Assembly (NCBI RefSeq): GCF_003957295.1
Contig: NZ_RQPJ01000001.1
Coordinates: 248,001 to 312,000, forward strand
Length of the DNA stretch: 64,000 bases
Origin: Arenibacter aquaticus
GTDB taxonomy: Bacteria; Bacteroidota; Bacteroidia; Flavobacteriales; Flavobacteriaceae
Reading direction: 5' to 3'
In this document: positions 1 through 64,000 of the stretch, piece by piece
Layout of the letters: every line of letters starts with the position of its first letter
Numbering within the stretch: the stretch's first letter is position 1
Made by a program: the position numbers and the translations under genes
Notes under the pieces: model-generated
Told to the model about the DNA's origin: nothing
The model's database searches: none
What the model saw: only the letters and a program-made list of their open reading frames with translations

Positions 1-614
1 ACTTTGCTTACTATATTAGACACAACATACCTCTTATCTTTTTAGATAGGGTACACAACCTCCCCAATTGTTCCACTATAATAATCAACAACAAGCAGGC
101 CGGCTTTGAAGCAACCGAACACCTAATAGAACAGGGGTGCAAAAACTTGCTCTGCATTAGTGGCAACCTGAAAAGAAATGTATATTCCGAACGGCTAATG
201 GGCTTTAAGGAGGCCCTTGCCAAACACCAAATGAAATTTAAAAAATCGAATTGCCTAGAGACCGAACTGGACCCCAATGATGTGCCAAAGGTGATAAATT
301 ATATAAAAAACCAAAAACAAGCTATAGACGGACTCTTCGTAGCCAGTGACACCTTTGCGGCCCATTGCATTAAAGCTCTAAAAAAAGAACATTTCAGAAT
401 ACCTGAAGACATTAAAATAATAGGTTTTAACAACGACCCTATTTCCGAACTGGTCACGCCTCCCTTAAGTACCATTAACTATCCCGGTTACGAAATGGGC
501 GTACTGGCCGGACAAAGTGTAATTAGCCAACTAAACGGAAGTTTAGACTTGCAGCCCGCCAATTCCATTACCTTGAGACATCAATTAATTATTAGAGAAT
601 CTACACATATTTAA
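1..614 (+). CDS. LacI-family transcriptional regulator, C-terminal part (5' end outside window)
   Basis: The reading frame is open from the first bases of the window and ends with TAA at 612-614, so the N-terminal helix-turn-helix lies to the left. The visible part is the periplasmic-binding-protein-like effector domain. It has the LacI-type stretch IPLIFLDRV, then AGFEATEHLIEQG, the segment around DGLFVASDTFA, and the C-terminal IKIIGFNNDPISELVTPPLSTI. These are typical of sugar-responsive LacI repressors. Its ligand cannot be read from the sequence. ThuA-domain and uronate isomerase genes follow, so a sugar or uronate effector is plausible (inference). The ThuA gene starts 13 nt downstream on the same strand and may be co-transcribed. 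A TTG codon at 147 could be mistaken for a start, but the upstream sequence is clearly the same domain. Confidence 0.85.
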   Translation, partial: FAYYIRHNIPLIFLDRVHNLPNCSTIIINNKQAGFEATEHLIEQGCKNLLCISGNLKRNVYSERLMGFKEALAKHQMKFKKSNCLETELDPNDVPKVINYIKNQKQAIDGLFVASDTFAAHCIKALKKEHFRIPEDIKIIGFNNDPISELVTPPLSTINYPGYEMGVLAGQSVISQLNGSLDLQPANSITLRHQLIIRESTHI

Positions 615-627
615 ATTTAAGCAACAC

Positions 628-1545
628 ATGAAAAAAATCCTTTTTACCAGTTTAGCCCTCATCTTTGTCGGTACCACCTTAGCACAAAATATAGAACAGT
701 TTGATGTTAACGACAAATGGCTTGCCAAAATAGAAACTTTGGCCCCCTCTACCACAAGAGTTAAGGCCGACACCAAAAAGGTTATGGTCTTTTCCCAACA
801 TACCGGCTTTTACCATTGGACCATTCCCCACAATGTGGAAATGCTAAAAATCCTGGGCGAAAAAACTGGAGCATTTGAGGTTACCATAGCGTATGATGTA
901 GACAGTTTTAGCAAGAAAAACCTAAAGCAATACGATGCCGTTATCCTAAACAATTCCAATCCGGCCGGCCCCAAAAGGGATCTCTTTTGGGACTTATTGC
1001 AAAAAAATTCCAACCTCAGTGATGAGGCCATAAGCAAGCTTGCCGCCCAATACGAGAACAACCTTATGAACTATGTGGCCAAGGGCGGTGGATTAATGAT
1101 CCTCCACGGCGCCATTACGGTACAAAACAACTCTACCGAATTTAGTAAAATGACAGGCGGCAGTTTTGACTACCACCCCAAGCAACAAAAAATGCACCTA
1201 AAGGAAGTAAATAAAGACCACCCTATGGTACAAGCCTTTAATGGCAATGGTTATACACATGTTGATGAACCTTATTTTTTTAAGAATGCTTATTTTGATT
1301 ACAACTTTAGGCCCCTATTGTACATAGAGGCCGATAAATTGGAAGGCTTGCGCAAAGAAGTAGATCAAAACACCATTTATGTATCCTGGATAAAAAGGCA
1401 TGGTAAAGGCCGGGTTTTTTATAGCTCCCCTTCCCATAATGCCCAAAGCATGGACCAAGCAGCACTATTGCAGTTCTTTTTAGATGGTATGCAATACGTT
1501 GTAGGGGACTTAAAATGCGATGATAGCCCTATAGGAAATCCCTGA
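628..1545 (+). CDS. ThuA-domain (class I glutamine amidotransferase-like) secreted protein
   Basis: The 305-residue product begins with a Sec signal peptide (MKKILFTSLALIFVGTTLAQ) and is probably periplasmic. The rest is a ThuA domain. It shows the N-terminal VMVFSQHTGFYHW segment, the NNSNPAGPKRDLFWD region, GGGLMILHGAI, and a C-terminal GKGRVFYSSPSHN with the histidine common to this family. ThuA proteins have a glutamine-amidotransferase-like fold. They sit in sugar-catabolic loci (trehalose use in rhizobia, many Bacteroidetes carbohydrate clusters), but their reaction is generally unknown. The gene follows the LacI-type regulator by 13 nt and is closed by a hairpin terminator at 1574-1608, so the two probably form the end of one transcript. 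Role here: carbohydrate-linked, function not assigned. Confidence 0.8.
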   Translation: MKKILFTSLALIFVGTTLAQNIEQFDVNDKWLAKIETLAPSTTRVKADTKKVMVFSQHTGFYHWTIPHNVEMLKILGEKTGAFEVTIAYDVDSFSKKNLKQYDAVILNNSNPAGPKRDLFWDLLQKNSNLSDEAISKLAAQYENNLMNYVAKGGGLMILHGAITVQNNSTEFSKMTGGSFDYHPKQQKMHLKEVNKDHPMVQAFNGNGYTHVDEPYFFKNAYFDYNFRPLLYIEADKLEGLRKEVDQNTIYVSWIKRHGKGRVFYSSPSHNAQSMDQAALLQFFLDGMQYVVGDLKCDDSPIGNP

Positions 1546-1573
1546 TCCACAGCACTTCATCTCTACAAAACAT

Positions 1574-1608
1574 AAAAAATGCGCACCTTAAACGGGTGCG
1601 CATTTTTT
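1574..1608 (+). terminator. Bidirectional intrinsic terminator
   Basis: An inverted repeat with arms TGCGCACC and GGTGCGCA around a short loop is flanked by A6 on the left and T6 on the right. It sits between the convergent ThuA-domain gene (stop 1545) and uxaC (stop 1649). It can therefore end both transcripts. Confidence 0.8.
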
Positions 1609-1648
1609 ATGTTACCAATTCCCTAAGGACGACTTAAAAGTCTATCAT

Positions 1649-3055
1649 TTATTTATTAAAATCGAAATAATTTTTGGCATTGTAATAAGAAATATCGGCT
1701 ACTATCTTCCCCAACCATTTTTCATCGGCAGGCAATTCCCCATTTACCACGTCATTACCTATAAGGTTACATAAAATCCTCCTAAAATATTCATGTCTAG
1801 GAAAAGACAAAAAGCTTCGGGAATCGGTCAACATTCCAACGAAGCAACTTAAAAGTCCCATGTTGGAAAGCGCATTCATTTGCTTTTCCATACCGTCTTT
1901 TTGATCTAAGAACCACCATCCGGAACCAAATTGCACTTTTCCCTTTACACTACCATCATTAAAATTACCCACCATGGTAGCTATCACTTCATTGTCGGCC
2001 GGGTTTAGGTTGTAAATTATAGTCTTGGCCAATTGATCTGTACCGTCCAATTCGTTTAAAAAGCCACTTAATGCCCTAGCCTGGGAAAAATCCCCAATAG
2101 AATCAAACCCCGTATCAGGGCCCAGTACGGACAATAACCTTTTGTTGTTATCACGGATGGCCCCAATATGAAACTGTTGCACCCAGCCTCTTTTATGATA
2201 TGCCCTTCCCAAAAACAGTAACACTTGCGATTTAAAGTATTGAACCTCCTCATTGGAAAGTGCCTTGCCTTCCCTCACCTTTTTAAACAGCTCGGCCGCT
2301 ACATAGGTCCCTTCCTTGAAGTAATACAGTTGCTCCAGGCCATGGTCTGCCAATCTACATCCCTGATCATGAAAAAAATCCATTCTATTTTCCAAAGCCG
2401 ATAAAAGATCGTCGTAACTTTCTATACTCAACTTAGCCGCATTCCCTAATTCTTCCAAATAGGAAACATAGGAAGCCCCTAAGTCTATGGCAAATGCCTT
2501 ATCTGGTCTAAAGGTTGGAAAAACCTTTGGCGAGTCGCCCTTTTCCTTTATGCTTTTATGAAAGGCCAGGGTATCTGTTGGCTGATCGGTGGTGCACAAT
2601 GATTCTACATTCTGTTGCTGCAACAGTCCTATGGTACTATGCGATTTCCCTTGCAGTATTGCCGTTGTCTTTTCATAAATTTCCTCTGCATTGTCCGGCC
2701 CTAAAAGCTCCTGAATACCAAAATAGCGCTGCAACTCAAGATGCGTCCAATGGTAGAGCGGATTCCTTACGGTATAGGGAACGGTTTCTGCCCATTTTAA
2801 GAACTTCTCCTTATCCGATGCATTTCCGGTAATGTACTTCTCATTTACACCCAACGCACGCATGGCCCTCCATTTGTAATGATCCCCGGCCAGCCATACT
2901 TGACTGATGTTTTCAAAAACCCGATTTCCGTCAATCTCCTCTGGAGGCAGGTGATTGTGATAATCTATAATTGGTAAGTTTTTGGAATAATTATGATATA
3001 AAATTTTAGAAAATTCGCTCTGCAACAAGAAATCTTCATTTATAAAAGTCTTCAT
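1649..3055 (-). CDS. uxaC: Uronate isomerase
   Basis: This 468-residue enzyme matches the length of the UxaC family (about 470). It should interconvert D-glucuronate and D-fructuronate, or D-galacturonate and D-tagaturonate, in the cytoplasm as the first step of hexuronate catabolism. The family signature is clear: the N-terminal IIDYHNHLPPEEI supplies the metal-ligating histidines of the amidohydrolase-superfamily barrel. It is followed by QVWLAGDHYKWRAMRALGV and NPLYHWTHLELQRYFGI. A late segment, FVGMLTDSRSFLSFPRHEYFRR, is typical of the family. No other uronate gene (uxaA, uxaB, kdgK) is in the window, so the rest of the pathway must be elsewhere, perhaps to the left. The haem lipoprotein gene starts upstream on the same strand, ending 68 nt before uxaC begins. 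Confidence 0.93.
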   Translation of the reverse strand: MKTFINEDFLLQSEFSKILYHNYSKNLPIIDYHNHLPPEEIDGNRVFENISQVWLAGDHYKWRAMRALGVNEKYITGNASDKEKFLKWAETVPYTVRNPLYHWTHLELQRYFGIQELLGPDNAEEIYEKTTAILQGKSHSTIGLLQQQNVESLCTTDQPTDTLAFHKSIKEKGDSPKVFPTFRPDKAFAIDLGASYVSYLEELGNAAKLSIESYDDLLSALENRMDFFHDQGCRLADHGLEQLYYFKEGTYVAAELFKKVREGKALSNEEVQYFKSQVLLFLGRAYHKRGWVQQFHIGAIRDNNKRLLSVLGPDTGFDSIGDFSQARALSGFLNELDGTDQLAKTIIYNLNPADNEVIATMVGNFNDGSVKGKVQFGSGWWFLDQKDGMEKQMNALSNMGLLSCFVGMLTDSRSFLSFPRHEYFRRILCNLIGNDVVNGELPADEKWLGKIVADISYYNAKNYFDFNK

Positions 3056-3123
3056 CTTTCTACCGGGTTTGAATTTTTAATGATTAACTATTTATTAGAA
3101 CAGACCACTGCCAGCAAATAAAA

Positions 3124-5358
3124 TTATTTCCCTAAGGTTTGGTATAGTTCTTCTTCCGTATACCCTATACCAGCTTTAGGTTTAGCATTTCGGAGTTCTT
3201 TGATTTTTTCGGGCTTCAGCCCTTTTGGCTTAACGGAAAAAGCATTGGTAACATATGAAATAATATCCGATATATCCTTGTCGGTAATATCAGTATTATA
3301 CATTAACCCGGGCATTTGATGGTTTTTATCATAGATTTCACCATTAATCAGCAGGGGACCTTTTAGACCGTGGAGAATTATTAAACCTAATTGCTCCAAA
3401 TGGGTAGATATATATTCGGACCCCACCAATGGCGGTGCCAATCCGTTAATACCTTCCCCGCTGGAGGAATGGCATGAGGCACAAATCTGACGAAATAGAA
3501 CGGCTCCATTGGTTCTGGAATCGGCCCTTGCAATTCTAGTGGAATAAATATAATTCTGTTTATCGTTTTCTTTACGGGAAACGGTCTCTGCCAATAAATT
3601 ATCAAGATCGGAATCCTGCAAATTGGCCAACTTACCCATTCCGGATTTCAAGGCTGGCATCACCTCTTCGGCCCCACTCACAATGGCCTCCTGATATATT
3701 TTTTTATCACTGTATTTTTGGGACAACTCATAAATAACCGGAAAGAATACATCCTGGTCATACTGAGCCCATACCCCCAAAGTGGTTGATAGATAAAGAT
3801 CCATCATAGGCTGATTCCTATCCACGGCCTCTTTAAAGATCTGCTCTGCCTTGGAAACGTTTTGGGCCGATGCAAACCCTTCCATAAGAACAAGGGCATG
3901 TGAAGCCACATTTGGCCTACCATTTTTAACCATATCCCCCAACATATCAAACTCCAGCTCATCTAATCCTTCAAGTACATACAGTGCGTGTATTTGGGAC
4001 AAGGGGCTGTCATTATCCCCAAGCATATTCTTTAATTGCGGCAAGGCCTCCACATCCTTATTGTGAATCAAAATTTGTTGGGCACGATCTCTAATCCAAC
4101 CATTGGTATCCTTTAAAGCCGCCACTAATTGGGATGTTGAAAAAGTCTCCAGATCAGGAATAGTTTTAGCGGCCTGACCTTTAGCACTAACCCTTAGTAT
4201 CCTTCCATAATTTTGAATAGTATCCAATTTTTTCTGGGCCGATATTTTTTTCAGATAAGGACTTAAAAATGCGTAATGCTGAATTACACCACGGTGCATA
4301 TCCACAACATACATATTCCCATCCGGTCCGTTTGAAAGGTTTACCGGCCTAAAGCCTTCGTCCGTAGAGGCCAGAAATTCCTTACCCTCCCAAGCCTGCT
4401 TGGCCACTACTCTATCTGCTTCAAAAGAGAGTACGTTCCTTTTTACCAGATTAACTTCCGGCACACAGACAAATACATTCTGATCATAACCTTCAGGAAA
4501 CGTTCCGCCCCTATACACCAGAGGACCACAGGCGGCCGTTACATTACGCAACAAACTATCTTGGTCCAAAACCCCTTTTTCATACCCCCTGTTTACCGAT
4601 GCTGCGTGCAAGGGATAAACCCGCTGATCCTTGGTTAACCTTTCATCCACTCCCACCTTGGGTACAAAAAACTTATTCCTGGTAAGCCTATTGGGCAGTA
4701 CGTGATCTCCCAGCAACTGGGTAGAATTATTATTGTAGTATAGTCGCCCAAAATTATCGTGTGAAATACCCCATTGCCCCCTTTGGGTAGTAGGTTCTTT
4801 TTTCCAAACTCCGTTTTTTCGCTGATATCTATAATTGGACTTGGCATTGTAAATCCAATTATCCACATTCATCATTAAACCATTTGGCTGATGTTCCGGA
4901 TTCCCTACTACAGCGTACAAAGAATCTACCAGCACCCGGTTTACGGGCTTATCATCCTTAATTTCCACAAACCAAAGATTGGGTGATTCCGCATATAACA
5001 AGCCCCCGTAGACCAATGCCAAGGCCCTTGGCATAACCAAACTATCCAGAAAGGTTTTGGCATGATCCATAACCCCATCTTGGTCCAAATCCTCCAATAT
5101 CTTGATGGACCCACTGGGCAAATCCTCATCGTCACCTTCCAAATTAACCATAAATCCGGTCATTTCGGCAACCCAAATACGTCCTTTGGAATCAAAATCA
5201 ATTGCCACGGGAGCTGTCAATAATGGTTCGGAGGCTACAACATCTAAAGAGAAGCCCTCCTCCAAGGTATAATCGTCAAGTGAAATTTCTGGCTCATCAT
5301 AGGAAGTTTTACAGGATGCAATGAACAACAGAAGGACAATACTTAAAAGTAATCTCAT
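3124..5358 (-). CDS. Haem-binding lipoprotein: PVC-type dehydrogenase-like propeller, HEAT-like region, cytochrome c
   Basis: The 744-residue product starts with a lipoprotein signal (MRLLLSIVLLLFIASCKTS; lipobox IASC), so it is probably anchored in a periplasmic leaflet. Residues about 30-390 resemble the membrane-bound dehydrogenase/L-sorbosone dehydrogenase-like beta-propeller family, with segments such as DFDSKGRIWVAEMTGFM and NLSNGPDGNMYVVDMHRG. Residues about 410-570 form a helical HEAT-like repeat region. Residues about 615-715 form a class I cytochrome c domain with the haem motif CASCH near residue 626 and a likely axial methionine in HQMPGL. Such proteins are common in Bacteroidetes and Planctomycetes polysaccharide loci. 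They are thought to oxidise sugars or lactones with electrons passed to the respiratory chain, but substrates are mostly unknown. It lies directly upstream of uxaC on the same strand, so a uronate or aldose substrate is possible (inference). Confidence 0.8.
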   Translation of the reverse strand: MRLLLSIVLLLFIASCKTSYDEPEISLDDYTLEEGFSLDVVASEPLLTAPVAIDFDSKGRIWVAEMTGFMVNLEGDDEDLPSGSIKILEDLDQDGVMDHAKTFLDSLVMPRALALVYGGLLYAESPNLWFVEIKDDKPVNRVLVDSLYAVVGNPEHQPNGLMMNVDNWIYNAKSNYRYQRKNGVWKKEPTTQRGQWGISHDNFGRLYYNNNSTQLLGDHVLPNRLTRNKFFVPKVGVDERLTKDQRVYPLHAASVNRGYEKGVLDQDSLLRNVTAACGPLVYRGGTFPEGYDQNVFVCVPEVNLVKRNVLSFEADRVVAKQAWEGKEFLASTDEGFRPVNLSNGPDGNMYVVDMHRGVIQHYAFLSPYLKKISAQKKLDTIQNYGRILRVSAKGQAAKTIPDLETFSTSQLVAALKDTNGWIRDRAQQILIHNKDVEALPQLKNMLGDNDSPLSQIHALYVLEGLDELEFDMLGDMVKNGRPNVASHALVLMEGFASAQNVSKAEQIFKEAVDRNQPMMDLYLSTTLGVWAQYDQDVFFPVIYELSQKYSDKKIYQEAIVSGAEEVMPALKSGMGKLANLQDSDLDNLLAETVSRKENDKQNYIYSTRIARADSRTNGAVLFRQICASCHSSSGEGINGLAPPLVGSEYISTHLEQLGLIILHGLKGPLLINGEIYDKNHQMPGLMYNTDITDKDISDIISYVTNAFSVKPKGLKPEKIKELRNAKPKAGIGYTEEELYQTLGK

Positions 5359-5699
5359 GAATTAAAAAATTTAGCACATCTAACCTCCAACAGGCCCTCA
5401 GCATATAACCAGCCTCTTAACTCTTGGATGGTCCACTCAAAATAGTAAAATGCACCAATAATGGACTTATTTTTTCGCAGGCACTAAAATAACGCAGTGC
5501 AACCTAAAATACTAATGGATTATAATAAATTTGACATAATATAGCTTGATTACCAGAACAATCTTACGATTTTAACTAAAATCACACTATTTGCACCCTA
5601 ATAGCCTTCAGAAGTGAAAACCCCTCCAACTGTATGGTTAAATTCTGTATCACAAGGCTGCAAAACAACTGTAGAGCATATTTTACGATTGGACGTAAA
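5359..5699. other. Intergenic spacer upstream of the haem lipoprotein
   Basis: No convincing ORF or RNA gene was seen. The spacer must carry the promoter of the haem lipoprotein (minus strand) and the 3' end of the response-regulator transcript. It contains the 14-mer ATCTTACGATTTTA at 5561-5574, which recurs at 44700-44713 upstream of SusC 2. Confidence 0.5.
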
Positions 5700-6095
5700 T
5701 TATACTTCTATACTGCTCAACAATTCGCTTATTCTGCCTTCGGTCAAGGGTTTTGCGATAAAATCAGCGACAATATCATAGTCTTTGGCGCGTTCCATAT
5801 CCCTGGAATCAATTGAAGAACTCAAAATATACAGGCGTATATTCTCTAGCCCGGACAGTTTACCAAAGGCTTCCAAGAACTCCCAGCCATCCATAATAGG
5901 CATGTTCAAATCCAAAAAAATAACTTCGGGTAACTCCGCTTCAGACTCCAGAAGCTTTACAATTGTTTCCAGTGCCTCCTTTCCGTTCTGAAAAACAACA
6001 ATATTGGATGCGAAACCACATTTTTTCAGAAGTACTTTAGAACCAAAAACAAAAATTGGGTCGTCATCTATAATAAAGGTGGTATTGATTTTCAT
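5700..6095 (-). CDS. Single-domain response regulator (CheY-like)
   Basis: The 131-residue protein is one receiver domain with no output domain. The acidic pair is in FIIDDDPIF, the phospho-accepting aspartate is in VIFLDLNMPIMDGWEF (about residue 62), the switch serine/threonine position is in YILSSSI, and the invariant lysine is in FIAKPL. Receiver-only proteins act as phosphorelay intermediates or through protein-protein contacts. It lies 173 nt downstream of the multi-PAS histidine kinase on the same strand. The two are the obvious cognate pair and probably share a transcript. The histidine kinase lacks its own receiver domain, which is consistent with this pairing. The output target cannot be read from the window. 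Confidence 0.88.
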   Translation of the reverse strand: MKINTTFIIDDDPIFVFGSKVLLKKCGFASNIVVFQNGKEALETIVKLLESEAELPEVIFLDLNMPIMDGWEFLEAFGKLSGLENIRLYILSSSIDSRDMERAKDYDIVADFIAKPLTEGRISELLSSIEV

Positions 6096-6268
6096 ATAAT
6101 TAAAAAGATTCTATAATTCTTGATCCAATACCTTACCTTTTGTACATTCATTTTTTACGCATCTAAGGTAATTGATACGCAAGGATTTTACCAATACATA
6201 TTTGTCTATATGTAATATTTTATGAACTCCCATTTTCTAAAAAGACATTTTATTATATTTGATTAAAT

Positions 6269-9200
6269 TTATTTTGCGATCAAAAAGTAGGTGGTAAAGG
6301 TAGTTCCTTTATTTAATTCGCTTTCCACCATTATACTGCCGCCCATGGCTTCAATCTGATTCTTACTAATAAACAGCCCAATTCCCCTTGCTTCCGGATG
6401 ACTATGAAAAGTTTTATACATACCAAAAACTTTAGAACCGTGTCTATCCAAATCCAATCCCAAACCATTATCTTCAATACTTAGATAAGCAAAACTACCT
6501 TTTAATCCGCCTAATACCTTTATTTCCAAATTTCGGTCTGGCGACCTATACTTTATGGCATTGGTAACCAGATTCAGAATAATACTCTCCAAATAGGCGT
6601 GTACGGCCAAAACATTGATATCGGAATCGATATTCACTTCAACCTTGGCATTGGTTTTATTTACCAGGGATTGAACCGTATTTAATGCCTTTTGAACGTT
6701 GGCCAATAAATTTTGGGAGGTCAAGGTAGAACTCACCTTGGAATTTATTTCAACAATTTCATTTAGCTGAAAGATTGTCTCGTTCATATTATCCGAAACA
6801 GCTTTTATATTTCGATAATAATCATTTTTAAGCAAGCTGGGGTTATCCTGTAGTGCCAAATCCAGTAACATGCTAATATTACTGGTATGGGACCTTAGGT
6901 TATGGGAAACGATATGTGCAAAATTTATCAATCTGTTGTTGTGTTCGGTAAGATTCTCGGTCAATTGTTTTTTATCGGAAATATCCTGCACTTGTGCCAC
7001 CAAATGGGTATAGACTCCAGCGTCATTTTGAACAGCTGCTATACCGGAATTAACCCAGACGTAATCCCCTGACTTATGCACACAGCGCTGCTCCATTTTA
7101 AACACTCCTTTTTCCCCCCTTTGAATATCATCCAACATCTGACGAACACTGTCCTTATCCGTCGGATGTACCAAATCTATAATTGATTTCTGAAGAATCT
7201 CCTTTTCATCATAACCCAGTATATCGCAAATCCTGGGATTCGCTTTTTTCAACCTGCCGTCAAGATCAATTACCAGCATCCCTATTGCCGCATGTTTAAA
7301 AGACCTCCTAAACTCCTCTTCTTTGATAGCCAATTCTTTTGTTGCCCTTGTCTTCTCATCAATATCCTGGAAAAAACCGTACAATCTGGCACACTTCCCA
7401 TCCTCCATAACGGGAATACCAATGGTCCTGGACCAAAACACTTTATTGGTTGTGCTAACAACCTGAAGTTCAAGATCAAAGCCTTCTCCTTTTTCCACGG
7501 CACGTTCTATGGCTTCAACAAAGGTTTCCCGTTGTTGGCCAGATGCAAAAAAGGTGTAAACCTCCTCCAGAGTGGGTACAAAATCGTCTTGAACTTCCGC
7601 CATTTTTTTGATTGTTGGGCTCCAATAAACCGTATTGCCTGTCAAATCCAGTTCCCATATCCCAATATTCACGGCATCATTTATTCGCTGCATTAGGTCC
7701 ACATTGTGGGCCAATAGCATTTCATTTTCCTTGCGCTCGGTGATATCCTGTATCTGGGCCACAAAATGAATGATATCACCTTGATCATTGTTAATAGCAG
7801 ACATGCATACGTTGGCCCAGATTACAGATCCATTCTTATGAATAAACCTATGGTCTAGCTTTATATACTTATGTTTACCTAAAAACAGCTCCTCTATTAG
7901 CTTTCTATTCACTTTTAGATCGTTGGGCTCTGCTATTTTCTCAAGGTTCATCTGCTGCAGTTCTTCCTCGCTATAGCCAAAGATCCCACTTAAACTGTCA
8001 TTTGCCTGTAATAGTTTATTCTCTTTGTTTATCAGGGCCATCCCAATCGCAGAGTGATTAAAGGTCTGCCTAAACTGCTCCTCCCTTATCTTTATTTGCA
8101 GTTGTACCTTTTTTATTTGATCTACATCCTGTATAAGTCCAAAAAGGCTTATACACTCTCCCTTTTTATGCTCTGAAACCCCTATAACCCTCACCCATTT
8201 TACTCGGCTACTACTGCTCTTGATGCGCAGTTCTTCATCAAACTCCATAGGTTGCTTTAAAGCCTGATCAATTATAGCCTGAAAACGATTCCGATCCTCT
8301 CCTTCCAAATAAAATTCCAATCCACCTTCCAAAGTTGGAACATAGTCTTGGGGCACTTCATGGATTTCATTTACTGCTTTATTCCAAAAAATGGTATTGT
8401 TCAGTGGATCCAATTCCCAATAGCCAATTTTTGCCGCCTCACCAGATCGCTCAAAAAGATCCTTGTATTTTTTAAGTAATAGTTCGTTCGTTTTTCTTTT
8501 CGTAATATCATAGTGGATACCTGAAACTATATGGGGAAGACCTTCGGAATTATATTTGGTGATTTCACCTCTGCTCAGCATCCAGACCCAGTGTCCATCT
8601 TTATGGCGCATCCTAAATTCAACCTCATAAACACCTAGATTGCCCACATGATCCTGAAGTGAACGTTCTATAATAGGTACATCATCCGGGTGCACAAGAC
8701 CCAAAAACGCCTCATAATTGATAGGCTCCAATTCCTCCAAGGTATAGCCTACCATACCTGCCCACCGCTCATTACATACAACTTCCCCTGTAATAAGATT
8801 ACCTTCCCATATTCCAATCTTGGCCCCTTTTACAACATTTTTAAAATACTCTTTCCTTCTTCTTATCTCTAGCTCTAAGGATTTGTATTTATGAATGTTG
8901 TAAGCCACACCCAATATCCGCAAAGGGCCTTCCAACCCATCCATAACCAAGAACCCCTTTAGGTTATACCATATTGGATCATTGTTTTTGGGGATCAGCC
9001 TTAGCTCCACATTAACATTGGTTACAACAGAAGCCCCGTTAAGGTCCTTATAAGAGTTTTGTAGTATTTCCCGGTCGGGTCCATACACCAGTGTTAAAAA
9101 ATCAACGGTCATGCCTCCACCTACTTCTTGGGCATACCCCAAAGACTTGGCCAGGTTGTTGTTGATACTACCTTTCTCAGGATTCCTTAAATCACAACAC

Positions 9201-9307
9201 CACAAGCCATCCAGAACATATTGCTCCAAATAGCTAAAAATACCACTTTCGTCATTTAACAATTGACCAAAGTCTTTTTGAAATGTACCATTATTGTATT
9301 TTGGCAT
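6269..9307 (-). CDS. Cytoplasmic histidine kinase with six PAS domains
   Basis: The 1012-residue sensor has no signal peptide or membrane segment. Six PAS or PAS-like units follow at about residues 20-135, 156-275, 289-400, 411-530, 534-655 and 664-785, several with clear PAC ends such as HIVSGIHYDITKRK, FVAQIQDITERK and LVAQVQDISDKK. The kinase core follows: H-box IVSHNLRSHTSNI (His near residue 800), N-box NLVTNAIKYRS, G1 box DNGLGLDL and G2 box ARGIGLFIS. The unusual HNLRSHTSNI H-box is common in Bacteroidetes kinases. PAS 3-4 and PAS 5-6 look like a tandem duplication of a two-domain unit. The ligand or redox cue is unknown. The likely partner is the receiver protein just downstream. The start codon directly abuts a G6 run preceded by an A run (9308 onward), an unusually close purine tract for a ribosome site. 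Confidence 0.9.
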   Translation of the reverse strand: MPKYNNGTFQKDFGQLLNDESGIFSYLEQYVLDGLWCCDLRNPEKGSINNNLAKSLGYAQEVGGGMTVDFLTLVYGPDREILQNSYKDLNGASVVTNVNVELRLIPKNNDPIWYNLKGFLVMDGLEGPLRILGVAYNIHKYKSLELEIRRRKEYFKNVVKGAKIGIWEGNLITGEVVCNERWAGMVGYTLEELEPINYEAFLGLVHPDDVPIIERSLQDHVGNLGVYEVEFRMRHKDGHWVWMLSRGEITKYNSEGLPHIVSGIHYDITKRKTNELLLKKYKDLFERSGEAAKIGYWELDPLNNTIFWNKAVNEIHEVPQDYVPTLEGGLEFYLEGEDRNRFQAIIDQALKQPMEFDEELRIKSSSSRVKWVRVIGVSEHKKGECISLFGLIQDVDQIKKVQLQIKIREEQFRQTFNHSAIGMALINKENKLLQANDSLSGIFGYSEEELQQMNLEKIAEPNDLKVNRKLIEELFLGKHKYIKLDHRFIHKNGSVIWANVCMSAINNDQGDIIHFVAQIQDITERKENEMLLAHNVDLMQRINDAVNIGIWELDLTGNTVYWSPTIKKMAEVQDDFVPTLEEVYTFFASGQQRETFVEAIERAVEKGEGFDLELQVVSTTNKVFWSRTIGIPVMEDGKCARLYGFFQDIDEKTRATKELAIKEEEFRRSFKHAAIGMLVIDLDGRLKKANPRICDILGYDEKEILQKSIIDLVHPTDKDSVRQMLDDIQRGEKGVFKMEQRCVHKSGDYVWVNSGIAAVQNDAGVYTHLVAQVQDISDKKQLTENLTEHNNRLINFAHIVSHNLRSHTSNISMLLDLALQDNPSLLKNDYYRNIKAVSDNMNETIFQLNEIVEINSKVSSTLTSQNLLANVQKALNTVQSLVNKTNAKVEVNIDSDINVLAVHAYLESIILNLVTNAIKYRSPDRNLEIKVLGGLKGSFAYLSIEDNGLGLDLDRHGSKVFGMYKTFHSHPEARGIGLFISKNQIEAMGGSIMVESELNKGTTFTTYFLIAK

Positions 9308-9804
9308 CCCCCCTTTTTTTTATTACAACAATTAGTCTTAAATACTACCGTAAATTACATAATTTTCATACATGTTTACAGCATTTTAAATCCTACACAT
9401 GCATTTGTCTGACTATTCATTATTGGTTGTCTACTTCTTTATAAGGAAGAGGGGGGAATACCTAGTAGATCAAATATATTTCCCTATTACCTATACATAG
9501 GGATCCTATTGCCATACTATTACTGCCCCTAATATAATCAAAGTAATAGTTAACCGGTCTATAGACCTTGGATTATTTCTACAATCACACCACACAAAGC
9601 CTTGTAATGGAACATGTTCCAACGAAAAACTTAATTGCCACCTACAATACAAGGGCTGGAAAGCAAATTACCTACCGTAAAAAAAATCAGGAAAAATTAT
9701 ACAAAACATACCGCTGCATGCCAAACAAGTAAAAACCCCAAAGTACGTGCTGCACTTTGGGGTTTCTATATGTAGACAACCTAAAAATTACCGTTATTAG
9801 GTGA
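9308..9804. other. Intergenic spacer between histidine kinase and ppc
   Basis: No ORF with protein-like character was seen. The part next to 9308 must hold the kinase promoter. The ppc terminator at 9733-9765 is the only clear element. Confidence 0.5.
9733..9765 (-). terminator. Intrinsic terminator of ppc
   Basis: Perfect 12-bp arms (AAACCCCAAAGT and ACTTTGGGGTTT) surround a 9-nt loop. On the minus strand the stem is followed by a T run, 40 nt after the ppc stop codon. Confidence 0.85.
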
Positions 9805-12357
9805 TTAGGCCGAATTCCTACTGGCATTAATATTACCGTACAATGAGCGTATAACTATTTTCTCATACAACTCCTTAAATTCGGTATCCTTACTCATTTT
9901 TTGTAAGGCATATTGCTGTATTACCAACAAGGGAAGTACAATATTTTCCCTTATTTTCACAGATTCCCTTGACACCGACTCTTTTTCCATCAGTATTTCC
10001 GAATCGGAAATTAACAGTAACATTTCTTTGGAAAGCAGATACTCCTCATGAAGAATATTCCAGAATTCCTTGTATTCCTTATCCTCTTTCATGTAACTGG
10101 TAAGTTCAAAATAACATTTGGCCAAGGACATCATACTATTAAGCATCAGCGCCTTGAACAAAGGAACCTCATTGAACATTTCTTTCAATTCTTCCATTTT
10201 CCCCTGATCCTTTAGGGTTTTGATGGCCGTACCTATTCCAAAATAACCAGGTACATTTTGCTTTAACTGGCTCCAAGACCCCACAAATGAAATAGCCCTT
10301 AAATCTGTAAGTTCCAATTTTTTCTTCTTCCCTCTCTTGCCCGGTCTACTACCAATATTTGCTTTCTGGTAGTACTTTAAGGTACTCTTATCTTCCAAAT
10401 AAGGTATAAACCGCTCATGGTTCTTTAAGGCATCATATTTGGCAAAGCTCAGATCGGAAAGTTCCTCCATTAACTGCCTTGATTCCTTGGAAATTATATT
10501 TTCCTTCCCGAAAATATTATTGGAAAGTCCGGCTGTAAGCAGTTGTTCGCAATTATGTATAAACTGCTCCTTGGTGCCATAGGTACTGGTTATGGTCTGC
10601 CCCTGAATGGTAAGTTGAATTTCATTGTTGGCAATATCCTTTGTTTGGGCGGCATAGAACCTATGGGTTTTTCCTCCTCCACGTGCTGGTGGCCCACCTC
10701 GACCATCAAAGAATATAGCCTTTATTTCTGCTTGTTCACAAACTGCGGATAAGGTTTCCTTGGTCTTAAAGATTTCCCAGTTGGCCTTAACATAACCACC
10801 GTCCTTGGTACCATCAGAGAATCCCAACATTATAGTATGTTTTCTATCCCGCTGCTCCAAATGGGTCATATATTCTGGTATACTGAACAATTCCTCCATG
10901 GTATTTTCAGAGCTTTCCATACCTTTCATGGTCTCGAACAAAGGAATAATATCAAAAGTAATTTTATCGGAATCCCAACCACACCATCTAAATAGACCAA
11001 AAACAAAGAGTACGGAGAAAACATCTTCAGAATTACTGATTACATAACGGTTACATCCTTCCTCGCCATTTTTTTCTTGAATACCTCTCAATTGAAGTAT
11101 GTTCTGAATGGTTTCTTTAACTATATCCTCGCCATAGTTCTGCGCTCTAAGATCTATGTCCTTGTGCAAGAGAATATCTACTAACTCCTCTTTACTTAAT
11201 TCCTCTAGACTTTCCGATATAAGCCCTTGCTCCCTTAGTACGGTCTGCACCACTTGTTTGTGCACACTGTGGTCCTGCCTAATATCCAAAGTGGCAAAGT
11301 GGGTCTTAAAGATTTTAACCTTGTCTATAATATGATCCAAATCCTTTAAATACAACTTGTGGTACTTTTCAATTAAAATTGACCTAGTTTCCAAAAGTGG
11401 TCCAATAATATCTTCATAAGGCAAAACCTTATTGGCATCGAACATGGAAGTATACAAGCGATCCCTAAGCTTTACTATAATATCCTGAACCTCGCGGAAA
11501 GTCAATTTTTGTTGTAGCCCCTTTACATCATGATAGTAGCACTTCATTAGGGTTATCCGCAGTTCATCTGCTACATCCTTTGTAATATCAGAGGTTACAA
11601 AAGGGTTTCCATCCCTATCCCCACCGGGCCAAAAGCCCAACTTCATAATATTGTGGTTATTGAACTCCACATCCCCAATATTATCCTTTATATAAGCATA
11701 AAGATCCCCTACAGCATCATAATATACATTTCTAAGAATGTATATGATATTCTTGGCCTCATCCAAAGGAGTTGGCTTTTTTGCATTGATCAGGGAAGTT
11801 AGCCCCAATTGTTGCAATACTATATCTATATCGTTTATCTTATCTTCCAAAATAAGGTTTCTAAGATTGCTGATGATATCTAGTACAGCAGGAGTATAAA
11901 ATTGTGTAGGATGGGCCGTTAAAACTATCCTGGCACTAAAGGTTGATAATTTTTCCGATATCTGATCCCAACTTTTATTTTTGTCAACCAACTGAAAATA
12001 GTCACGGATACTCAAAGAACTACTATGCTTCTGGAGTCTAGGAAAAGCAGCGTCCTCAACACTGTCATACAGTACCACCTGTCTTTCTACATACTGTATA
12101 ATACGGAACATAAAATCTATCCTTTCCCTTTCCGAATCAATATTGGCGTAATTTTGAAAAAAGGCATCCAATATTTCCTGGGGATTCTTACCAGACTTCA
12201 GTCCCTTGTCGGCCTGATGAAGCAACAAAGGAATAAGCATTCCTACATTTTCAATGTTACGGTACGGCAAATTAAGGAATAGACTATTATAAATATTAAA
12301 TTTATTGTGTACCGATTTCTTAAACTCGTCTAACCTTTCTGATTGTTGCATATCCAT
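9805..12357 (-). CDS. ppc: Phosphoenolpyruvate carboxylase
   Basis: The 850-residue enzyme adds bicarbonate to phosphoenolpyruvate to make oxaloacetate, the anaplerotic supply to the TCA cycle. Diagnostic sites are present: VLTAHPTQF with the catalytic histidine, FWPGGDRDGNPFVTSDIT, the mobile catalytic loop FFDGRGGPPARGGGKTH, and IGSRPGKRG. The loop differs from the classic FHGRGGSVGRGG form in having D for H and PPA in the middle. From memory this is the usual form in Bacteroidetes. The C-terminus ends ...NASRNSA where many PEPCs end in QNTG. The length is slightly below the 880-900 of proteobacterial enzymes. The gene is monocistronic, with its own terminator at 9733-9765 and a long upstream spacer. 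The alternative start at MQQSE, two codons in, cannot be excluded. Confidence 0.95.
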   Translation of the reverse strand: MDMQQSERLDEFKKSVHNKFNIYNSLFLNLPYRNIENVGMLIPLLLHQADKGLKSGKNPQEILDAFFQNYANIDSERERIDFMFRIIQYVERQVVLYDSVEDAAFPRLQKHSSSLSIRDYFQLVDKNKSWDQISEKLSTFSARIVLTAHPTQFYTPAVLDIISNLRNLILEDKINDIDIVLQQLGLTSLINAKKPTPLDEAKNIIYILRNVYYDAVGDLYAYIKDNIGDVEFNNHNIMKLGFWPGGDRDGNPFVTSDITKDVADELRITLMKCYYHDVKGLQQKLTFREVQDIIVKLRDRLYTSMFDANKVLPYEDIIGPLLETRSILIEKYHKLYLKDLDHIIDKVKIFKTHFATLDIRQDHSVHKQVVQTVLREQGLISESLEELSKEELVDILLHKDIDLRAQNYGEDIVKETIQNILQLRGIQEKNGEEGCNRYVISNSEDVFSVLFVFGLFRWCGWDSDKITFDIIPLFETMKGMESSENTMEELFSIPEYMTHLEQRDRKHTIMLGFSDGTKDGGYVKANWEIFKTKETLSAVCEQAEIKAIFFDGRGGPPARGGGKTHRFYAAQTKDIANNEIQLTIQGQTITSTYGTKEQFIHNCEQLLTAGLSNNIFGKENIISKESRQLMEELSDLSFAKYDALKNHERFIPYLEDKSTLKYYQKANIGSRPGKRGKKKKLELTDLRAISFVGSWSQLKQNVPGYFGIGTAIKTLKDQGKMEELKEMFNEVPLFKALMLNSMMSLAKCYFELTSYMKEDKEYKEFWNILHEEYLLSKEMLLLISDSEILMEKESVSRESVKIRENIVLPLLVIQQYALQKMSKDTEFKELYEKIVIRSLYGNINASRNSA

Positions 12358-12950
12358 CTTCTTTTTTACATTAACATTAGCAGGACTACTAAATATAGCT
12401 GCATAAATTTCAAGCTATAAAGTTCGTCATATTTTTATATTTAAAAGAAGAATTAATGCCCAAACAACAAATTTTATTGGCGACACCTCATAATCAACAA
12501 GGTTCACAACAATAATTTCTCAAAATAGGTTCGGTATTTTACATTTACAACATAATAATTAGCAAAAAAGTAATTTTTTCATTTTCATATAGTGTTCTCG
12601 TAAAAGAGCCTTGTTGTCTTAACAGGGCTCTTTTTAGTTTTTGGGAGTTTATACCAAATTTCGCCTAACAAGACACCAAAAGCCATTTTACATCCAAACC
12701 TATTCCGGATAGCAACAAAGCCATTCTCCATATTTATATTGCGGATTTTAAATTTTGGTGTTGTTATATTTCCATTATATTTATAAATCCTTTATGGTAT
12801 TTACCAAAACTTAATTATTTCTTTAATTATGGATACAAACCATTTTACCTACATTTCAAGTTCCAAGTACCCCTAGCTACAAAAACCAAAAAGAAGGTCC
12901 CATTTCCTTTGCTTAAAAATCCCCCAGTTTAATAAGTAAAAAAAAAGACC
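12358..12950. other. Divergent intergenic region between ppc and the TPR/AraC regulator
   Basis: This spacer separates two divergent genes and must hold both promoters. It also contains a terminator-like hairpin at 12602-12635 that belongs to neither gene. No ORF with protein-like character was seen. The poly-A stretch just before 12951 is the only ribosome-site-like purine tract. Confidence 0.5.
12602..12635 (+). terminator. Orphan intrinsic terminator
   Basis: Arms AAAAGAGCC and GGGCTCTTTT close an imperfect stem with an inner GTT/AAC pairing. On the plus strand it is followed by T5 and another T run shortly after. No plus-strand gene ends nearby, since the previous one stops at 1545. It either ends a short unannotated transcript from 12358-12600 or acts as a leader attenuator for the regulator gene at 12951. 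Confidence 0.6.
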
Positions 12951-14855
12951 ATGAACAACCTAACCATCAAACTATTACTTTTCTTCTTTTTTTGTACCAT
13001 CATTCCCTTGCGCGCTACTGAAGGACAAAACAAATCCATAGACTCTTACCTTAAATCTATCCGAAATCTTATTGAGGTCAAAGATCGTTACAAAGAAGAA
13101 TTTTTGGATATAGAATACCTGCTGGCCAAAAAGGAGCAAGCGGAAGGCAACGAAAAAATATTGGTACTGCTTAAATTATTTACCGCATATATCTATAAAT
13201 CCGATGATGCGGCCAATACCTACAATGAACAAGCATTGGAGCTCTCAGAAAAAATAGGGTTCACCCAAGGCATACTTTCCGCAAAATACAATAAAGCCTA
13301 CCACTTGTTTGTAAAAGGACATTTTGATGCTTCCATGAAAATGGTGCAGGAGATAGAGAACTTAATAGTGGCTGGAAGTTTCCAGAATGTGTATGGCGAC
13401 ATTGCCACCTTGAAATCCGATATATATACTGAAAGGGGGGAGTATGACAAAGCCTTGGAGGTTGGCTTACAACTTTTGGACCATGCCGAGAAAACAAAGA
13501 GCGACTACCTATTGATGAAGGCCAATGCCGCCTTATCCCACTACTACCTAAGAATTGAACAGTTTTCAAAATCCCTACACTATTGTCTTCAGGGCCTGCA
13601 TTATATTTTAAAGCTGAAGAAGACAGAATACATCTACCCTAAGATAGATGAAATTGCAAAAATGACCGCCCAACTAAACGACCCACAAGGAGCCTTGGAA
13701 GTCTATTCATTTTTTCTGGATATTGAAAAGAAACTTCCTCCGGCCGGCAGCTACATACTTGCTTCTGTTCACAGTAATATAGCCAACATATATATGTCTA
13801 TTGGGGAGAATAAAAAGGCACTCAACCATATATCTACCGCCCTAGAGATTAATTATAAAAACAACTATAGGTTTAGAATCCCCCGGGCCCTAACTATCAA
13901 AGCCAAACTTTATCTACAACAGCATGACACCACCCAGGCTATTTTAACCTATGAAAAAAGTATTGAAGCTGCAGAGGACATAAATGCCTTTGACGTGGTA
14001 AAGCGCAACAGTTACATACTAGGGCAATTGTACCAACAAACCAATGAACCTCTAAAGTCCAATGATTACAAGAATCTATATAAAACCATAAGCGACTCCC
14101 TATTTACCAATGAACAGGAACAAAAAATCTTAATTCTAGAAACCAAAAGAAAGGTCAAGGAGGTACTACAAAAGAAAAAAATATTGGAATTGGAGAATAA
14201 GGCCCAAAGAGCACAGTTTAGAGGTTTTATCATTGCCCTGCTTTTTCTAATGGCAATAAGTTGTATTGCTGTTTTCTCATATCTAAAAGTGCGAAAAAAA
14301 AATAGACTGCTATTATGTAGAACCATAGATCTTGCCGAAATACAATTAAGGCTGAGCGAAAAACTTAATGGATATGAGCAAGATAGTAGCAATTGGTCCG
14401 TTGAGCGAAAAAAACGCGATGCCCCAAAGGCCCAGCCCAGACTTGACGAAGAAATTAAGAACATAATCCTGACTAAATTGGAAAAATTGGAAAAAAAATC
14501 CTTTTTTCTGGACCCTAATTGCAACTTGCACCTGTTGGCCGAACAGCTAAAAACCAACCCAAAATATCTTTCACAAGTCATCAATCAAGAGAAAAAATCC
14601 AATTTCAACAATTATATAAACGAGTTACGGATAAACTATCTATTGCCAAAACTATTAAAGGATATTGATTACAGGAACAATAAATTAAGTTATATAGCCG
14701 TCTCCCTGGGCTTTAACAACCTAAATACCTTTAACGCCGCCTTTAAGAAAAGACTGGGTATTTTACCATCCAACTTTATAAATGAGCTGAACAACAATAT
14801 TGAGGTCAAGAGCAAGGCAATAGAACGGGTAAATCAACTAAAGAAAATCGTCTAA
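12951..14855 (+). CDS. Membrane-bound TPR and AraC-type DNA-binding regulator
   Basis: The 634-residue protein has an N-terminal signal or anchor (LLLFFFFCTIIPLRA). A TPR-rich sensor region spans about residues 50-400, with helical pairs such as ILSAKYNKAYHLFVKGHFD and VHSNIANIYMSIGENKKAL. A transmembrane helix lies at about residues 424-446 (FIIALLFLMAISCIAVFSYL), followed by a short coiled coil. A C-terminal AraC HTH spans about 520-625 (LHLLAEQLKTNPKYLSQVIN and YIAVSLGFNNLNTFNAAFKKR). The layout is periplasmic TPR, membrane helix and cytoplasmic DNA-binding domain. It belongs to a Bacteroidetes group in which signal reception and DNA binding occur in one chain without kinase modules. It converges on SusD 1 (15069-16610). 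By proximity it may regulate SusCD pair 1, but no binding site was identified. Confidence 0.85.
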   Translation: MNNLTIKLLLFFFFCTIIPLRATEGQNKSIDSYLKSIRNLIEVKDRYKEEFLDIEYLLAKKEQAEGNEKILVLLKLFTAYIYKSDDAANTYNEQALELSEKIGFTQGILSAKYNKAYHLFVKGHFDASMKMVQEIENLIVAGSFQNVYGDIATLKSDIYTERGEYDKALEVGLQLLDHAEKTKSDYLLMKANAALSHYYLRIEQFSKSLHYCLQGLHYILKLKKTEYIYPKIDEIAKMTAQLNDPQGALEVYSFFLDIEKKLPPAGSYILASVHSNIANIYMSIGENKKALNHISTALEINYKNNYRFRIPRALTIKAKLYLQQHDTTQAILTYEKSIEAAEDINAFDVVKRNSYILGQLYQQTNEPLKSNDYKNLYKTISDSLFTNEQEQKILILETKRKVKEVLQKKKILELENKAQRAQFRGFIIALLFLMAISCIAVFSYLKVRKKNRLLLCRTIDLAEIQLRLSEKLNGYEQDSSNWSVERKKRDAPKAQPRLDEEIKNIILTKLEKLEKKSFFLDPNCNLHLLAEQLKTNPKYLSQVINQEKKSNFNNYINELRINYLLPKLLKDIDYRNNKLSYIAVSLGFNNLNTFNAAFKKRLGILPSNFINELNNNIEVKSKAIERVNQLKKIV

Positions 14856-14953
14856 TCAAGGTCTACGCTCCATATACATTCTAAAAAACAAAGAATACTG
14901 CTCAGACTAAGGGGATCTATAAGAAATAGGCTTGGCCAAACTACCTATTATCA

Positions 14954-14988
14954 CAAAAAAAGCAGTACCCCCTTTAGGGATACTGCTT
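14954..14988 (-). terminator. Intrinsic terminator of SusCD pair 1
   Basis: Arms AAGCAGTA and TACTGCTT flank an inner CCC/GGG pairing. On the minus strand the stem is followed by T7. It lies 80 nt after the SusD stop codon (15069), beyond a short non-coding tail. Confidence 0.8.
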
Positions 14989-15068
14989 AATAAAACTCCA
15001 AACTAATTATTAACTAAAAACTAATTACCAAAGTTTTTGATCACCGCGAATATTTTTGGCGTTTTCCA

Positions 15069-16610
15069 TTAGTTATATCCCGGATTTTGTGGTGTTAAAC
15101 TTGGATTGTTGATCATTTCCTGCTCTGGAAGGGGAAACAATAAGTGTTTTTCTTGTAAAGCCTGGTCGGAACTAAGGTTAATATGACCCACAAAATCGTC
15201 AAAACCACCTGTTTCACTGTTCAGCACCTTTCTAAGGCGCACCATATCGAACCATGTAATTTGTTCGTAGCACAGCTCATGCCATCTTTCTTTCCAAACG
15301 GCCTCACGTAAAGATTCTTGGGTAAATTCCCCAAGCGTGGGTGTAGTTAGTTGCGCCCTGTCCCGTATCCTTGTCAAAGCATCAACGGCATCTTGGGTTG
15401 GACCTGTGGCCTCATTGGAAGCTTCCGCATAAATGAGCAATACTTCCGCAAACCTTATTATAGGCATATTAAGATTGTCCTTTGCCGTTCCCGGAACGCC
15501 TTGGGTACCATTGGCCGTCACATTAAAATGTTTAAAGATATAAGGGGCACCCAAATCAAAAAGCTCTCCGTCCCCATTGGTATAGTAACTGGTATAGAAC
15601 CACCCTTCTCGATCTACGGTTCTTTGGTCGCCCGCTTCAAAAGAGTTATAAAATTCTATCTCGGGTACGGTACTACCTGTTCCCGAAGGTCCACGGTAGG
15701 TAACCGGCTGAAAATTCGGGAACATATTCCCCATAGGATTACCGGCCACCTCATCGTTGTATTGCAAACTAAAAATATGCTCTACGGTGTTTCCAAGGCT
15801 TTCGTCGTGGATCTCTCCATAGGTATCAAACAAATCTATAGGGCCAGCATTGTCTATTACCTCCTTGGCCTTACTGGCCGCATCGGCATATCGTGCTGTT
15901 TCGTTCAAAGGATTTCCGGCCATGGTAAGATACACCTTGGCCAAGAGAGATTTTACAGCCGATTGGGATACCCGTCCACTCTCATCGGTCCAGGATAGTC
16001 CTGCACTTTCCGCAGCCGTTAAATCGGCCACAATTTGATCGTACACCGCTTTTAGTGGACTCCGAGATGGGAAAAAATCCTCGGAAGTAGCACTTTGTGG
16101 AAGGGTAATCAGCGGCACATCGCCCCACAATCTAACGGCATAAAAATACGCCCAGGCACGCAAGAATCTGGCTTCACCCAAGATTTGGTTCTTTTGGCCC
16201 TCATCCATATCAATATCCGGTACATTCTCCAGCACTAAATTGGCGTTGGCTATTACCTTATACACCCCTCGCCACCAGTTTCTGACATGCAGGGTATTGG
16301 CATCGTACGATAGGGAGTACAAGTTGTTTAAATCCGAGTTCTGCGCCGTCTGTGTCGTGGAGGTTCCCGTAGGAGCTTCCAATAATTGCCAGTTGGAAGA
16401 AAAAATACCGGCACCATTACCAACAAACCTAGCATCGGCATAAACTGCGGCAATGGCCGATTCTGCTTGCTTGGCGGTAGTGTAAAAACTATCCGGTGTA
16501 AGATTGGATGGATCCGATTCATCCAAAAAATCAGAACAACCTACCATAGACACCAGTAAGAGCGCACAGAGGTAGAACTTGCCTATATATTTAATTATAT
16601 CAATTTTCAT
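15069..16610 (-). CDS. SusD/RagB-family surface nutrient-binding lipoprotein (pair 1)
   Basis: The 513-residue product has a lipoprotein signal with lipobox SMVGC (MKIDIIKYIGKFYLCALLL...GCSDF). It starts the mature chain as SusD proteins do, with SDFLDESDPSNLTPDSFYTT. Later family marks are EARFLRAWAYFYAVRLWGDVPLI and the C-terminal RWHELCYEQITWFDMVRLRK, ending LTPQNPGYN. SusD proteins cap the SusC barrel at the cell surface and bind the oligosaccharide or other ligand. The gene follows its SusC by 25 nt in one transcript that ends at the hairpin 14954-14988. The ligand cannot be assigned. No glycoside hydrolase is adjacent, so a small or non-glycan nutrient is possible. Confidence 0.92.
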   Translation of the reverse strand: MKIDIIKYIGKFYLCALLLVSMVGCSDFLDESDPSNLTPDSFYTTAKQAESAIAAVYADARFVGNGAGIFSSNWQLLEAPTGTSTTQTAQNSDLNNLYSLSYDANTLHVRNWWRGVYKVIANANLVLENVPDIDMDEGQKNQILGEARFLRAWAYFYAVRLWGDVPLITLPQSATSEDFFPSRSPLKAVYDQIVADLTAAESAGLSWTDESGRVSQSAVKSLLAKVYLTMAGNPLNETARYADAASKAKEVIDNAGPIDLFDTYGEIHDESLGNTVEHIFSLQYNDEVAGNPMGNMFPNFQPVTYRGPSGTGSTVPEIEFYNSFEAGDQRTVDREGWFYTSYYTNGDGELFDLGAPYIFKHFNVTANGTQGVPGTAKDNLNMPIIRFAEVLLIYAEASNEATGPTQDAVDALTRIRDRAQLTTPTLGEFTQESLREAVWKERWHELCYEQITWFDMVRLRKVLNSETGGFDDFVGHINLSSDQALQEKHLLFPLPEQEMINNPSLTPQNPGYN

Positions 16611-16635
16611 AATATTATTTTTTAAAATTTATTAA

Positions 16636-19600
16636 TTACAGACCAACTTGGAGACCCAGTACAAAGGTTGTCGATTTTGGATATTCATGCCATTTCATTC
16701 CCTGTGAGAAAACGTTATTGCTTTCACCTCCTCGGATAGGAGTTACCTCGGGGTCACCCAGCAGTTCGTCATCTACCAATAAAAAGAAGTTTTGCGCCGA
16801 GGCATATAATCTCAATTTGTTTAAATGCATCCTTTCAATTAAGTTTTGGCCAAAGGTATATCCCAACATAATGTTTCTACCCCTTACAAAGGAACCGTCC
16901 TTTACCCAATGTGAATCCACATTTGTAACATATCCGGCCCGTGTATCCCGTACCTGGGCGATCATGGTATCTTGATTATCCGGAGTCCAGGCGTCCAAGA
17001 CTGTAGTATAACTATTGGCAAGTGCCTGACGGTCTTCACTGGAGTGAAGGTTCATATCCATAACATCATTACCCCAGGAATATTGAAGTTCCAAGGTAAA
17101 ATCCAAATTCTTATAGGACACATAATTTGTTAGTGTCCCCCATGCGGTTGGGTAACCGTTTCCAATAATAGACCTATCTTCATCATTAATGATATAATCC
17201 CCGTTAAAATCCTTGTACTTAATATCACCGGGCAAAATGGTAAGTCCGTTTCTATAACTTACGAACTTGGCGGCTTCAGCGGCCTCATCGGTTCCCCATG
17301 TGCCCAAGCGGGTAAGTCCCCAGAAAGCACCTACAGGTTCACCTACTCTAATTATACTGGTTTCATTAGTTATACCAGGTCCGCCTACCCCAAAAATATC
17401 TGAAGGGGTGGCCAGGGAAAGTACCTTGTTCCTATTCATGGAAATATTAAAGGTGGTGTTCCAGCTAAGGTCGGCAGTAACAATATTTTTGGTAGAAAGC
17501 CCCAATTCAACACCTTGGTTCTGCATAGACCCTACATTTCGTCTTATGGTAGCATATCCACTAGACTGGGGAACAGGGGCATCCAAAAGCATATCGGTGG
17601 TCTTCCTATAATAATAATCAGCTTCCATACTAATTCTATTATCAAATAGGCCCAGCTCAAAACCAATGTCGTATTGGGCTGTCTTTTCCCATTTCAAATC
17701 CGGGTTTGCCAACCTGTTCAATCCTGTTCCTCCCACACGGCTTTCGTTCCATATAGCAGCATAATTGGAGCTTAACAAGGACAATGAAGAATAAGGTGGT
17801 ATTTCCGAGTTACCTGTTACCCCATAACTTGTTCTAAGTTTTAAGTTAGAGATCAGCGTGTTGTCCACAAGAAAGTCTTCGTCCGAAATCCTCCAGGCAA
17901 CCGCCGCTGAGGGGAAGAAGGAAAACTTATTATTGTCCCCAAATTTCGACGAACCATCTGCCCTGCCCGTAACGGTAAATAGATACTTGCCATAGAGATT
18001 ATAATTTAATCGCCCAAAATAGGAATTCAGTGCTTCCCTATCCGCAAAAGATTGTACAGCTATATTATCCGATCCTGCACCCAAATTGTTATATTTAAAA
18101 TAATCAGTAGGGAAGTTCCTGGAATCTGCGTTGACAAAAAATTGATTGGATTGCTGCCAAGATACCCCCAACAAGGCGGTAAATGAATTGTTTTCATTGA
18201 TTTCCTTGTTATAGGTCAGGTAGTTTTCAATTGACCAAAAGGTCTGCTTTTCGTTGCTTGCTTGGGCCCTGGCTACCGCATTATTATCCAACACGCTATT
18301 TCTAAATTCATTGTTCTCTTGGGTAAGGACATTTGCCCCTATAACAGTTCTCATTTCCAATTCCTTGGTAAGGTTAAGATTGGTATAGAAGCTTCCAGTG
18401 GTAGTTTGCGTATTTAATATATACTCATTATTTTCCAGCCAATTCACAGAATTACGGGTACCCTCCGCGTAGGGATAGTCCCTGTTATTGGCATATAGCC
18501 CTTCCAATGGACCTCCTGTGTGTAAAGGACCAGGGTAAAAAGGATAATCCTCCACCATTCTACGTGGTACTTGGTCATTGGTGTCTGCCAAGTTCTCGGT
18601 TTGATTGTTATAACTCAAAGAGCCCCCGATCTTTAACCAAGTTTTGATTTGATCATCAATTGAAAAACGTCCTGAATATCGCTTTAAATATGTATTCTTC
18701 AAAAGGCCTTGGGCATCCCTTATACCCAAGGAAACGGCATAAGTGGTTCTTTCATTACCCCCAGAGAATCCCAATTGGTGGTTTTGCGACAATTTGTGCT
18801 GCACCACTTCTTTGGACCAATCCGTATCATAGATTGCTTTACCATCACTATCAAACAGATAAGCCACATTGGGATTAGCTCTTTTCAGTCTAGGCTCGTA
18901 CTGGGCATAATTTCCGGCAGCCCACCCTTCTGGATCAAATTTCTGGGTGTTTTCCCAAGAGAGTTGCTCTATCATAGCATACTGTTCCGCGTTTAGTACC
19001 TTGGCCCTATTGGGACCAAATTGGTTTACACTATATTCAACATCATAGGTAACCCTTCCCTGCCCTGCACGACCTCTTTTAGTAGTCACCAAAATAACAC
19101 CGTTTGCACCACGGGCTCCATATATGGCCGTTGAAGAGGCATCTTTCAAGACCTCGATGGAAACAACATCATTAGGGTTTAAATAATCTATTGCCGAACT
19201 AAAATTTGCTTGGTTACCTTGAGGTAACTGTACCCCGTCTATAACGTAGAGTGGGTTGTTGGAAGAATTTATAGAACTAAACCCCCTTACCCTAATATTG
19301 GATTTACCACCTGGACGCCCCGAATTGGTATTTACCTGAACACCTGCAATTTTTCCCGATAAGGCCTGATTAAGCGAAGTTGCCGGACGTTCCTGTAGCT
19401 GATCGGCATCTACCTGCCCCACGGCACCCGTTAAATCCGATTTTCGTTGACTACCATAGCCAATTAACACTACCTCTTCCAATTCACTGGCATCCTCTTC
19501 CAATTGTGCATTTACTACCGTTCTCCCATTTAAAGGAATCTCTAAAGTCTTATAACCTATATAACTAAATACCAAGGTGGCATTGCTATCCACATTGTCC

Positions 19601-19782
19601 AATGTGTAGTTGCCATCAAAATCTGTTTGCGTTCCATTGGTAGTTCCCTTTACCAATACGTTAGCTCCAGGCAAGGCTCCGGATGCATCCGAAACACTTC
19701 CAGTAACTGTCTGTGCCCCTGCTAGCCCGAAACATAAAAATGTTCCAAAAAGCAAAAGACATCTAATTAGTGTAATCTTCAT
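16636..19782 (-). CDS. SusC/RagA-family TonB-dependent outer-membrane receptor (pair 1)
   Basis: The 1048-residue receptor begins with a signal peptide ([16 protein letters not shown]). A carboxypeptidase-like regulatory domain follows at about residues 24-100 ([21 protein letters not shown], then DFDGNYTL). The TonB-box-like stretch [21 protein letters not shown] leads into the plug with [13 protein letters not shown] and [27 protein letters not shown]. The remainder is the beta-barrel ending in an aromatic/hydrophobic strand ([11 protein letters not shown]). It imports its ligand across the outer membrane with TonB energy together with the downstream SusD. The upstream spacer contains a 12-bp palindrome at 19846-19857 and a perfect 38-bp palindrome at 19916-19953. 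These are the only visible candidates for regulatory sites. The ligand is unknown. The neighbouring ethanolamine-type operon makes an amine-containing ligand conceivable but unsupported. Confidence 0.93.
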   Translation of the reverse strand: [1048 protein letters not shown]

Positions 19783-19845
19783 AAATTGTTAAATTTTAGT
19801 TAGTTAAATTAGTTTAACCCAAGCTGAAAAACGAGTAAAATACAG

Positions 19846-19857
19846 GCTGTTAACAGC
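19846..19857. promoter_or_regulatory. 12-bp palindrome upstream of SusC 1 (possible operator)
   Basis: GCTGTTAACAGC is perfectly self-complementary and lies 63 nt upstream of the SusC start. Size and position suit a regulator-binding site, but no second copy was recognised. Confidence 0.3.
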
Positions 19858-19915
19858 TATAGGCAACAAGAGTTAAATATATCATAAGCAATACTCGAAA
19901 CTGAATATTGCTAAA

Positions 19916-19953
19916 GAAAGCACTCTAAAATTCATGAATTTTAGAGTGCTTTC
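19916..19953. repeat. Perfect 38-bp palindrome
   Basis: The left arm GAAAGCACTCTAAAATTCA (19916-19934) is followed at once by its exact reverse complement (19935-19953). As RNA it would form a long hairpin from either strand. The following T runs are short, so it is not a typical terminator. It lies 133 nt upstream of SusC 1 and 373 nt upstream of the PLP enzyme. Confidence 0.85.
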
Positions 19954-20326
19954 CTACAAATATTGTGATATTGTCAAACTCTTCCTTTAAGAAACACTCA
20001 CATTTACTTTAAAAGAAATTCCACAATGAGGATCCTTTTTCAATTATAACTAGGCAAAGGAAGCGCCCATTCCTAAATAACGTACAATATAAAAATGGAA
20101 TATAGGTTTGTGGTAGCTATTACACAACCCATCTATTATCCATCATAGAGCCCCCCCCCTTTTATTAAAAAGAAAATAAGTACCTTGAATCCCAGTAACC
20201 TAAAAATGTAATTGTTATTAGCTACAAGCATTTTCCCAACCAGATCGTCAAATGCCCAAATCCTGTATCTACTGTATGGATAGATCTAAATGTACTATGC
20301 TGTAAAATTGACTAAAACCTGTTATT

Positions 20327-21679
20327 ATGAAAACCAAGGTATCCCAGGAACAGGGTGACAACAACGCCACTGTAAATAGAAAAAATTACCATGAAAATTT
20401 GGATAAGGAAACCAAATACTGGATAGGGGAAGATGCCAAATATTTTTTACATCAGGCCCTGTCAACGCCGGTTATGAATGTTCTCGCCAAGACCTCTGCT
20501 GCCTATATAGAAGATTTAAATGGCAAAAAATACCTTGATTTACACGGCAATGGGGTTCACAATGCAGGATTCAACAACCACAAAGTAGTTGCTGCGGTAA
20601 AGGCCCAGATGGATGCAAGCCTAGCCTTTACCCCACGCCGATACACTAATCTCCCAGCCATAAAGCTGGCAAAAAAATTGGTAGAGATAACACCCAACGG
20701 ATTGGACAGGGTACTATTTTGCCCAGGTGGTTCCCAAGCCATAGAAATGGCAGTAATGCTGGCCAAACAGGTCACGGGTAAGTGGAAGACCATTTCCTAT
20801 TGGGATTCCTATCACGGTACAGGGTTCCAAGCCTCCAGTATTGGTGGGGAAGAACATTTTACAGTAGGACAAGGCCCTATGGTACCCGGGGCTTTCCATG
20901 TAGAATTCCCAAATTATTACCGAAATCCATGGGGGTATTCAGATCAAGAGGCCATTAACGAGGAATACTTGCGCCAGATTAAAAATATCCTCCGTCGCAA
21001 TCCGGATGTAGCGGCGATTATAGCCGAACCCATTTCGGCCACTCCCGTAATTCCCTCCCACGGATATTGGCAGCAGGTACAGCAGCTTTGCGAACAATAT
21101 AATATATTGCTAATTTTTGATGAGATTATTGAAGGGTTTGGCCGTACGGGCAAAATGTTTGCCTCGGAACACTTTGTAAGCCCGGACATATTGGTTTTGG
21201 GGAAATCCTTGGGAGGTGGTCTGGTTCCTTTTGCCGGTATAGTGACCAAAGAGAAATACAATACGCTGCAACACCGGTCCATTGGACATTTTACGCACGA
21301 AAAAAATCCCCTATGCTGCGCTGCGGGATTGGCAGAAATAGAATTCATAGAAGAAAACCATCTAGTAGAAAATGCTGAAAAACTAGGGAATTATCTAATG
21401 GACCGCTTAATGGAACTCATGGATATCTATCCAATAATTGGAAATATTGCCGGTAAGGGATTCCATATTGGCGTTGATCTAGTAACCGATAGATCTACTA
21501 AGGAAAGAGCCGTAGATGCTGCGGAAAAAATTATGTACCATTGTTTGGAACAAGGGGTTGCCTTTAAAATTATAGAAGGGAACATTATTACCATGAGACC
21601 TTCCTTGATACTTAGCAAAGACGATTGCGACCTTATCGTCAGCAGCTTAAAAAGTGCATTTGAGGCCATTAAAGTCTAA
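20327..21679 (+). CDS. Class III PLP-dependent aminotransferase-fold enzyme (PbfA/ethanolamine-phosphate lyase-like)
   Basis: The 450-residue enzyme has the class III aminotransferase fold. Cofactor sites are seen in FCPGGSQAIEMA, DSYHGTGFQAS, LLIFDEIIEGFGRTGKMFA and ILVLGKSLGGGLVPF, the last carrying the Schiff-base lysine. The N-terminal AKYFLHQALSTP and the AFTPRRYTNLPAIKLA segment recall, from memory, the family containing (R)-1-hydroxy-2-aminoethylphosphonate ammonia-lyase (PbfA) and ethanolamine-phosphate phospho-lyases more than ordinary GABA or ornithine transaminases. The gene converges on the five-gene amine operon, ending 28 nt before that operon's last stop codon. A link to ethanolamine or a phosphorylated or phosphonate analogue is therefore attractive. 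If it is a lyase, its aldehyde product could feed the operon's dehydrogenases (inference). A simple transaminase role remains possible. Start ATG at 20327 fits the family length. Confidence 0.8.
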   Translation: MKTKVSQEQGDNNATVNRKNYHENLDKETKYWIGEDAKYFLHQALSTPVMNVLAKTSAAYIEDLNGKKYLDLHGNGVHNAGFNNHKVVAAVKAQMDASLAFTPRRYTNLPAIKLAKKLVEITPNGLDRVLFCPGGSQAIEMAVMLAKQVTGKWKTISYWDSYHGTGFQASSIGGEEHFTVGQGPMVPGAFHVEFPNYYRNPWGYSDQEAINEEYLRQIKNILRRNPDVAAIIAEPISATPVIPSHGYWQQVQQLCEQYNILLIFDEIIEGFGRTGKMFASEHFVSPDILVLGKSLGGGLVPFAGIVTKEKYNTLQHRSIGHFTHEKNPLCCAAGLAEIEFIEENHLVENAEKLGNYLMDRLMELMDIYPIIGNIAGKGFHIGVDLVTDRSTKERAVDAAEKIMYHCLEQGVAFKIIEGNIITMRPSLILSKDDCDLIVSSLKSAFEAIKV

Positions 21680-21707
21680 ACCTTTACCCCCAAAAGAAAC
21701 TATCTTA

Positions 21708-22499
21708 TCAACAGATATACCTTAACCAGGCCATTATTTCCTGGGTATGGAGTTGGTAATTGCTAATCTCTGGAGCCAATCCTATATGTTCATTTAAAGA
21801 CAAGGTAAATTTCTTCACTTCATCCACAGATCCAAACGCACCATTATTGACCAATTTTTCCGACAAAAAAGAACCTATCAACGCCATATTGGAAGGATTG
21901 AACTCTGGATGGTACTGTACCCCAAAAAAGGATGTATTTTTATAATCAAATGTCATGGCCTGTACCTTGGAATGTGCATTACTGGCCAATATACTGGCAT
22001 TTTCCGGTGTTTTCACAACCTCATCATAATGAATGCACAGGGAAGTAAAGGCCGTTTTTCGGTGTGAAGTCAACGAGCTTTTCCTTCCCAACCCAGTTAG
22101 CTCTATTGGCTTGGAAATTCCAAATTCCAAACCGTTATCGCTAAGGGCCACCTTACCTCCGGCCACTACCGTAGCTACCTGCATTCCCCAACAACTACCA
22201 TAAAGTGGCACACCACTCATGAATACTTCATCTGCAAATTGCAATTGTCTATTAACATCTGGAATATCAGCGGTAACACTTAGTGAACTACCTGTCCATA
22301 ACACACCATCATACTCCTTTAATTGGGCAATTGTTGGCAACCCTTTAGTTCCATCAGCTGGAAAGGCAAACGCCGTTTCTGCCTCTGGAACCATACCTTT
22401 AATCATTTCCTGAAACATCAAGTGATAGGGTTGTATGCCGAAACCACCCCTTAGGTGACGCGTTTGTTCATTATTGCCTTCTACGATTAATAACCTCAC
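21708..22499 (-). CDS. Class I glutamine amidotransferase-like gamma-glutamyl hydrolase
   Basis: The 263-residue protein is a stand-alone class I GATase domain. The nucleophile elbow is YGSCWGMQ with Cys near residue 103, and the histidine/glutamate pair is in FGVQYHPEF. There is no synthetase domain. In amine-glutamylation pathways a protein of this kind (PuuD for putrescine, IpuF for isopropylamine) hydrolyses the gamma-glutamyl amide to free glutamate and the amino acid. It is the last gene of the five-gene operon, starting 2 nt after the alcohol dehydrogenase stop. Predicted step: gamma-glutamyl-glycine to glutamate and glycine if ethanolamine is the substrate. The exact substrate is inference. 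The GATase fold and catalytic cysteine are seen directly. Confidence 0.75.
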   Translation of the reverse strand: MRLLIVEGNNEQTRHLRGGFGIQPYHLMFQEMIKGMVPEAETAFAFPADGTKGLPTIAQLKEYDGVLWTGSSLSVTADIPDVNRQLQFADEVFMSGVPLYGSCWGMQVATVVAGGKVALSDNGLEFGISKPIELTGLGRKSSLTSHRKTAFTSLCIHYDEVVKTPENASILASNAHSKVQAMTFDYKNTSFFGVQYHPEFNPSNMALIGSFLSEKLVNNGAFGSVDEVKKFTLSLNEHIGLAPEISNYQLHTQEIMAWLRYIC

Positions 22500-22501
22500 G
22501 C

Positions 22502-23674
22502 TTACAGTTCTTTTATATCTCCATTCACCGCAGCCCTAAAAAGTTGCTCCAAATCCCTTGCATTTACAGTTTTGGCATTGGATGGTGTTGAGGGATCCTT
22601 ATAGGCCATTTTGCCAATTTCCGCTGCCTTGTCTTCCGTGATACCAATCTCCTTAAGGGTATGGGGTATGGCCAGTTCCTTTCGCAAGGCCAGTATATAT
22701 GCTATCACCGCATCCGTTCCTTGATCTTTAAGTCCCAATACAGTACTTAAATACACCATTCTTTCTTCAATGGCGGATTTATTTTGATGTAAGGCATAGG
22801 GCAGAATAATGGCATTCAATAATCCGTGCTGTTTGTTATATATGGCCCCCAATTGATGGGCAACTGAATGCACGGATCCCAACCCTTTTTGAAAGGCAGT
22901 AGCTCCCATGGCGGCCGCAACCAACATCTGACCCCTTGCTTCCAAATTTTTTCCGTCCTTCACTGCAACGGGCAGGTATTTAGCTATAATGCGTATGGCT
23001 TCAATGGCTATACCTTCGGCCATGGGGTGATAGCCCGGGGCACAGTATGCTTCAATAGCATGTACCATGGCATCGACCCCGGTCCATGCCGTAATACTAG
23101 GGGGCAATCCTATGGTCAATTCAGGGTCCAATATTACTATGCCAGGTAGCATTTTAGGGTGAAAAATGATTTTTTTACTATGTAGATTTTCATCCAATAT
23201 CACCGATGCCCTACCTACCTCAGACCCTGTCCCAGCTGTTGTGGGGATAGCTATTATTGGTGCAATTCCGGCTAGGTTGGCATGCGTCCAATTGTCTCCC
23301 ACATCTTCAAAATCCCAAAGCGACTTGCTTTGTCCGGACATAAAGGCGATGGTCTTGGCGGCATCAATGGCAGACCCCCCTCCAAAGGCTATTACCCCAT
23401 CGTGTTTGTTTTCGTTAAAATGCCTTACTCCATTTTCTACATTGTCTCCGGTAGGGTTCCCCTGCACATCGCTATAAACCGTAAAACTAAGCTGTTCTTT
23501 CCTTAAAACATTTAAGGTTTTCTCAACAATATCCAACTTTACAAGACCTTCATCAGTTATAAATAGCGGGTTCCTTATCCCCAATTCCTTACACGCCTGT
23601 ACCAATTCGTTAATTCTACCATTTCCAAACCAGACTGCGGTTGGATAATTCCAATTTGTATTTGCCAATAGCAT
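22502..23674 (-). CDS. Iron-containing (group III) alcohol dehydrogenase
   Basis: The 390-residue protein is a typical Fe-ADH. It has an N-terminal AVWFGNGRINEL, the nucleotide-binding GGGSAIDAAKTIAF and PTTAGTGSEV. The metal-site segment is DAMVHAIEAYCAPGYHP, followed by GSVHSVAHQLGAIYNKQHGLLNAI with the ligand histidines. It oxidises primary alcohols or reduces aldehydes with NAD(P). In the operon it sits between the aldehyde dehydrogenase (42 nt) and the hydrolase (2 nt). The predicted role is oxidation of the alcohol group of a gamma-glutamyl amino alcohol to the aldehyde. This is the step that distinguishes an amino-alcohol pathway from the putrescine Puu pathway, where an oxidase (PuuB) acts on an amine. 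The substrate is inferred from context. Confidence 0.82.
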   Translation of the reverse strand: MLLANTNWNYPTAVWFGNGRINELVQACKELGIRNPLFITDEGLVKLDIVEKTLNVLRKEQLSFTVYSDVQGNPTGDNVENGVRHFNENKHDGVIAFGGGSAIDAAKTIAFMSGQSKSLWDFEDVGDNWTHANLAGIAPIIAIPTTAGTGSEVGRASVILDENLHSKKIIFHPKMLPGIVILDPELTIGLPPSITAWTGVDAMVHAIEAYCAPGYHPMAEGIAIEAIRIIAKYLPVAVKDGKNLEARGQMLVAAAMGATAFQKGLGSVHSVAHQLGAIYNKQHGLLNAIILPYALHQNKSAIEERMVYLSTVLGLKDQGTDAVIAYILALRKELAIPHTLKEIGITEDKAAEIGKMAYKDPSTPSNAKTVNARDLEQLFRAAVNGDIKEL

Positions 23675-23716
23675 TAGTTCTTTTTTTTAATGTTCAGTAA
23701 ATTCAATTTTAACTTC

Positions 23717-25099
23717 CTATTCCCCTTTTCTAAAATTAAAGGACTTTACCCTGCTCACATGTTCGTAACCTATTTTGGACAGGGTAACACCTTTTCCGGA
23801 ATTCTTGACCCCTGTCCACGCCAGGGCAGGATCCAAGTAATCACAGCGATTCATAAATACGGTTCCCGTCTCAATTTGTCTGGCCAACTCAGTGGCCCGG
23901 TCCATATCATCAGTCCATAGTGAAGCGGTTAACCCATATTGTGAGTCGTTCATCAAAGAAATGGCCTCCTCATCATTCGCCACCCTCATAATCCCAACAA
24001 CAGGTCCAAAACTCTCCTGTGTCATAACCTTCATACTGTGGTCTACGCCTACCAATACGTGGGGCGACAGATAGGGCGTTCCCTTTTTGGAAGCCTTGAA
24101 CAAGTCTTCCGCGATCAAGGATCTTGCACCTTTGGCAAGCGCCTGCTGTATTTGTTTTCTAACATAATTGGCCGCATCGGTCTTCACCATTGGGCCTAAA
24201 TTGATCCCTGCATTCAAAGGGTTTCCCAATTGGTATTGCTTAGTTGACTCCACAAATCCGTCTACAAACTTATCATATAAGGATTCGTGCACATAGATTC
24301 TTTCAATACCACAACAGGATTGACCGCTGTTAAAGAAGGCCCCATCTACCAAACTCTCTATACTCATTTCCAGATTGGCGTTGGCCATTACATAGGCTGG
24401 GTCTTTTCCTCCCAATTCCAAACCACAGGGTATAAATTTATTGGTCAATGAATTTTGAACTGCAATTCCGCCCTGTACCGATCCTGTAAAAAATACCCCG
24501 TCCATGCGGGTATCTGATATCAATTGGGCAGTATTTTTATGATTGAGGTGCAATATTTGAAACACTCCCTGCGGCAACCCGGCCTTAGCAGCAGCCTGGG
24601 CATAGCGTTCTGCAACCAAGGGCGTCTGAAAAGAATGCTTTAAGATCACCACATTTCCCGCCATTAATGCAGGAACAATGGCATTTACCGACGTTAAAAA
24701 GGGGTAGTTCCAAGGGCTTAACACACCTACAACGCCAATGGGCACACGTTCTACCCATCTCTTATCTTGGCTTTCATTGGCTACACTTTGGCCCGCGAGA
24801 GCTTCTTCGGCTATGCCGATCATATAATGGGCACGGTCTGCAAAACCCGCAATCTCCCCCGGGGACTGACTTAAAGGTCTACCCATTTGCCAGGTAATCT
24901 CCTTGGCAATCCCCTCTTTATCCTCTACCACGGCATCCACAAAGGAGGTGATATATTTAGCGCGTTCCTGTATGCTTAGGCTAGACCAGGGGGCAAAGGC
25001 CGACTTTGCCCTTATTAAGGCCTGATCTATGTCCTTGGGACCATGTTCCTCTGCACTGTAATAAATGGAACCGTCTATAGGTGAAATGGTATTTATCAT
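23717..25099 (-). CDS. Aldehyde dehydrogenase (NAD(P)-dependent, amine catabolism)
   Basis: The 460-residue enzyme shows the family motifs: VVGVLSPWNYPFLTSVN, FTGSVQGG, LELGGKDPAYV, and the catalytic cysteine in FFNSGQSCCGIER (about residue 262), then QESFGPVVGIMR. The length is near the short end for this superfamily. It starts only 3 nt after the glutamine-synthetase-like gene stops, so the two are translationally close. In the pathway suggested by the operon it would oxidise the gamma-glutamyl aldehyde to the acid, like PuuC, IpuI or the aldehyde dehydrogenase of the Streptomyces ethanolamine route. Fold and activity class are certain. Substrate is inference from the neighbours. Confidence 0.85.
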   Translation of the reverse strand: MINTISPIDGSIYYSAEEHGPKDIDQALIRAKSAFAPWSSLSIQERAKYITSFVDAVVEDKEGIAKEITWQMGRPLSQSPGEIAGFADRAHYMIGIAEEALAGQSVANESQDKRWVERVPIGVVGVLSPWNYPFLTSVNAIVPALMAGNVVILKHSFQTPLVAERYAQAAAKAGLPQGVFQILHLNHKNTAQLISDTRMDGVFFTGSVQGGIAVQNSLTNKFIPCGLELGGKDPAYVMANANLEMSIESLVDGAFFNSGQSCCGIERIYVHESLYDKFVDGFVESTKQYQLGNPLNAGINLGPMVKTDAANYVRKQIQQALAKGARSLIAEDLFKASKKGTPYLSPHVLVGVDHSMKVMTQESFGPVVGIMRVANDEEAISLMNDSQYGLTASLWTDDMDRATELARQIETGTVFMNRCDYLDPALAWTGVKNSGKGVTLSKIGYEHVSRVKSFNFRKGE

Positions 25100-25102
25100 T
25101 GT

Positions 25103-26473
25103 CTATATTATTTCAAAATAACGTTTTAATTGCCAATCGGTAATCGCTGCCAGTTGTTGTTGGTCTTCCCAAATTCTGGTATAGGCATAGTGATCAACAA
25201 ATTTATCACCGAACAGATCTCTGGCAATATCCGATTTTTTAAACTTTTCTGCTGCTTGGGTCAGCGTCCTGGGCAACTGAAGTTCTTCAGGAAAATCCAT
25301 ATCATAGGCATTTCCCACTACATCCTTGGTAGGTTCTATTTTGTTTTCTATGCCCCATATTCCAGAACCAATGGCTGCCGCCAAGGCCAAGTGTGGGTTA
25401 ATATCTGCTGCTGACACCCTATATTCCACTCTTTGCGATTTTTGGGAACCTGGAATGGCCCGTAAGGCACATGTCCTATTATCCACTCCCCAAGAGGCAT
25501 CGGTTGGTGCCCAGAACCCTGGAATGAGTCGGGTGTAGCTATTGCAGGTTGAAGCAACCATTGCCAATAGTTCTGGCATTAATTTTTGTTGACCTCCAAT
25601 AAACCATCTCATGATATTGGACATCCCATCCTTTTTGTCCCCATCATAAAAGGCAGAGGAACCGTCCTTATATTGCAGGGATATATGAATATGTCCAGAC
25701 TGCCCCGGGTAGTCTGCGGACCATTTGGCCATAAAACTGGCCATTAAATTGCGTTGTTGCGCCCAGACTTTAATGAAATTTTTGAACAGGGCCCCATTGT
25801 CGGCCGCCCTTAGTGCCCCTGAATACTCCAAGGCACCTTCCAGCACTCCCGCTCCAGTTTCTGTATGCAGCCCCTCCAAGGGCATATCCATTTCCCGGGC
25901 CAGCCCCATTATCTCATGGTAATAGTTGGCATGGGTAGAATTACGCAAAATAGAATACCCAAAATTCCCAGGGGTCATGGGCTCCAATTGGTTATAATTC
26001 TTGTCCCGTATAGATTTTGGGGTTTCGTTAAACAGAAAAAACTCAAATTCAAAAGCTGCAGTTGCATCAAATCCCAAGCTCCCCAACCTATCCAAGGTCT
26101 TTTTAAGCAGGGATCTGGGGCATACCGCCGCCGCATCACTCTTGGAAAAATCAACCAGAAAAATAACCGATTTATAATCCTCTGTGGGCAACAACCGCAT
26201 ACTACTTGCATCTATAGCAGCATCGGCATCGGTAAAACCATCGGCCCAACCGGTAAAAGAATCTTTGTCATATAACACATCATTGGAATCCCAACCAAAT
26301 ATCACATTGCAAAATCCAAACCCCTTGTCCAAGGCAGAAAGGAACTTTTTGGCATTTACATATTTACCGCGAAGAACACCATCAATATCAACCACGGCCA
26401 ACTTTATATTTTCAATTTGATGTTCCTTGATATATTCTGTAACCGAGTTGACGTTCCATTTTGATTCTTCCAT
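25103..26473 (-). CDS. Glutamine synthetase-like gamma-glutamylamide ligase (PuuA/GlnA4/IpuC type)
   Basis: The enzyme has the catalytic fold of type I glutamine synthetase but belongs to the amine-ligating branch. It starts with VVDIDGVLRGKYV rather than a GlnA N-terminus. Metal and substrate sites are FEFEFFLF, GLHTETGAGVLEGAL, GQSGHIHIS, the NSYTRLIPGFWAP arginine loop and RVEYRVSAADINPHLA. Such enzymes use ATP to join glutamate to an amine: putrescine (PuuA), isopropylamine (IpuC) or ethanolamine (Streptomyces GlnA4). The ethanolamine-type permease upstream and the alcohol dehydrogenase downstream favour an amino alcohol. The frame stays open to an ATG at 26584, but those 37 residues are unlike the family. 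MEESKWNV at 26473 is the better start and gives 456 residues and a 123-nt gap to the permease. Confidence 0.82.
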   Translation of the reverse strand: MEESKWNVNSVTEYIKEHQIENIKLAVVDIDGVLRGKYVNAKKFLSALDKGFGFCNVIFGWDSNDVLYDKDSFTGWADGFTDADAAIDASSMRLLPTEDYKSVIFLVDFSKSDAAAVCPRSLLKKTLDRLGSLGFDATAAFEFEFFLFNETPKSIRDKNYNQLEPMTPGNFGYSILRNSTHANYYHEIMGLAREMDMPLEGLHTETGAGVLEGALEYSGALRAADNGALFKNFIKVWAQQRNLMASFMAKWSADYPGQSGHIHISLQYKDGSSAFYDGDKKDGMSNIMRWFIGGQQKLMPELLAMVASTCNSYTRLIPGFWAPTDASWGVDNRTCALRAIPGSQKSQRVEYRVSAADINPHLALAAAIGSGIWGIENKIEPTKDVVGNAYDMDFPEELQLPRTLTQAAEKFKKSDIARDLFGDKFVDHYAYTRIWEDQQQLAAITDWQLKRYFEII

Positions 26474-26596
26474 TATTTGTGGTTTTATTTTTTTGGTTAT
26501 TGGCCTAATATTCAATTTAATAAAAAGTGATATCCAGTTCCCTTTAAAACAACTTCCATAAAAATAATGCTTCATGAGGATCAAGCAGCATTATTT

Positions 26597-28087
26597 TCAG
26601 TTTTTTGCCTGGGCTTTTTCTGCTTCATGCTCCAGGGCAAATTCCTCTTCCGGAGAGAGGATCAATCTATGCCTTCCCTTTAATCCAAAGTAGACCAAAC
26701 CAATGATCAAATAGCCTATGGATATAAATACTGCCGTTCTGTACGACTGGTCCTGCAGTTGGAAATAAATGATAACACTGGCCAGAAATATGGTAGTCCA
26801 AGCTCCAAATTTCCCAAGTGGACTAACATAGGGTCTCTCCAATTCTGGCTTATCCTTCCTCAGCATTAAAAAAGATCCACATTGTAAAATATAGGACAGC
26901 ATGGCACTAAAAACGGCAATGTTCAATAAAGCTCCCCCCACAAAGACCTCGCTTTCCTCACCAGCCAGGAATTTTGTGACCATTAACACGGCAAAACCTA
27001 TTAGCGATCCTAGGACAAGGGCTGTATAGGGTGTTTTTCTTTTACTATGGGTCAGGGATAGTATAACAGGAAAATATCCTGCTCTGGACAGGGAATAAAT
27101 TTGTCTTCCGAAGGCAAAAATGATTGTATGGAAGGAGGCCAACAACCCAATGGAAGCTACCAAAGCCAGAAGCTTGGCAATATTATCCCCAAACAATACC
27201 TTATATCCATCCAGCAATGGTTCCCCGGACTGTGATAACGCATAGGAGCCCAAAGGTATGGAGGCATTAAGCCATAGAATTAAAAATGCCGATATAATCA
27301 AGGTAATAATACCATAGGTCAACCCCTTGGGCATATCTTTTTTGGGATCTACCGATTCCTCTGCGGCCAAGGGCAATTGCTCTATGGCCAAGAACAGCCA
27401 AACCGCAAATGGCATAGCCTTTAGGGCTCCTTCCCAACCCATTGGAAATAGTGAACCTCCCCCGCCGTTCAGGTATTCTGCCTTGCCATCGGCTCCGGCT
27501 TTTATATCCAAGGCAAAGGTGGTAAAATCCACACTTCCTATAGAGGAGACCCAAAAAATGGCCAAACATCCCAAGGCCAAAAAAGTAAGTGTAACGGTAA
27601 AACGAAAGGATAGTTCCACTCCAATGATATTCAATATGGTAAAAATGGTATAAAATCCAAACCACCATAAAGGCAACGCCTCTGGTGAGGTACCAAAAAT
27701 ACCTTGCATATAGTTACTCAGAAAAAACACAATGACTGCAGGGGTAAGAATAAACTCCAAGTTCTCTACCAGCCCCGTAAAAAAACCGCCCCAAGGCCCC
27801 ATAGCCGAACGCGCAAATGAATAAGCACCACCGGTATGTGGCAAAGCGGGTGACATTTCCGCAACACTCTGGGTAAGCCCTACATACATAATAGCAACAA
27901 TACATGTAGCCATAAACATACCGCCCCAACCCCCAGAAGCCAAGCCTAGGTTCCATCCGGAGAAATGCCCTGATATAACAGCTCCAACCCCCAAGGCCCA
28001 TAAGGACCATACCCCTGCATGGCGTTTAAGTTCCCTGGATTCAAAATAGGATTTATCCATTTTCTTGTACTTCACGCCTTTGCTCAT
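26597..28087 (-). CDS. eat: Ethanolamine permease-like APC transporter
   Basis: The 496-residue protein has about 12 membrane segments and belongs to the amino acid-polyamine-organocation superfamily. The N-terminal half, with LWALGVGAVISGHFSGWNLGL, VAEMSPALPHTGGAYSFARSA and WGGFFTGLVENLEFILTPAV, closely recalls the ethanolamine permease (Eat) family rather than the PuuP putrescine importers. It should bring the amine across the inner membrane. It is the first gene of the operon. Its promoter must lie in 28088-28191, between its start and the iol terminator. MDKSYFESREL, ten codons in, is a possible alternative start. The substrate call rests on family resemblance and the neighbouring ligase and alcohol dehydrogenase. 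Confidence 0.8.
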   Translation of the reverse strand: MSKGVKYKKMDKSYFESRELKRHAGVWSLWALGVGAVISGHFSGWNLGLASGGWGGMFMATCIVAIMYVGLTQSVAEMSPALPHTGGAYSFARSAMGPWGGFFTGLVENLEFILTPAVIVFFLSNYMQGIFGTSPEALPLWWFGFYTIFTILNIIGVELSFRFTVTLTFLALGCLAIFWVSSIGSVDFTTFALDIKAGADGKAEYLNGGGGSLFPMGWEGALKAMPFAVWLFLAIEQLPLAAEESVDPKKDMPKGLTYGIITLIISAFLILWLNASIPLGSYALSQSGEPLLDGYKVLFGDNIAKLLALVASIGLLASFHTIIFAFGRQIYSLSRAGYFPVILSLTHSKRKTPYTALVLGSLIGFAVLMVTKFLAGEESEVFVGGALLNIAVFSAMLSYILQCGSFLMLRKDKPELERPYVSPLGKFGAWTTIFLASVIIYFQLQDQSYRTAVFISIGYLIIGLVYFGLKGRHRLILSPEEEFALEHEAEKAQAKN

Positions 28088-28191
28088 ATCGGTTATGTTG
28101 GTTATTGGTTGGACTATGTTGTTGACTAATATACAATGAATTGAAAAAAATAACCCTTTAAAAACCGAACATATATTCCATATATTTAATC

Positions 28192-28226
28192 AAAAAACCA
28201 TAGAAAATTACCTTTTCTATGGTTTT
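28192..28226 (-). terminator. Intrinsic terminator of the iol operon
   Basis: Perfect 14-bp arms (AAAACCATAGAAAA and TTTTCTATGGTTTT) enclose a 5-nt loop. On the minus strand a T run completes the signal, 71 nt after the iolG stop. It separates the iol operon from the downstream amine operon. Confidence 0.88.
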
Positions 28227-28297
28227 AATAATGATTGACCATATAGACTAAAAAATTCTTAAAACAGCTATGTTTTCAACCTTAAATAATAGGAGGT

Positions 28298-29308
28298 TCA
28301 CAACTTTATTTCATCAATACATATCGGTCTTTTTTCCTTTAAGGATTTTATGGCAGCCAACCCTATTTGCAAAGAGTATAGGCCATCTTTACCATCAACG
28401 GGCACGGCTTCTTCTTTTACCAGGCTCCGTACATAGTCCGCCATTTCTATTTTATATGCTTCCGCATATCTTTCCAAGAAAAAATGCAAGGGCAATGCCC
28501 CGTGTATTCCTTGGCCGTTATATAACCTGTGGGAATCCGAGAAGTTATTATCTGCCTGTGCCATGCCCTTGGAGCCAAAGACTTCTATTCTTTGGTCATA
28601 CCCATAGGCCGCTTCCCTACTATTGTCTATAACAGCCATGGTTCCATCGGTATAGGTAAGGGTTACCACTGCGGTATCTATGTCCCCTGCCTTCCCTATG
28701 GCCTCATCTACCAGTACTGCCCCCTTGGCATAGACCTCCTCTACTTCTTTTCCTACCACAAAGCGGGCCATGTCAAAATCGTGAATGGTCATATCCAAAA
28801 ACAGCCCCCCGGACTTTTCTATATAACCAATTGGTGGAGCCCCAGGGTCGCGACTGGTAATTTTAACCAAATGCGGCTTCCCTATGGCCCCCTCCCCAAC
28901 AAGGTCCCGGACTTTTTTAAATTCTTTATCGAACCTGCGATTGAACCCCAACATAAGCTTTGTATTGGTATCTTCAACCACTTTTAAAACCTCTACCACC
29001 CGTTGCATGGACAGATCCAACGGTTTTTCACAAAAAACATGCTTTCCGGCCTTTGCGGCCATTTCCACATAATCGGCATGGGTGTTGGTAGGGGAGCAGA
29101 TTACAACAGAATCGAATTCGACACTATTCAGCAGTTCCCCGTAGGTACTGGTGATATAGGGTATATTTCTTTCCCTTGCATACTCCTGACAATCTTCCAT
29201 GGGATCCATTACAGCAACTACTTCCACTTGGTCCATTTGAAGAAGGTTGTTTAGGTGAATCTTTCCTATCCTTCCCAAACCTGCTACGGCGAATTTAACT
29301 TTTGTCAT
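28298..29308 (-). CDS. iolG: myo-Inositol 2-dehydrogenase
   Basis: The 336-residue Gfo/Idh/MocA-family oxidoreductase has an N-terminal NAD-binding AVAGLGRIGKIHL, the family EKP motif in HVFCEKPLDL, and the catalytic aspartate/histidine segment FLDMTIHDFDMARF. IolG oxidises myo-inositol to 2-keto-myo-inositol (scyllo-inosose) with NAD+, the first step of inositol breakdown. Length and context, as the last gene of a complete iol operon, support the assignment over other members of this broad family. It starts 43 nt after iolE and is followed by the terminator at 28192-28226. Confidence 0.92.
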   Translation of the reverse strand: MTKVKFAVAGLGRIGKIHLNNLLQMDQVEVVAVMDPMEDCQEYARERNIPYITSTYGELLNSVEFDSVVICSPTNTHADYVEMAAKAGKHVFCEKPLDLSMQRVVEVLKVVEDTNTKLMLGFNRRFDKEFKKVRDLVGEGAIGKPHLVKITSRDPGAPPIGYIEKSGGLFLDMTIHDFDMARFVVGKEVEEVYAKGAVLVDEAIGKAGDIDTAVVTLTYTDGTMAVIDNSREAAYGYDQRIEVFGSKGMAQADNNFSDSHRLYNGQGIHGALPLHFFLERYAEAYKIEMADYVRSLVKEEAVPVDGKDGLYSLQIGLAAIKSLKEKRPICIDEIKL

Positions 29309-29351
29309 TGTTCTATATTTCTTTAATATCGTTTCCTGATAGTCTTATTAA

Positions 29352-30257
29352 CTAAAGCCCCAGGGATTTTATATAATCCCTATTGGCCTGTGCACATACT
29401 TTAGGATTGCCCATCCCTGGCAATATGTCCTGCTCCACTACGATCCAATCCTTGTATCCCATTTGCTCCAGCAGTTTTACTACACCCTGAAAATTAACAG
29501 CACCCTTTCCCAATTCGCAGAACACTCCCCGCTTAAGAGCGTCAAAATAATCCCCATTGGCCTCGCGCGATGCCCTGGCAGCCTGGGGGCTATAATCCTT
29601 GAAGTGAACATGCCATATTCTAACCCCGTACTTTTTCAGGGCTTCCAGTGGGTCTCCCCCACCAAAGGCATAGTGCCCCATATCCAAACACAACCCTAAT
29701 AACTGGGGATTGGTCAAGGCCATTAGTTTATCTATCTCCTCTGGGGTTTCCACATAGCCGGCACAATGATGGTGGAAAACCGTACGCAGGCCATAAGCCT
29801 CCTTAACAGCCATGGCAATCCTTTCGGCAGCTGCGGCATACACTTGCCATTGTTCACCCGAAAGGCCCATGCTAGCCGTGATCCTTCCAGCATTTTTTGT
29901 ACGTTCCACAACGGTGCCGTTGTCATCTGCCAATACAATAAATGCATCCTTATACCCTGCGTTGTACATAAGTTCTGCCACTTTTAGGGCTGCGATTACG
30001 CCTACTTCATGATTGTCGGGATTTGCCAAGGCAACAGGCACAAAGGCACCCAATAAGGCCAGCTCTCTCTTGTCCAGTTCAGCTTTCAGCAGCTCAGGAG
30101 TAGTAGGCATATAGCCCCAATCTCCCAATTCTGTTCCTATATATCCAGTTTCCCTGATTTCGTCCAACACCTGTTCAAAACCAATTTCTTCCGGTTTTTC
30201 TGCCAGGTCAAATTCCAAGGCCCCCCATGAACATGGGGCATTTGCGATTTTCATCAT
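29352..30257 (-). CDS. iolE: Inosose dehydratase (2-keto-myo-inositol dehydratase)
   Basis: The 301-residue TIM-barrel protein opens with the IolE signature ANAPCSWGALEF and continues with GYIGTELGDWGYMP. Metal-site segments are LGLCLDMGHYAFGGGDP, IWHVHFKDYSP and WIVVEQDI. IolE removes water from scyllo-inosose to give 3D-(3,5/4)-trihydroxycyclohexane-1,2-dione, the substrate of IolD. The gene sits 10 nt after iolA and 43 nt before iolG in the operon. The start is MMKIANA; the second methionine is an equally good choice. Confidence 0.92.
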   Translation of the reverse strand: MMKIANAPCSWGALEFDLAEKPEEIGFEQVLDEIRETGYIGTELGDWGYMPTTPELLKAELDKRELALLGAFVPVALANPDNHEVGVIAALKVAELMYNAGYKDAFIVLADDNGTVVERTKNAGRITASMGLSGEQWQVYAAAAERIAMAVKEAYGLRTVFHHHCAGYVETPEEIDKLMALTNPQLLGLCLDMGHYAFGGGDPLEALKKYGVRIWHVHFKDYSPQAARASREANGDYFDALKRGVFCELGKGAVNFQGVVKLLEQMGYKDWIVVEQDILPGMGNPKVCAQANRDYIKSLGL

Positions 30258-30267
30258 GCTATACCGA

Positions 30268-31743
30268 TTAAAATTTTCTGGACCATATATTAGGCCATCT
30301 TTCTATGACCACCTTGGTCTGCGTAAAAAATTCTATAGCGTGTTTTCCCTGTCCGTGGAGATCTCCAAAAAAGCTATCCTTCCATCCGCTGAACGGGAAT
30401 TGTGCCATTGGTGCGGCCACCCCTATATTAATTCCTATGTTTCCTGCGTCGGCCTCATTTCTAAACCTTCTGGCATTGGCACCACTACCTGTGAACAAAC
30501 AGGCCATATTGCCATAATTGCCACTATTGACAAACTTTAAGGCTTCGTTTATATTCTTCATGGATATCAGGCTCATCACTGGACCAAAAATCTCGGTCGC
30601 AATAAGTTCCTTATCCAAGGCCACGTCTTCCAATATGGTTGGGTTTAGAAAGTTTCCCTTCTCATAGCCCGAAATGGAGGCATTTCGGCCATCTAAAAGC
30701 ACTTTAGCCCCTTCGTCAACGCCTTTTTGGATGAGTCCCGTAATCCTAGATTTGCTTTCCGGAGTAATTACCGGCCCCATATTAACGTTCTTATCCAAGC
30801 CATATCCAGTAGTCCGGGCCTTCACGGTCTCATACAGCGCATCTTTAACCTGTCTTTTTTGATCATCCACGGTAATAATCGTAGAGGCTGCCAGACAACG
30901 CTGGCCAGCACAGCCGTATACGGAATCGGCTATTATTTTTGTCGACATTTCTATATCGGCATCGGGCAGTACCACCACAGGGTTTTTAGCCCCCCCTTGG
31001 GCCTGTACCCGCTTACCGTTTGCAGTGCCTTTGGAATAAATATACCTGGCAACCGGAGTACTCCCAACAAAGCTAACAGCCTTGATTTCCGGATGCTCTA
31101 AAATAGCGTCTACAGTATCTTTGCCACCGTGTACCAAGCTCACCAATCCTTTGGGCATATCCAATTGATCCAAAAACTCAAAAATCTTCATCATGGTCAT
31201 GGGAACTTTCTCAGACGGCTTCACCACAAAGGCATTCCCGGTTGCTATGGCATAAGGCAAAAACCAAAAAACAATCATACTGGGGAAGTTGAAAGGGGTA
31301 ATACAGGCCGCAACCCCTACCGGCTGCCTGATCATCATTTCATCTATGCCCGAAGCAATATCCTCAATTACATCACCACCCATTAGCATAGGTGTGCCAC
31401 AGGCTACTTCTATATTTTCTATGGCTCTTTGGATTTCTCCAATGGACTCTCCATAGGTTTTTCCGGATTCGTTGGTAATAATCTCGGCCAATTCCTCCCT
31501 ATTGGTTTCCATCAAAGTTTTTAATCGGTATAATACCTGCACCCTTTTTAATACGGGAACATTTCGCCATTCCTTATAAGCCTTAGAAGCCGCACCCACG
31601 GCCTTATCTACATCCTTTTGGGTGTCATTGCCATATGGCACCTTTGCCAAAACCTCCTGAGTAGCAGGGTTTACAACATCTATGGACTCTTTAGCAACAC
31701 TAGAGGTCCAAACTCCATCGATATAATTTTTTAATAATTCCAT
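30268..31743 (-). CDS. iolA: Methylmalonate-semialdehyde/malonate-semialdehyde dehydrogenase (CoA-acylating)
   Basis: This 491-residue protein belongs to the CoA-dependent MmsA/IolA branch of aldehyde dehydrogenases. It has [34 protein letters not shown] and the catalytic cysteine in [11 protein letters not shown] (about residue 283). The PFNFP and AGQRC forms mark this branch. In inositol catabolism it converts malonic semialdehyde to acetyl-CoA and CO2. It lies 39 nt after the symporter gene and 10 nt before iolE. It could also serve valine or beta-alanine breakdown, but the operon position makes the inositol role primary. Confidence 0.92.
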
Positions 31744-31782
31744 TTTGTATAGTATTAAATGTTATTGTTCCTTATTGCCATG

Positions 31783-33381
31783 TTAGTTATTGTTCCATAA
31801 CAAGGCATAAATAATTATGGTTATAGCACACAATCCAATAGACATTGGAATGGTGTATTTCCATGATTTGAGATTAACGGCCCCCACATCGGTAATTTCG
31901 TACATATTCTGATTGGGGTAGAAATAGGAGACCGAATACATTATGGCCACGTTTAGCAAAAACTCTATACCCCATAGATGCACAAAGTGAATGCCGTGAC
32001 TGGTATAGCCCCAGGTCATAAAAACATAAAAGCAAAGTCCAAATATGAGGGCTACCTTGGCACCCATGGCCGATATTTTTTTCATAAAGAAACCTGCCAA
32101 CAGAATAGAGGCTATGGGAATAAAAAATATCCCATTGAGCTCTTGCAACAATTGATACAGCCCATCTGAGGCATTTGCCACCATTGGGGCCGCAAAAATG
32201 GCGGTTATCGCAAGAATGGCAGAGGTTACCTTCCCTATCCTTACCAGTTTTATATCGCTCACATTTTTAGCTATATGCTTTTTATAGATATCTACACTAA
32301 ACAAGGTGGCCACCGAGTTAAGCACAGAGTTAAAAGTACTAAGAACGGCCCCCATGATAACGGCAGCAAAAAATCCGATCAACCACACTGGCAGAACTTT
32401 TTTTACAAGTTGGGGGTATACCGTGTCTTGCTGATCAAAATAAGTGTCCTGAAAATAATAGTAGCAGATAACACCTGGGAGTACAATCACAAGGGGTATC
32501 AATATTTTAAACAGACCCGTTATCAATAATCCCTTTTGTGCTTCCTTAAGGTTTTTTGCCCCCAAGGCGCGTTGGATTATGGTTTGGTTCATTCCCCAGA
32601 AATAAAGTTGATTGATTATCAAACCCGTAAAGAGGACCTCTATGGGCAATACGGAATCCCTTGCCCCAACCACATTGAATTTCTCTGGAGCATAGTTATA
32701 TACTTTTACCAGTCCGTCTACAACATTGTTGTCCCCTATGGCCATCAATGCCAGTATAGGTATCAACAATCCTCCCAGCAACAGTCCAAAACCATTAATG
32801 GTATCGGACAATGCCACTGCTTTTAACCCTCCAAAAATGGCATAAATAGATCCAATGGTCCCTATTATGACCACGGTTACCCATAGGCCTTCGGTCTTAT
32901 CTACGCCTAGGATTTCCGAAACCCCAAAAAGACTTTCTATACCTATTGCCCCAGAGTATAGCACAATGGGAAGCAGGGTCACTACAAAGGAAAATATTAG
33001 TATGGCCGCCACCATTGTCCTAGTAACCCCATCGAACCTATTTTCCAAAAATTGGGGTATGGTAGTAAGCCCCATTTTCAGGTATTTGGGCACAAAGAAA
33101 ATGGCCGCAATGACCAAGGCGATAGAGGAGGTAACCTCCCAGGCAATGACAATAAAACCATTGACATAGGAATTACCGTTCATTCCTATAAGATGTTCAG
33201 AAGAAATATTGGTCAACAACATGGAACCCGCAATCACCATTCCCGACAAACTTCTACCTCCTAAAAAATAACCATCGGTAGAGGCTAAATTAGTCTTTCG
33301 CAGACTATACCATGTAAAAAAAGCGACCCCTCCGGTAAAGAGGACAAAGGAAGTTAGTATAATGATCAAATTGGTATTCAT
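31783..33381 (-). CDS. Sodium/solute symporter, probable Na+/myo-inositol transporter
   Basis: The 532-residue membrane protein belongs to the SSS family. It has about 13-14 helices, the early GYFLGGRSLSGMVIAGSMLLTNISSEHLIGMNG, and the sodium-site region AAVIMGAVLSTFNSVLNSVATLFSVDIY. It resembles the SGLT/SMIT-type bacterial members. Lying inside the iol operon between iolD (19 nt) and iolA (39 nt), it is the obvious inner-membrane inositol importer. Direct evidence is the family and the operon position. The substrate is inference. Confidence 0.88.
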   Translation of the reverse strand: MNTNLIIILTSFVLFTGGVAFFTWYSLRKTNLASTDGYFLGGRSLSGMVIAGSMLLTNISSEHLIGMNGNSYVNGFIVIAWEVTSSIALVIAAIFFVPKYLKMGLTTIPQFLENRFDGVTRTMVAAILIFSFVVTLLPIVLYSGAIGIESLFGVSEILGVDKTEGLWVTVVIIGTIGSIYAIFGGLKAVALSDTINGFGLLLGGLLIPILALMAIGDNNVVDGLVKVYNYAPEKFNVVGARDSVLPIEVLFTGLIINQLYFWGMNQTIIQRALGAKNLKEAQKGLLITGLFKILIPLVIVLPGVICYYYFQDTYFDQQDTVYPQLVKKVLPVWLIGFFAAVIMGAVLSTFNSVLNSVATLFSVDIYKKHIAKNVSDIKLVRIGKVTSAILAITAIFAAPMVANASDGLYQLLQELNGIFFIPIASILLAGFFMKKISAMGAKVALIFGLCFYVFMTWGYTSHGIHFVHLWGIEFLLNVAIMYSVSYFYPNQNMYEITDVGAVNLKSWKYTIPMSIGLCAITIIIYALLWNNN

Positions 33382-33400
33382 AGTATGGCTTGGTTATGGT

Positions 33401-35260
33401 CTATAGATAATATTTCTGTGTCTTCTTGTTTTCCTTATAAGTTTCCAAAGATTCCTTTACTGCATTTTTTTCTGACACTTCGGCTACTGCCACGTCCCAC
33501 CATGCAAATCCCGGTACTGCCTTCTTACGGTCTACCTCTATATATATTACAGTGGTTTTATCTATCGTCTTTGCCTTTCTCAATGCGGCGTTCAATTCCT
33601 GAACGTTGGCAGCCTTGATTACATGGGCCCCCATACTTGTAGCATTGGCTGCATAATCTATAGGCAACACTCCCCCGTCCAATTGGTTCGTTTCCTCATT
33701 TCTATATCGATAATACGTCCCAAAGCCTTCGCTTCCGAGGGAACTGGACAAACTTCCGATACTGGAATAACCGTCATTGTTTAACAAAATAATGGTCATT
33801 TTCTGCTTTTCTTGAATCGATGTTACAATCTCTTGGGACATCATAAGGTAACTGCCATCGCCCACCATAACATATATTTCGGCATCTGGACGGGCCATTT
33901 TTGCGCCCAGACCACCGGCAATTTCATAGCCCATGCAGGAATATCCGTATTCCAGATGGAAGCCTTTAGGGTTTTGGGTACGCCATAATTTATGAAGATC
34001 TCCCGGTAGACTCCCGGCAGCACAAAGAACTATATCTTCTGGGCTGGAAAAGGAATTTACAGCACCTATAACCTCTCCCTGAAAAGCGGGCGTGTCATTT
34101 TTTTCCGCATAGATATCATCCACAAATTGGTCCCAGCTCTTATTAAAATTTTCTACTTTTTCACGGTACCCCTTACTCACTTCAAAACCGACCAGTTCCT
34201 GGTCCAAGACTTCCAAAATGGCCTTGGCATCACCTACCAAAGGAAGTGCTCCGTGTTTAAAGGAATCGAACTCCGTAATATTAATATTGATAAAGCGCAC
34301 ATTGGGGTCCTGAAAAGCAGACTTGGAAATGGTGGTAAAATCACTATATCTTGTTCCAATTCCAATGACCAGGTCGGCCTCTTTGGCAACCGCTATTGCA
34401 CCTGGTGTTCCTGTTACCCCGGCAGCACCCAGATTCTGTGGTTCATTGTAATCCAATGTCCCCTTGCCTGCAAAGGTTTCTGCTAGGGGAATACCGCTCC
34501 TATTGACAATTTTTTTCAACACAGCCGATGCACCACTGTAAATAGCCCCTCCTCCTGCTATGATCATGGGTTTTTTGCTTTCCTTGATCTGCGCAATGGC
34601 CCTGGACAAAAGTGTTTTATCGGGCATGGTCCTGCCTATATGCCATACTCGTTTTACAAACATTTCTGCAGGGAAATCAAATGCCTCGGCCTGCACGTCC
34701 TGCGGTATGGACAGGGTAACCGTCCCGGTTTCGGCCTGTGAGGTAAGTACCCTCATTACCTCAGGTAAGGAGGTTATCAGCTGTTCTGGCCTATTGATCC
34801 TATCCCAGTATTTGGAAACCGGCTTAAAACAATCGTTAACGGATACGTCCTGACTTAGATTGGACTCCAACTGTTGCAGTACCGGCGCCACTTGCCTTGT
34901 AGCAAAAATATCGCCGGGAATTAAAAGGACTGGAATCCTATTGATAGTTGCCGCTGCGGCAGCGGTAAGCATATTGGTAGCTCCCGGACCTATAGACGAT
35001 GTACACACAAAGGTTTGCAACCTGTTCTTTACTTTTGCAAAGGCTGCTGCCGTGTGTACCATGCCCTGTTCATTTCTAGCCACATAGTATGGGAAGTCCA
35101 AATGTTGATGTAAGGCCTGCCCTATACCTGCTACATTCCCGTGGCCTAAAATTCCAAGGCAGCCGGCAAAAAATTTGTTTTCCACCCCATCGCGCTCTAC
35201 ATACTGATTTTTTAAATATTCAATGGTAGCCTGGGCCACCGTAAGTCTTTTTGTCTTCAT
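33401..35260 (-). CDS. iolD: 3D-(3,5/4)-trihydroxycyclohexane-1,2-dione hydrolase
   Basis: The 619-residue enzyme is a thiamine-diphosphate-dependent protein of the acetolactate-synthase fold, the usual size for IolD. It has an N-terminal pyrimidine-binding half with GILGHGNVAGIGQAL and the ARNEQGMVHTAAAFAK segment. The C-terminal half carries the ThDP/metal motif MVGDGSYLMMSQEI through LLNNDGYSSIG. IolD hydrolytically opens the ring to give 5-deoxy-D-glucuronate. It lies 10 nt after iolC. The acetolactate-synthase-like fold could mislead, but length and neighbours settle the assignment. Confidence 0.94.
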   Translation of the reverse strand: MKTKRLTVAQATIEYLKNQYVERDGVENKFFAGCLGILGHGNVAGIGQALHQHLDFPYYVARNEQGMVHTAAAFAKVKNRLQTFVCTSSIGPGATNMLTAAAAATINRIPVLLIPGDIFATRQVAPVLQQLESNLSQDVSVNDCFKPVSKYWDRINRPEQLITSLPEVMRVLTSQAETGTVTLSIPQDVQAEAFDFPAEMFVKRVWHIGRTMPDKTLLSRAIAQIKESKKPMIIAGGGAIYSGASAVLKKIVNRSGIPLAETFAGKGTLDYNEPQNLGAAGVTGTPGAIAVAKEADLVIGIGTRYSDFTTISKSAFQDPNVRFININITEFDSFKHGALPLVGDAKAILEVLDQELVGFEVSKGYREKVENFNKSWDQFVDDIYAEKNDTPAFQGEVIGAVNSFSSPEDIVLCAAGSLPGDLHKLWRTQNPKGFHLEYGYSCMGYEIAGGLGAKMARPDAEIYVMVGDGSYLMMSQEIVTSIQEKQKMTIILLNNDGYSSIGSLSSSLGSEGFGTYYRYRNEETNQLDGGVLPIDYAANATSMGAHVIKAANVQELNAALRKAKTIDKTTVIYIEVDRKKAVPGFAWWDVAVAEVSEKNAVKESLETYKENKKTQKYYL

Positions 35261-35270
35261 GGTTTTATAT

Positions 35271-36284
35271 TTAAAATCCCCCCTTTTCGTGTATAAATTT
35301 TAAAGATTCCTCTAGGGTTGGCATAAAGTTGGCGCAACCCTTTTTAGTCACCACCTGTGCTCCACTGGCATTCCCCATTCGGCATGCTTTTTTTAAATCC
35401 CAACCTTGTAGTATACCATATAGAAACCCGCTGGCAAAGGCATCACCGGCGCCCAGCACATTTAAAACCGATACCGGGAAGCCGGGAACATCTTCCCTGG
35501 AACCGTCCTTTTGATAAATACTGGCACCTTTTTCACCACGTTTTACAATGAGTATCTCTATGCCGGAAGAAAGGAGTTGTTTAATGGATTCGTCTATATC
35601 CCCCTTAATTTCAGGGGCGGAAATCTGCTGTTCCTTTATAGTAACTTGGGAAGCATCTATAAGAGTGGCCGCCAAAATTTCCTCTTCGGTCCCAATGGCT
35701 ATTTTCACCCTGGGCAAAATGGCCCTGACGGTTAAACCAAAGGCCCTATAATCATGCCATTGGTCTGCCCTAAAATCCAAATCCAGAACTACATCAACAT
35801 TATTTCTATTGGCAATTTCCGTGGCATAAAAAGTGGCGCTTCTAGTAGGTTCTACATTTAGCGCGGTACCGTTGATCAATAAAATCCTATAGTCCGCAAT
35901 ATTGGCAGAGTCCACATCATCAATATCTACTTGACTATCGGCGGCATTATCCCTATAATAAACCAAGGGGAATTTATCTGGAGGTTCTATCCCTAGAACC
36001 ACGGCACTACTCCTGGTACCATATTTAACCGGGATAGTATGGGTGTTTACACCTTCACCGTTCAAAAAGTTGAGAATAAATTCTCCCACTTTGTCATTAC
36101 CTACCGCGGTCAACAAACTTGCATTGACCCCCAATCGGGCACAGCCAACGGCTATATTTAAAGGAGATCCGCCAACAAAGGCATCAAAACCCTGGATGTC
36201 ATTAAAGGGCGATCCTACATTTTGGGAATAAAGATCTATTGATGATCTTCCAAAGGTAATTACATCAAACTTTTTTTCGTCCAT
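35271..36284 (-). CDS. iolC: 5-Dehydro-2-deoxygluconokinase
   Basis: This 337-residue PfkB-family sugar kinase shows the first signature in FVGGSPLNIAVGCARLG and the catalytic signature NVLGAGDAFASGFLYG with the base aspartate. IolC phosphorylates 2-deoxy-5-keto-D-gluconate at C6 with ATP. It begins 4 nt after the iolB stop and ends 10 nt before iolD, so translation is probably coupled. The N-terminus FDVITFGRSSIDLY agrees with IolC rather than with ribokinase or fructokinase. Confidence 0.93.
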   Translation of the reverse strand: MDEKKFDVITFGRSSIDLYSQNVGSPFNDIQGFDAFVGGSPLNIAVGCARLGVNASLLTAVGNDKVGEFILNFLNGEGVNTHTIPVKYGTRSSAVVLGIEPPDKFPLVYYRDNAADSQVDIDDVDSANIADYRILLINGTALNVEPTRSATFYATEIANRNNVDVVLDLDFRADQWHDYRAFGLTVRAILPRVKIAIGTEEEILAATLIDASQVTIKEQQISAPEIKGDIDESIKQLLSSGIEILIVKRGEKGASIYQKDGSREDVPGFPVSVLNVLGAGDAFASGFLYGILQGWDLKKACRMGNASGAQVVTKKGCANFMPTLEESLKFIHEKGGF

Positions 36285-36288
36285 GATA

Positions 36289-37164
36289 TTATTGTTTGTT
36301 CATTTCGGCCGTTACCAACGGCAATCTTGCATCCTTTGAGGTCCATGAATCATAGATCCATTCGTGATCCGGATCTGTGGTATTGGCCAGGCATTGGTCC
36401 GTTCCGGCCAAGAAGTTTAGATAATAACAATGAAAACCGTGTTCGGCCACTACAGGGTGGAACCCTTTGGGGATAAGTACTACATCGTTATGTTTGGGCC
36501 TGGCAATTTCATCCAAAGACCTATCCTTGGTATAGACTTGTTGAATGGCGTAGGCTCCCGGCTTTTGAAATTTGTAGAAATAGGTCTCTTCCTGTATAGG
36601 TTCCAAAACGGTACCTTTTTCATCTACTATGCGTTCATCATGCTTATGGGCAGGAAATGAACTCCAATTCCCAGAAGGCGTATAGACTTCCCGCACCACT
36701 ATTTTACTACAGCCAAAACCTGGTGGCACCAGGTCGTTAAACTGTCGGGTAGCATTATCACCACCAAAAATAACCACGGGCGTATCCTCTGGAGTCACGA
36801 ATTTTGCCGGGAAATCTTCCGTTACCTTGCACCAACCATATGCAATATCCAAGGTATCGCTCATTGCCGTTAAAGTGAATTTGCTATTTCGCGACAGATA
36901 AAGGGTGTGGGCCACCCCACTAAAAACATCCTTTCTGCCATTTTTTGTTTCCCAGTTTCCCTTATCGCTTTCCACCTTAAAATTGCCACTTAATAGCACA
37001 ATGACCATCTCGTTATCCTGGGTATGGTGTTCCCAGCTTTCACCTTTGGTCATTAATCTTGCCTCAAAATTGAGGTATTCCCAGTTGGCCTTTGTAGGTG
37101 TAATTTGATGATATATCCCTGTCTTGGATTTTGGTTTTATCTGCAAATGTGAATTATGTTCCAT
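36289..37164 (-). CDS. iolB: 5-Deoxy-glucuronate isomerase
   Basis: The 291-residue bicupin protein has the conserved HHTQDNEMVIVLLSG segment in the first cupin and the metal site FPAHKHDE followed by ETYFYKFQKPGAYAIQQVY in the second. IolB isomerises 5-deoxy-D-glucuronate to 2-deoxy-5-keto-D-gluconate. It starts 11 nt after iolJ and stops 4 nt before iolC. The family is specific to inositol catabolism, so this gene is one of the strongest markers of the operon's function. Confidence 0.94.
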   Translation of the reverse strand: MEHNSHLQIKPKSKTGIYHQITPTKANWEYLNFEARLMTKGESWEHHTQDNEMVIVLLSGNFKVESDKGNWETKNGRKDVFSGVAHTLYLSRNSKFTLTAMSDTLDIAYGWCKVTEDFPAKFVTPEDTPVVIFGGDNATRQFNDLVPPGFGCSKIVVREVYTPSGNWSSFPAHKHDERIVDEKGTVLEPIQEETYFYKFQKPGAYAIQQVYTKDRSLDEIARPKHNDVVLIPKGFHPVVAEHGFHCYYLNFLAGTDQCLANTTDPDHEWIYDSWTSKDARLPLVTAEMNKQ

Positions 37165-37175
37165 AATTTTTAATT

Positions 37176-38117
37176 TTAAAATTTCATGTCGCTTACTGTC
37201 CCGGTAGCACCCAAGAGATTGAACTTCTCCAGCATAAATTTTTCGTACTCCTTCATATAGGTCTTCCCTGGAATTACAGGATCGAACAACTCTGGAGCAT
37301 CCCTAAAAAACTCCCTGTGCACTCTGGTCCACAATAGTCTGGTATCTGTGGCTATATTGATCTTACACACCCCATAGGCAATGGATTTTACAATTTCGTC
37401 CGGAGAAACTCCCGAAGCCCCTTCGCGTAAAGTGCCACCCGCCTTATTAATCCTTTTTATTTCCTGCTCATTTACGGCAGATCCCCCATGCAGTACAATG
37501 GGGTATTGGGGCAATCTGCGCTGGATATCTTCCAGAATTTGAAACTGTATACCTTCTCCTCCAGAAAATTTATAGGCTCCGTGACTAGTGCCCACCGCCA
37601 CTGCCAAACTATCGCACCCAGTTAGTTCTACAAATTCCTCTACTTCAGACGGCTGGGTGTATTTTGCCAATTTTTCATCTATGGATATATCGTCTTCCAC
37701 TCCACTGAGCACCCCCAATTCTGCTTCAACAACGATTCCCTTTTTATGGGCCTCCTTAACAACAGCCTTGGTTCTTTTAACGTTATCGGCAAAATTGTCA
37801 TGGGAGGCATCAATCATAATAGAGTTATAATCATTGGACAATATAGCGTCAAAGGCATGCTCCTCGTTCCCGTGATCCATATGAACGGAATAGACCGCTT
37901 TGGGATAAATCTTGGCGGCTGCGTTGATCATGGATATGAGCATTTCTGGATGTGCATAATCCCTGGCAGCCGGAGTAATTTGAACAATGAAAGGTGCATT
38001 GGCCCTTTCTCCCGCGCAAAAAAGCCCAAGAACCTGTTCCATGGTAAAAACATTGACAGCCGGTATGGCAAACTTGCCATAACAATGCCCAAATAATATT
38101 TTAGGTGAAATCTGCAT
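37176..38117 (-). CDS. iolJ: Class II fructose-bisphosphate aldolase family protein, probable DKGP aldolase
   Basis: The protein is a class II zinc aldolase. Zinc ligands and active-site residues are in YSVHMDHGNEEHAFDA, VEAELGVLSGVEDD, VGTSHGAYKF and VLHGGSAVNEQEI. In iol operons this family supplies IolJ, which splits 2-deoxy-5-keto-D-gluconate 6-phosphate into dihydroxyacetone phosphate and malonic semialdehyde. The frame is open to an ATG at 38231, but those 38 extra residues are unlike the family and would overlap the operator at 38210-38225. MQISPKILFGH at 38117 is the natural start and gives 313 residues. It is the first gene of the eight-gene operon. A role as ordinary fructose-bisphosphate aldolase is less likely here. 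Confidence 0.88.
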   Translation of the reverse strand: MQISPKILFGHCYGKFAIPAVNVFTMEQVLGLFCAGERANAPFIVQITPAARDYAHPEMLISMINAAAKIYPKAVYSVHMDHGNEEHAFDAILSNDYNSIMIDASHDNFADNVKRTKAVVKEAHKKGIVVEAELGVLSGVEDDISIDEKLAKYTQPSEVEEFVELTGCDSLAVAVGTSHGAYKFSGGEGIQFQILEDIQRRLPQYPIVLHGGSAVNEQEIKRINKAGGTLREGASGVSPDEIVKSIAYGVCKINIATDTRLLWTRVHREFFRDAPELFDPVIPGKTYMKEYEKFMLEKFNLLGATGTVSDMKF

Positions 38118-38209
38118 GTAAAATTTTAATATAACTATAAATAGCCTTAATCTTTTACACAAATAACAATAAATAATTGGTGTTTTGAAGAATTTCGCAT
38201 TAAAAGTGC

Positions 38210-38225
38210 ATGCAAAGGTTTGCAT
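38210..38225. promoter_or_regulatory. LacI-type operator upstream of the iol operon
   Basis: ATGCAAAGGTTTGCAT has perfect 7-bp arms around a GG centre, the classic shape of a LacI-family site. It lies 92 nt upstream of the iolJ start and 15 nt after the stop of the LacI-family regulator gene. The identical 16-mer is present at 44411-44426 upstream of SusC 2. Confidence 0.75.
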
Positions 38226-38240
38226 TGCCAAAAGACTGTC

Positions 38241-39284
38241 TTAGTCCTCCGATACCAACTTATTCTCTTTGGAAGATGCTCTTATTACCAACTCTGGTTT
38301 AAAAACCTCTTTTCTATATTCCGGTGGGGTATTCGGATTTTTTAAATGACTTAATAAAATCCTTGCCGAAAGCATTCCCATACTATACACTGGTTGCCAA
38401 ACGGTAGATAAGGCCGGGGTAATAAAAGCGGAATGCGGTTCATCATCAAATCCAACAATGGAGATCTGCCCTGGAATTTGCAATCCCAACTCTTTGGCCG
38501 TGTGCATTGCGGATATGGCAAGATTATCACTATAGGCAAAAATTGCATCGGGCAGCTCATTGTTGTTCAGGAGTTCTTTAGTGGCCAATTCTACCTCTTC
38601 ATGGGAAAACCCGGAAACGTGAACAACGTATTGGTCATTCACTGCCACCTTGTTTTTATGAAGAGCATCCAAATAACCCTGCAGCCTGTGTTCTGTAGTA
38701 CTTAAATTTAAGGGACCTCCTAAATGGGCTATACGGTTACAACCTATACCGATTAAGTATTCCACCGCCTGAAAGGCCCCAAAATAATCATCTACCAATA
38801 CCTTGTCGGCCTCCAATCCCGGACAATCCCGGTCAAATACCACAATGGGAATACCACTTTTTTGAAGTTTTTTAAAGTGATCAAAGTTTTTGGTTTCCGA
38901 GGAAGGCGACACCAAGACCCCATCTATCTGGATTTTGGACAACCTCTTAACAATGGTCAACTCTTCCTCGTAGGATTCATTGGACAGGCAAATCATAATA
39001 TTGTATTCGGAATGAACGATTACGTCCTGAACCCCGGTAATAATTGCTGAAAAAAAATGGCCTGTTATTTCGGGGACGATTACCCCAATGGTGTTGGATT
39101 TTTTCTGAAGTAGATTTAACGCCAAAAGATTGGGCTGATAGTCCAATTTTTCAGCCAGGGCTTTTACAGCCTCCTTGGTTTCCTTTTTTATGGCCGGATG
39201 ATCGTTTAGGGCCCTGGACACGGTAGACGGAGCTATATTGAGTTCACGTGCAATATCTTTAATGGTAACACGTCCCTTTTTCAT
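38241..39284 (-). CDS. LacI-family regulator, probable repressor of inositol catabolism
   Basis: The 347-residue protein is a complete LacI-type repressor. It has the N-terminal HTH VTIKDIARELNIAPSTVSRAL, the hinge-helix region YQPNLLALNLLQ, and the effector domain with TIGVIVPEITGHFF and ISIVGFDDEPHSAFITPALSTV. It is transcribed in the same direction as the iol genes and stops 123 nt before the iolJ start. A LacI-type operator lies in that gap, and a second identical operator lies before SusC 2. The simplest reading is that it represses both units and is released by inositol or a catabolite. Regulator-site pairing is inference. It is not an orthologue of the DeoR-type IolR of Bacillus. Confidence 0.88.
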   Translation of the reverse strand: MKKGRVTIKDIARELNIAPSTVSRALNDHPAIKKETKEAVKALAEKLDYQPNLLALNLLQKKSNTIGVIVPEITGHFFSAIITGVQDVIVHSEYNIMICLSNESYEEELTIVKRLSKIQIDGVLVSPSSETKNFDHFKKLQKSGIPIVVFDRDCPGLEADKVLVDDYFGAFQAVEYLIGIGCNRIAHLGGPLNLSTTEHRLQGYLDALHKNKVAVNDQYVVHVSGFSHEEVELATKELLNNNELPDAIFAYSDNLAISAMHTAKELGLQIPGQISIVGFDDEPHSAFITPALSTVWQPVYSMGMLSARILLSHLKNPNTPPEYRKEVFKPELVIRASSKENKLVSED

Positions 39285-39594
39285 ATAAAGTCTCTATTTA
39301 CTATCCCTACTTGCCTAATCATATTCACATTGATAATAAAATGCAGCTCTGTAGGCTGCACCAATTAAAAGTACGATGGAATTGAACATTGAAGACAAAA
39401 TACAACAAAAATACTTAATGAACCCCTAAAGGTAGGCACATGGAAAATAAAACGGCAAGTTTATTGGAAGTAGTTTTATTCTGATTGGAGTGTAGCAACA
39501 TATTTTTCCAAGATGTAAGAAACCATAGCATTCCAAAAAGAATAAAGGCGGACATTTACGTCCGCCTTTAACAAAAATTAATTTAAACTAATTG
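39285..39594. other. Intergenic spacer between SusD 2 and the LacI regulator
   Basis: The spacer carries the SusD 2 terminator (39543-39570) and the promoter region of the LacI gene. An imperfect inverted repeat TGCAGC...GCTGCA at 39342-39360 resembles a degenerate LacI site and could be autoregulatory, but support is weak. No ORF was seen. Confidence 0.45.
39543..39570 (-). terminator. Intrinsic terminator of SusCD pair 2
   Basis: Arms TAAAGGCGGAC and GTCCGCCTTTA close an 11-bp stem over a 6-nt loop, 24 nt after the SusD 2 stop on the minus strand. A T5 run follows shortly downstream. Confidence 0.8.
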
Positions 39595-41346
39595 TTAATA
39601 ACCCTGATTCTGCTCTAAAAAACCATCAATTCCCGAAGCGGCATCAACAGCACTTTGCGGAATAGGGAACAATCTGTGATTTACATCGGAATCGGTCTTC
39701 TCTGTCCAAGAGTCCTCGTATTTCCCAAATCTAATTTGGTCTCCACGTCTAAAGCCTTCCCAGTAGAGTTCAAATCCCCGCTCGCGGAACATTATCTCCA
39801 AATCTATCGCTTCCAATGCTTCCGGAGTTTGATCCGGACGGGCCGTTCTTGAGGCCCGTAGTGTATTTACATCAACAAGAGCTCCTCCTGCATCATCACT
39901 TCTTAATTTGGCTTCCGCCCTCATTAAGTACACCTCTGCCAAACGCATCAACACCAAATCCACGCTACTAAAATTGTTACCGTTTGGTGAAGTTCGGCTA
40001 AACTGGTACTTGGAACATCTGTATCCTGTATGATGCAACGCACCTTCATTGGTAAAGTCAACGTTTAGTGTATGGCTTACATATTCCGGCCCATTTCCTC
40101 TTTTGTTTTTAACAGGGTAAATTCTAACTCCGGTTTCACAAGTTAAAAATGCCCCATCATCTCCTTTTCTAGGTCCCCAAAGGGTGCCACGTAGAATTCC
40201 CCGGTCTATCTCAAATTCGTTCGGCTCTACACAGTAATAGCTGTTTTCGGTTTCGGTAGCGAGCACCTGCTCGCGGCCTTCAAAATCTGCCAGTTGAGCA
40301 TCAGGAACAATAATATTCTTTTGATAAAACCTGGCATCTGCATCAGCGGGGTCAACTTCCCCGTAGGCATCTACCCATGTTTGATAAAAGTCTGATGTAA
40401 CTGCGGGTCCGTCGGTACCATCTGCACTAGGATATTCAGGTCTTGGGAACAAGGATCCTGAGATAGACCAATAGGCCCATCGGCTATGCTCCCTGTTTAG
40501 CACACCACGTTGGTCCAAAGCAAAAATAAGCTCTGGGTTGCTATTGTTGTCGTCGTTGAACAGATCAAAATATTCTGGAGACAAAGAGAACGCACCGGAA
40601 TTAATGATGTTGTCCGTATACTGTATAACCAAGCCCATGTCTTCCTGAGTAAAGTTTGGTGTACCATAGGGGTCACGATAAACAGCGGCATTTAGGTACA
40701 ACCTTGCCAGAAAGCCCCATACTGCAGCCTGTGTTATCCTACCGGGGCCTCTGCTGCTATTAATGACATCCACAACAGATAGCAGCTCACTTTCAATGTA
40801 ATCAATGGCATCTTGGCGCCGGAGCACTTCAGAAAGCTGGTCCGATGATTCCTTCTTAAGGACAAGCCCCCAACTATCCAACATTAACATATTTAAATAT
40901 GCCCTTAGGGCCTTCATTTCATATAACGCCTCGGCAGCTTCGGCGTTCCCCTCATCTGCTAATGGAGTCAACACCTCAATGGCTGCCAAGGTTCTGGAGA
41001 TATTGGTTGTTAGCTGGTTCCAGCCAGCACCTACCAAATCGTTTGTTGGGGTGATATTATGCTGGTGCGTGGCCATGAACTTACCACCGTCAAACCAGTC
41101 GGTTCCCCCTCGAAAAGGAAGAATTGCCTCATCGGAGGCGATAAGTTGCAATCCATAATAATTAGTATGCCTCCAAACCCAGGAAACAAATCCATAAGCT
41201 GGTGCAATGGCTCCGCTAACGGCTTCTGACTGGCCTCCAAATTCGGCTTCATCCAGTCTTTCTTCTTCCAGGTCCGTACAGTTAAAGTTAAACAGCGCAC
41301 AGACCACAAGTGCTATAATTAAAAATCTATTTTTCATTTTTGACAC
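39595..41346 (-). CDS. SusD/RagB-family surface lipoprotein (pair 2)
   Basis: The 583-residue lipoprotein has lipobox LFNFNC after a short signal (start MSKMKNRFLIIAL; the second Met is also possible). SusD-family marks are EMKALRAYLNMLMLDSWGLVL, the LMRLAEVYLMRAEAKLRS repeat-like helix and FRERGFELYWEGFRRGDQIRFG near the C-terminus, ending in FLEQNQGY. It should bind ligand at the surface for the SusC encoded 10 nt upstream. The shared operator with the iol operon suggests that the ligand contains or yields inositol. Phytate-derived inositol phosphates, galactinol-type glycosides and phosphatidylinositol headgroups are possibilities not distinguishable from sequence. No phosphatase or glycosidase gene is adjacent. 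Confidence 0.92.
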   Translation of the reverse strand: MSKMKNRFLIIALVVCALFNFNCTDLEEERLDEAEFGGQSEAVSGAIAPAYGFVSWVWRHTNYYGLQLIASDEAILPFRGGTDWFDGGKFMATHQHNITPTNDLVGAGWNQLTTNISRTLAAIEVLTPLADEGNAEAAEALYEMKALRAYLNMLMLDSWGLVLKKESSDQLSEVLRRQDAIDYIESELLSVVDVINSSRGPGRITQAAVWGFLARLYLNAAVYRDPYGTPNFTQEDMGLVIQYTDNIINSGAFSLSPEYFDLFNDDNNSNPELIFALDQRGVLNREHSRWAYWSISGSLFPRPEYPSADGTDGPAVTSDFYQTWVDAYGEVDPADADARFYQKNIIVPDAQLADFEGREQVLATETENSYYCVEPNEFEIDRGILRGTLWGPRKGDDGAFLTCETGVRIYPVKNKRGNGPEYVSHTLNVDFTNEGALHHTGYRCSKYQFSRTSPNGNNFSSVDLVLMRLAEVYLMRAEAKLRSDDAGGALVDVNTLRASRTARPDQTPEALEAIDLEIMFRERGFELYWEGFRRGDQIRFGKYEDSWTEKTDSDVNHRLFPIPQSAVDAASGIDGFLEQNQGY

Positions 41347-41356
41347 AATTTTTTGA

Positions 41357-44329
41357 TTAAAAGGATACGTTTAAGCCAAAGAGGATTGTTCTTGGGCTAG
41401 GATAGGTAAAACGGTCTATTCCGAACGTTTGAATACCATCAATGTCTGCATTGGTATTTACTTCTGGATCAAAGCCCGAATAGTCGGTTATCACAAATAG
41501 GTTTTGACCGGTTATGTTAAAACGGATGCCGTTTACCAAATCTCCCAATCCCAAATCTTGCGGATTCAAGGAATATCCCAAAGTGGCATTGTTCAAGCGT
41601 AAATAACTCCCATCTTCCAAGTATCTTGTAGAGACTTCATTGGAATTGCTATTGCTCTCGTTGGGAAATTCTGCTGCAAAGGGTGTAGTGTTCAGATTTC
41701 TACTGAGCTGCCCCCTTGTGAACAATGACATGGCGGTGTGGTTGTATATCTTATTCCCGGACACGCCATTAAAATTTAATCCTAGATCAAAGTTCTTGTA
41801 ATTTAAATTCATGTAAAAGGCATAAATCAAATCGGGCAATGCACTGCCGACCACAAACCGGTCATTGTCCAAGGATTCACCATCCGGAACAACATCCCTA
41901 AATTCGTTTAATCCGTCTGCACCTATTCCAATAAAGTCTTTCATGAAGAAAGCACCAATGGGTTCATTATTAATGTAGCCATTGATGGTAGCACCTGTCT
42001 GGCCTGCTCCCGAGGCCGCACCCGTGGTTATCACCTCAAATTGGGAGTCGACTACTTTATTATCAGTGTATGCAAAGTTTCCACCAATATTATATGTAAA
42101 ATCCTCACTGAAACTTCCATTATAATCCAACGTAAATTCAACCCCGGTATTCTTAATTTCCATGTCCGGAATATTGGTCCATATTTTTTCGGTGGGTTGT
42201 ATAGGGTCTATCCTGTTGGCAAATAGTACCACATCACTGGCAACTTTATTAAAATAATCCAAAGAACCTGTCAATTGATTTTTGAACAATCCAAAATCCA
42301 AGCCAATATTGGTTTGTGTTGAAACCTCCCATTTAAGGTCTGGATATGCCGTACGCACGGGTACCGTCCCAAAGGGATAATCATCTAAGGTCGCTTCGTT
42401 TCCTCCAATGGGGTAGGTATCATTTTCGGTCTTTGAGTCCACATAACTAGCTAAACTCACCTTGCTTGGAATACCATCTTGGTTACCTGTTTGCCCCCAG
42501 CTTGCCCTTAATTTTAGATTGCTGAACACTTCACTATCGGCCATAAAGTCTTCCTTGCTAATATTCCAGCCCAATGCCACTGACGGGAAATACCCATATT
42601 TGTTGTTTTCACCAAATCTAGAAGAACCATCGGCCCGTAACGTTGCCGTTAACAGATACTTGTCCTGAAACCCATAATTCATCCTACCAAAAAATGATTG
42701 TTGCTCATTTTTATATGCTACAGAATTCAATGTCGTGGGACGCACCTCGGTACTTATCTGATCCTGATATCGCGGTTCAATGCCGTTAAGGGCAAATCCT
42801 TCCAATTGAAACTGCTTCTGTTTATAAATTGTCTCTTGATAGGAGTGACCTGCCAGTAGTGTCACATTGTGGTCACCAGTGCTAAATGTATAGGTTAAAG
42901 TATTTTCCACCAAAGTATTGCTATTGGTAATGGTTCTGGTATCCAACTCACCAAATTCTTCACCTTCCAGCAAGGCAAAAGGCTCGCTCTGTATATCTCG
43001 ATCGGTAGCAGAATAATCTACCCCTAAGTTTACTTTATAAGTAAGACCGTCAATAATTTCAAAAGAGGGCGCAATGTTTGCAAGAATCCTATGGTTATTG
43101 GCTTCATCTGTGTACAGCCGATTGCGCTGAATAGGATTTAACCGCTGCTCCAATAAGGTTGGCTCACCATTAGTGAATACTGGAATAGTGGGGTTCAACT
43201 GCAGCATATCGGTCACTATGGCCGATATATTGGGTCTTTCATTCGTGGTCTTTGCGGCGGTAAGATTGAATTCCACATTCAAACGTCCATCCATGGCCTT
43301 TTGGGTTAAATTCACCCTGCCCGAGTATCTTTTTAAATAACTATTGTTATAGATACCTTCTTGGTCATCTACACCACCGGACACATAATAAGAGAACTTA
43401 CCTGCGGTACTACCACTCATAGAGAGATTCACCCTTTTTGAAATACCCGTCCTGGTCAATTCATCTTCCCAATTGGTATTGGCTCCCCCGTCAATTAAAG
43501 TACCCCCAACTGCAGGCACTTGTTGTCTAAATTCATTGGCAGAGAAAACATCCATTCCGTTCGCCAAGGATGACATGGCCGTAGATACCGATAAATTCAT
43601 TTCCGTTTTTCCTGTTTTCCCTCTTTTGGTGGTAATTGCAATTACCCCATTGGCAGCCCGTGCCCCGTAGATTGCCGCGGCGGATGCATCCTTTAGGACA
43701 TCTATCGAGGCAATGTCTTGGGGGTTGATAAAGTTCAGAGGGTTTGAGGCCACCCCGGTTGGACTGTTGTCTATAACAAACCCATCCACTACAAAAAGTG
43801 GCGTGGTACCGGATCTAAGACTTCCTACCCCACGAATAATGATATTCTGTGCTGCCCCAGGTTCCCCACTAACAGAGGTAACATTAACGCCCGACACCTT
43901 ACCTTGTAATAACTGTCCAGGGTTGGTAACCACACCTTGATTAAAGCTTTCGCTCTTTAATGAACCGATTGCACCGGTTACATCAGATTTCTTTTGCGTT
44001 CCATAACCCACAACGACCACCTCATCCAACAATGAGGAGTCTTCCTCTAACGATATGCTTACATTGCTTTGACCGTTGAGAGGAATGTCTTTGGAGGCAT
44101 ACCCTAAAAAGGATACGGCTAGAATTGCATTTACATCAGACACTTGCAGGGTGAAATTACCTTCAAAATCTGTCGTAGTTCCATTGTTTGTTCCTTTTTC
44201 AAGAACTGTTGCTCCGGGCAAGGGTATATTCTGTTCATCGGACACCGTACCGGTAACCGTTGTCTGTGCCCATGATGTCATTGATAGGCCTATCATAAAG
44301 ACCAGTATCAAAATTTGATTTTTCTTCAT
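41357..44329 (-). CDS. SusC/RagA-family TonB-dependent receptor (pair 2), candidate inositol-compound importer
   Basis: The 990-residue receptor has a signal peptide (ILILVFMIGLSMTSWAQ). The carboxypeptidase-like domain follows (VTGTVSDEQNIPLPGATVLEKG, DFEGNFTLQV), then the TonB-box-like DEVVVVGYGTQKKSDVTGAI. The plug has GTTPLFVVDGFVIDNSP and VLKDASAAAIYGARAANGVIAITTKRG. The barrel ends in RTILFGLNVSF. It forms an operon with SusD 2 and ends at the terminator 39543-39570. An identical copy of the iol operator lies 81 nt upstream of its start, which is the main evidence that it serves inositol uptake. The long upstream spacer shows no other gene. Confidence 0.93.
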   Translation of the reverse strand: MKKNQILILVFMIGLSMTSWAQTTVTGTVSDEQNIPLPGATVLEKGTNNGTTTDFEGNFTLQVSDVNAILAVSFLGYASKDIPLNGQSNVSISLEEDSSLLDEVVVVGYGTQKKSDVTGAIGSLKSESFNQGVVTNPGQLLQGKVSGVNVTSVSGEPGAAQNIIIRGVGSLRSGTTPLFVVDGFVIDNSPTGVASNPLNFINPQDIASIDVLKDASAAAIYGARAANGVIAITTKRGKTGKTEMNLSVSTAMSSLANGMDVFSANEFRQQVPAVGGTLIDGGANTNWEDELTRTGISKRVNLSMSGSTAGKFSYYVSGGVDDQEGIYNNSYLKRYSGRVNLTQKAMDGRLNVEFNLTAAKTTNERPNISAIVTDMLQLNPTIPVFTNGEPTLLEQRLNPIQRNRLYTDEANNHRILANIAPSFEIIDGLTYKVNLGVDYSATDRDIQSEPFALLEGEEFGELDTRTITNSNTLVENTLTYTFSTGDHNVTLLAGHSYQETIYKQKQFQLEGFALNGIEPRYQDQISTEVRPTTLNSVAYKNEQQSFFGRMNYGFQDKYLLTATLRADGSSRFGENNKYGYFPSVALGWNISKEDFMADSEVFSNLKLRASWGQTGNQDGIPSKVSLASYVDSKTENDTYPIGGNEATLDDYPFGTVPVRTAYPDLKWEVSTQTNIGLDFGLFKNQLTGSLDYFNKVASDVVLFANRIDPIQPTEKIWTNIPDMEIKNTGVEFTLDYNGSFSEDFTYNIGGNFAYTDNKVVDSQFEVITTGAASGAGQTGATINGYINNEPIGAFFMKDFIGIGADGLNEFRDVVPDGESLDNDRFVVGSALPDLIYAFYMNLNYKNFDLGLNFNGVSGNKIYNHTAMSLFTRGQLSRNLNTTPFAAEFPNESNSNSNEVSTRYLEDGSYLRLNNATLGYSLNPQDLGLGDLVNGIRFNITGQNLFVITDYSGFDPEVNTNADIDGIQTFGIDRFTYPSPRTILFGLNVSF

Positions 44330-45097
44330 ATTTAGTTGTTTTAATTAGTTTTGTCATAACTAAATTAACACTTTATTAAGAATATCGGAATTATTGTGTC
44401 TTTTTATTGAATGCAAAGGTTTGCATAGAAGAATGGCGTACAAGACAGCCAAGAACCAGATTATGAACTACATCCACTTTGAAGGAGCAATAAACCTTCC
44501 CTAGGGAAGAAACCAAATCCCGACCAAAATGCCAAGCCAACGCCAACTAAGTATTCTTTTGGACTCCAACACCAAAACTTGGAATTAAGTCACGACACCT
44601 ACGCACGATTATTACACAATAATTAACCGACCCCACTTTCTAAAGGTTAAGGTTATTAGGGACCAAAACTAGATAAATAGAACCTTCAAAGTCTGACTGA
44701 TCTTACGATTTTACATTTACTTAACTATTTAATAATGAGATTTCTAAATTAAAAAGCCCCACAACTATTATGCAAAAGTCAGCCTTCTAAAAAGATGTTT
44801 GCTACTAAATAACTTATTGCCAAAATTTTAGATTATTGTAATTCGCATTTAGGATCATGCGGCAAACCATTTTAAATGGCAAGGCGTGTTGGCAGCTTAT
44901 ATTGGGCCCCATAACATTTCCTAAATACTGGGATAAAATAAACTTAGCAATAAATAGTATATTAGAAGTAGTTGTACACAACAAAAGGCTGCCAACTAGC
45001 TCCTAGCGAAGTAGTATATTATGGTAGATTTATAAATAACGGCAAACTACCGCATCATTCTGTAGCTAACTACATAGATGAAAAGGCGATTTTTTTT
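44330..45097. other. Long non-coding spacer upstream of SusC 2
   Basis: No ORF with protein-like character was seen in this 768-bp stretch. It carries the operator at 44411-44426 and the 14-mer ATCTTACGATTTTA at 44700-44713. The rest is AT-rich sequence without recognisable structure. Confidence 0.5.
44411..44426. promoter_or_regulatory. LacI-type operator upstream of SusC 2 (identical to the iol operator)
   Basis: ATGCAAAGGTTTGCAT is repeated exactly as at 38210-38225, including the GG centre. It lies 81 nt upstream of the SusC 2 start, close to the 92-nt spacing in front of iolJ. Shared control by the LacI-family regulator at 38241-39284 is the natural inference. Confidence 0.75.
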
Positions 45098-45598
45098 TTA
45101 GAAGTCGAACGTATAAAGAACTCCCAGAGTAAGGGTAGACCAAGTTCTATCATCCAGGTCTATTCCGGTATATGAAAAATTTACTTCGGTCTGGGCGCCC
45201 ATTAAGTATCCAATGGCAGGCCTGTAGTACAATCCACCATCATTTTGATCATTGATACCTATTGCCTGACCTACATCGGCACCGAAAGAAAACGAGTTAG
45301 AGGTCCATACCCTTATAGATCCCGCAACGGGCACAAACTGTATGTTGGGCAAATCGGCAGAAAAAAGTTCCCTATCGTACTTTTCGGGAAAACCGTTGAC
45401 AAAACCTGTCATGATCCCAAGATCAACCACCTCACTTACCCCCCATCTATAGCCCAGGTCCAATCCGGCAACTATACTTAATTCCTCGCTAAATTCCTCC
45501 AGAGGCAATCCGCCGTGAATTCCGAGTTTCATACCTTTTTGGGCGAACAGGCCCATTCCTAGCAAGATAAATACGATGGTGACAATTTTGGTTTTCAT
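45098..45598 (-). CDS. Small outer-membrane beta-barrel protein of unknown function
   Basis: The 166-residue product has a signal peptide (MKTKIVTIVFILLGMGLFAQ). It then alternates short polar and hydrophobic strands rich in glycine and aromatics (GMKLGIHGGLPLEEF, LDLGYRWGVSEVVDLGIMTGF, WSTLTLGVLYTFDF), ending on an aromatic residue as outer-membrane barrels do. This resembles the small outer-membrane beta-barrel families common in Flavobacteria, whose functions are mostly unknown. It stands alone between SusC 2 and SusC 3, facing away from SusC 3. Nothing in the sequence ties it to either regulon. Confidence 0.75.
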   Translation of the reverse strand: MKTKIVTIVFILLGMGLFAQKGMKLGIHGGLPLEEFSEELSIVAGLDLGYRWGVSEVVDLGIMTGFVNGFPEKYDRELFSADLPNIQFVPVAGSIRVWTSNSFSFGADVGQAIGINDQNDGGLYYRPAIGYLMGAQTEVNFSYTGIDLDDRTWSTLTLGVLYTFDF

Positions 45599-45912
45599 GA
45601 ATGTTGGTTATTAATTGGCAGGCCTAAAACTATCATTTTCCAGAAAACAGACCACATTTTTGTTGTAAAAGAGGCCAAAAGGGTTGTAGAAAGATCATTT
45701 TAGAGCATGCACTACTTCTTTTAAAAAAAGATTCCTGTTCCATACAAAAGACAAACAAATAGATCATATAGATCCATTTTGTTTTCTAGAGCACCAAAAC
45801 CCAACCAATACATAAACACCATAAGATACTTTTTTAACCTCAAATACCACAAAAAATAGTATATAGATAAAAAAATACATTACAATGTTAAAATTCATTT
45901 TTTAATATGCAT

Positions 45913-45925
45913 TATGTATAACATA
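45913..45925. promoter_or_regulatory. Sialic acid regulon operator, site 1 (SusC 3)
   Basis: TATGT-ATA-ACATA is a perfect 5-bp inverted repeat with a 3-nt centre, extended to ATTATGT/ACATAAT. Related sites occur at 51008-51020, 56225-56237 and 57216-57228. The FadR-type regulator at 55381-56106 is the likely binder. Confidence 0.65.
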
Positions 45926-45940
45926 ATAACAAATATTATA

Positions 45941-45947
45941 TATCTTG
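45941..45947 (+). promoter_or_regulatory. Promoter -7-like element of SusC 3
   Basis: TATCTTG resembles the Bacteroidetes -7 element TAnnTTTG with one T fewer. It begins 15 nt after the operator, exactly the spacing found at 57244-57250. No clear -33 TTG was seen, because the operator occupies that region. Confidence 0.35.
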
Positions 45948-45988
45948 CCCAACATCTAACCAATGATAACCCAAACACTCAATTATTT

Positions 45989-48900
45989 ATGAAACAATTT
46001 AAGCAGCGTTTTGGAAGTGGGGCTACCCATAAATCCAAACACATGAAAACAACTAGCAGATCAATCTATTTGATCCTCAATCTATTCCTGCTCCTAGGAA
46101 GCGCACCCCTATTTGCGCAGCAAATGGATATCAAAGGAACTATTACAGACAGGTCTGGGCAACCCCTCCCGGGCGCAAACGTACTGGTTAAAGGAACTAC
46201 CAATGGTACGCAGAGCGATTTTGACGGAAATTACACCATTAAGGCACAAACAGGAGATGTCCTAATTTTTAGCTACCTCGGCTTCACATCACAGAATGTC
46301 ACCCTTGGAACTGAAAGCACTATAAACGTGACCCTTTTGGAAGACGCCGCCCTATTGGATGAGGTGGTTGTTACCGGTTACGGCTCGCAAACCAGGGCTA
46401 CCCTTACCACATCGGTATCCAAATTGGACACCCAGGTTCTGGAGAGCTCCACCAGATCTAACGCAGCTACAGCCCTACAGGGCTCCATTGCAGGTCTACG
46501 GGTAACCAATACTACCGGGCAGCCAGGCGCCACACCACAAATTGTATTGCGCGGGGGAACAAATTTTGACGGCAGCGGATCACCCCTTATTTTGGTAGAC
46601 GGTATTCCCAGCTCCTTTTACGCCCTTAACTCGGACGACATAGAGTCCATTGAAGTGCTCAAGGATGCCGCAGCCACCGCTATTTACGGTGCTAGATCTG
46701 CCAATGGGGTTATATTAGTAACCACCAAATCAGGGAAAGTAGGCAAATCCTCTATTAATTACAGATACAAGTACAGTATAAACGAAGAACGAAACGATCA
46801 GAAGTACATTGGTGCGGCCGATTTCATAAACTACAACAGGCAATCCATTGCTTGGTTTAGGGAAGCCATTAACAATCCAGGCTCTTTTGGGGCCTTTTTG
46901 GACGGGGCCAATAGTATGGGGACAGGCGGAAATACTACGGATTCTCCATTTACGACCCAGTTATTAACTACTGACAATCAATATTTATTAAACCAACCGG
47001 GCTGGAACAGCATTCCGGACATATTAAATCCAAGTCAGGAAATTTTGTTCTACAACAACACCACTGTAGGCGATAGGATTTATCAGGACAGCGCTTCAAA
47101 GGATCATTACCTATCCTTTGACGGCGGCAACGAAAAAGGGACCTACTATTTAGGTTTAGGCCTATTGGACAATGACGGCCTAATCTTGGGGTCCGGGTTT
47201 AAAAGGTATTCCGGCAAATTTTCGGGATCCTATAAAATATCGGACAGGATAAAAGTGAACAGTAACATTCTCTATTCCCACTCCAACCTTAGTTTGAGTC
47301 CGTTAGGGAGCGACAACACCGTATTCAGGAGATTCCAAAGTCAGGCCCCTACCTCCAGAACATATGACAACAACCCTGATGGCACTTTTTCGGACCAATA
47401 TGCCGTGGGACAAAACCAAGGGTTTGGCAACCCCTTATACTACCAGGATAAATTTGTCAGAAAAAATTTAGAACAAAGATTATCGGCCTCGGTTGGCTTT
47501 GACTGGAACCTTATAGACCATCTTAAGCTTTCCGTGGATGGCAGTCACTTTGCCATAAACAATCATGACGAAAGCTTTAACAAGGCCTACAGGACAGGCA
47601 GCACCAGTGGACCCTTGCGAACCGCCCGTGAAGCCTCTATTGGCTTGGAAAGAACCCTAAGAAACCAATTAACAGGAACTTTGAACTACATCAATAATTT
47701 TGGTTCCCATAATATAAATGCCTTGGTGGGTGCCGAATACTATAAAGATAACTACTACACCACTGCTGCAGGAACGAGAAATTCGCCCACCGACTTGATC
47801 CAGACATTGAATGCTGGTGCAGAAGCCGATGGCATACCGTCCAGTTTTGAAACCGAATATGTAATCACCTCAGCATTTGGAAGGCTATTGTACGACTATA
47901 ACAACACCTATCTTTTTGGATTTACGTTTAGAAATGATGGTTCATCCAGATTGGGCAATAATAAATTTGATTTCTTCCCTGGGGTGTCCTTTGGCTGGAA
48001 CCTTCACAACGAAAGCTTCTTTACAAACTCCAATTTAGGTAAAACAATTACCAGAATAAAACCCAGGCTTAGTTACGGGGTAAACGGAAACCAAGAGGTG
48101 CTGAGCAACTATGGTGTATTTGGGGCCTATGGCAGCCAAGGGGTATATAATGGTCAAACGGGTTATGCCAATTCTGGCCTACCTACCTTGGACCTACAAT
48201 GGGAAAAGTCGACCACCTTCAACGCTGGCTTGGACATCTCCTTCTTTAACGACCGTCTTTCAGTTATTACCGACCTGTATTCCAGGGATATAAAAGACAA
48301 GTTGGCCAACCTTACCCTGCCCTTCTACACAGGATTTAGCAGCATCTTGACCAACAACGGTACTATCAGGAACAAAGGTTTTGAACTACAGCTTAATGGC
48401 GACATTATAAGAAACGAGGACCTCACTTGGAACTTGGGCGCAACCGTCAGCACAAACAGAAATTATGTGCAGAAGCTTCCAGAAAATGCCAATGATCTTA
48501 ACAGGCAAGACGGACAATTGATCTGGAATTCCAAAACAGGGGAAGAAGAATGGGTAGGTGGCCTGCAAGAGGGACAGCGAGTAGGCAACGATCTGGTCAT
48601 TGCCTATGAGCAAGAAGGTATCTACGCCAATCAAGCAGAGGCCGATGCCGATAGCAATATCCAGGATGACTTTTTACCAGGTGACAAGAATGTACATTTC
48701 GCCGGTGATGTGAAATGGAAAGACCAAAATAACGATGGGGTAATCAACAGCCTCGACAGAAAGGTTATTGGACGCACCACCCCAGATTTCTTAGGAGGTA
48801 TAACCACAAGCTTGCGATACAAAAACTTTAACCTTTTTGTAAAAACAGACTTTGCCACCGGGCATTTGGTATGGAACCATATTAGAAACAAAGGATATGC

Positions 48901-49306
48901 ACAGACACAGGGTAACTTAAACCAACCTACAGAGGTATTGGATTCCTGGACCCCCAACAATACCGACACCGATTGGCCACGTTTTGTATTTGTAAATGGA
49001 ACCAAGAATGTATGGAGAGGTAATGAGGGTGCCAGCTCAGGCGACAGCAATAGCCTTTTAAATGCGGGAAACAGCCAATTCTGGGAAAAAGGAGATTATT
49101 TGGCCCTTAGGGAAGTAACCTTTGGTTATGATATCCCTACCGCATACTTCAACAATAAGATTCAACGACTGAATCTTTTTGTGACAGCTAGCAACCTGCA
49201 TTACTTTAAGGGCTATACCGGTGAAACACCTGAAGTTGGCGGGGTACAATACGGAGCTTTCCCCCTACCAAAAACAATCACCATTGGACTAAACCTAACT
49301 TTTTAA
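45989..49306 (+). CDS. SusC/RagA-family TonB-dependent receptor (pair 3), probable sialic acid importer
   Basis: The receptor shows a signal peptide (IYLILNLFLLLGSAPLFAQ), a carboxypeptidase-like domain (IKGTITDRSGQPLPGANVLVKG, DFDGNYTI), and the TonB-box-like DEVVVTGYGSQTRATLTTSV. The plug has GSPLILVDGIPSSF and VLKDAAATAIYGARSANGVILVTTKSG. The barrel ends TITIGLNLTF. The frame opens at 45914, but that ATG lies inside the operator and before the promoter-like element. MKQFKQRF at 45989 or MKTTSRS at 46043 are better starts; 46043 gives the most standard signal peptide. With its SusD it probably imports free sialic acid or sialo-oligosaccharide, as NanO/NanU do in Bacteroidetes. The substrate is inferred from the neighbouring lyase and sialidase. 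Confidence 0.92.
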   Translation: MKQFKQRFGSGATHKSKHMKTTSRSIYLILNLFLLLGSAPLFAQQMDIKGTITDRSGQPLPGANVLVKGTTNGTQSDFDGNYTIKAQTGDVLIFSYLGFTSQNVTLGTESTINVTLLEDAALLDEVVVTGYGSQTRATLTTSVSKLDTQVLESSTRSNAATALQGSIAGLRVTNTTGQPGATPQIVLRGGTNFDGSGSPLILVDGIPSSFYALNSDDIESIEVLKDAAATAIYGARSANGVILVTTKSGKVGKSSINYRYKYSINEERNDQKYIGAADFINYNRQSIAWFREAINNPGSFGAFLDGANSMGTGGNTTDSPFTTQLLTTDNQYLLNQPGWNSIPDILNPSQEILFYNNTTVGDRIYQDSASKDHYLSFDGGNEKGTYYLGLGLLDNDGLILGSGFKRYSGKFSGSYKISDRIKVNSNILYSHSNLSLSPLGSDNTVFRRFQSQAPTSRTYDNNPDGTFSDQYAVGQNQGFGNPLYYQDKFVRKNLEQRLSASVGFDWNLIDHLKLSVDGSHFAINNHDESFNKAYRTGSTSGPLRTAREASIGLERTLRNQLTGTLNYINNFGSHNINALVGAEYYKDNYYTTAAGTRNSPTDLIQTLNAGAEADGIPSSFETEYVITSAFGRLLYDYNNTYLFGFTFRNDGSSRLGNNKFDFFPGVSFGWNLHNESFFTNSNLGKTITRIKPRLSYGVNGNQEVLSNYGVFGAYGSQGVYNGQTGYANSGLPTLDLQWEKSTTFNAGLDISFFNDRLSVITDLYSRDIKDKLANLTLPFYTGFSSILTNNGTIRNKGFELQLNGDIIRNEDLTWNLGATVSTNRNYVQKLPENANDLNRQDGQLIWNSKTGEEEWVGGLQEGQRVGNDLVIAYEQEGIYANQAEADADSNIQDDFLPGDKNVHFAGDVKWKDQNNDGVINSLDRKVIGRTTPDFLGGITTSLRYKNFNLFVKTDFATGHLVWNHIRNKGYAQTQGNLNQPTEVLDSWTPNNTDTDWPRFVFVNGTKNVWRGNEGASSGDSNSLLNAGNSQFWEKGDYLALREVTFGYDIPTAYFNNKIQRLNLFVTASNLHYFKGYTGETPEVGGVQYGAFPLPKTITIGLNLTF

Positions 49307-49318
49307 AATTAAAGGAAC

Positions 49319-50824
49319 ATGAAGAATTACATCTATATATTAATATTGACATTTGCCTTGGCAGCCTGTGAGAGCGAGTTGGATTTAACGAGTCCTAGCG
49401 AATTGACCACAGCTGGTTTTTGGGACACGGAAGAGGGTGCCAGAACGGCCCACACCGGGCTATACGCCAACCTACGCTCATCTGCTTCCACTCTATGGCT
49501 TCTGGGTGAGATAAGAAGTGATATTTGGGGAGGTCGCACATTTGAATCGCCTTCCAATGAATCTTTGATACGATCGGACATCACCGTTGCCTCTGCCCCT
49601 TTTGGTGGTTGGGCCGGACTATACACCAGAATTCACCGTATAAACGACTTTCTGGTGAACACCCCCAATGTAAGTTTTGTTAAGGATGCGGATAAAAACC
49701 ATATTCTGGCACAGGCCTATGGCTTAAGGGCGTTCTACTACTATACATTACTAAAAACCTGGGGCGGAGTACCAATTATCTTGGAACCAATAGAAGAAGT
49801 AGACCCGGCCAGCCTAAGTAAACCACGAGCTACAGAAGCAGAGGTAATGGCACAAATAAAAGCGGATATTGAAGCCTCCCTAAGCACTTTTGGCTCGGAC
49901 AACAGCTATTGGGAAGACAATAGAAATTTCTGGTCAAAGGCAGCCACCTTAGCCCTAAAAGGCGATGTTTACATCTGGTCTGGCAATGTTATGGGCGGAG
50001 GTCCTGCTGATTTTGAAGCTGCCAAATCCGCATTGCAGCAAATAGCTTCCCTAGGAGTAAACCTAGAACCCAGTATCTCCAATCTATGGGGTGTAGAAAA
50101 TGAAGGGAATAGTGAATTCATTTTCGCCATGCAGTACAAACAAGATGAGGCATCCAATTTTTACAACAGTCATACCGGAAGAAGCACGGAAATAAACCCC
50201 ACTTATAATGACGACGGCAATTCCATGAGCAATTTCATCATTGCTGGTGCCAACCGCTACGGACCATCCGAAAAAACACTCCTATTGTTGGACGATAATG
50301 CCGACAGTCGTAAGGATGCCACCTACATCCATCTTTATGAGGATGACAATGGTGGACTGGGTTACCCCTCCTATACTGAATCTGCTTATTTTGGTGCCGT
50401 TCTCAATAAGTTCCTGGGACAAGTAGTTGGTTCTGAGCGAATTTTTGAAAATGATGTACCTGTTTATAGATACGCAGATGTTATCCTATTATTGGCCGAA
50501 GCCAAAAACCTATTGAACGAGGATCCCTCTGAGGAAATAAACCAAATTCGCGAAAGGGCCTATGGAGAAAACTACGATCCGTTAGTCCATGGATATGTCA
50601 ATGACTCACAAACAGAAAACACCAATGCCATCCTAACAGAGCGTTACAAAGAATTTATTGGAGAAGGAAAACGATGGTGGGACCTTAGAAGGGCCGGAGC
50701 TAGCTTTGTTTTCAACAATGTAAGCTTTCTGAGCCCAGGCGATGAATACAAACTGTTACTGCCCATTACCACAGATATGATTGGGCGCAACCCTTCCTTG
50801 GAACAAACACCCGGGTACAACTAA
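49319..50824 (+). CDS. SusD/RagB-family surface lipoprotein (pair 3), probable sialic acid binder
   Basis: The 501-residue lipoprotein has lipobox ALAAC (MKNYIYILILTFALAACESE), and the mature chain begins with LTSPSELTTAGFWDTEEGA. SusD marks include QAYGLRAFYYYTLLKTWGGVPIIL and the C-terminal ERYKEFIGEGKRWWDLRRAGA, ending LEQTPGYN. It starts 12 nt after SusC 3. The pair is closed by the terminator 50863-50895, so it is transcribed separately from the lyase gene downstream, which has its own operator. The ligand is likely sialic acid or a sialylated glycan, by context only. Confidence 0.92.
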   Translation: MKNYIYILILTFALAACESELDLTSPSELTTAGFWDTEEGARTAHTGLYANLRSSASTLWLLGEIRSDIWGGRTFESPSNESLIRSDITVASAPFGGWAGLYTRIHRINDFLVNTPNVSFVKDADKNHILAQAYGLRAFYYYTLLKTWGGVPIILEPIEEVDPASLSKPRATEAEVMAQIKADIEASLSTFGSDNSYWEDNRNFWSKAATLALKGDVYIWSGNVMGGGPADFEAAKSALQQIASLGVNLEPSISNLWGVENEGNSEFIFAMQYKQDEASNFYNSHTGRSTEINPTYNDDGNSMSNFIIAGANRYGPSEKTLLLLDDNADSRKDATYIHLYEDDNGGLGYPSYTESAYFGAVLNKFLGQVVGSERIFENDVPVYRYADVILLLAEAKNLLNEDPSEEINQIRERAYGENYDPLVHGYVNDSQTENTNAILTERYKEFIGEGKRWWDLRRAGASFVFNNVSFLSPGDEYKLLLPITTDMIGRNPSLEQTPGYN

Positions 50825-50862
50825 AATATTGATTAGAGTTAGTTTAAATTGTGTTTGATTAA

Positions 50863-50895
50863 AAAAAGGGTTCCAGTTACACCGGAACCCTTTTT
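50863..50895 (+). terminator. Intrinsic terminator after SusCD pair 3
   Basis: Perfect 12-bp arms (AAAAAGGGTTCC and GGAACCCTTTTT) enclose a 9-nt loop, with T5 at the end on the plus strand, 38 nt after the SusD stop. Confidence 0.88.
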
Positions 50896-51004
50896 AAAAC
50901 TACACAAAACTAAGGACCTAACGCTAAATTAACACCAAAACATCCTTAAAATAGGATTTGACAACAATAGAGAGCAATTAACCCGCTCTATCAATACAAA
51001 TTTG

Positions 51005-51011
51005 TATTTTG
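51005..51011 (+). promoter_or_regulatory. Promoter -7-like element of the lyase gene
   Basis: TATTTTG has the same TAnnTTG form as the elements at 45941 and 57244. It overlaps the operator at 51008-51020, which would suit repression. It would leave a leader of roughly 20 nt before the ATG at 51036. Confidence 0.3.
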
Positions 51012-51020
51012 TAATACATA
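51008..51020. promoter_or_regulatory. Sialic acid regulon operator, site 2 (lyase gene)
   Basis: TTTGT-AAT-ACATA matches the TATGT-N3-ACATA consensus with one mismatch and lies 15 nt before the start codon. A flanking perfect palindrome ATACAAATTTGTAT ends at 51007. Confidence 0.5.
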
Positions 51021-51035
51021 ATAAAAATCAACTAT

Positions 51036-51959
51036 ATGAACGGACTTATTGCCGCCACCTATGCCCCTATGCACAAGGATACCTCCTTAAATTTGGATGT
51101 GATTCCCAATTACGGCCGCTTTTTAAAAAACAATAAAGTAAACGGGGCCTTTGTAAACGGTTCTACCGGTGACTTTGCCTCCTTGACACTGCAAGAAAGA
51201 AAAGAACTCATAACCGCCTGGTCACAAAACAAACCCAAGAATTTTTTCCTGGTAGACCACGTAGGCCATTCCAGTTTAAAAATAGCCATGGAACTGGCCA
51301 AAAACTCCAGTGACAAGGCAGATGCCATTGCAGCCCTGGCCCCTTACTATTTTAGACTGGGCAACATAAATAAATTAGTGGAATACTGCAAGGAAATAGC
51401 CGCCTGCGCACCCAATACCCCCTTTTACTACTATCATATTCCCGTTCTTACAGGGGCAAATTTTTCCATGCAGCAGTTCCTAGAATTGGCAACTCCCCAA
51501 ATTCCAAATTTGGCGGGCATCAAATTCACCAATAATGATCTAATTGATTACAAATACTGTAAAGACTTTGATAATGGCTCACAAAATATCCTGTTCGGAT
51601 TTGATGAAATTTTTCTCTCCAGCCTTCCTTTCGGTGCAAATGGATGGGTAGGAAGCACTTACAACCATTTAGCTCCCTTATATCACGGTATTTTGGAAGC
51701 CTTTAACAACAATGACCATGTATTGGCCGCCCAACTTCAGGAAAAATCCATGAAGTTTGTTGACATTCTCAATGCCAAAGGAGGCTTTAACGGTGCTGCA
51801 AAATCCTTTATGCAAATATTGGGCATAGATTGCGGACCAAGTAGGTTTCCCCACACAAGCCTTAACAACATTGAATTGGAAGAGGCCAAAAAGGAATTGA
51901 CCACACTTGGTATCATGGGCTTCGCAAGTAAGCTCCCTGCAAGCCACATCACAAAATAA
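51036..51959 (+). CDS. nanA: N-acetylneuraminate (sialic acid) lyase
   Basis: The 307-residue protein belongs to the DHDPS/NAL superfamily of class I aldolases. The GSTGDF substrate loop, the catalytic tyrosine in FYYYHIP (Tyr133) and the Schiff-base lysine in AGIKFTN (Lys163) correspond to Tyr137 and Lys165 of E. coli NanA. The tyrosine-histidine-isoleucine-proline form favours sialic acid lyase over dihydrodipicolinate synthase. It splits N-acetylneuraminate into N-acetylmannosamine and pyruvate in the cytoplasm. It leads the transcript lyase-epimerase-sialidase. The 57-nt gap to the epimerase and an operator-like site just before its start support regulated co-expression. Confidence 0.9.
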   Translation: MNGLIAATYAPMHKDTSLNLDVIPNYGRFLKNNKVNGAFVNGSTGDFASLTLQERKELITAWSQNKPKNFFLVDHVGHSSLKIAMELAKNSSDKADAIAALAPYYFRLGNINKLVEYCKEIAACAPNTPFYYYHIPVLTGANFSMQQFLELATPQIPNLAGIKFTNNDLIDYKYCKDFDNGSQNILFGFDEIFLSSLPFGANGWVGSTYNHLAPLYHGILEAFNNNDHVLAAQLQEKSMKFVDILNAKGGFNGAAKSFMQILGIDCGPSRFPHTSLNNIELEEAKKELTTLGIMGFASKLPASHITK

Positions 51960-52016
51960 TAATACCCATCTCGCAAATCCATTAGTTAAATTGAACAAAA
52001 ATAAAAACTACTCTAA

Positions 52017-53192
52017 ATGAAACCCCAAAGTGCGTTGTACAAAGACTCCTTATTGAACAATGTGATTCCCTTTTGGGAAAAACACTCCCTAGATATAGAA
52101 AACGGCGGTTATTTCACCTGTTTGGACAGCAAAGGAAAGGTTTATGACACAGATAAGTTTATGTGGCTACAAGGAAGGCAGGCTTGGATGTTTGCCAGCC
52201 TGTACAACCAAGTGGAGCAGAAGGAAAAATGGTTGCAAATTGCAAAAAGCGGGGTAGACTTTATAAGGGACAAAGGGATGGATGCCCATGGCAATGTATA
52301 TTTCTCCTTAACAGCAGACGGTAAACCATTGGTACAGCCCTATAATATTTTCTCTGATTGCTTTGCCGCTATGGCATTTGGACAATACGCCTTGGCAGCC
52401 AATGATATAAAATACAAAGACTTAGCCAAGAAAACATACCTCAATATCTTAAAGAGAAGGGACAACCCGAAAGGCTTGTATGAAAAAACCACCTCCCAAA
52501 GACCCTTAAAAAGTTTTGCCCTTCCTATGATTCTTTCCAATTTGGTATTGGAGCTGGAAGACATTTTAAAGCCTGAAGAAGTGGAACAAACCATCGATTT
52601 TTCGATAAAAGAGGTGATGGAGGTGTTTTTGGACAAAAAATCAGGGATAATATATGAGTTTGTTAAACCAGATGGCAGTTTAGAGGACAGTTTTAATGGC
52701 CGCTTGTTAAACCCTGGCCATGGTATAGAGGCTATGTGGTTTATGATCGATATCGCGCTAAGAAGAAAAGACAAGGAGTTGATACATAAAGCTGTGAAGA
52801 CCATTATCAATATTCTGGATTACAGCTGGGACCATGAATTTGGAGGTATCCTCTATTTTATGGATTCCAAGGGACAGCCGCCCCAACAGCTGGAATGGGA
52901 CCAGAAGCTGTGGTGGGTACATTTGGAAACATTGGTGGCCTTGGCAAAGGCCTACGAACAGATACAGGACCCAGAAATTGCCCAGTGGTACACCAAGGTC
53001 CACGATTATAGTTGGAGACATTTCGCCGACCCGGAAAACGGTGAGTGGTACGGGTATTTAAATAGAAGAGGCGAGGTGCTACTGGACCTAAAAGGAGGAA
53101 AATGGAAGGGGTGCTTCCACGTTCCTAGGGCCATGTTACAATGCTGGAGAGCCTTTGAAAAAATGGAAAACAACAATATCATAAATACTTAA
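52017..53192 (+). CDS. N-acylglucosamine 2-epimerase (AGE family)
   Basis: The 391-residue (alpha/alpha)6-barrel protein carries the conserved residues of AGE/RnBP enzymes: arginine in WLQGRQAW (about residue 54), histidine in [13 protein letters not shown] and histidine in [10 protein letters not shown] near the C-terminus. In Bacteroidetes sialic acid pathways an AGE-type epimerase converts N-acetylmannosamine to N-acetylglucosamine directly, replacing the NanK/NanE phosphorylating route of E. coli. GlcNAc is then phosphorylated by a hexokinase-type enzyme, which is not in this window. It lies 57 nt after nanA and about 20 nt before the sialidase gene. Confidence 0.9.
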
Positions 53193-53210
53193 TTTTACAG
53201 ATACCTAATA

Positions 53211-54350
53211 ATGCTAAAGATGAAACATATTTTTATAACACTGTTATTTGCGGCCTTAAGCTGCACAGCACAACATGAAAAATTTAAGTTTGCGGATGGG
53301 GTTATTGCCCATCAGGACCTGTTCAATACTTCAATGAATCCGGATGTGTCCTGTTATCGTATCCCTGCTTTGGCTACCGCTCCCAATGGCGATCTAATTG
53401 CCGCCATTGACGAACGGGTTCCTTCCTGCGGCGATTTAAAATGGAGCAAGGACATCAACATAGTTATAAGACGTAGCAGCAATAACGGTAAAACCTGGTC
53501 CGAAATAGAAAAAATTGTAGACTTCCCATTAGGGCAATCCGCTTCTGACCCCTCTATGATCGTAGACAAGTTAAGCAATGAAATTTTCCTTTTCTATAAC
53601 TATATGGATCTAGACAAGGAAAAAGATGTTTACTATTTACATATGACAAAAAGTGCTGACAATGGTAAAACCTGGAGCGAGCCAGTGGACATCACCCCGC
53701 AAATAACCAAGGAGGAATGGCACAAGGATTTTAAGTTTATAACCTCTGGCCGTGGCATTCAGACACAAAATGGCACTCTACTACACTGCATGGTAAATCT
53801 GAATAACGGCTTACATGTATTTGGCAGTAAGGACCATGGAAAAACTTGGTTCTTTATAGATACGCCTGTAAGTCCCGCCGACGAATCCAAAATAGTAGAA
53901 CTGGCCAATGGGGATTGGATGATCAATGCCAGGGCCAACAAAACAGGAATGCGATATATACACCTATCCAAGGATGAGGGAAAGACCTGGGAAACAAATG
54001 CCGCACCCAATTTAATAGATCCGGGATGCAACGCCAGCATTATCCGATACACCTCTATTGAGGATGGTTATAAGAAAAACAGATTGCTGTTCTCCAATGC
54101 CAAAAGTGAAAAAGGACGTGTTAACATGACGGTTAGAATTAGTTATGATGAAGGCAAAACCTGGTCCGAAGGCAAAACCATCTACAAAGGAGAATCGGCC
54201 TATTCTTCCATGACCATCATGGAAAACGGGGATATCGGACTGTTTTTTGAACAGGATGATTACCAAAAAAACCCATTTGTAAGCTTTTCCTTAAAATGGC
54301 TGACCGATGGCAAGGACAAATACAAAAAACCTGGAAAAAAGAAAAAATAA
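53211..54350 (+). CDS. nanH: Exo-alpha-sialidase (GH33), lipoprotein
   Basis: The 379-residue product has a short signal with lipobox AALSC (start MLKMKHIF; MKHIF at 53220 is equally good), so it is probably surface- or periplasm-anchored. The propeller starts with the FRIP-type motif SCYRIPALATAPNGD, followed by DERVPSCGD with acidic catalytic residues. Five Asp-box repeats follow: SSNNGKTW, SADNGKTW, SKDHGKTW, SKDEGKTW and SYDEGKTW. It releases terminal sialic acid from glycans for uptake and lysis by the neighbouring genes. It is shorter than two-domain bacterial sialidases and shows no lectin or carbohydrate-binding domain. It follows the epimerase gene closely and ends the lyase-epimerase-sialidase block. 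Confidence 0.9.
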   Translation: MLKMKHIFITLLFAALSCTAQHEKFKFADGVIAHQDLFNTSMNPDVSCYRIPALATAPNGDLIAAIDERVPSCGDLKWSKDINIVIRRSSNNGKTWSEIEKIVDFPLGQSASDPSMIVDKLSNEIFLFYNYMDLDKEKDVYYLHMTKSADNGKTWSEPVDITPQITKEEWHKDFKFITSGRGIQTQNGTLLHCMVNLNNGLHVFGSKDHGKTWFFIDTPVSPADESKIVELANGDWMINARANKTGMRYIHLSKDEGKTWETNAAPNLIDPGCNASIIRYTSIEDGYKKNRLLFSNAKSEKGRVNMTVRISYDEGKTWSEGKTIYKGESAYSSMTIMENGDIGLFFEQDDYQKNPFVSFSLKWLTDGKDKYKKPGKKKK

Positions 54351-54493
54351 GGGTATACCAACAGAGGGAAATTCTTCCCCGGTTTTTAGCCTTTGGACAA
54401 ATCGCCCAATTAGATTTAAAAAAAATAGATACATTTATGGGAAGAAAAATAGCTAGCGCCCAAGAATAGGCGTAGCCCAAAAACCAGCATCTT

Positions 54494-55369
54494 ATGTCCA
54501 CCATAAAAGATTTGGCCAATTATGACCATCCGGTTTCCAAAATGTTCCCCGTACCCGCAACCCGAGATGAATGGGAGCAATACAGACTAACGGAAGATCA
54601 ATTGGCCCATTATCGCGAGTTTGGATATGTATCGGGAATAAAGATGTTGGAGGAATGGCAGGTAGACTTATTAAATCGGGAATTGGAGGAAATAATGGAT
54701 CCCAAACATCCTGCTCATCAATTGTTCTATGAATTCCACAGTAATGAATCCCAAGACCCCAATTCGGTCTTGTTCCACTCCTTAGGACATTGGCGCATAA
54801 GTCCGGGCTTCCATGATATTTTGTGGAATCCGGCATTTACCATGGCCGCCTATCAATTGTTGGAAAACCAACCCGTAAGATTCTGGCACGACCAATTGTT
54901 CTGCAAACCTGCCCTTCATGGTGGAGTGGTAGCCTGGCATCAGGATTACTCCTATTGGACCCGGACCATTGCCATGCAACACCTTACTTGTTGGACAGCC
55001 TTGGACGAGGCAACAACCGAAAATGGATGCCTACACTATATCCCCAAAAGTCATAAGTGGGGCCTGTTGGATGCTCCCTCATTGGCCGGGAATATGGAGG
55101 GCCTTATGCCATATCTCAACACAGAACAAAAGAAGGGGTTTAAGCCCGTCCCCATTGACTTAAAAAAAGGATATGCCACCTTTCACCACCCCTTAATGGT
55201 TCATGGTTCTTATGAAAATAAATCCAATAAAAGCAGAAGGGCCTTTGTTCTCAACGTATTTGCAGATGGCACCATCAGCAATACGGACGAGGAGCTACTG
55301 GCCGGTGTCCCTAAAATCCCAAAAGGCGAAAAAATGCAAGGAAAATTCTTCCCTCTACTATATAAATAG
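54494..55369 (+). CDS. PhyH-family Fe(II)/2-oxoglutarate dioxygenase in the sialic acid region
   Basis: The 291-residue protein is a phytanoyl-CoA-dioxygenase-family enzyme. The iron triad is visible as H-x-D in VAWHQDYSYW and the distal histidine in LMVHGSYEN. The 2-oxoglutarate-binding arginine is in KSRRAFVLNVF. There is no signal peptide, so it acts in the cytoplasm. PhyH proteins hydroxylate or oxidatively demethylate varied small molecules. None is a standard member of the Nan pathway. It lies 143 nt after the sialidase and converges on the FadR-type regulator gene with an 11-nt gap. Its place between operator-linked sialic acid genes suggests that it acts on a modified sialic acid or a related compound (inference). 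It has no operator of its own, so it may be read through from the nanA transcript. Confidence 0.82.
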   Translation: MSTIKDLANYDHPVSKMFPVPATRDEWEQYRLTEDQLAHYREFGYVSGIKMLEEWQVDLLNRELEEIMDPKHPAHQLFYEFHSNESQDPNSVLFHSLGHWRISPGFHDILWNPAFTMAAYQLLENQPVRFWHDQLFCKPALHGGVVAWHQDYSYWTRTIAMQHLTCWTALDEATTENGCLHYIPKSHKWGLLDAPSLAGNMEGLMPYLNTEQKKGFKPVPIDLKKGYATFHHPLMVHGSYENKSNKSRRAFVLNVFADGTISNTDEELLAGVPKIPKGEKMQGKFFPLLYK

Positions 55370-55380
55370 GTTGATTAACC

Positions 55381-56106
55381 CTATTTCTTGGGACTGTTAA
55401 AAACATGGTCAAAATGTGGTTCCAAATGACGGCGCATAGCATTCCTATAGGTCTCTGGAGTACCTACCTTTAAATTATCCATAAGCATTCTATGGGTCAC
55501 AAACTGCCCAGAGGAATATTGATATTCGGTATTGTTCCTCCTAGCTTCCTGCAGGTATTCATACTCAAAAACAGGCAACAATAGTCGCTGAAATCGCTGA
55601 ACGGTGGGGTTATTGGACATCTGATACAATTTTCCATGAAATGCAATTTCCCTATCCAGGGAAAAGCGATTCTTTTCATAACTGTTTTCTTCTTCCAAGC
55701 TTACAATTTCCTCCAATTCATCCAAATCCTTTTGTGTTTTATGTTCAAAAAGAAAATCGGCAATCCCCATTTCCAAAATGAGTCGGAGTTCAAATAAATT
55801 CCTTATAATATCATCTCCCAAAAGTGTGGGGTCCAGAATACGTTCAAAATTCTTTATTATATCCGGTTGGGTCAAAATCATACCCCTGTGTTTCTTGGAA
55901 TCCACAATCCCCAAAGTCCGCAACCGTAACATGGCTTCCCTAACCACCGTTCTACTCACACCAAATGCTTCGGAAAATTCCAATTCTTTGGGAATGGCAT
56001 CACCAGGTTGTAAATTATTTTCTTTTAAAAACTTTAGGATTCGTATTTCGGCCTTATCAACCAATGATAAGTTTTCCAATGGTTCCAACTTATTCAATTT
56101 ACTCAT
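55381..56106 (-). CDS. GntR/FadR-subfamily regulator, probable sialic acid regulator
   Basis: The 241-residue protein has an N-terminal winged HTH (ELEFSEAFGVSRTVVREAMLR, then KKHRGMIL) and a C-terminal all-helical FCD ligand domain. Probable metal-binding histidines are in DREIAFHGKLYQM, VTHRMLMDNL and RRHLEPHFDHV. FadR-subfamily members include E. coli NanR, which senses sialic acid. It is the only transcription factor in the sialic acid region, and TATGT-N3-ACATA sites occur upstream of itself (56225), SusC 3, nanA and the mutarotase/symporter. Pairing of regulator and site is inference. Repressor versus activator cannot be read from sequence. The operator lies 118 nt upstream of its start. 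Confidence 0.88.
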   Translation of the reverse strand: MSKLNKLEPLENLSLVDKAEIRILKFLKENNLQPGDAIPKELEFSEAFGVSRTVVREAMLRLRTLGIVDSKKHRGMILTQPDIIKNFERILDPTLLGDDIIRNLFELRLILEMGIADFLFEHKTQKDLDELEEIVSLEEENSYEKNRFSLDREIAFHGKLYQMSNNPTVQRFQRLLLPVFEYEYLQEARRNNTEYQYSSGQFVTHRMLMDNLKVGTPETYRNAMRRHLEPHFDHVFNSPKK

Positions 56107-56224
56107 GTGTCATTAAGGTTATAGTTACTGTGCCAACCAACACTATTCTTTTCTTAGGCTACTCAATTTTGTGTAATTTAAGACAATATTACAATTAATT
56201 TATGTTTAACACCTAAACTTGTTT

Positions 56225-56237
56225 TATGTGTTACATA
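56225..56237. promoter_or_regulatory. Sialic acid regulon operator, site 3 (regulator/creatininase-family divergent region)
   Basis: TATGT-GTT-ACATA matches the consensus exactly in both half-sites. It lies between the divergent FadR-type gene (start 56106) and creatininase-family gene (start 56370), where one site could control both. Confidence 0.65.
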
Positions 56238-56369
56238 TATTGCCGATCTGAACAGCTAGCCTGATGCACCAACAGTTTAAATACCAATTATGGTCAACAC
56301 TAACTATTTTTTTCACTGGGACTAGCATTTCGGGTCGTAAATGATCAACCCTTTTAAAAACACCACAAA

Positions 56370-57155
56370 ATGAGCAAACAAACTACATTAGGTCCAAGGC
56401 CATATGTTTTGGGCGAAACCAACTGGAAGACGGTACGGGAACAAACGTACACTGTGGCCATCTTGCCCTGGGGAGCAACAGAGGCCCATAACTATCACCT
56501 ACCCTACGGTACCGATAACATATTGGCAGAAAATGCTGCCATTGCATCTGCAGAAAAGGCATGGAACAAAGGAGCCAAGGTTATTGTACTGCCCAATATT
56601 CCCTTTGGCGTAAATACAGGGCAGATGGATGTTGAACTATGCATAAACATGAATCCCAGTACACAACTGGCCCTATTAAAAGATATAGTTCAGGTACTGG
56701 ACACCCATAATATCCACAAATTGGTTATTGTAAACGGACACGGTGGCAATAATTTTAAACCCATTATCCGGGAACTTAGTATCATATATCCCAAGGTTTT
56801 TGCGTGTGCCTTAAACTGGTGGCAAGCATCTAGACCTAAGGATTTCTTTGAGGAACCCGGAGACCATGCAGGTGAATTGGAAACTGCCGTTACAATGTAC
56901 TTAACACCCACTTTAGTATTGCCTTTGGAACTGGCCGGCGATGGCAATGCCCTAAATTATAAAATTAAAGGTTTACGGGAGGGGTGGGTTACCGCCCAGC
57001 GCAAATGGACGGCCGTAACACAGGATACAGGGGTTGGAAATCCTAAAAAGGCCACAGCCAAAAATGGGAAAGACTTTTTTATATCGGCCACAGATGCCAT
57101 TGCCGAATTTATGATGGAAATGCACGCTGTAAACATAGAAGACATGTACGAATAA
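56370..57155 (+). CDS. Creatininase-family amidohydrolase in the sialic acid region
   Basis: The 261-residue protein has the creatininase fold signatures: VAILPWGATEAHNYHLPYGTD with metal-binding Glu, His and Asp, the loop VNGHGGNNF, and DHAGELETA carrying a further ligand glutamate. Family members hydrolyse cyclic or linear amides such as creatinine and formamidopyrimidines, usually with two metal ions. No signal peptide is present. It is divergent from the FadR-type regulator across an operator-like site and is followed 120 nt later by the mutarotase/symporter gene with its own operator. A hydrolytic role on an N-acyl or lactam form of a sialic acid-related compound is possible but unproven. 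Calling it creatininase in the narrow sense would be unsafe. Confidence 0.82.
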   Translation: MSKQTTLGPRPYVLGETNWKTVREQTYTVAILPWGATEAHNYHLPYGTDNILAENAAIASAEKAWNKGAKVIVLPNIPFGVNTGQMDVELCINMNPSTQLALLKDIVQVLDTHNIHKLVIVNGHGGNNFKPIIRELSIIYPKVFACALNWWQASRPKDFFEEPGDHAGELETAVTMYLTPTLVLPLELAGDGNALNYKIKGLREGWVTAQRKWTAVTQDTGVGNPKKATAKNGKDFFISATDAIAEFMMEMHAVNIEDMYE

Positions 57156-57215
57156 CGACATGTACACCTTGTATATCAGCAAACAACTATGTTAAAAAAG
57201 TAAGACATCAATCAA

Positions 57216-57228
57216 TATGTATTACATA
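57216..57228. promoter_or_regulatory. Sialic acid regulon operator, site 4 (mutarotase/symporter)
   Basis: TATGT-ATT-ACATA matches the consensus exactly. It is part of a larger 20-bp inverted repeat at 57216-57235 with 9-bp arms TATGTATTA and TAATACATA, so a second overlapping half-site is present. It lies 47 nt upstream of the start codon. Confidence 0.7.
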
Positions 57229-57243
57229 ATACATAAAATTAAG

Positions 57244-57250
57244 TATCTTG
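57244..57250 (+). promoter_or_regulatory. Promoter -7-like element of the mutarotase/symporter gene
   Basis: TATCTTG lies 15 nt downstream of the operator, the same element at the same spacing as upstream of SusC 3. It would leave a leader of about 15-20 nt before the ATG at 57276. Confidence 0.35.
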
Positions 57251-57275
57251 CGATACGATAATTAATTTCCATCCA

Positions 57276-59897
57276 ATGAGTGCATCCAAGAGCATTATAA
57301 TCTTAGTCTTAACCTTACTTTCCAGTTTACCGGCTCTGGCCAAAGACAGTTTAAACCTCACTACCTCACAGCTACCGGATCTTCCCGCACCAACAGCTAA
57401 TACAAAATCCATTGGTTTTGCCGGAATGTTTGGAGGCATGGAAGACGGGGCGCTCATTGCTGCCGGTGGCGCCAATTTTCCAGAGGCCCTACCTTGGAAA
57501 GGAGGACAAAAAACTTGGAGCGATCAAATATATTATCTTAGGGATAATCTGTGGCATATATCCTCTACAACCTTACCTCGGCCCTTGGCTTATGGCGCAT
57601 CGGTAACAACTCCTGATGGCATAGTATGCATTGGAGGAAACAACGCCCAGCGTAGCAGCAAGGATGTATTCTTGTTGGATTTCGACCCTGTCACAACTAA
57701 TATTCGCATTGTAGATTACCCAGCCCTCCCCCACCCCTTATCCCATACCACTGCCGTTCTACATGAAGACCATATATACGTTGTAGGTGGAATATCCCAA
57801 GGAAATAGCACCAATTATTTTTTTAGATTGGACCTCAAAACAAAATCTGCCTGGGAACGCCTCCCTGACTTTCCCGGCTCCCCAAGGGCCTTGCATACGG
57901 CTGTTATCCAAGAAGCTTCGGAGGCCAAAAAAATATTTGTTATTGGCGGCAGAAATGAAAAGCCGGGAAAAGTTTCTGAAACCCCTACCAATTACCTGTC
58001 GTATAATCTAAAAACCAACAGCTGGACATTGGAAGATGACATTCGCATAGGTCAGGACACCATAGTACTAATGGGCGCATCTGCTCAGGCAAAAGGGTCC
58101 ATGCATATCTTGGTCTACGGTGGCTCCAATGAAAAACCATTTACACAACTTGAGGAATATGGTCTTAGCATAGAAAAGGAAAAGAACGACTCCATAAAAA
58201 AGAAGTTGATCTTGGAGCGTAATAAACTTTTGGACGAACATCCCGGTTTTAGCAAGAATATTATTGCCTACAATACCATCACTAAGCAATGGTTTACACA
58301 CCAAGCCCTTGATCAGCCTATCCCCGTTACCGCCCTTTCTCTTCATGATGAAGAGGATTTTATAATTGTTTCTGGAGAGGTTTCTCCGGGCATCCGCACA
58401 CCTGGCATCCTTAAATTTCGCAATGTGGAGGCCGCCCATCCCTTTGGCTTAATAAATTATGGTGTATTGGCAGCCTACTTAGCCGTTTCTGTGCTTATTG
58501 GCCTATACTTTTCAAGGAAACAACGTTCCACAGAGGATTACTTTACAGGGGGGGGACGCATCCCTTGGTGGGCTTCTGGTTTAAGTGTATTTGGAACACT
58601 CTTAAGTGCCATTACATTTATGGCCATTCCAGCCAAGGCCTTTATTACAGACTGGTCTTATTTTATGTTAAACATGACCGCCATACTAATAACCCCGGTT
58701 ATCGCCTATTTGTTTATCCCCTATTTTGCCAGGCTAAACATCACTACAGCCTATGAATTTCTGGAGAACAGGTTTAATTACGCGGCAAGGGCACTGGGCA
58801 GTTTATCCTTTATACTTTTCCAATTGGGAAGGATAGGGATAGTATTGTTATTGCCATCGCTGGCTATTTCCATAGTTACGGCAATCCCCGTGGAAGCCTG
58901 TATTCTTATAATGGGCGTATTATGCATTATTTACACCGCATTTGGCGGAATTGAGGCAGTGGTTTGGACCGATGTATTGCAGGTTGTAGTACTAATGGGA
59001 GGCAGTATATTGGCCGTGTTTTGGATTCTCTTCCACACGGAATCATCCTTTGGCGAAATGATAACTCACGCTTCGGACATGAATAAGTTTAACATCATGA
59101 ATACGGATTTCAATTTTACCGATTCTACCTTTTGGGTGGTCTTTATTGGTGGTTTGGCATCTGCTTTAGTGACCCAAGGTACAGATCAGACCATTGTACA
59201 GCGTTATTTAACCAGTAGAAATGTAAAGGATTCCCAGAAAACAGTTTTCACCAATGCCTTTTTAACCCTGCCGGCAACCATAATATTTTTCGGAATTGGC
59301 ACACTTCTTTTTATGTTTTATACCGAGATGCCAGGTAGACTATCCCCCGCTATAAGCAATAACGATTCCATCTTTCCTTGGTACATAGTAAAAGAACTTC
59401 CTACAGGTATATCCGGCCTTTTGATAGCAGGTATATTTTCTGCTGCCATGTCCAGTATTAGTAGTAGTTTAAATTCTGTTTCAACGGCATTCTGTAGTGA
59501 TTTTTACAAACATTTTAGTCCTGGTATATCAGATTTAAGGCTACTCCGTATTGCAAGGCTGGCCACGATAGTCACGGGAATCGTGGGTGTTTTGTTTGCA
59601 CTATGGATGGCGAACTCCAATATTAAATCCCTTTGGGATGAATTTTATAGATATTTAGGCTTGTTCACCGGAGGTTTGGGCGGCATGTTCCTTTTGGGAA
59701 TGCTTACCAAAAGAGCTAATGCGGCGGGTACTTTGACCGGTTTTGTTGCAAGTGGTTTTTTAATCTATTACATCAGTAACTACACGGAGATAAACTTTTT
59801 AATGTATGCCTTTTTTGGATTGGTATCCTGCTACCTTTTAGGGTATTTATTTAGCTTTGTGTTTGGGTCACAACGACCAATAGCCACAAAGAACTAA
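57276..59897 (+). CDS. Fused sialic acid mutarotase (NanM-like kelch domain) and sodium/solute symporter
   Basis: The 873-residue protein joins two functions. After a signal peptide (IIILVLTLLSSLPALA), residues about 30-385 form a kelch-type propeller of the NanM, cyclically permuted mutarotase type, with repeats such as ALIAAGGANFP, GIVCIGGNNAQ, HIYVVGGISQG, KIFVIGGRNEK and HILVYGGSNEK. Residues about 390-865 form an SSS-family Na+ symporter, with YFTGGGRIPWWASGLSVFGT and the sodium-site region IFSAAMSSISSSLNSVSTAF. The propeller would sit in the periplasm, convert alpha- to beta-anomers or reverse, and pass sugar to its own transporter. The fusion replaces separate NanM and NanT genes. A G8 tract at 58548-58555 lies shortly after the junction. 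An operator and promoter-like element precede the gene. Confidence 0.9.
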   Translation: MSASKSIIILVLTLLSSLPALAKDSLNLTTSQLPDLPAPTANTKSIGFAGMFGGMEDGALIAAGGANFPEALPWKGGQKTWSDQIYYLRDNLWHISSTTLPRPLAYGASVTTPDGIVCIGGNNAQRSSKDVFLLDFDPVTTNIRIVDYPALPHPLSHTTAVLHEDHIYVVGGISQGNSTNYFFRLDLKTKSAWERLPDFPGSPRALHTAVIQEASEAKKIFVIGGRNEKPGKVSETPTNYLSYNLKTNSWTLEDDIRIGQDTIVLMGASAQAKGSMHILVYGGSNEKPFTQLEEYGLSIEKEKNDSIKKKLILERNKLLDEHPGFSKNIIAYNTITKQWFTHQALDQPIPVTALSLHDEEDFIIVSGEVSPGIRTPGILKFRNVEAAHPFGLINYGVLAAYLAVSVLIGLYFSRKQRSTEDYFTGGGRIPWWASGLSVFGTLLSAITFMAIPAKAFITDWSYFMLNMTAILITPVIAYLFIPYFARLNITTAYEFLENRFNYAARALGSLSFILFQLGRIGIVLLLPSLAISIVTAIPVEACILIMGVLCIIYTAFGGIEAVVWTDVLQVVVLMGGSILAVFWILFHTESSFGEMITHASDMNKFNIMNTDFNFTDSTFWVVFIGGLASALVTQGTDQTIVQRYLTSRNVKDSQKTVFTNAFLTLPATIIFFGIGTLLFMFYTEMPGRLSPAISNNDSIFPWYIVKELPTGISGLLIAGIFSAAMSSISSSLNSVSTAFCSDFYKHFSPGISDLRLLRIARLATIVTGIVGVLFALWMANSNIKSLWDEFYRYLGLFTGGLGGMFLLGMLTKRANAAGTLTGFVASGFLIYYISNYTEINFLMYAFFGLVSCYLLGYLFSFVFGSQRPIATKN

Positions 59898-59958
59898 AAC
59901 CGACTTTTATATTTAAATACCCTATTCTGCTTAGATCTTGTGGTCACTGCCCGTGGTT

Positions 59959-60867
59959 TTATTTGGAAAGCAGTTGTAGTTCACTCGTTCTGCTGAAATC
60001 CTCCTTTTTTAATTTCCACCGTCTGTGGCTCCATAACCACAATTCCGGTGCATAATGAATGGCCTGCTCCAAGAGTTTGGCATATTTTTCCAAAATCCCA
60101 TAATTGTTCCTGCTATTTATATGGTCGTCTATTATGTAAAACTCCAATTCGTAATAACCTCTTCGCAACTTTCTAAAAAAAGGGAACAACACCACCTGAT
60201 CTGTTTTCTTGGCAATCTTATCGGCTCCAATAAAAAAGGCAGTATCCTGATTGAGAAAATGGCACCAATACTTGCTGCTGATTTTGGTCGGACTCTGATC
60301 TCCGATCATGCAATTCAGAGTAAGTACCTTATTTCGATGATTTTCAATTATAGTCCTATACCCTTTGTCCGACTCCACACAATTCACACCAAAACGTTCC
60401 CTCATTATTCTGAACAACCCATCAAAGTAATTATTTTTGATAGGTTTATAAAATGTATTGGAGCTATAGGGAAACATCAAAGGTAAAAACACCAACCATT
60501 CCCAATTACCTTGATGGGCGGTGTACAGAAGAATACTACGTTGTTCTTCAACATATTTCTGGATCAACTCAGGATTCTTAATCCGTAATCGCTTTTTTAT
60601 AGTCTTCTCCCGTATCGTTAATCGCTTAAAGGATTCTAGCACTATATCGCACAAATGTCTGTAAAAATCCTTGGCAATTTGCTCTATTTCAGATTCGCTC
60701 TTTACAGGAAAAGCGTTACGTAGGTTGGTGTATACTACTTTTCTACGATACCCTATTACATAATACAACAGTACGTACAAAACATCCGACATCCAATACA
60801 ACAACCACATTGGAAGTACGGAAACCAAGTAAAATGGTATAAATTTAACTCTAGATAGATACTTCAT
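59959..60867 (-). CDS. Lipid A biosynthesis lauroyl/myristoyl-type acyltransferase
   Basis: The 302-residue protein belongs to the LpxL/HtrB acyltransferase family. It has an N-terminal membrane segment (FYLVSVLPMWLLYWMSDVLYVLLYYVIGY), the catalytic motif YTAHQGNWEW (the Hx4E form of this family), and SNTFYKPIKNNYFD with the arginine-rich region around MRERFGVN. It adds a secondary acyl chain to lipid A at the inner membrane. It is convergent with the mutarotase/symporter gene (61-nt gap) and is not part of the sialic acid regulon. The length is usual for Bacteroidetes members. Confidence 0.88.
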   Translation of the reverse strand: MKYLSRVKFIPFYLVSVLPMWLLYWMSDVLYVLLYYVIGYRRKVVYTNLRNAFPVKSESEIEQIAKDFYRHLCDIVLESFKRLTIREKTIKKRLRIKNPELIQKYVEEQRSILLYTAHQGNWEWLVFLPLMFPYSSNTFYKPIKNNYFDGLFRIMRERFGVNCVESDKGYRTIIENHRNKVLTLNCMIGDQSPTKISSKYWCHFLNQDTAFFIGADKIAKKTDQVVLFPFFRKLRRGYYELEFYIIDDHINSRNNYGILEKYAKLLEQAIHYAPELWLWSHRRWKLKKEDFSRTSELQLLSK

Positions 60868-60929
60868 TATATATCCACATAAGTTCCTTAAATAAAGACC
60901 CCGCGCACAAACACATTATGGTCTCTCCA

Positions 60930-61460
60930 TTAAAAAGCCCTAAAACTAAATTTCTGGCCTCCCACTGATGCATCTGCCATAAGACCCGCCTTGGGCAAAA
61001 CAAAAACGGCCACGCCATCCTTGTATTTTGCATTAAGGGCGATCCCGGATTTGAGGGCTACGGCAGACACCTCTGCCGCAAAGCTAAAATTGCCCTCTTT
61101 AAATTCGTTCAGTGCCTTATCATCCTCAAAAAATATCACTTCAATTATTGCCTGACCCCCGGCCTGTAAGCCTATATTCAATTTTTTAAGTCCCGCAACC
61201 CCTATAAGCGTGCCATCTTCATATACGGCACCGTTCCCCGAGGCTCCTCCTACTACAAATCCTCCCTTGCCCACATTGGGAAAAATGACATAACCCGCCG
61301 ACTCATCAAACAACTTCTGTAGACCGGAATGGGCCATTATCAAAGTTTTCTTTGCCTCTGTTGCATCATTCACAATCTTTTTGTCCTTTTTGGTCTGCGA
61401 AGTGGCTACATCCGTAACCAATAATGCAAAAACTATGGTAATTAATTTTATTATTTTCAT
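60930..61460 (-). CDS. SYLF-domain (YSC84-like) secreted lipid-binding protein
   Basis: The 176-residue product has a signal peptide (MKIIKLITIVFALLVTDVATSQ) followed by a SYLF domain with SAGYVIFPNVGKGGFVVGGASGNGAVYEDG, IGLQAGGQAIIEVIFF and a C-terminal GLMADASVGGQKFSF. Eukaryotic SYLF proteins bind lipids and actin. Bacterial ones are secreted or periplasmic and of unknown role, sometimes linked to the envelope. It ends 62 nt before the acyltransferase start on the same strand, so the two may be co-transcribed, which would fit an envelope role. Confidence 0.85.
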   Translation of the reverse strand: MKIIKLITIVFALLVTDVATSQTKKDKKIVNDATEAKKTLIMAHSGLQKLFDESAGYVIFPNVGKGGFVVGGASGNGAVYEDGTLIGVAGLKKLNIGLQAGGQAIIEVIFFEDDKALNEFKEGNFSFAAEVSAVALKSGIALNAKYKDGVAVFVLPKAGLMADASVGGQKFSFRAF

Positions 61461-61857
61461 TTTAATATGATTTAGTACTATTTGTACCTCAAAATTATAA
61501 ATACTTACACATCAGTAGAAAGTTTGCAGTAGCAAGAATTTGCAAACACCTTAACAGACATCTAAGTTAATCATTTACAATGAATTACATATCTACAACA
61601 TCTATAACAACCTGACTCCCCAATAAATTTTCATTATTAGGAAAAGACAAATAAATTACGGCCCAAAGTGACCCACATCATTTACAATGCTGTTCCGTTT
61701 ATGTAATTTTATTGTCATTGATATCCTGACCCACCCGCTTACCTTGCAGTAGCCTCCCTGCACTGGTTTAAACATAATACGGAAGCTTTTTAGAGGATAT
61801 GTCCAGCTACAGATTAAAATGACCTAAATATCATATAGAATTTAAAAATAAAACATC
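61461..61857. other. Divergent spacer between the SYLF gene and the coiled-coil gene
   Basis: AT-rich spacer with no supported ORF or hairpin. It must hold the promoters of both neighbours. Confidence 0.5.
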
Positions 61858-62301
61858 ATGAACACCCAAAACAAAAAAAGCCACTATATGAAATGGCTAG
61901 ACCCTGGACAAATGCACAGGGCCAGCGTACAGTGGATGTCCGAATTAAAATTTACCCGTGACGAACAGTTATTCTTGAACGACCTAGTAAAAGAGTACAC
62001 CCTACCCCTTACGGACTCGGAAATTTTTGGTGAGAGCCAAGATATTATAGGAGCTATCCTGAGCGCTGAAAAAGAGGTAGTTCTGTTACTTAAAAAGGTA
62101 CAGGCCCATGAAAATAAACTGCAGGTTATGTTGGACAATGTGGACCAACTGCAACAGGAGAAAGCTTATATAGCATCCCATTGGAAAATACAGTCAGAAA
62201 TAAACGATTACCTAACCGGGTATAGAACGGTAAAAGCCAAACTTTTTAAACTGGTTTCCATGGTGATGAAAAAGGATAAAAATAAATACTTACTTCATTA
62301 A
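61858..62301 (+). CDS. Hypothetical protein, coiled-coil, soluble
   Basis: The 147-residue product is not recognised. It has no signal peptide or membrane segment. The N-terminal third (MKWLDPGQMHRASVQWMSELK) is followed by long charged helices (residues about 60-110, with LSAEKEVVLLLKKVQAHENKL and a glutamine/glutamate-rich stretch) that look like a coiled coil, then a basic C-terminus (VMKKDKNKYLLH). It is preceded by a good start context and a plausible AT-rich promoter region. It lies between envelope-related genes, but no function is proposed. Codon use looks like its neighbours. Confidence 0.65.
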   Translation: MNTQNKKSHYMKWLDPGQMHRASVQWMSELKFTRDEQLFLNDLVKEYTLPLTDSEIFGESQDIIGAILSAEKEVVLLLKKVQAHENKLQVMLDNVDQLQQEKAYIASHWKIQSEINDYLTGYRTVKAKLFKLVSMVMKKDKNKYLLH

Positions 62302-62693
62302 GCTGCCACATCCAGTCTTTAGCTATTTCCAAGGTACAGAAATAAGTATGGCCACATCCCAGTACCCCCTTTACCCCAATTGCATTCCTTTCTTTTTTAT
62401 AACAGGGGTTGCAGCCACCTTTTTGGGCCTCAAAAGTATATTTCATAATACCTGCCCCTAATCTTTTCCCTTCTTTTAGAACTGTTCCTTACATTGTTCC
62501 CACTCCCTTACATATGCCCTTATCCTAGCTTCCCAATTACCTCTAACACAGTATTCAAAATGGACAAACTAAAAATTAACAAAGTTTGGGTCTGAATTGT
62601 AATTTAATTAAGAGTTTTTGGAACAGGCTTTGTGTGTAAAATAACCACTAAAGATCTTTCTGATCCTTAGACAAGTTGAAATAAATTAATACT
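62302..62693. other. Non-coding spacer
   Basis: No supported gene was seen here. A minus-strand ORF at 62246-62446 is cysteine-bearing but overlaps the end of the coiled-coil gene and has no recognisable domain. Confidence 0.4.
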
Positions 62694-62816
62694 ATGGAAA
62701 TTATAACCCAAATTGAAAAGCTCATAGATAACAACCCTTATATATCTATCGTATTTTGTCTGCTTATTGCCTTGGTACTAATTACCTACAAAGTAGTTAA
62801 GGGAGGAAAAGCATAA
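62694..62816 (+). CDS. Micro-protein A: 40-residue single-pass membrane peptide
   Basis: ATG at 62694 opens a 40-residue frame ending with TAA at 62814-62816. It has a short amphipathic N-terminus (MEIITQIEKLIDNNP), one hydrophobic helix (ISIVFCLLIALVLITY) and a basic tail (KVVKGGKA), so the positive side faces the cytoplasm. A second 41-residue frame at 63114-63239 repeats the same plan, with the shared segments LI..NP.ISI, CLLIAL and LITY. Conservation between the two copies is good evidence that both are translated. Function unknown. Confidence 0.65.
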   Translation: MEIITQIEKLIDNNPYISIVFCLLIALVLITYKVVKGGKA

Positions 62817-62927
62817 CATAAGTCTTCATACTGTTAACCCAGACCTCGAATTATTGGTCCCGGCAGCATATCCTAACCCCTGCCCACACCTCTGTTCTTC
62901 TTCCCCATTAAGCGGTTTAGGTTTTAG

Positions 62928-62989
62928 CCCCGCAATTAATTCGGGAGAAGATACTTTGTGGACACATCATGGATTCAATCATTGCGGGG
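62928..62989 (+). terminator. Long-loop hairpin downstream of micro-protein A
   Basis: CCCCGCAAT (62928-62936) pairs with ATTGCGGGG (62981-62989), followed by T4 on the plus strand. The 44-nt loop is long for a simple terminator, so a small structured RNA is an alternative. Confidence 0.45.
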
Positions 62990-63113
62990 TTTTAACAATT
63001 TTTATGATGGTTTTCAATAATATTTAAGAAAGAAAAAAAGCAACCTTTAGCCCTTACCATATCTATGATGTACGAACGTAATTAATACTTAAAACTTTAA
63101 ATAAATACAATTT

Positions 63114-63239
63114 ATGGACCTATTATCCTCAATTTTGCAACTTATAGAGCGTAATCCTTTTATATCCATCACATTATGTCTTTTAATAGCATTGGGTCTG
63201 ATCACCTATGAAATAGTTAGAAAAAAATCCTTTAAATAA
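63114..63239 (+). CDS. Micro-protein B: 41-residue single-pass membrane peptide, paralogue of A
   Basis: ATG at 63114 opens a 41-residue frame ending with TAA at 63237-63239. The plan matches micro-protein A: MDLLSSILQLIERNP, then the helix ISITLCLLIALGLITY and a basic tail EIVRKKSFK. Both start codons are preceded by a similar AT-rich context (ATAAAT... shortly before ATG). The pair looks like a local duplication. Function unknown. Candidates include a membrane-active peptide, a small toxin or a regulator of a membrane complex. Confidence 0.65.
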   Translation: MDLLSSILQLIERNPFISITLCLLIALGLITYEIVRKKSFK

Positions 63240-63341
63240 AAGGTTCAGTGTAATTCTCCGCTAGGGTGAAGAATTAAGCTATTAGCCTTTAATTCATAAG
63301 TTTTAAACAAAGTATTCGTAGTAGCGTTATAATGAAATCTA

Positions 63342-64000
63342 CTAAAAGGTACCTTTTAGCCCTATGGTTCCCACCCCCATTTGCAGTTTCCAACTAATTT
63401 GGTCTTTAGAATTGCTTGGATACCTTTCCTTATCCAGGTATTTATCAATAGAATCTACCACTACCATACTTACAGCCACACTCAGGGCCACATCGGTTAG
63501 CCAGTGTGCCCCCGACCATAACCTGCTTACGGGAGAAACGAGTCCCAAAGCATAAAATCCGCCTTTGGCCCAGGGATTTTTAAACTGCTTGCCTATGGCA
63601 TAGAAGGTTGTAAAGGCCAAAATAGTATGTCCCGATGGAAAACTGTGATACGCAGCCTCACTACTAAAAGGTTTAAATTTTGCTTTTCCTACATTGGCGA
63701 TAGGCCTGGCGCGACCTACAAATGTTTTGCTCACCGTTTGTAACATCCCAACAGTTGAAGCGGCAGAAATAAGGAGCACCCCCGTTTTTCGCCATTTTTC
63801 ATTCTTGGTAAGTAGCCCCACCAAATACACCCCCCCGTTGATGGAGTAGTTATAAAGCGGTTTCCCCAGGTAATAGCCCGTTTCTTTAAGCACTCCCGGA
63901 ATGTGCTCTTCCTGGCCCTGAAACCAATTAGAGCTTTCTTCATCAAAACTATAAAGGGCAGCGGTGCCTAAAACTATGCCCGCTGCTGTTACAAGGTCCT
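63342..64000 (-). CDS. PAP2-family phosphatase, 5' end outside window
   Basis: The frame runs from the stop at 63342 and stays open through the right edge of the window. The GTG at 63893 is therefore not the start: sequence upstream (DLVTAAGIVLGTAALYSF, SSNWFQGQEEHIPG) continues in frame. The three PAP2 phosphatase signatures are present: KTFVGRARP, YHSFPSGHTI, and SRLWSGAHWLTDV with the catalytic histidine. Several membrane segments fit an inner-membrane lipid phosphatase such as undecaprenyl-pyrophosphate or phosphatidate phosphatase. The substrate is not determinable. Confidence 0.88.
   Translation of the reverse strand, partial: DLVTAAGIVLGTAALYSFDEESSNWFQGQEEHIPGVLKETGYYLGKPLYNYSINGGVYLVGLLTKNEKWRKTGVLLISAASTVGMLQTVSKTFVGRARPIANVGKAKFKPFSSEAAYHSFPSGHTILAFTTFYAIGKQFKNPWAKGGFYALGLVSPVSRLWSGAHWLTDVALSVAVSMVVVDSIDKYLDKERYPSNSKDQISWKLQMGVGTIGLKGTF

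Follow-up and report, generated by a model that had tools for sequence, protein, structure and literature searches.

A LacI-type operator shared by a SusCD pair and the inositol operon of Arenibacter aquaticus suggests uptake of phosphorylated inositol

SusCD pairs are mostly interpreted as glycan importers. The window analysed here (64,000 nt of contig NZ_RQPJ01000001.1, Arenibacter aquaticus) contains such a pair, SusC 2/SusD 2, close to an inositol catabolic (iol) operon, which raises the question of whether the two are controlled together and, if so, what the pair brings into the cell. The features of the locus are collected in Table 1.

Table 1. Features of the SusCD 2 and iol units, in window positions
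Feature	Position	Strand	Remarks
SusC 2, SusC-like TonB-dependent transporter, 990 aa	41357..44329	-	PF13715, PF07715, PF00593
SusD 2, SusD-like surface lipoprotein	39595..41346	-	PF07980
LacI-family regulator	38241..39284	-	PF00356, PF13377; proposed cognate regulator of both operators
iolJ-like class II aldolase	37176..38117	-	PF01116; TIGR00167 above subfamily cut-off
iolB, 5-deoxy-glucuronate isomerase	36289..37164	-	TIGR04378 above cut-off
iolC, 5-dehydro-2-deoxygluconokinase	35271..36284	-	TIGR04382 above cut-off
iolD, acylhydrolase	33401..35260	-	TIGR04377, 898 bits, cut-off 715
Sodium:solute symporter, probable inner-membrane inositol carrier	31783..33381	-	PF00474, NF007790
iolA-like (methyl)malonate-semialdehyde dehydrogenase	30268..31743	-	TIGR01722 above cut-off
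iolE-like TIM-barrel protein	29352..30257	-	TIGR04379, 201 bits, below cut-off 290
iolG, inositol 2-dehydrogenase	28298..29308	-	TIGR04380 above cut-off
Operator 1, same 16-mer	38210..38225	-	92 nt before iolJ ATG (38117); exact match
Operator 2, ATGCAAACCTTTGCAT read towards SusC	44411..44426	-	81 nt before SusC ATG (44329); exact match
Promoter-like stretch, 37-50 nt downstream of operator 2	44361..44374	-	resembles iolJ promoter in register
Corresponding promoter-like stretch downstream of operator 1	38160..38173	-	same in-register comparison
Terminator-like hairpin directly 3' of SusD	39543..39570	-	12 pairs + T-rich tail; -19.5 kcal/mol, z -4.9

SusC 2 has a carboxypeptidase-D-like N-terminal domain, a plug and a barrel, and adjoins the SusD 2 lipoprotein gene, the arrangement of a SusCD outer-membrane uptake pair. 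Cys23 of SusD 2 is invariant in 17 homologues (the lipoprotein signal was judged by eye), translation more likely begins at the ATG three codons in, and a search of solved structures confirmed that the protein is SusD-like, with SusD 3ck7 as the best match. The five genes iolB, iolC, iolD, iolE and iolG are all present, and B, C, D and G score above curated cut-offs. Between the two units lies the gene that the initial annotation had assigned to the LacI family, and both its position and the domains of its product (a LacI helix-turn-helix and a periplasmic-binding-protein domain, the LacI/GalR architecture) agree with that assignment. The end of this gene is only 15 nt from operator 1.

The 16-mer ATGCAAAGGTTTGCAT occurs exactly at both places and at both distances given by the initial annotation, and its description there as a near-perfect LacI-type palindrome also holds: 7-base arms, ATGCAAA and TTTGCAT, flank a GG centre. 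Allowing three mismatches, the window has six matches (four places, as both near-palindromic sites were counted on both strands) against 1.16 expected, and none of 100 shuffles reached six. A scan of the whole genome (G000, 5,233,924 bases), which had been proposed as a check, found exact copies only at these two sites and four further scattered places with up to two mismatches, while a reversed control pattern gave one match per strand. A chance repeat was rejected on the shuffles and on this genome-wide count. Many copies in unrelated promoters had been named as the outcome that would speak against a link between the units; in this genome the result favours the link.

Read-through from SusCD into lacI and iol was considered as the sole coupling and rejected because of the terminator-like hairpin that follows SusD (the hairpin scan overall gave 10 such sites compared with 7.1 in shuffles). 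It is therefore the operator, rather than read-through, that would couple the two units. The SusC 2 and iolJ promoters are alike in register at offsets 0-10 and 20-50 past the operator (14 loci), and at offsets 36-50 the identical fraction is 0.67 in register versus 0.46 when shifted (14 loci). The promoter-like stretch 3' of operator 2 reads TTTATTGTTATTTGG in several relatives. In a sigma-70 scan, the region gave 19 hits where shuffles led one to expect 18.9, and promoter boxes were therefore left unnamed.

Conservation of the operator goes with function. Among 397 genomes of the family, the exact 16-mer is found in 12, and 11 of these are among the 21 that carry iolD (hypergeometric P about 5e-15, kinship of the genomes ignored); the twelfth is without iolD. 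A site with up to two arm mismatches lies 81-110 nt before SusC2 in 16/17 loci of the iol/LacI class versus 0/89 other homologue rows, where L193 is classed by its LacI gene and L234, which has no iol gene in its 21.7 kb, by its congener L238/G219 with iol 16 kb away (reclassing L234 gives 15/16 versus 1/90), and where the 89 rows are 90 minus a G219 duplicate (L172), with some genomes appearing twice. A LacI orthologue, sought in the locus stretches, is present in 12/21 iolD-positive genomes; all 12 have the iolJ-proximal site with at most one arm mismatch, and SusCD2 is present in 10 of them, a lower bound since the best three SusD candidates per genome were scored. On the same three-candidate basis, the remaining nine have neither a LacI orthologue in the examined stretch nor SusCD2.

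Twenty-four of the 29 exact sites lie at iolJ (9), SusC2 (7), lacI (4), a phosphatase gene (3) or, in G018, the sigma-factor operon before SusC2 (1); this last genome has no site directly before SusC, the site preceding the sigma-factor/FecR pair instead. At each of the four lacI sites, a phosphatase or GH92 gene runs divergently and shares the site. The other five lie outside the promoters of iol, SusCD2 and the phosphatase. The operator also stands before phosphatase or GH92 mannosidase genes in several iol-positive relatives, and before AlkP_GDPD genes in iol-positive relatives. A CG-centred variant, which presumably serves other LacI regulators, was found in iol-negative genomes. The position of the operator is kept from genus to genus, whereas the 20 nt preceding the two sites match at only 4-9/20 positions. 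In Arenibacter-type genomes, four different SusCD lineages fill one slot while the operator stays in place: the pair of G373 is nearest to the phosphatase-linked pair of G129 (SusC 88%, SusD 91%), and the SusD of G212 to a Pricia SusD (90%). The operator before SusC tracks the iol-type LacI, also in genomes in which SusCD has changed place or strand or given way to another homologue. Taken together, comparative genomics strongly supports co-regulation of the SusCD and iol units.

In a sample of the phylum, iolD was found in 15/326 genomes, including that of the window. For 13 of the 14 others, some with short stretches, neither SusCD2 nor an exact operator was seen at iol. Outside the family, G507 has a site with one mismatch near iolE together with a LacI gene (34%), G497 has a different SusCD (SusC 30%), and G557 has a PI-PLC and an ABC transporter.

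The neighbours of SusCD 2 relatives point to the class of substrate. The SusD 2 family is present in at least 44/397 family genomes (E <= 1e-60), and the neighbours most often recognised beside relatives are phosphoester enzymes. A phosphatase or phosphodiesterase lies within 9 kb in 68/83 non-iol SusD rows, 62 of them with a GDPD-fused phosphatase or a calcineurin-like enzyme; none was recognised, by the references used, in the other 15, mostly Cytophagales and Saprospiraceae. In the iol class, such an enzyme was found within 9 kb in 9/17 rows and not in the other eight. Within 1.5 kb the count is 17/30 SusD2 loci versus 0/30 loci of a control SusD (one family). PI-PLC-C1, a Ca-dependent phosphoinositide phospholipase C, lies within 8 kb of 12/29 family SusD2 copies and likewise of all nine SusD relatives found at 33-37% identity; the enzyme occurs in only 27/397 genomes, concentrated beside the SusD 2 family. 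The operator was found in the flanks of 0/29 PI-PLC loci, and PI-PLC in just one of ten tested iol-positive SusCD2 genomes (G006, 20 kb away). The clusters of three Arenibacter-type genomes (that of the window and two congeners) contain no recognised phosphatase, PI-PLC or GH92, and neither a calcineurin-type enzyme (E <= 1e-30) nor a PI-PLC (E <= 1e-10) was found in these genomes. All three have an AlkP_GDPD homologue away from the cluster (contig C19 in the genome of the window), with no operator in the 20 kb around the gene.

These observations make it likely that SusC 2/SusD 2 imports phosphorylated inositol head groups and is co-controlled with the iol operon, via the identical operator, by the adjacent LacI protein. 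The initial annotation had proposed TonB-dependent uptake of an inositol compound, which comparative genomics supports and narrows to phosphorylated inositol. Inositol phosphate and glycerophosphoinositol are probable candidate substrates, with mannosylated forms in some relatives, and the head groups would probably come from the membrane lipids of other organisms. The LacI protein would bind both operators and respond to inositol or one of its catabolites. Because about 36 nt separate the end of the operator from the shared promoter-like element downstream, the protein could act as an activator just as well as a repressor. By analogy with relatives, the phosphoester would enter the periplasm through SusCD, and an alkaline phosphatase or GDPD-type enzyme in that compartment, here the one encoded on C19 without the operator, may free the inositol. 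The sodium symporter would then move inositol to the cytoplasm for degradation by IolG, E, D, B, C, J and A.

A broader form of this proposal is advanced tentatively, and appears possible rather than probable. The locus may belong to a regulon dedicated to the uptake and degradation of head groups of eukaryotic inositol lipids (glycerophosphoinositol, inositol phosphoceramide or GPI glycans), combining outer-membrane import of intact phospho- or mannosyl-phosphoinositol, periplasmic dephosphorylation and demannosylation, and inositol catabolism under an inositol-sensing LacI, possibly an activator, with clades swapping the importer with phosphate-scavenging loci while the operator is kept.

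The strongest competitor, itself unlikely, makes SusCD 2 a scavenger of organophosphates in general (lipid head groups, glycerophosphodiesters, nucleotides), useful for inositol by happenstance and not specific to it. Most relatives do adjoin general-looking alkaline phosphatases and phosphoesterases, and PusCD2 of Flavobacterium johnsoniae, which lies beside a PhoA with PF13653, is induced by phosphate starvation (PMC8115612). Such a role sits poorly with the inositol-operon operator carried by the iol-class pairs and with the concentration of the rare PI-PLC beside the SusD 2 family; moreover, the sigma/FecR pair or propeller sensor kinase that accompanies many relatives was not seen next to iol-class SusC except in G018.

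A phosphorylated mannose glycan (yeast-type mannan, or a GPI or inositol-phosphoceramide glycan) as the substrate, with inositol only one part of it, is rather improbable. GH92 lies within the SusCD-LacI operon or close to SusCD in 9/100 SusD rows, every one of them iol-class; both Aestuariivivens also have GH125 and one of the two GH28, and in two genomes from other families iol is flanked by GH92/GH28-like genes. Against this, GH92 is missing from the Arenibacter-type clusters and, by the references used, from within 9 kb of all 83 non-iol SusD rows.

Slightly less probable again is import of free inositol or of a neutral inositol glycoside such as galactinol, the phosphatase neighbours of relatives being irrelevant. 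The lack of a recognised phosphatase in the Arenibacter-type clusters and the presence of an inner-membrane symporter would fit, but no galactosidase family appears among the neighbours given to Pfam, and free inositol is small enough to pass ordinary porins. Phosphorylated inositol is the better fit because SusCD relatives are linked to phosphatases, phosphodiesterases and PI-PLC. A chance or global LacI-type site that does not specifically link the units is a very improbable reading of the 16-mer: the CG-centred variant, the five exact sites elsewhere and the one exact-site genome without iolD lean that way; against it stand the restriction of exact copies to this locus (two in the 5.23-Mb genome) and a position kept across genera despite the low agreement of the 20 nt preceding the two sites.

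Import of phosphorylated inositol under this operator would give a concrete, testable substrate class to this SusCD family. Phosphoinositide-type compounds are common in eukaryotic membranes, and their use would thereby be linked to carbon catabolism in marine Bacteroidota. Members of one transporter family would stand in both phosphate-type and carbon-type regulons, the slot keeping its operator.

Several known systems share parts of this arrangement. The regulator and its site have the domain architecture and the 16-bp palindrome with TTTGCA arms of the LacI/GalR group; the operator of one relative (G020), ACGCAAACGTTTGCGT, is close to the Escherichia coli PurR box. Unlike other LacI/GalR operators, most iol sites have a GG/CC rather than a CG centre, and the operator lies upstream of the promoter-like element. 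With glycan polysaccharide utilisation loci, SusCD 2 shares the SusC/SusD architecture. An ordinary glycan pair was nonetheless rejected, as the cluster in the window has no recognised glycoside hydrolase and the relatives adjoin phosphoester enzymes; the proposed control is also by LacI, not by sigma/anti-sigma or hybrid two-component systems.

The operon itself has the iolB, C, D, E core order named for Flavobacteria in the IolCatGC survey, together with iolG, A, J and a sodium symporter (PMC9430895). In the main text of that survey, 'TonB' and 'outer membrane' are absent and the sole match to 'susc' is 'susceptibility' in a reference, whereas here an importer is tied to iol by an operator. 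No SusCD pair linked to an inositol regulator or operon was found in the literature searched.

A further likeness is to the phosphate utilisation systems PUSI and PUSII of F. johnsoniae, which were found by phosphate starvation and contain PusCD; there, SusCD lies beside phosphomonoesterase/phosphodiesterase genes, as in SusCD 2 relatives, and PUSII PhoA, with its extra PF13653, has the domain make-up of the AlkP_GDPD enzyme adjoining many of them (PMC8115612). Flavobacterium MAG loci L240/L241 (71% SusD, AlkP_GDPD adjoining) hint at orthology of SusCD 2 to PusCD2 (Fjoh_3250/1). The co-located phosphomonoesterase or phosphodiesterase that marks PusCD is found beside relatives (68/83 non-iol and 9/17 iol-class, within 9 kb) and not in the cluster of the window, which differs from PUS also in carrying the inositol-operon operator. 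On the best reading of these sequences, SusCD 2 would be a system that resembles the Flavobacterium PusCD phosphate systems but stands under an inositol regulator.

The initial annotation had placed two exact copies of a 16-mer before iolJ and before SusC2. A sequence scan of the window recovered both, and a scan of the whole 5.23-Mb genome found no further exact copy. The nearest SusD2 among named genomes, in a set that may not include the window's own record, is that of Arenibacter sp. F20364 (96%), which points to an Arenibacter-like flavobacterium.

Features of the operator region in minus-strand order, and two other gene clusters of the window
Feature	Position (nt)	Content
Operator 2	44411-44426	16-mer before SusC2
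SusC2	41357-44329	
SusD2	39595-41346	
Terminator-like hairpin		
lacI	38241-39284	
Operator 1	38210-38225	16-mer before iolJ
iolJ, iolB, iolC, iolD		
Sodium symporter		
iolA, iolE-like, iolG		
SusCD pair 1 cluster	45914-59897	SusCD pair 1, DHDPS/NAL-type aldolase, GlcNAc 2-epimerase, BNR sialidase-like protein, GntR regulator, NanM-kelch/sodium symporter fusion
Permease cluster	20327-28087	amino acid permease, glutamine-synthetase-like ligase, aldehyde dehydrogenase, iron alcohol dehydrogenase, glutamine amidotransferase, class III aminotransferase

The SusCD pair 1 cluster looks like one for sialic acid uptake and catabolism. The permease cluster, mostly retained near iol in two related genomes, looks like one for degradation of a gamma-glutamyl amine or amino-alcohol.

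Among 397 genomes of the family scanned for the 16-mer and for iolD, 12 carry an exact 16-mer and 21 carry iolD, the two occurring together in 11 (P about 5e-15, kinship ignored). Together, these 12 genomes contain 29 exact sites. Of these, 24 lie at promoters: those of iolJ (9), SusC2 (7), lacI (4, all in the gap separating lacI from an AlkP_GDPD or GH92 gene of opposite orientation), AlkP_GDPD alone (3), and, in genome G018, the sigma/FecR genes that precede SusC2 (1). Of the other five, two precede a TPR/AraC-type regulator gene, one in each of two other Arenibacter-type genomes; two are close to a second LacI gene copy in genome G328, and one falls within an open reading frame in genome G073. 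With at most two arm mismatches, the operator precedes SusC2 in 16 of 17 loci linked to iol genes or an iol-type LacI gene, at distances of 81-84, 100, 109 or 110 nt, and in 0 of the 89 other rows, where the best match has three mismatches. A LacI orthologue was found in the examined stretch of 12 of the 21 iolD-positive genomes; all 12 have the iolJ operator, and ten have SusCD2, the exceptions (G112 and G292) being incomplete assemblies (64% and 84%). The examined stretches of the remaining nine contain no LacI orthologue, several contigs ending inside or near the operon (e.g., G099, G298, G305), and the SusD search found no SusCD2 in these nine genomes.

The TPR+AraC-type regulator sites (G212, locus L062, G212:C5:64989; G373, L057, G373:C1:934049) are third exact copies, about 180-193 nt before the gene, which adjoins a SusCD pair orthologous (89% SusD) to window 15069-19782; window 12951-19782 has no counterpart within three mismatches. 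In G328 (L075-L076; C1 889571 and 905692), the iol-type LacI paralogue (65%) is followed just beyond its end by one 16-mer, ahead of an alpha-L-fucosidase gene, and the other lies 15 kb off, ahead of a GHL6/fucosidase-like gene. Here, another regulon seems to have acquired the operator. Arenibacter troitsensis (L193) retains SusCD2, operator and LacI, with no iol gene after LacI in the 21.7-kb stretch examined.

The iolJ and SusC2 promoters of one genome (14 loci) share 14-16 of 16 bases in the site core, and 4-9 of 20 upstream of it. Downstream, they are alike in register at offsets 0-10 (0.61 vs 0.24 shifted), 20-30, 30-40 and 36-50, with no such likeness at offsets 10-20 or past 50. Since the shared promoter-like element begins about 36 nt downstream of the operator end, this position would suit a LacI protein acting as an activator. 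A promoter scan of the region gave matches at chance level.

SusD2 relatives occur in at least 44 of the 397 genomes, 34 of these being iolD-negative (SusD search). Neighbourhoods were compared around the SusD relatives of the family and at 80 named loci. Most iol-negative relatives have at least one of three enzyme types nearby: AlkP_GDPD (alkaline phosphatase fused to a GDPD_2 domain, PF00245 + PF13653), PhoA-type phosphatase or calcineurin-like phosphoesterase. The 100 distinct SusD rows divide into 17 of iol class, 68 that are phosphoester-linked (at least one of the listed enzymes no more than 9 kb from SusD; 62 qualify via the AlkP_GDPD fusion or calcineurin-like enzyme) and 15 in neither class. 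A phosphoester enzyme lies within 1.5 kb at 17 of 30 SusD2 loci vs 0 of 30 control SusD loci, and only GH92 at three further SusD2 loci and two control loci. In several iol-negative loci a Ca-dependent phosphoinositide phospholipase C (PI-PLC, PF16670; E = 9e-122 for one gene, the others assigned by similarity) is directly 3′ of SusD. The family has 29 PI-PLC genes in 27 of 397 genomes. Twelve of these genes have a SusD2-family gene no more than 8 kb away, and the SusD2-family genes concerned include every one of the nine SusD relatives at 33-37% identity among the SusD search matches. In G557 (L322), of another Bacteroidota family, a PI-PLC-C1 gene (E = 4e-36, C-terminal part only) adjoins an ABC transporter and iol genes.

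On a quick SusD tree, nine changes are required to account for the iol-class rows; at least seven of them map to well-supported branches. Across Arenibacter-type genomes, the position between operator 2 and lacI is filled by four different SusCD lineages. The G373 pair has 88% (SusC) and 91% (SusD) identity to a pair in G129 that is phosphatase-linked and has its SusC split into two frames. In G212, SusD shares 90% identity with the SusD of a Pricia pair that has AlkP_GDPD, PI-PLC and a calcineurin-like enzyme beside it; the G212 SusC is about as close to the Pricia pair (84%) as to an iol-class pair of Maribacter (85%). LacI and IolD of these genomes are nearest to those of iol-class relatives, mostly Arenibacter, and therefore it appears that the SusCD genes were exchanged and the operator was retained. 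Our interpretation is that selection favoured a single transport function under inositol control.

Judged by gene content, what phosphatase/GDPD, PI-PLC and iol have in common is predicted to be phosphorylated inositol. GH92 lies inside the SusCD-LacI operon in two Ulvibacterium, two Maribacter and one uncultured relative, and in four of these five genomes AlkP_GDPD runs divergently from SusCD and carries a site of its own; mannosylated phosphoinositols are therefore a possible substrate in these relatives. No phosphoester enzymes or GH92 were recognised in Arenibacter-type clusters, and the window's genome has its AlkP_GDPD homologue on contig C19, without operator. This gene content is the main weakness of the phosphorylated-inositol reading for the window itself. 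Outside the family, the iol operons of G508 (L323, with a LacI-type regulator, 31%) and G410 (L324) are flanked by GH92-like and GH28-like genes, a mannosidase-inositol link recurring without SusCD2. In G497 (L325), the iol cluster includes a PQQ-type dehydrogenase, a 3-keto-disaccharide hydrolase-family protein and an MFS carrier, and has a different SusCD pair beside it.

No title among the matches listed, from open-access literature only, reports an iol-coregulated SusCD, which is weak evidence of absence. An inositol survey reports that 3% of Bacteroidetes species carry iol clusters, and its main text contains neither TonB nor outer membrane (PMC9430895). The Parapedobacter iol operon includes a sodium co-transporter, and the sole SusC mention in the accessible part of that paper is unrelated to the operon (PMC7500135). 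In a Flavobacterium study, reportedly by Lidbury and co-workers, SusCDs (PusCD) are induced by phosphate starvation, one of them lying beside a PhoA with PF13653 (PMC8115612).
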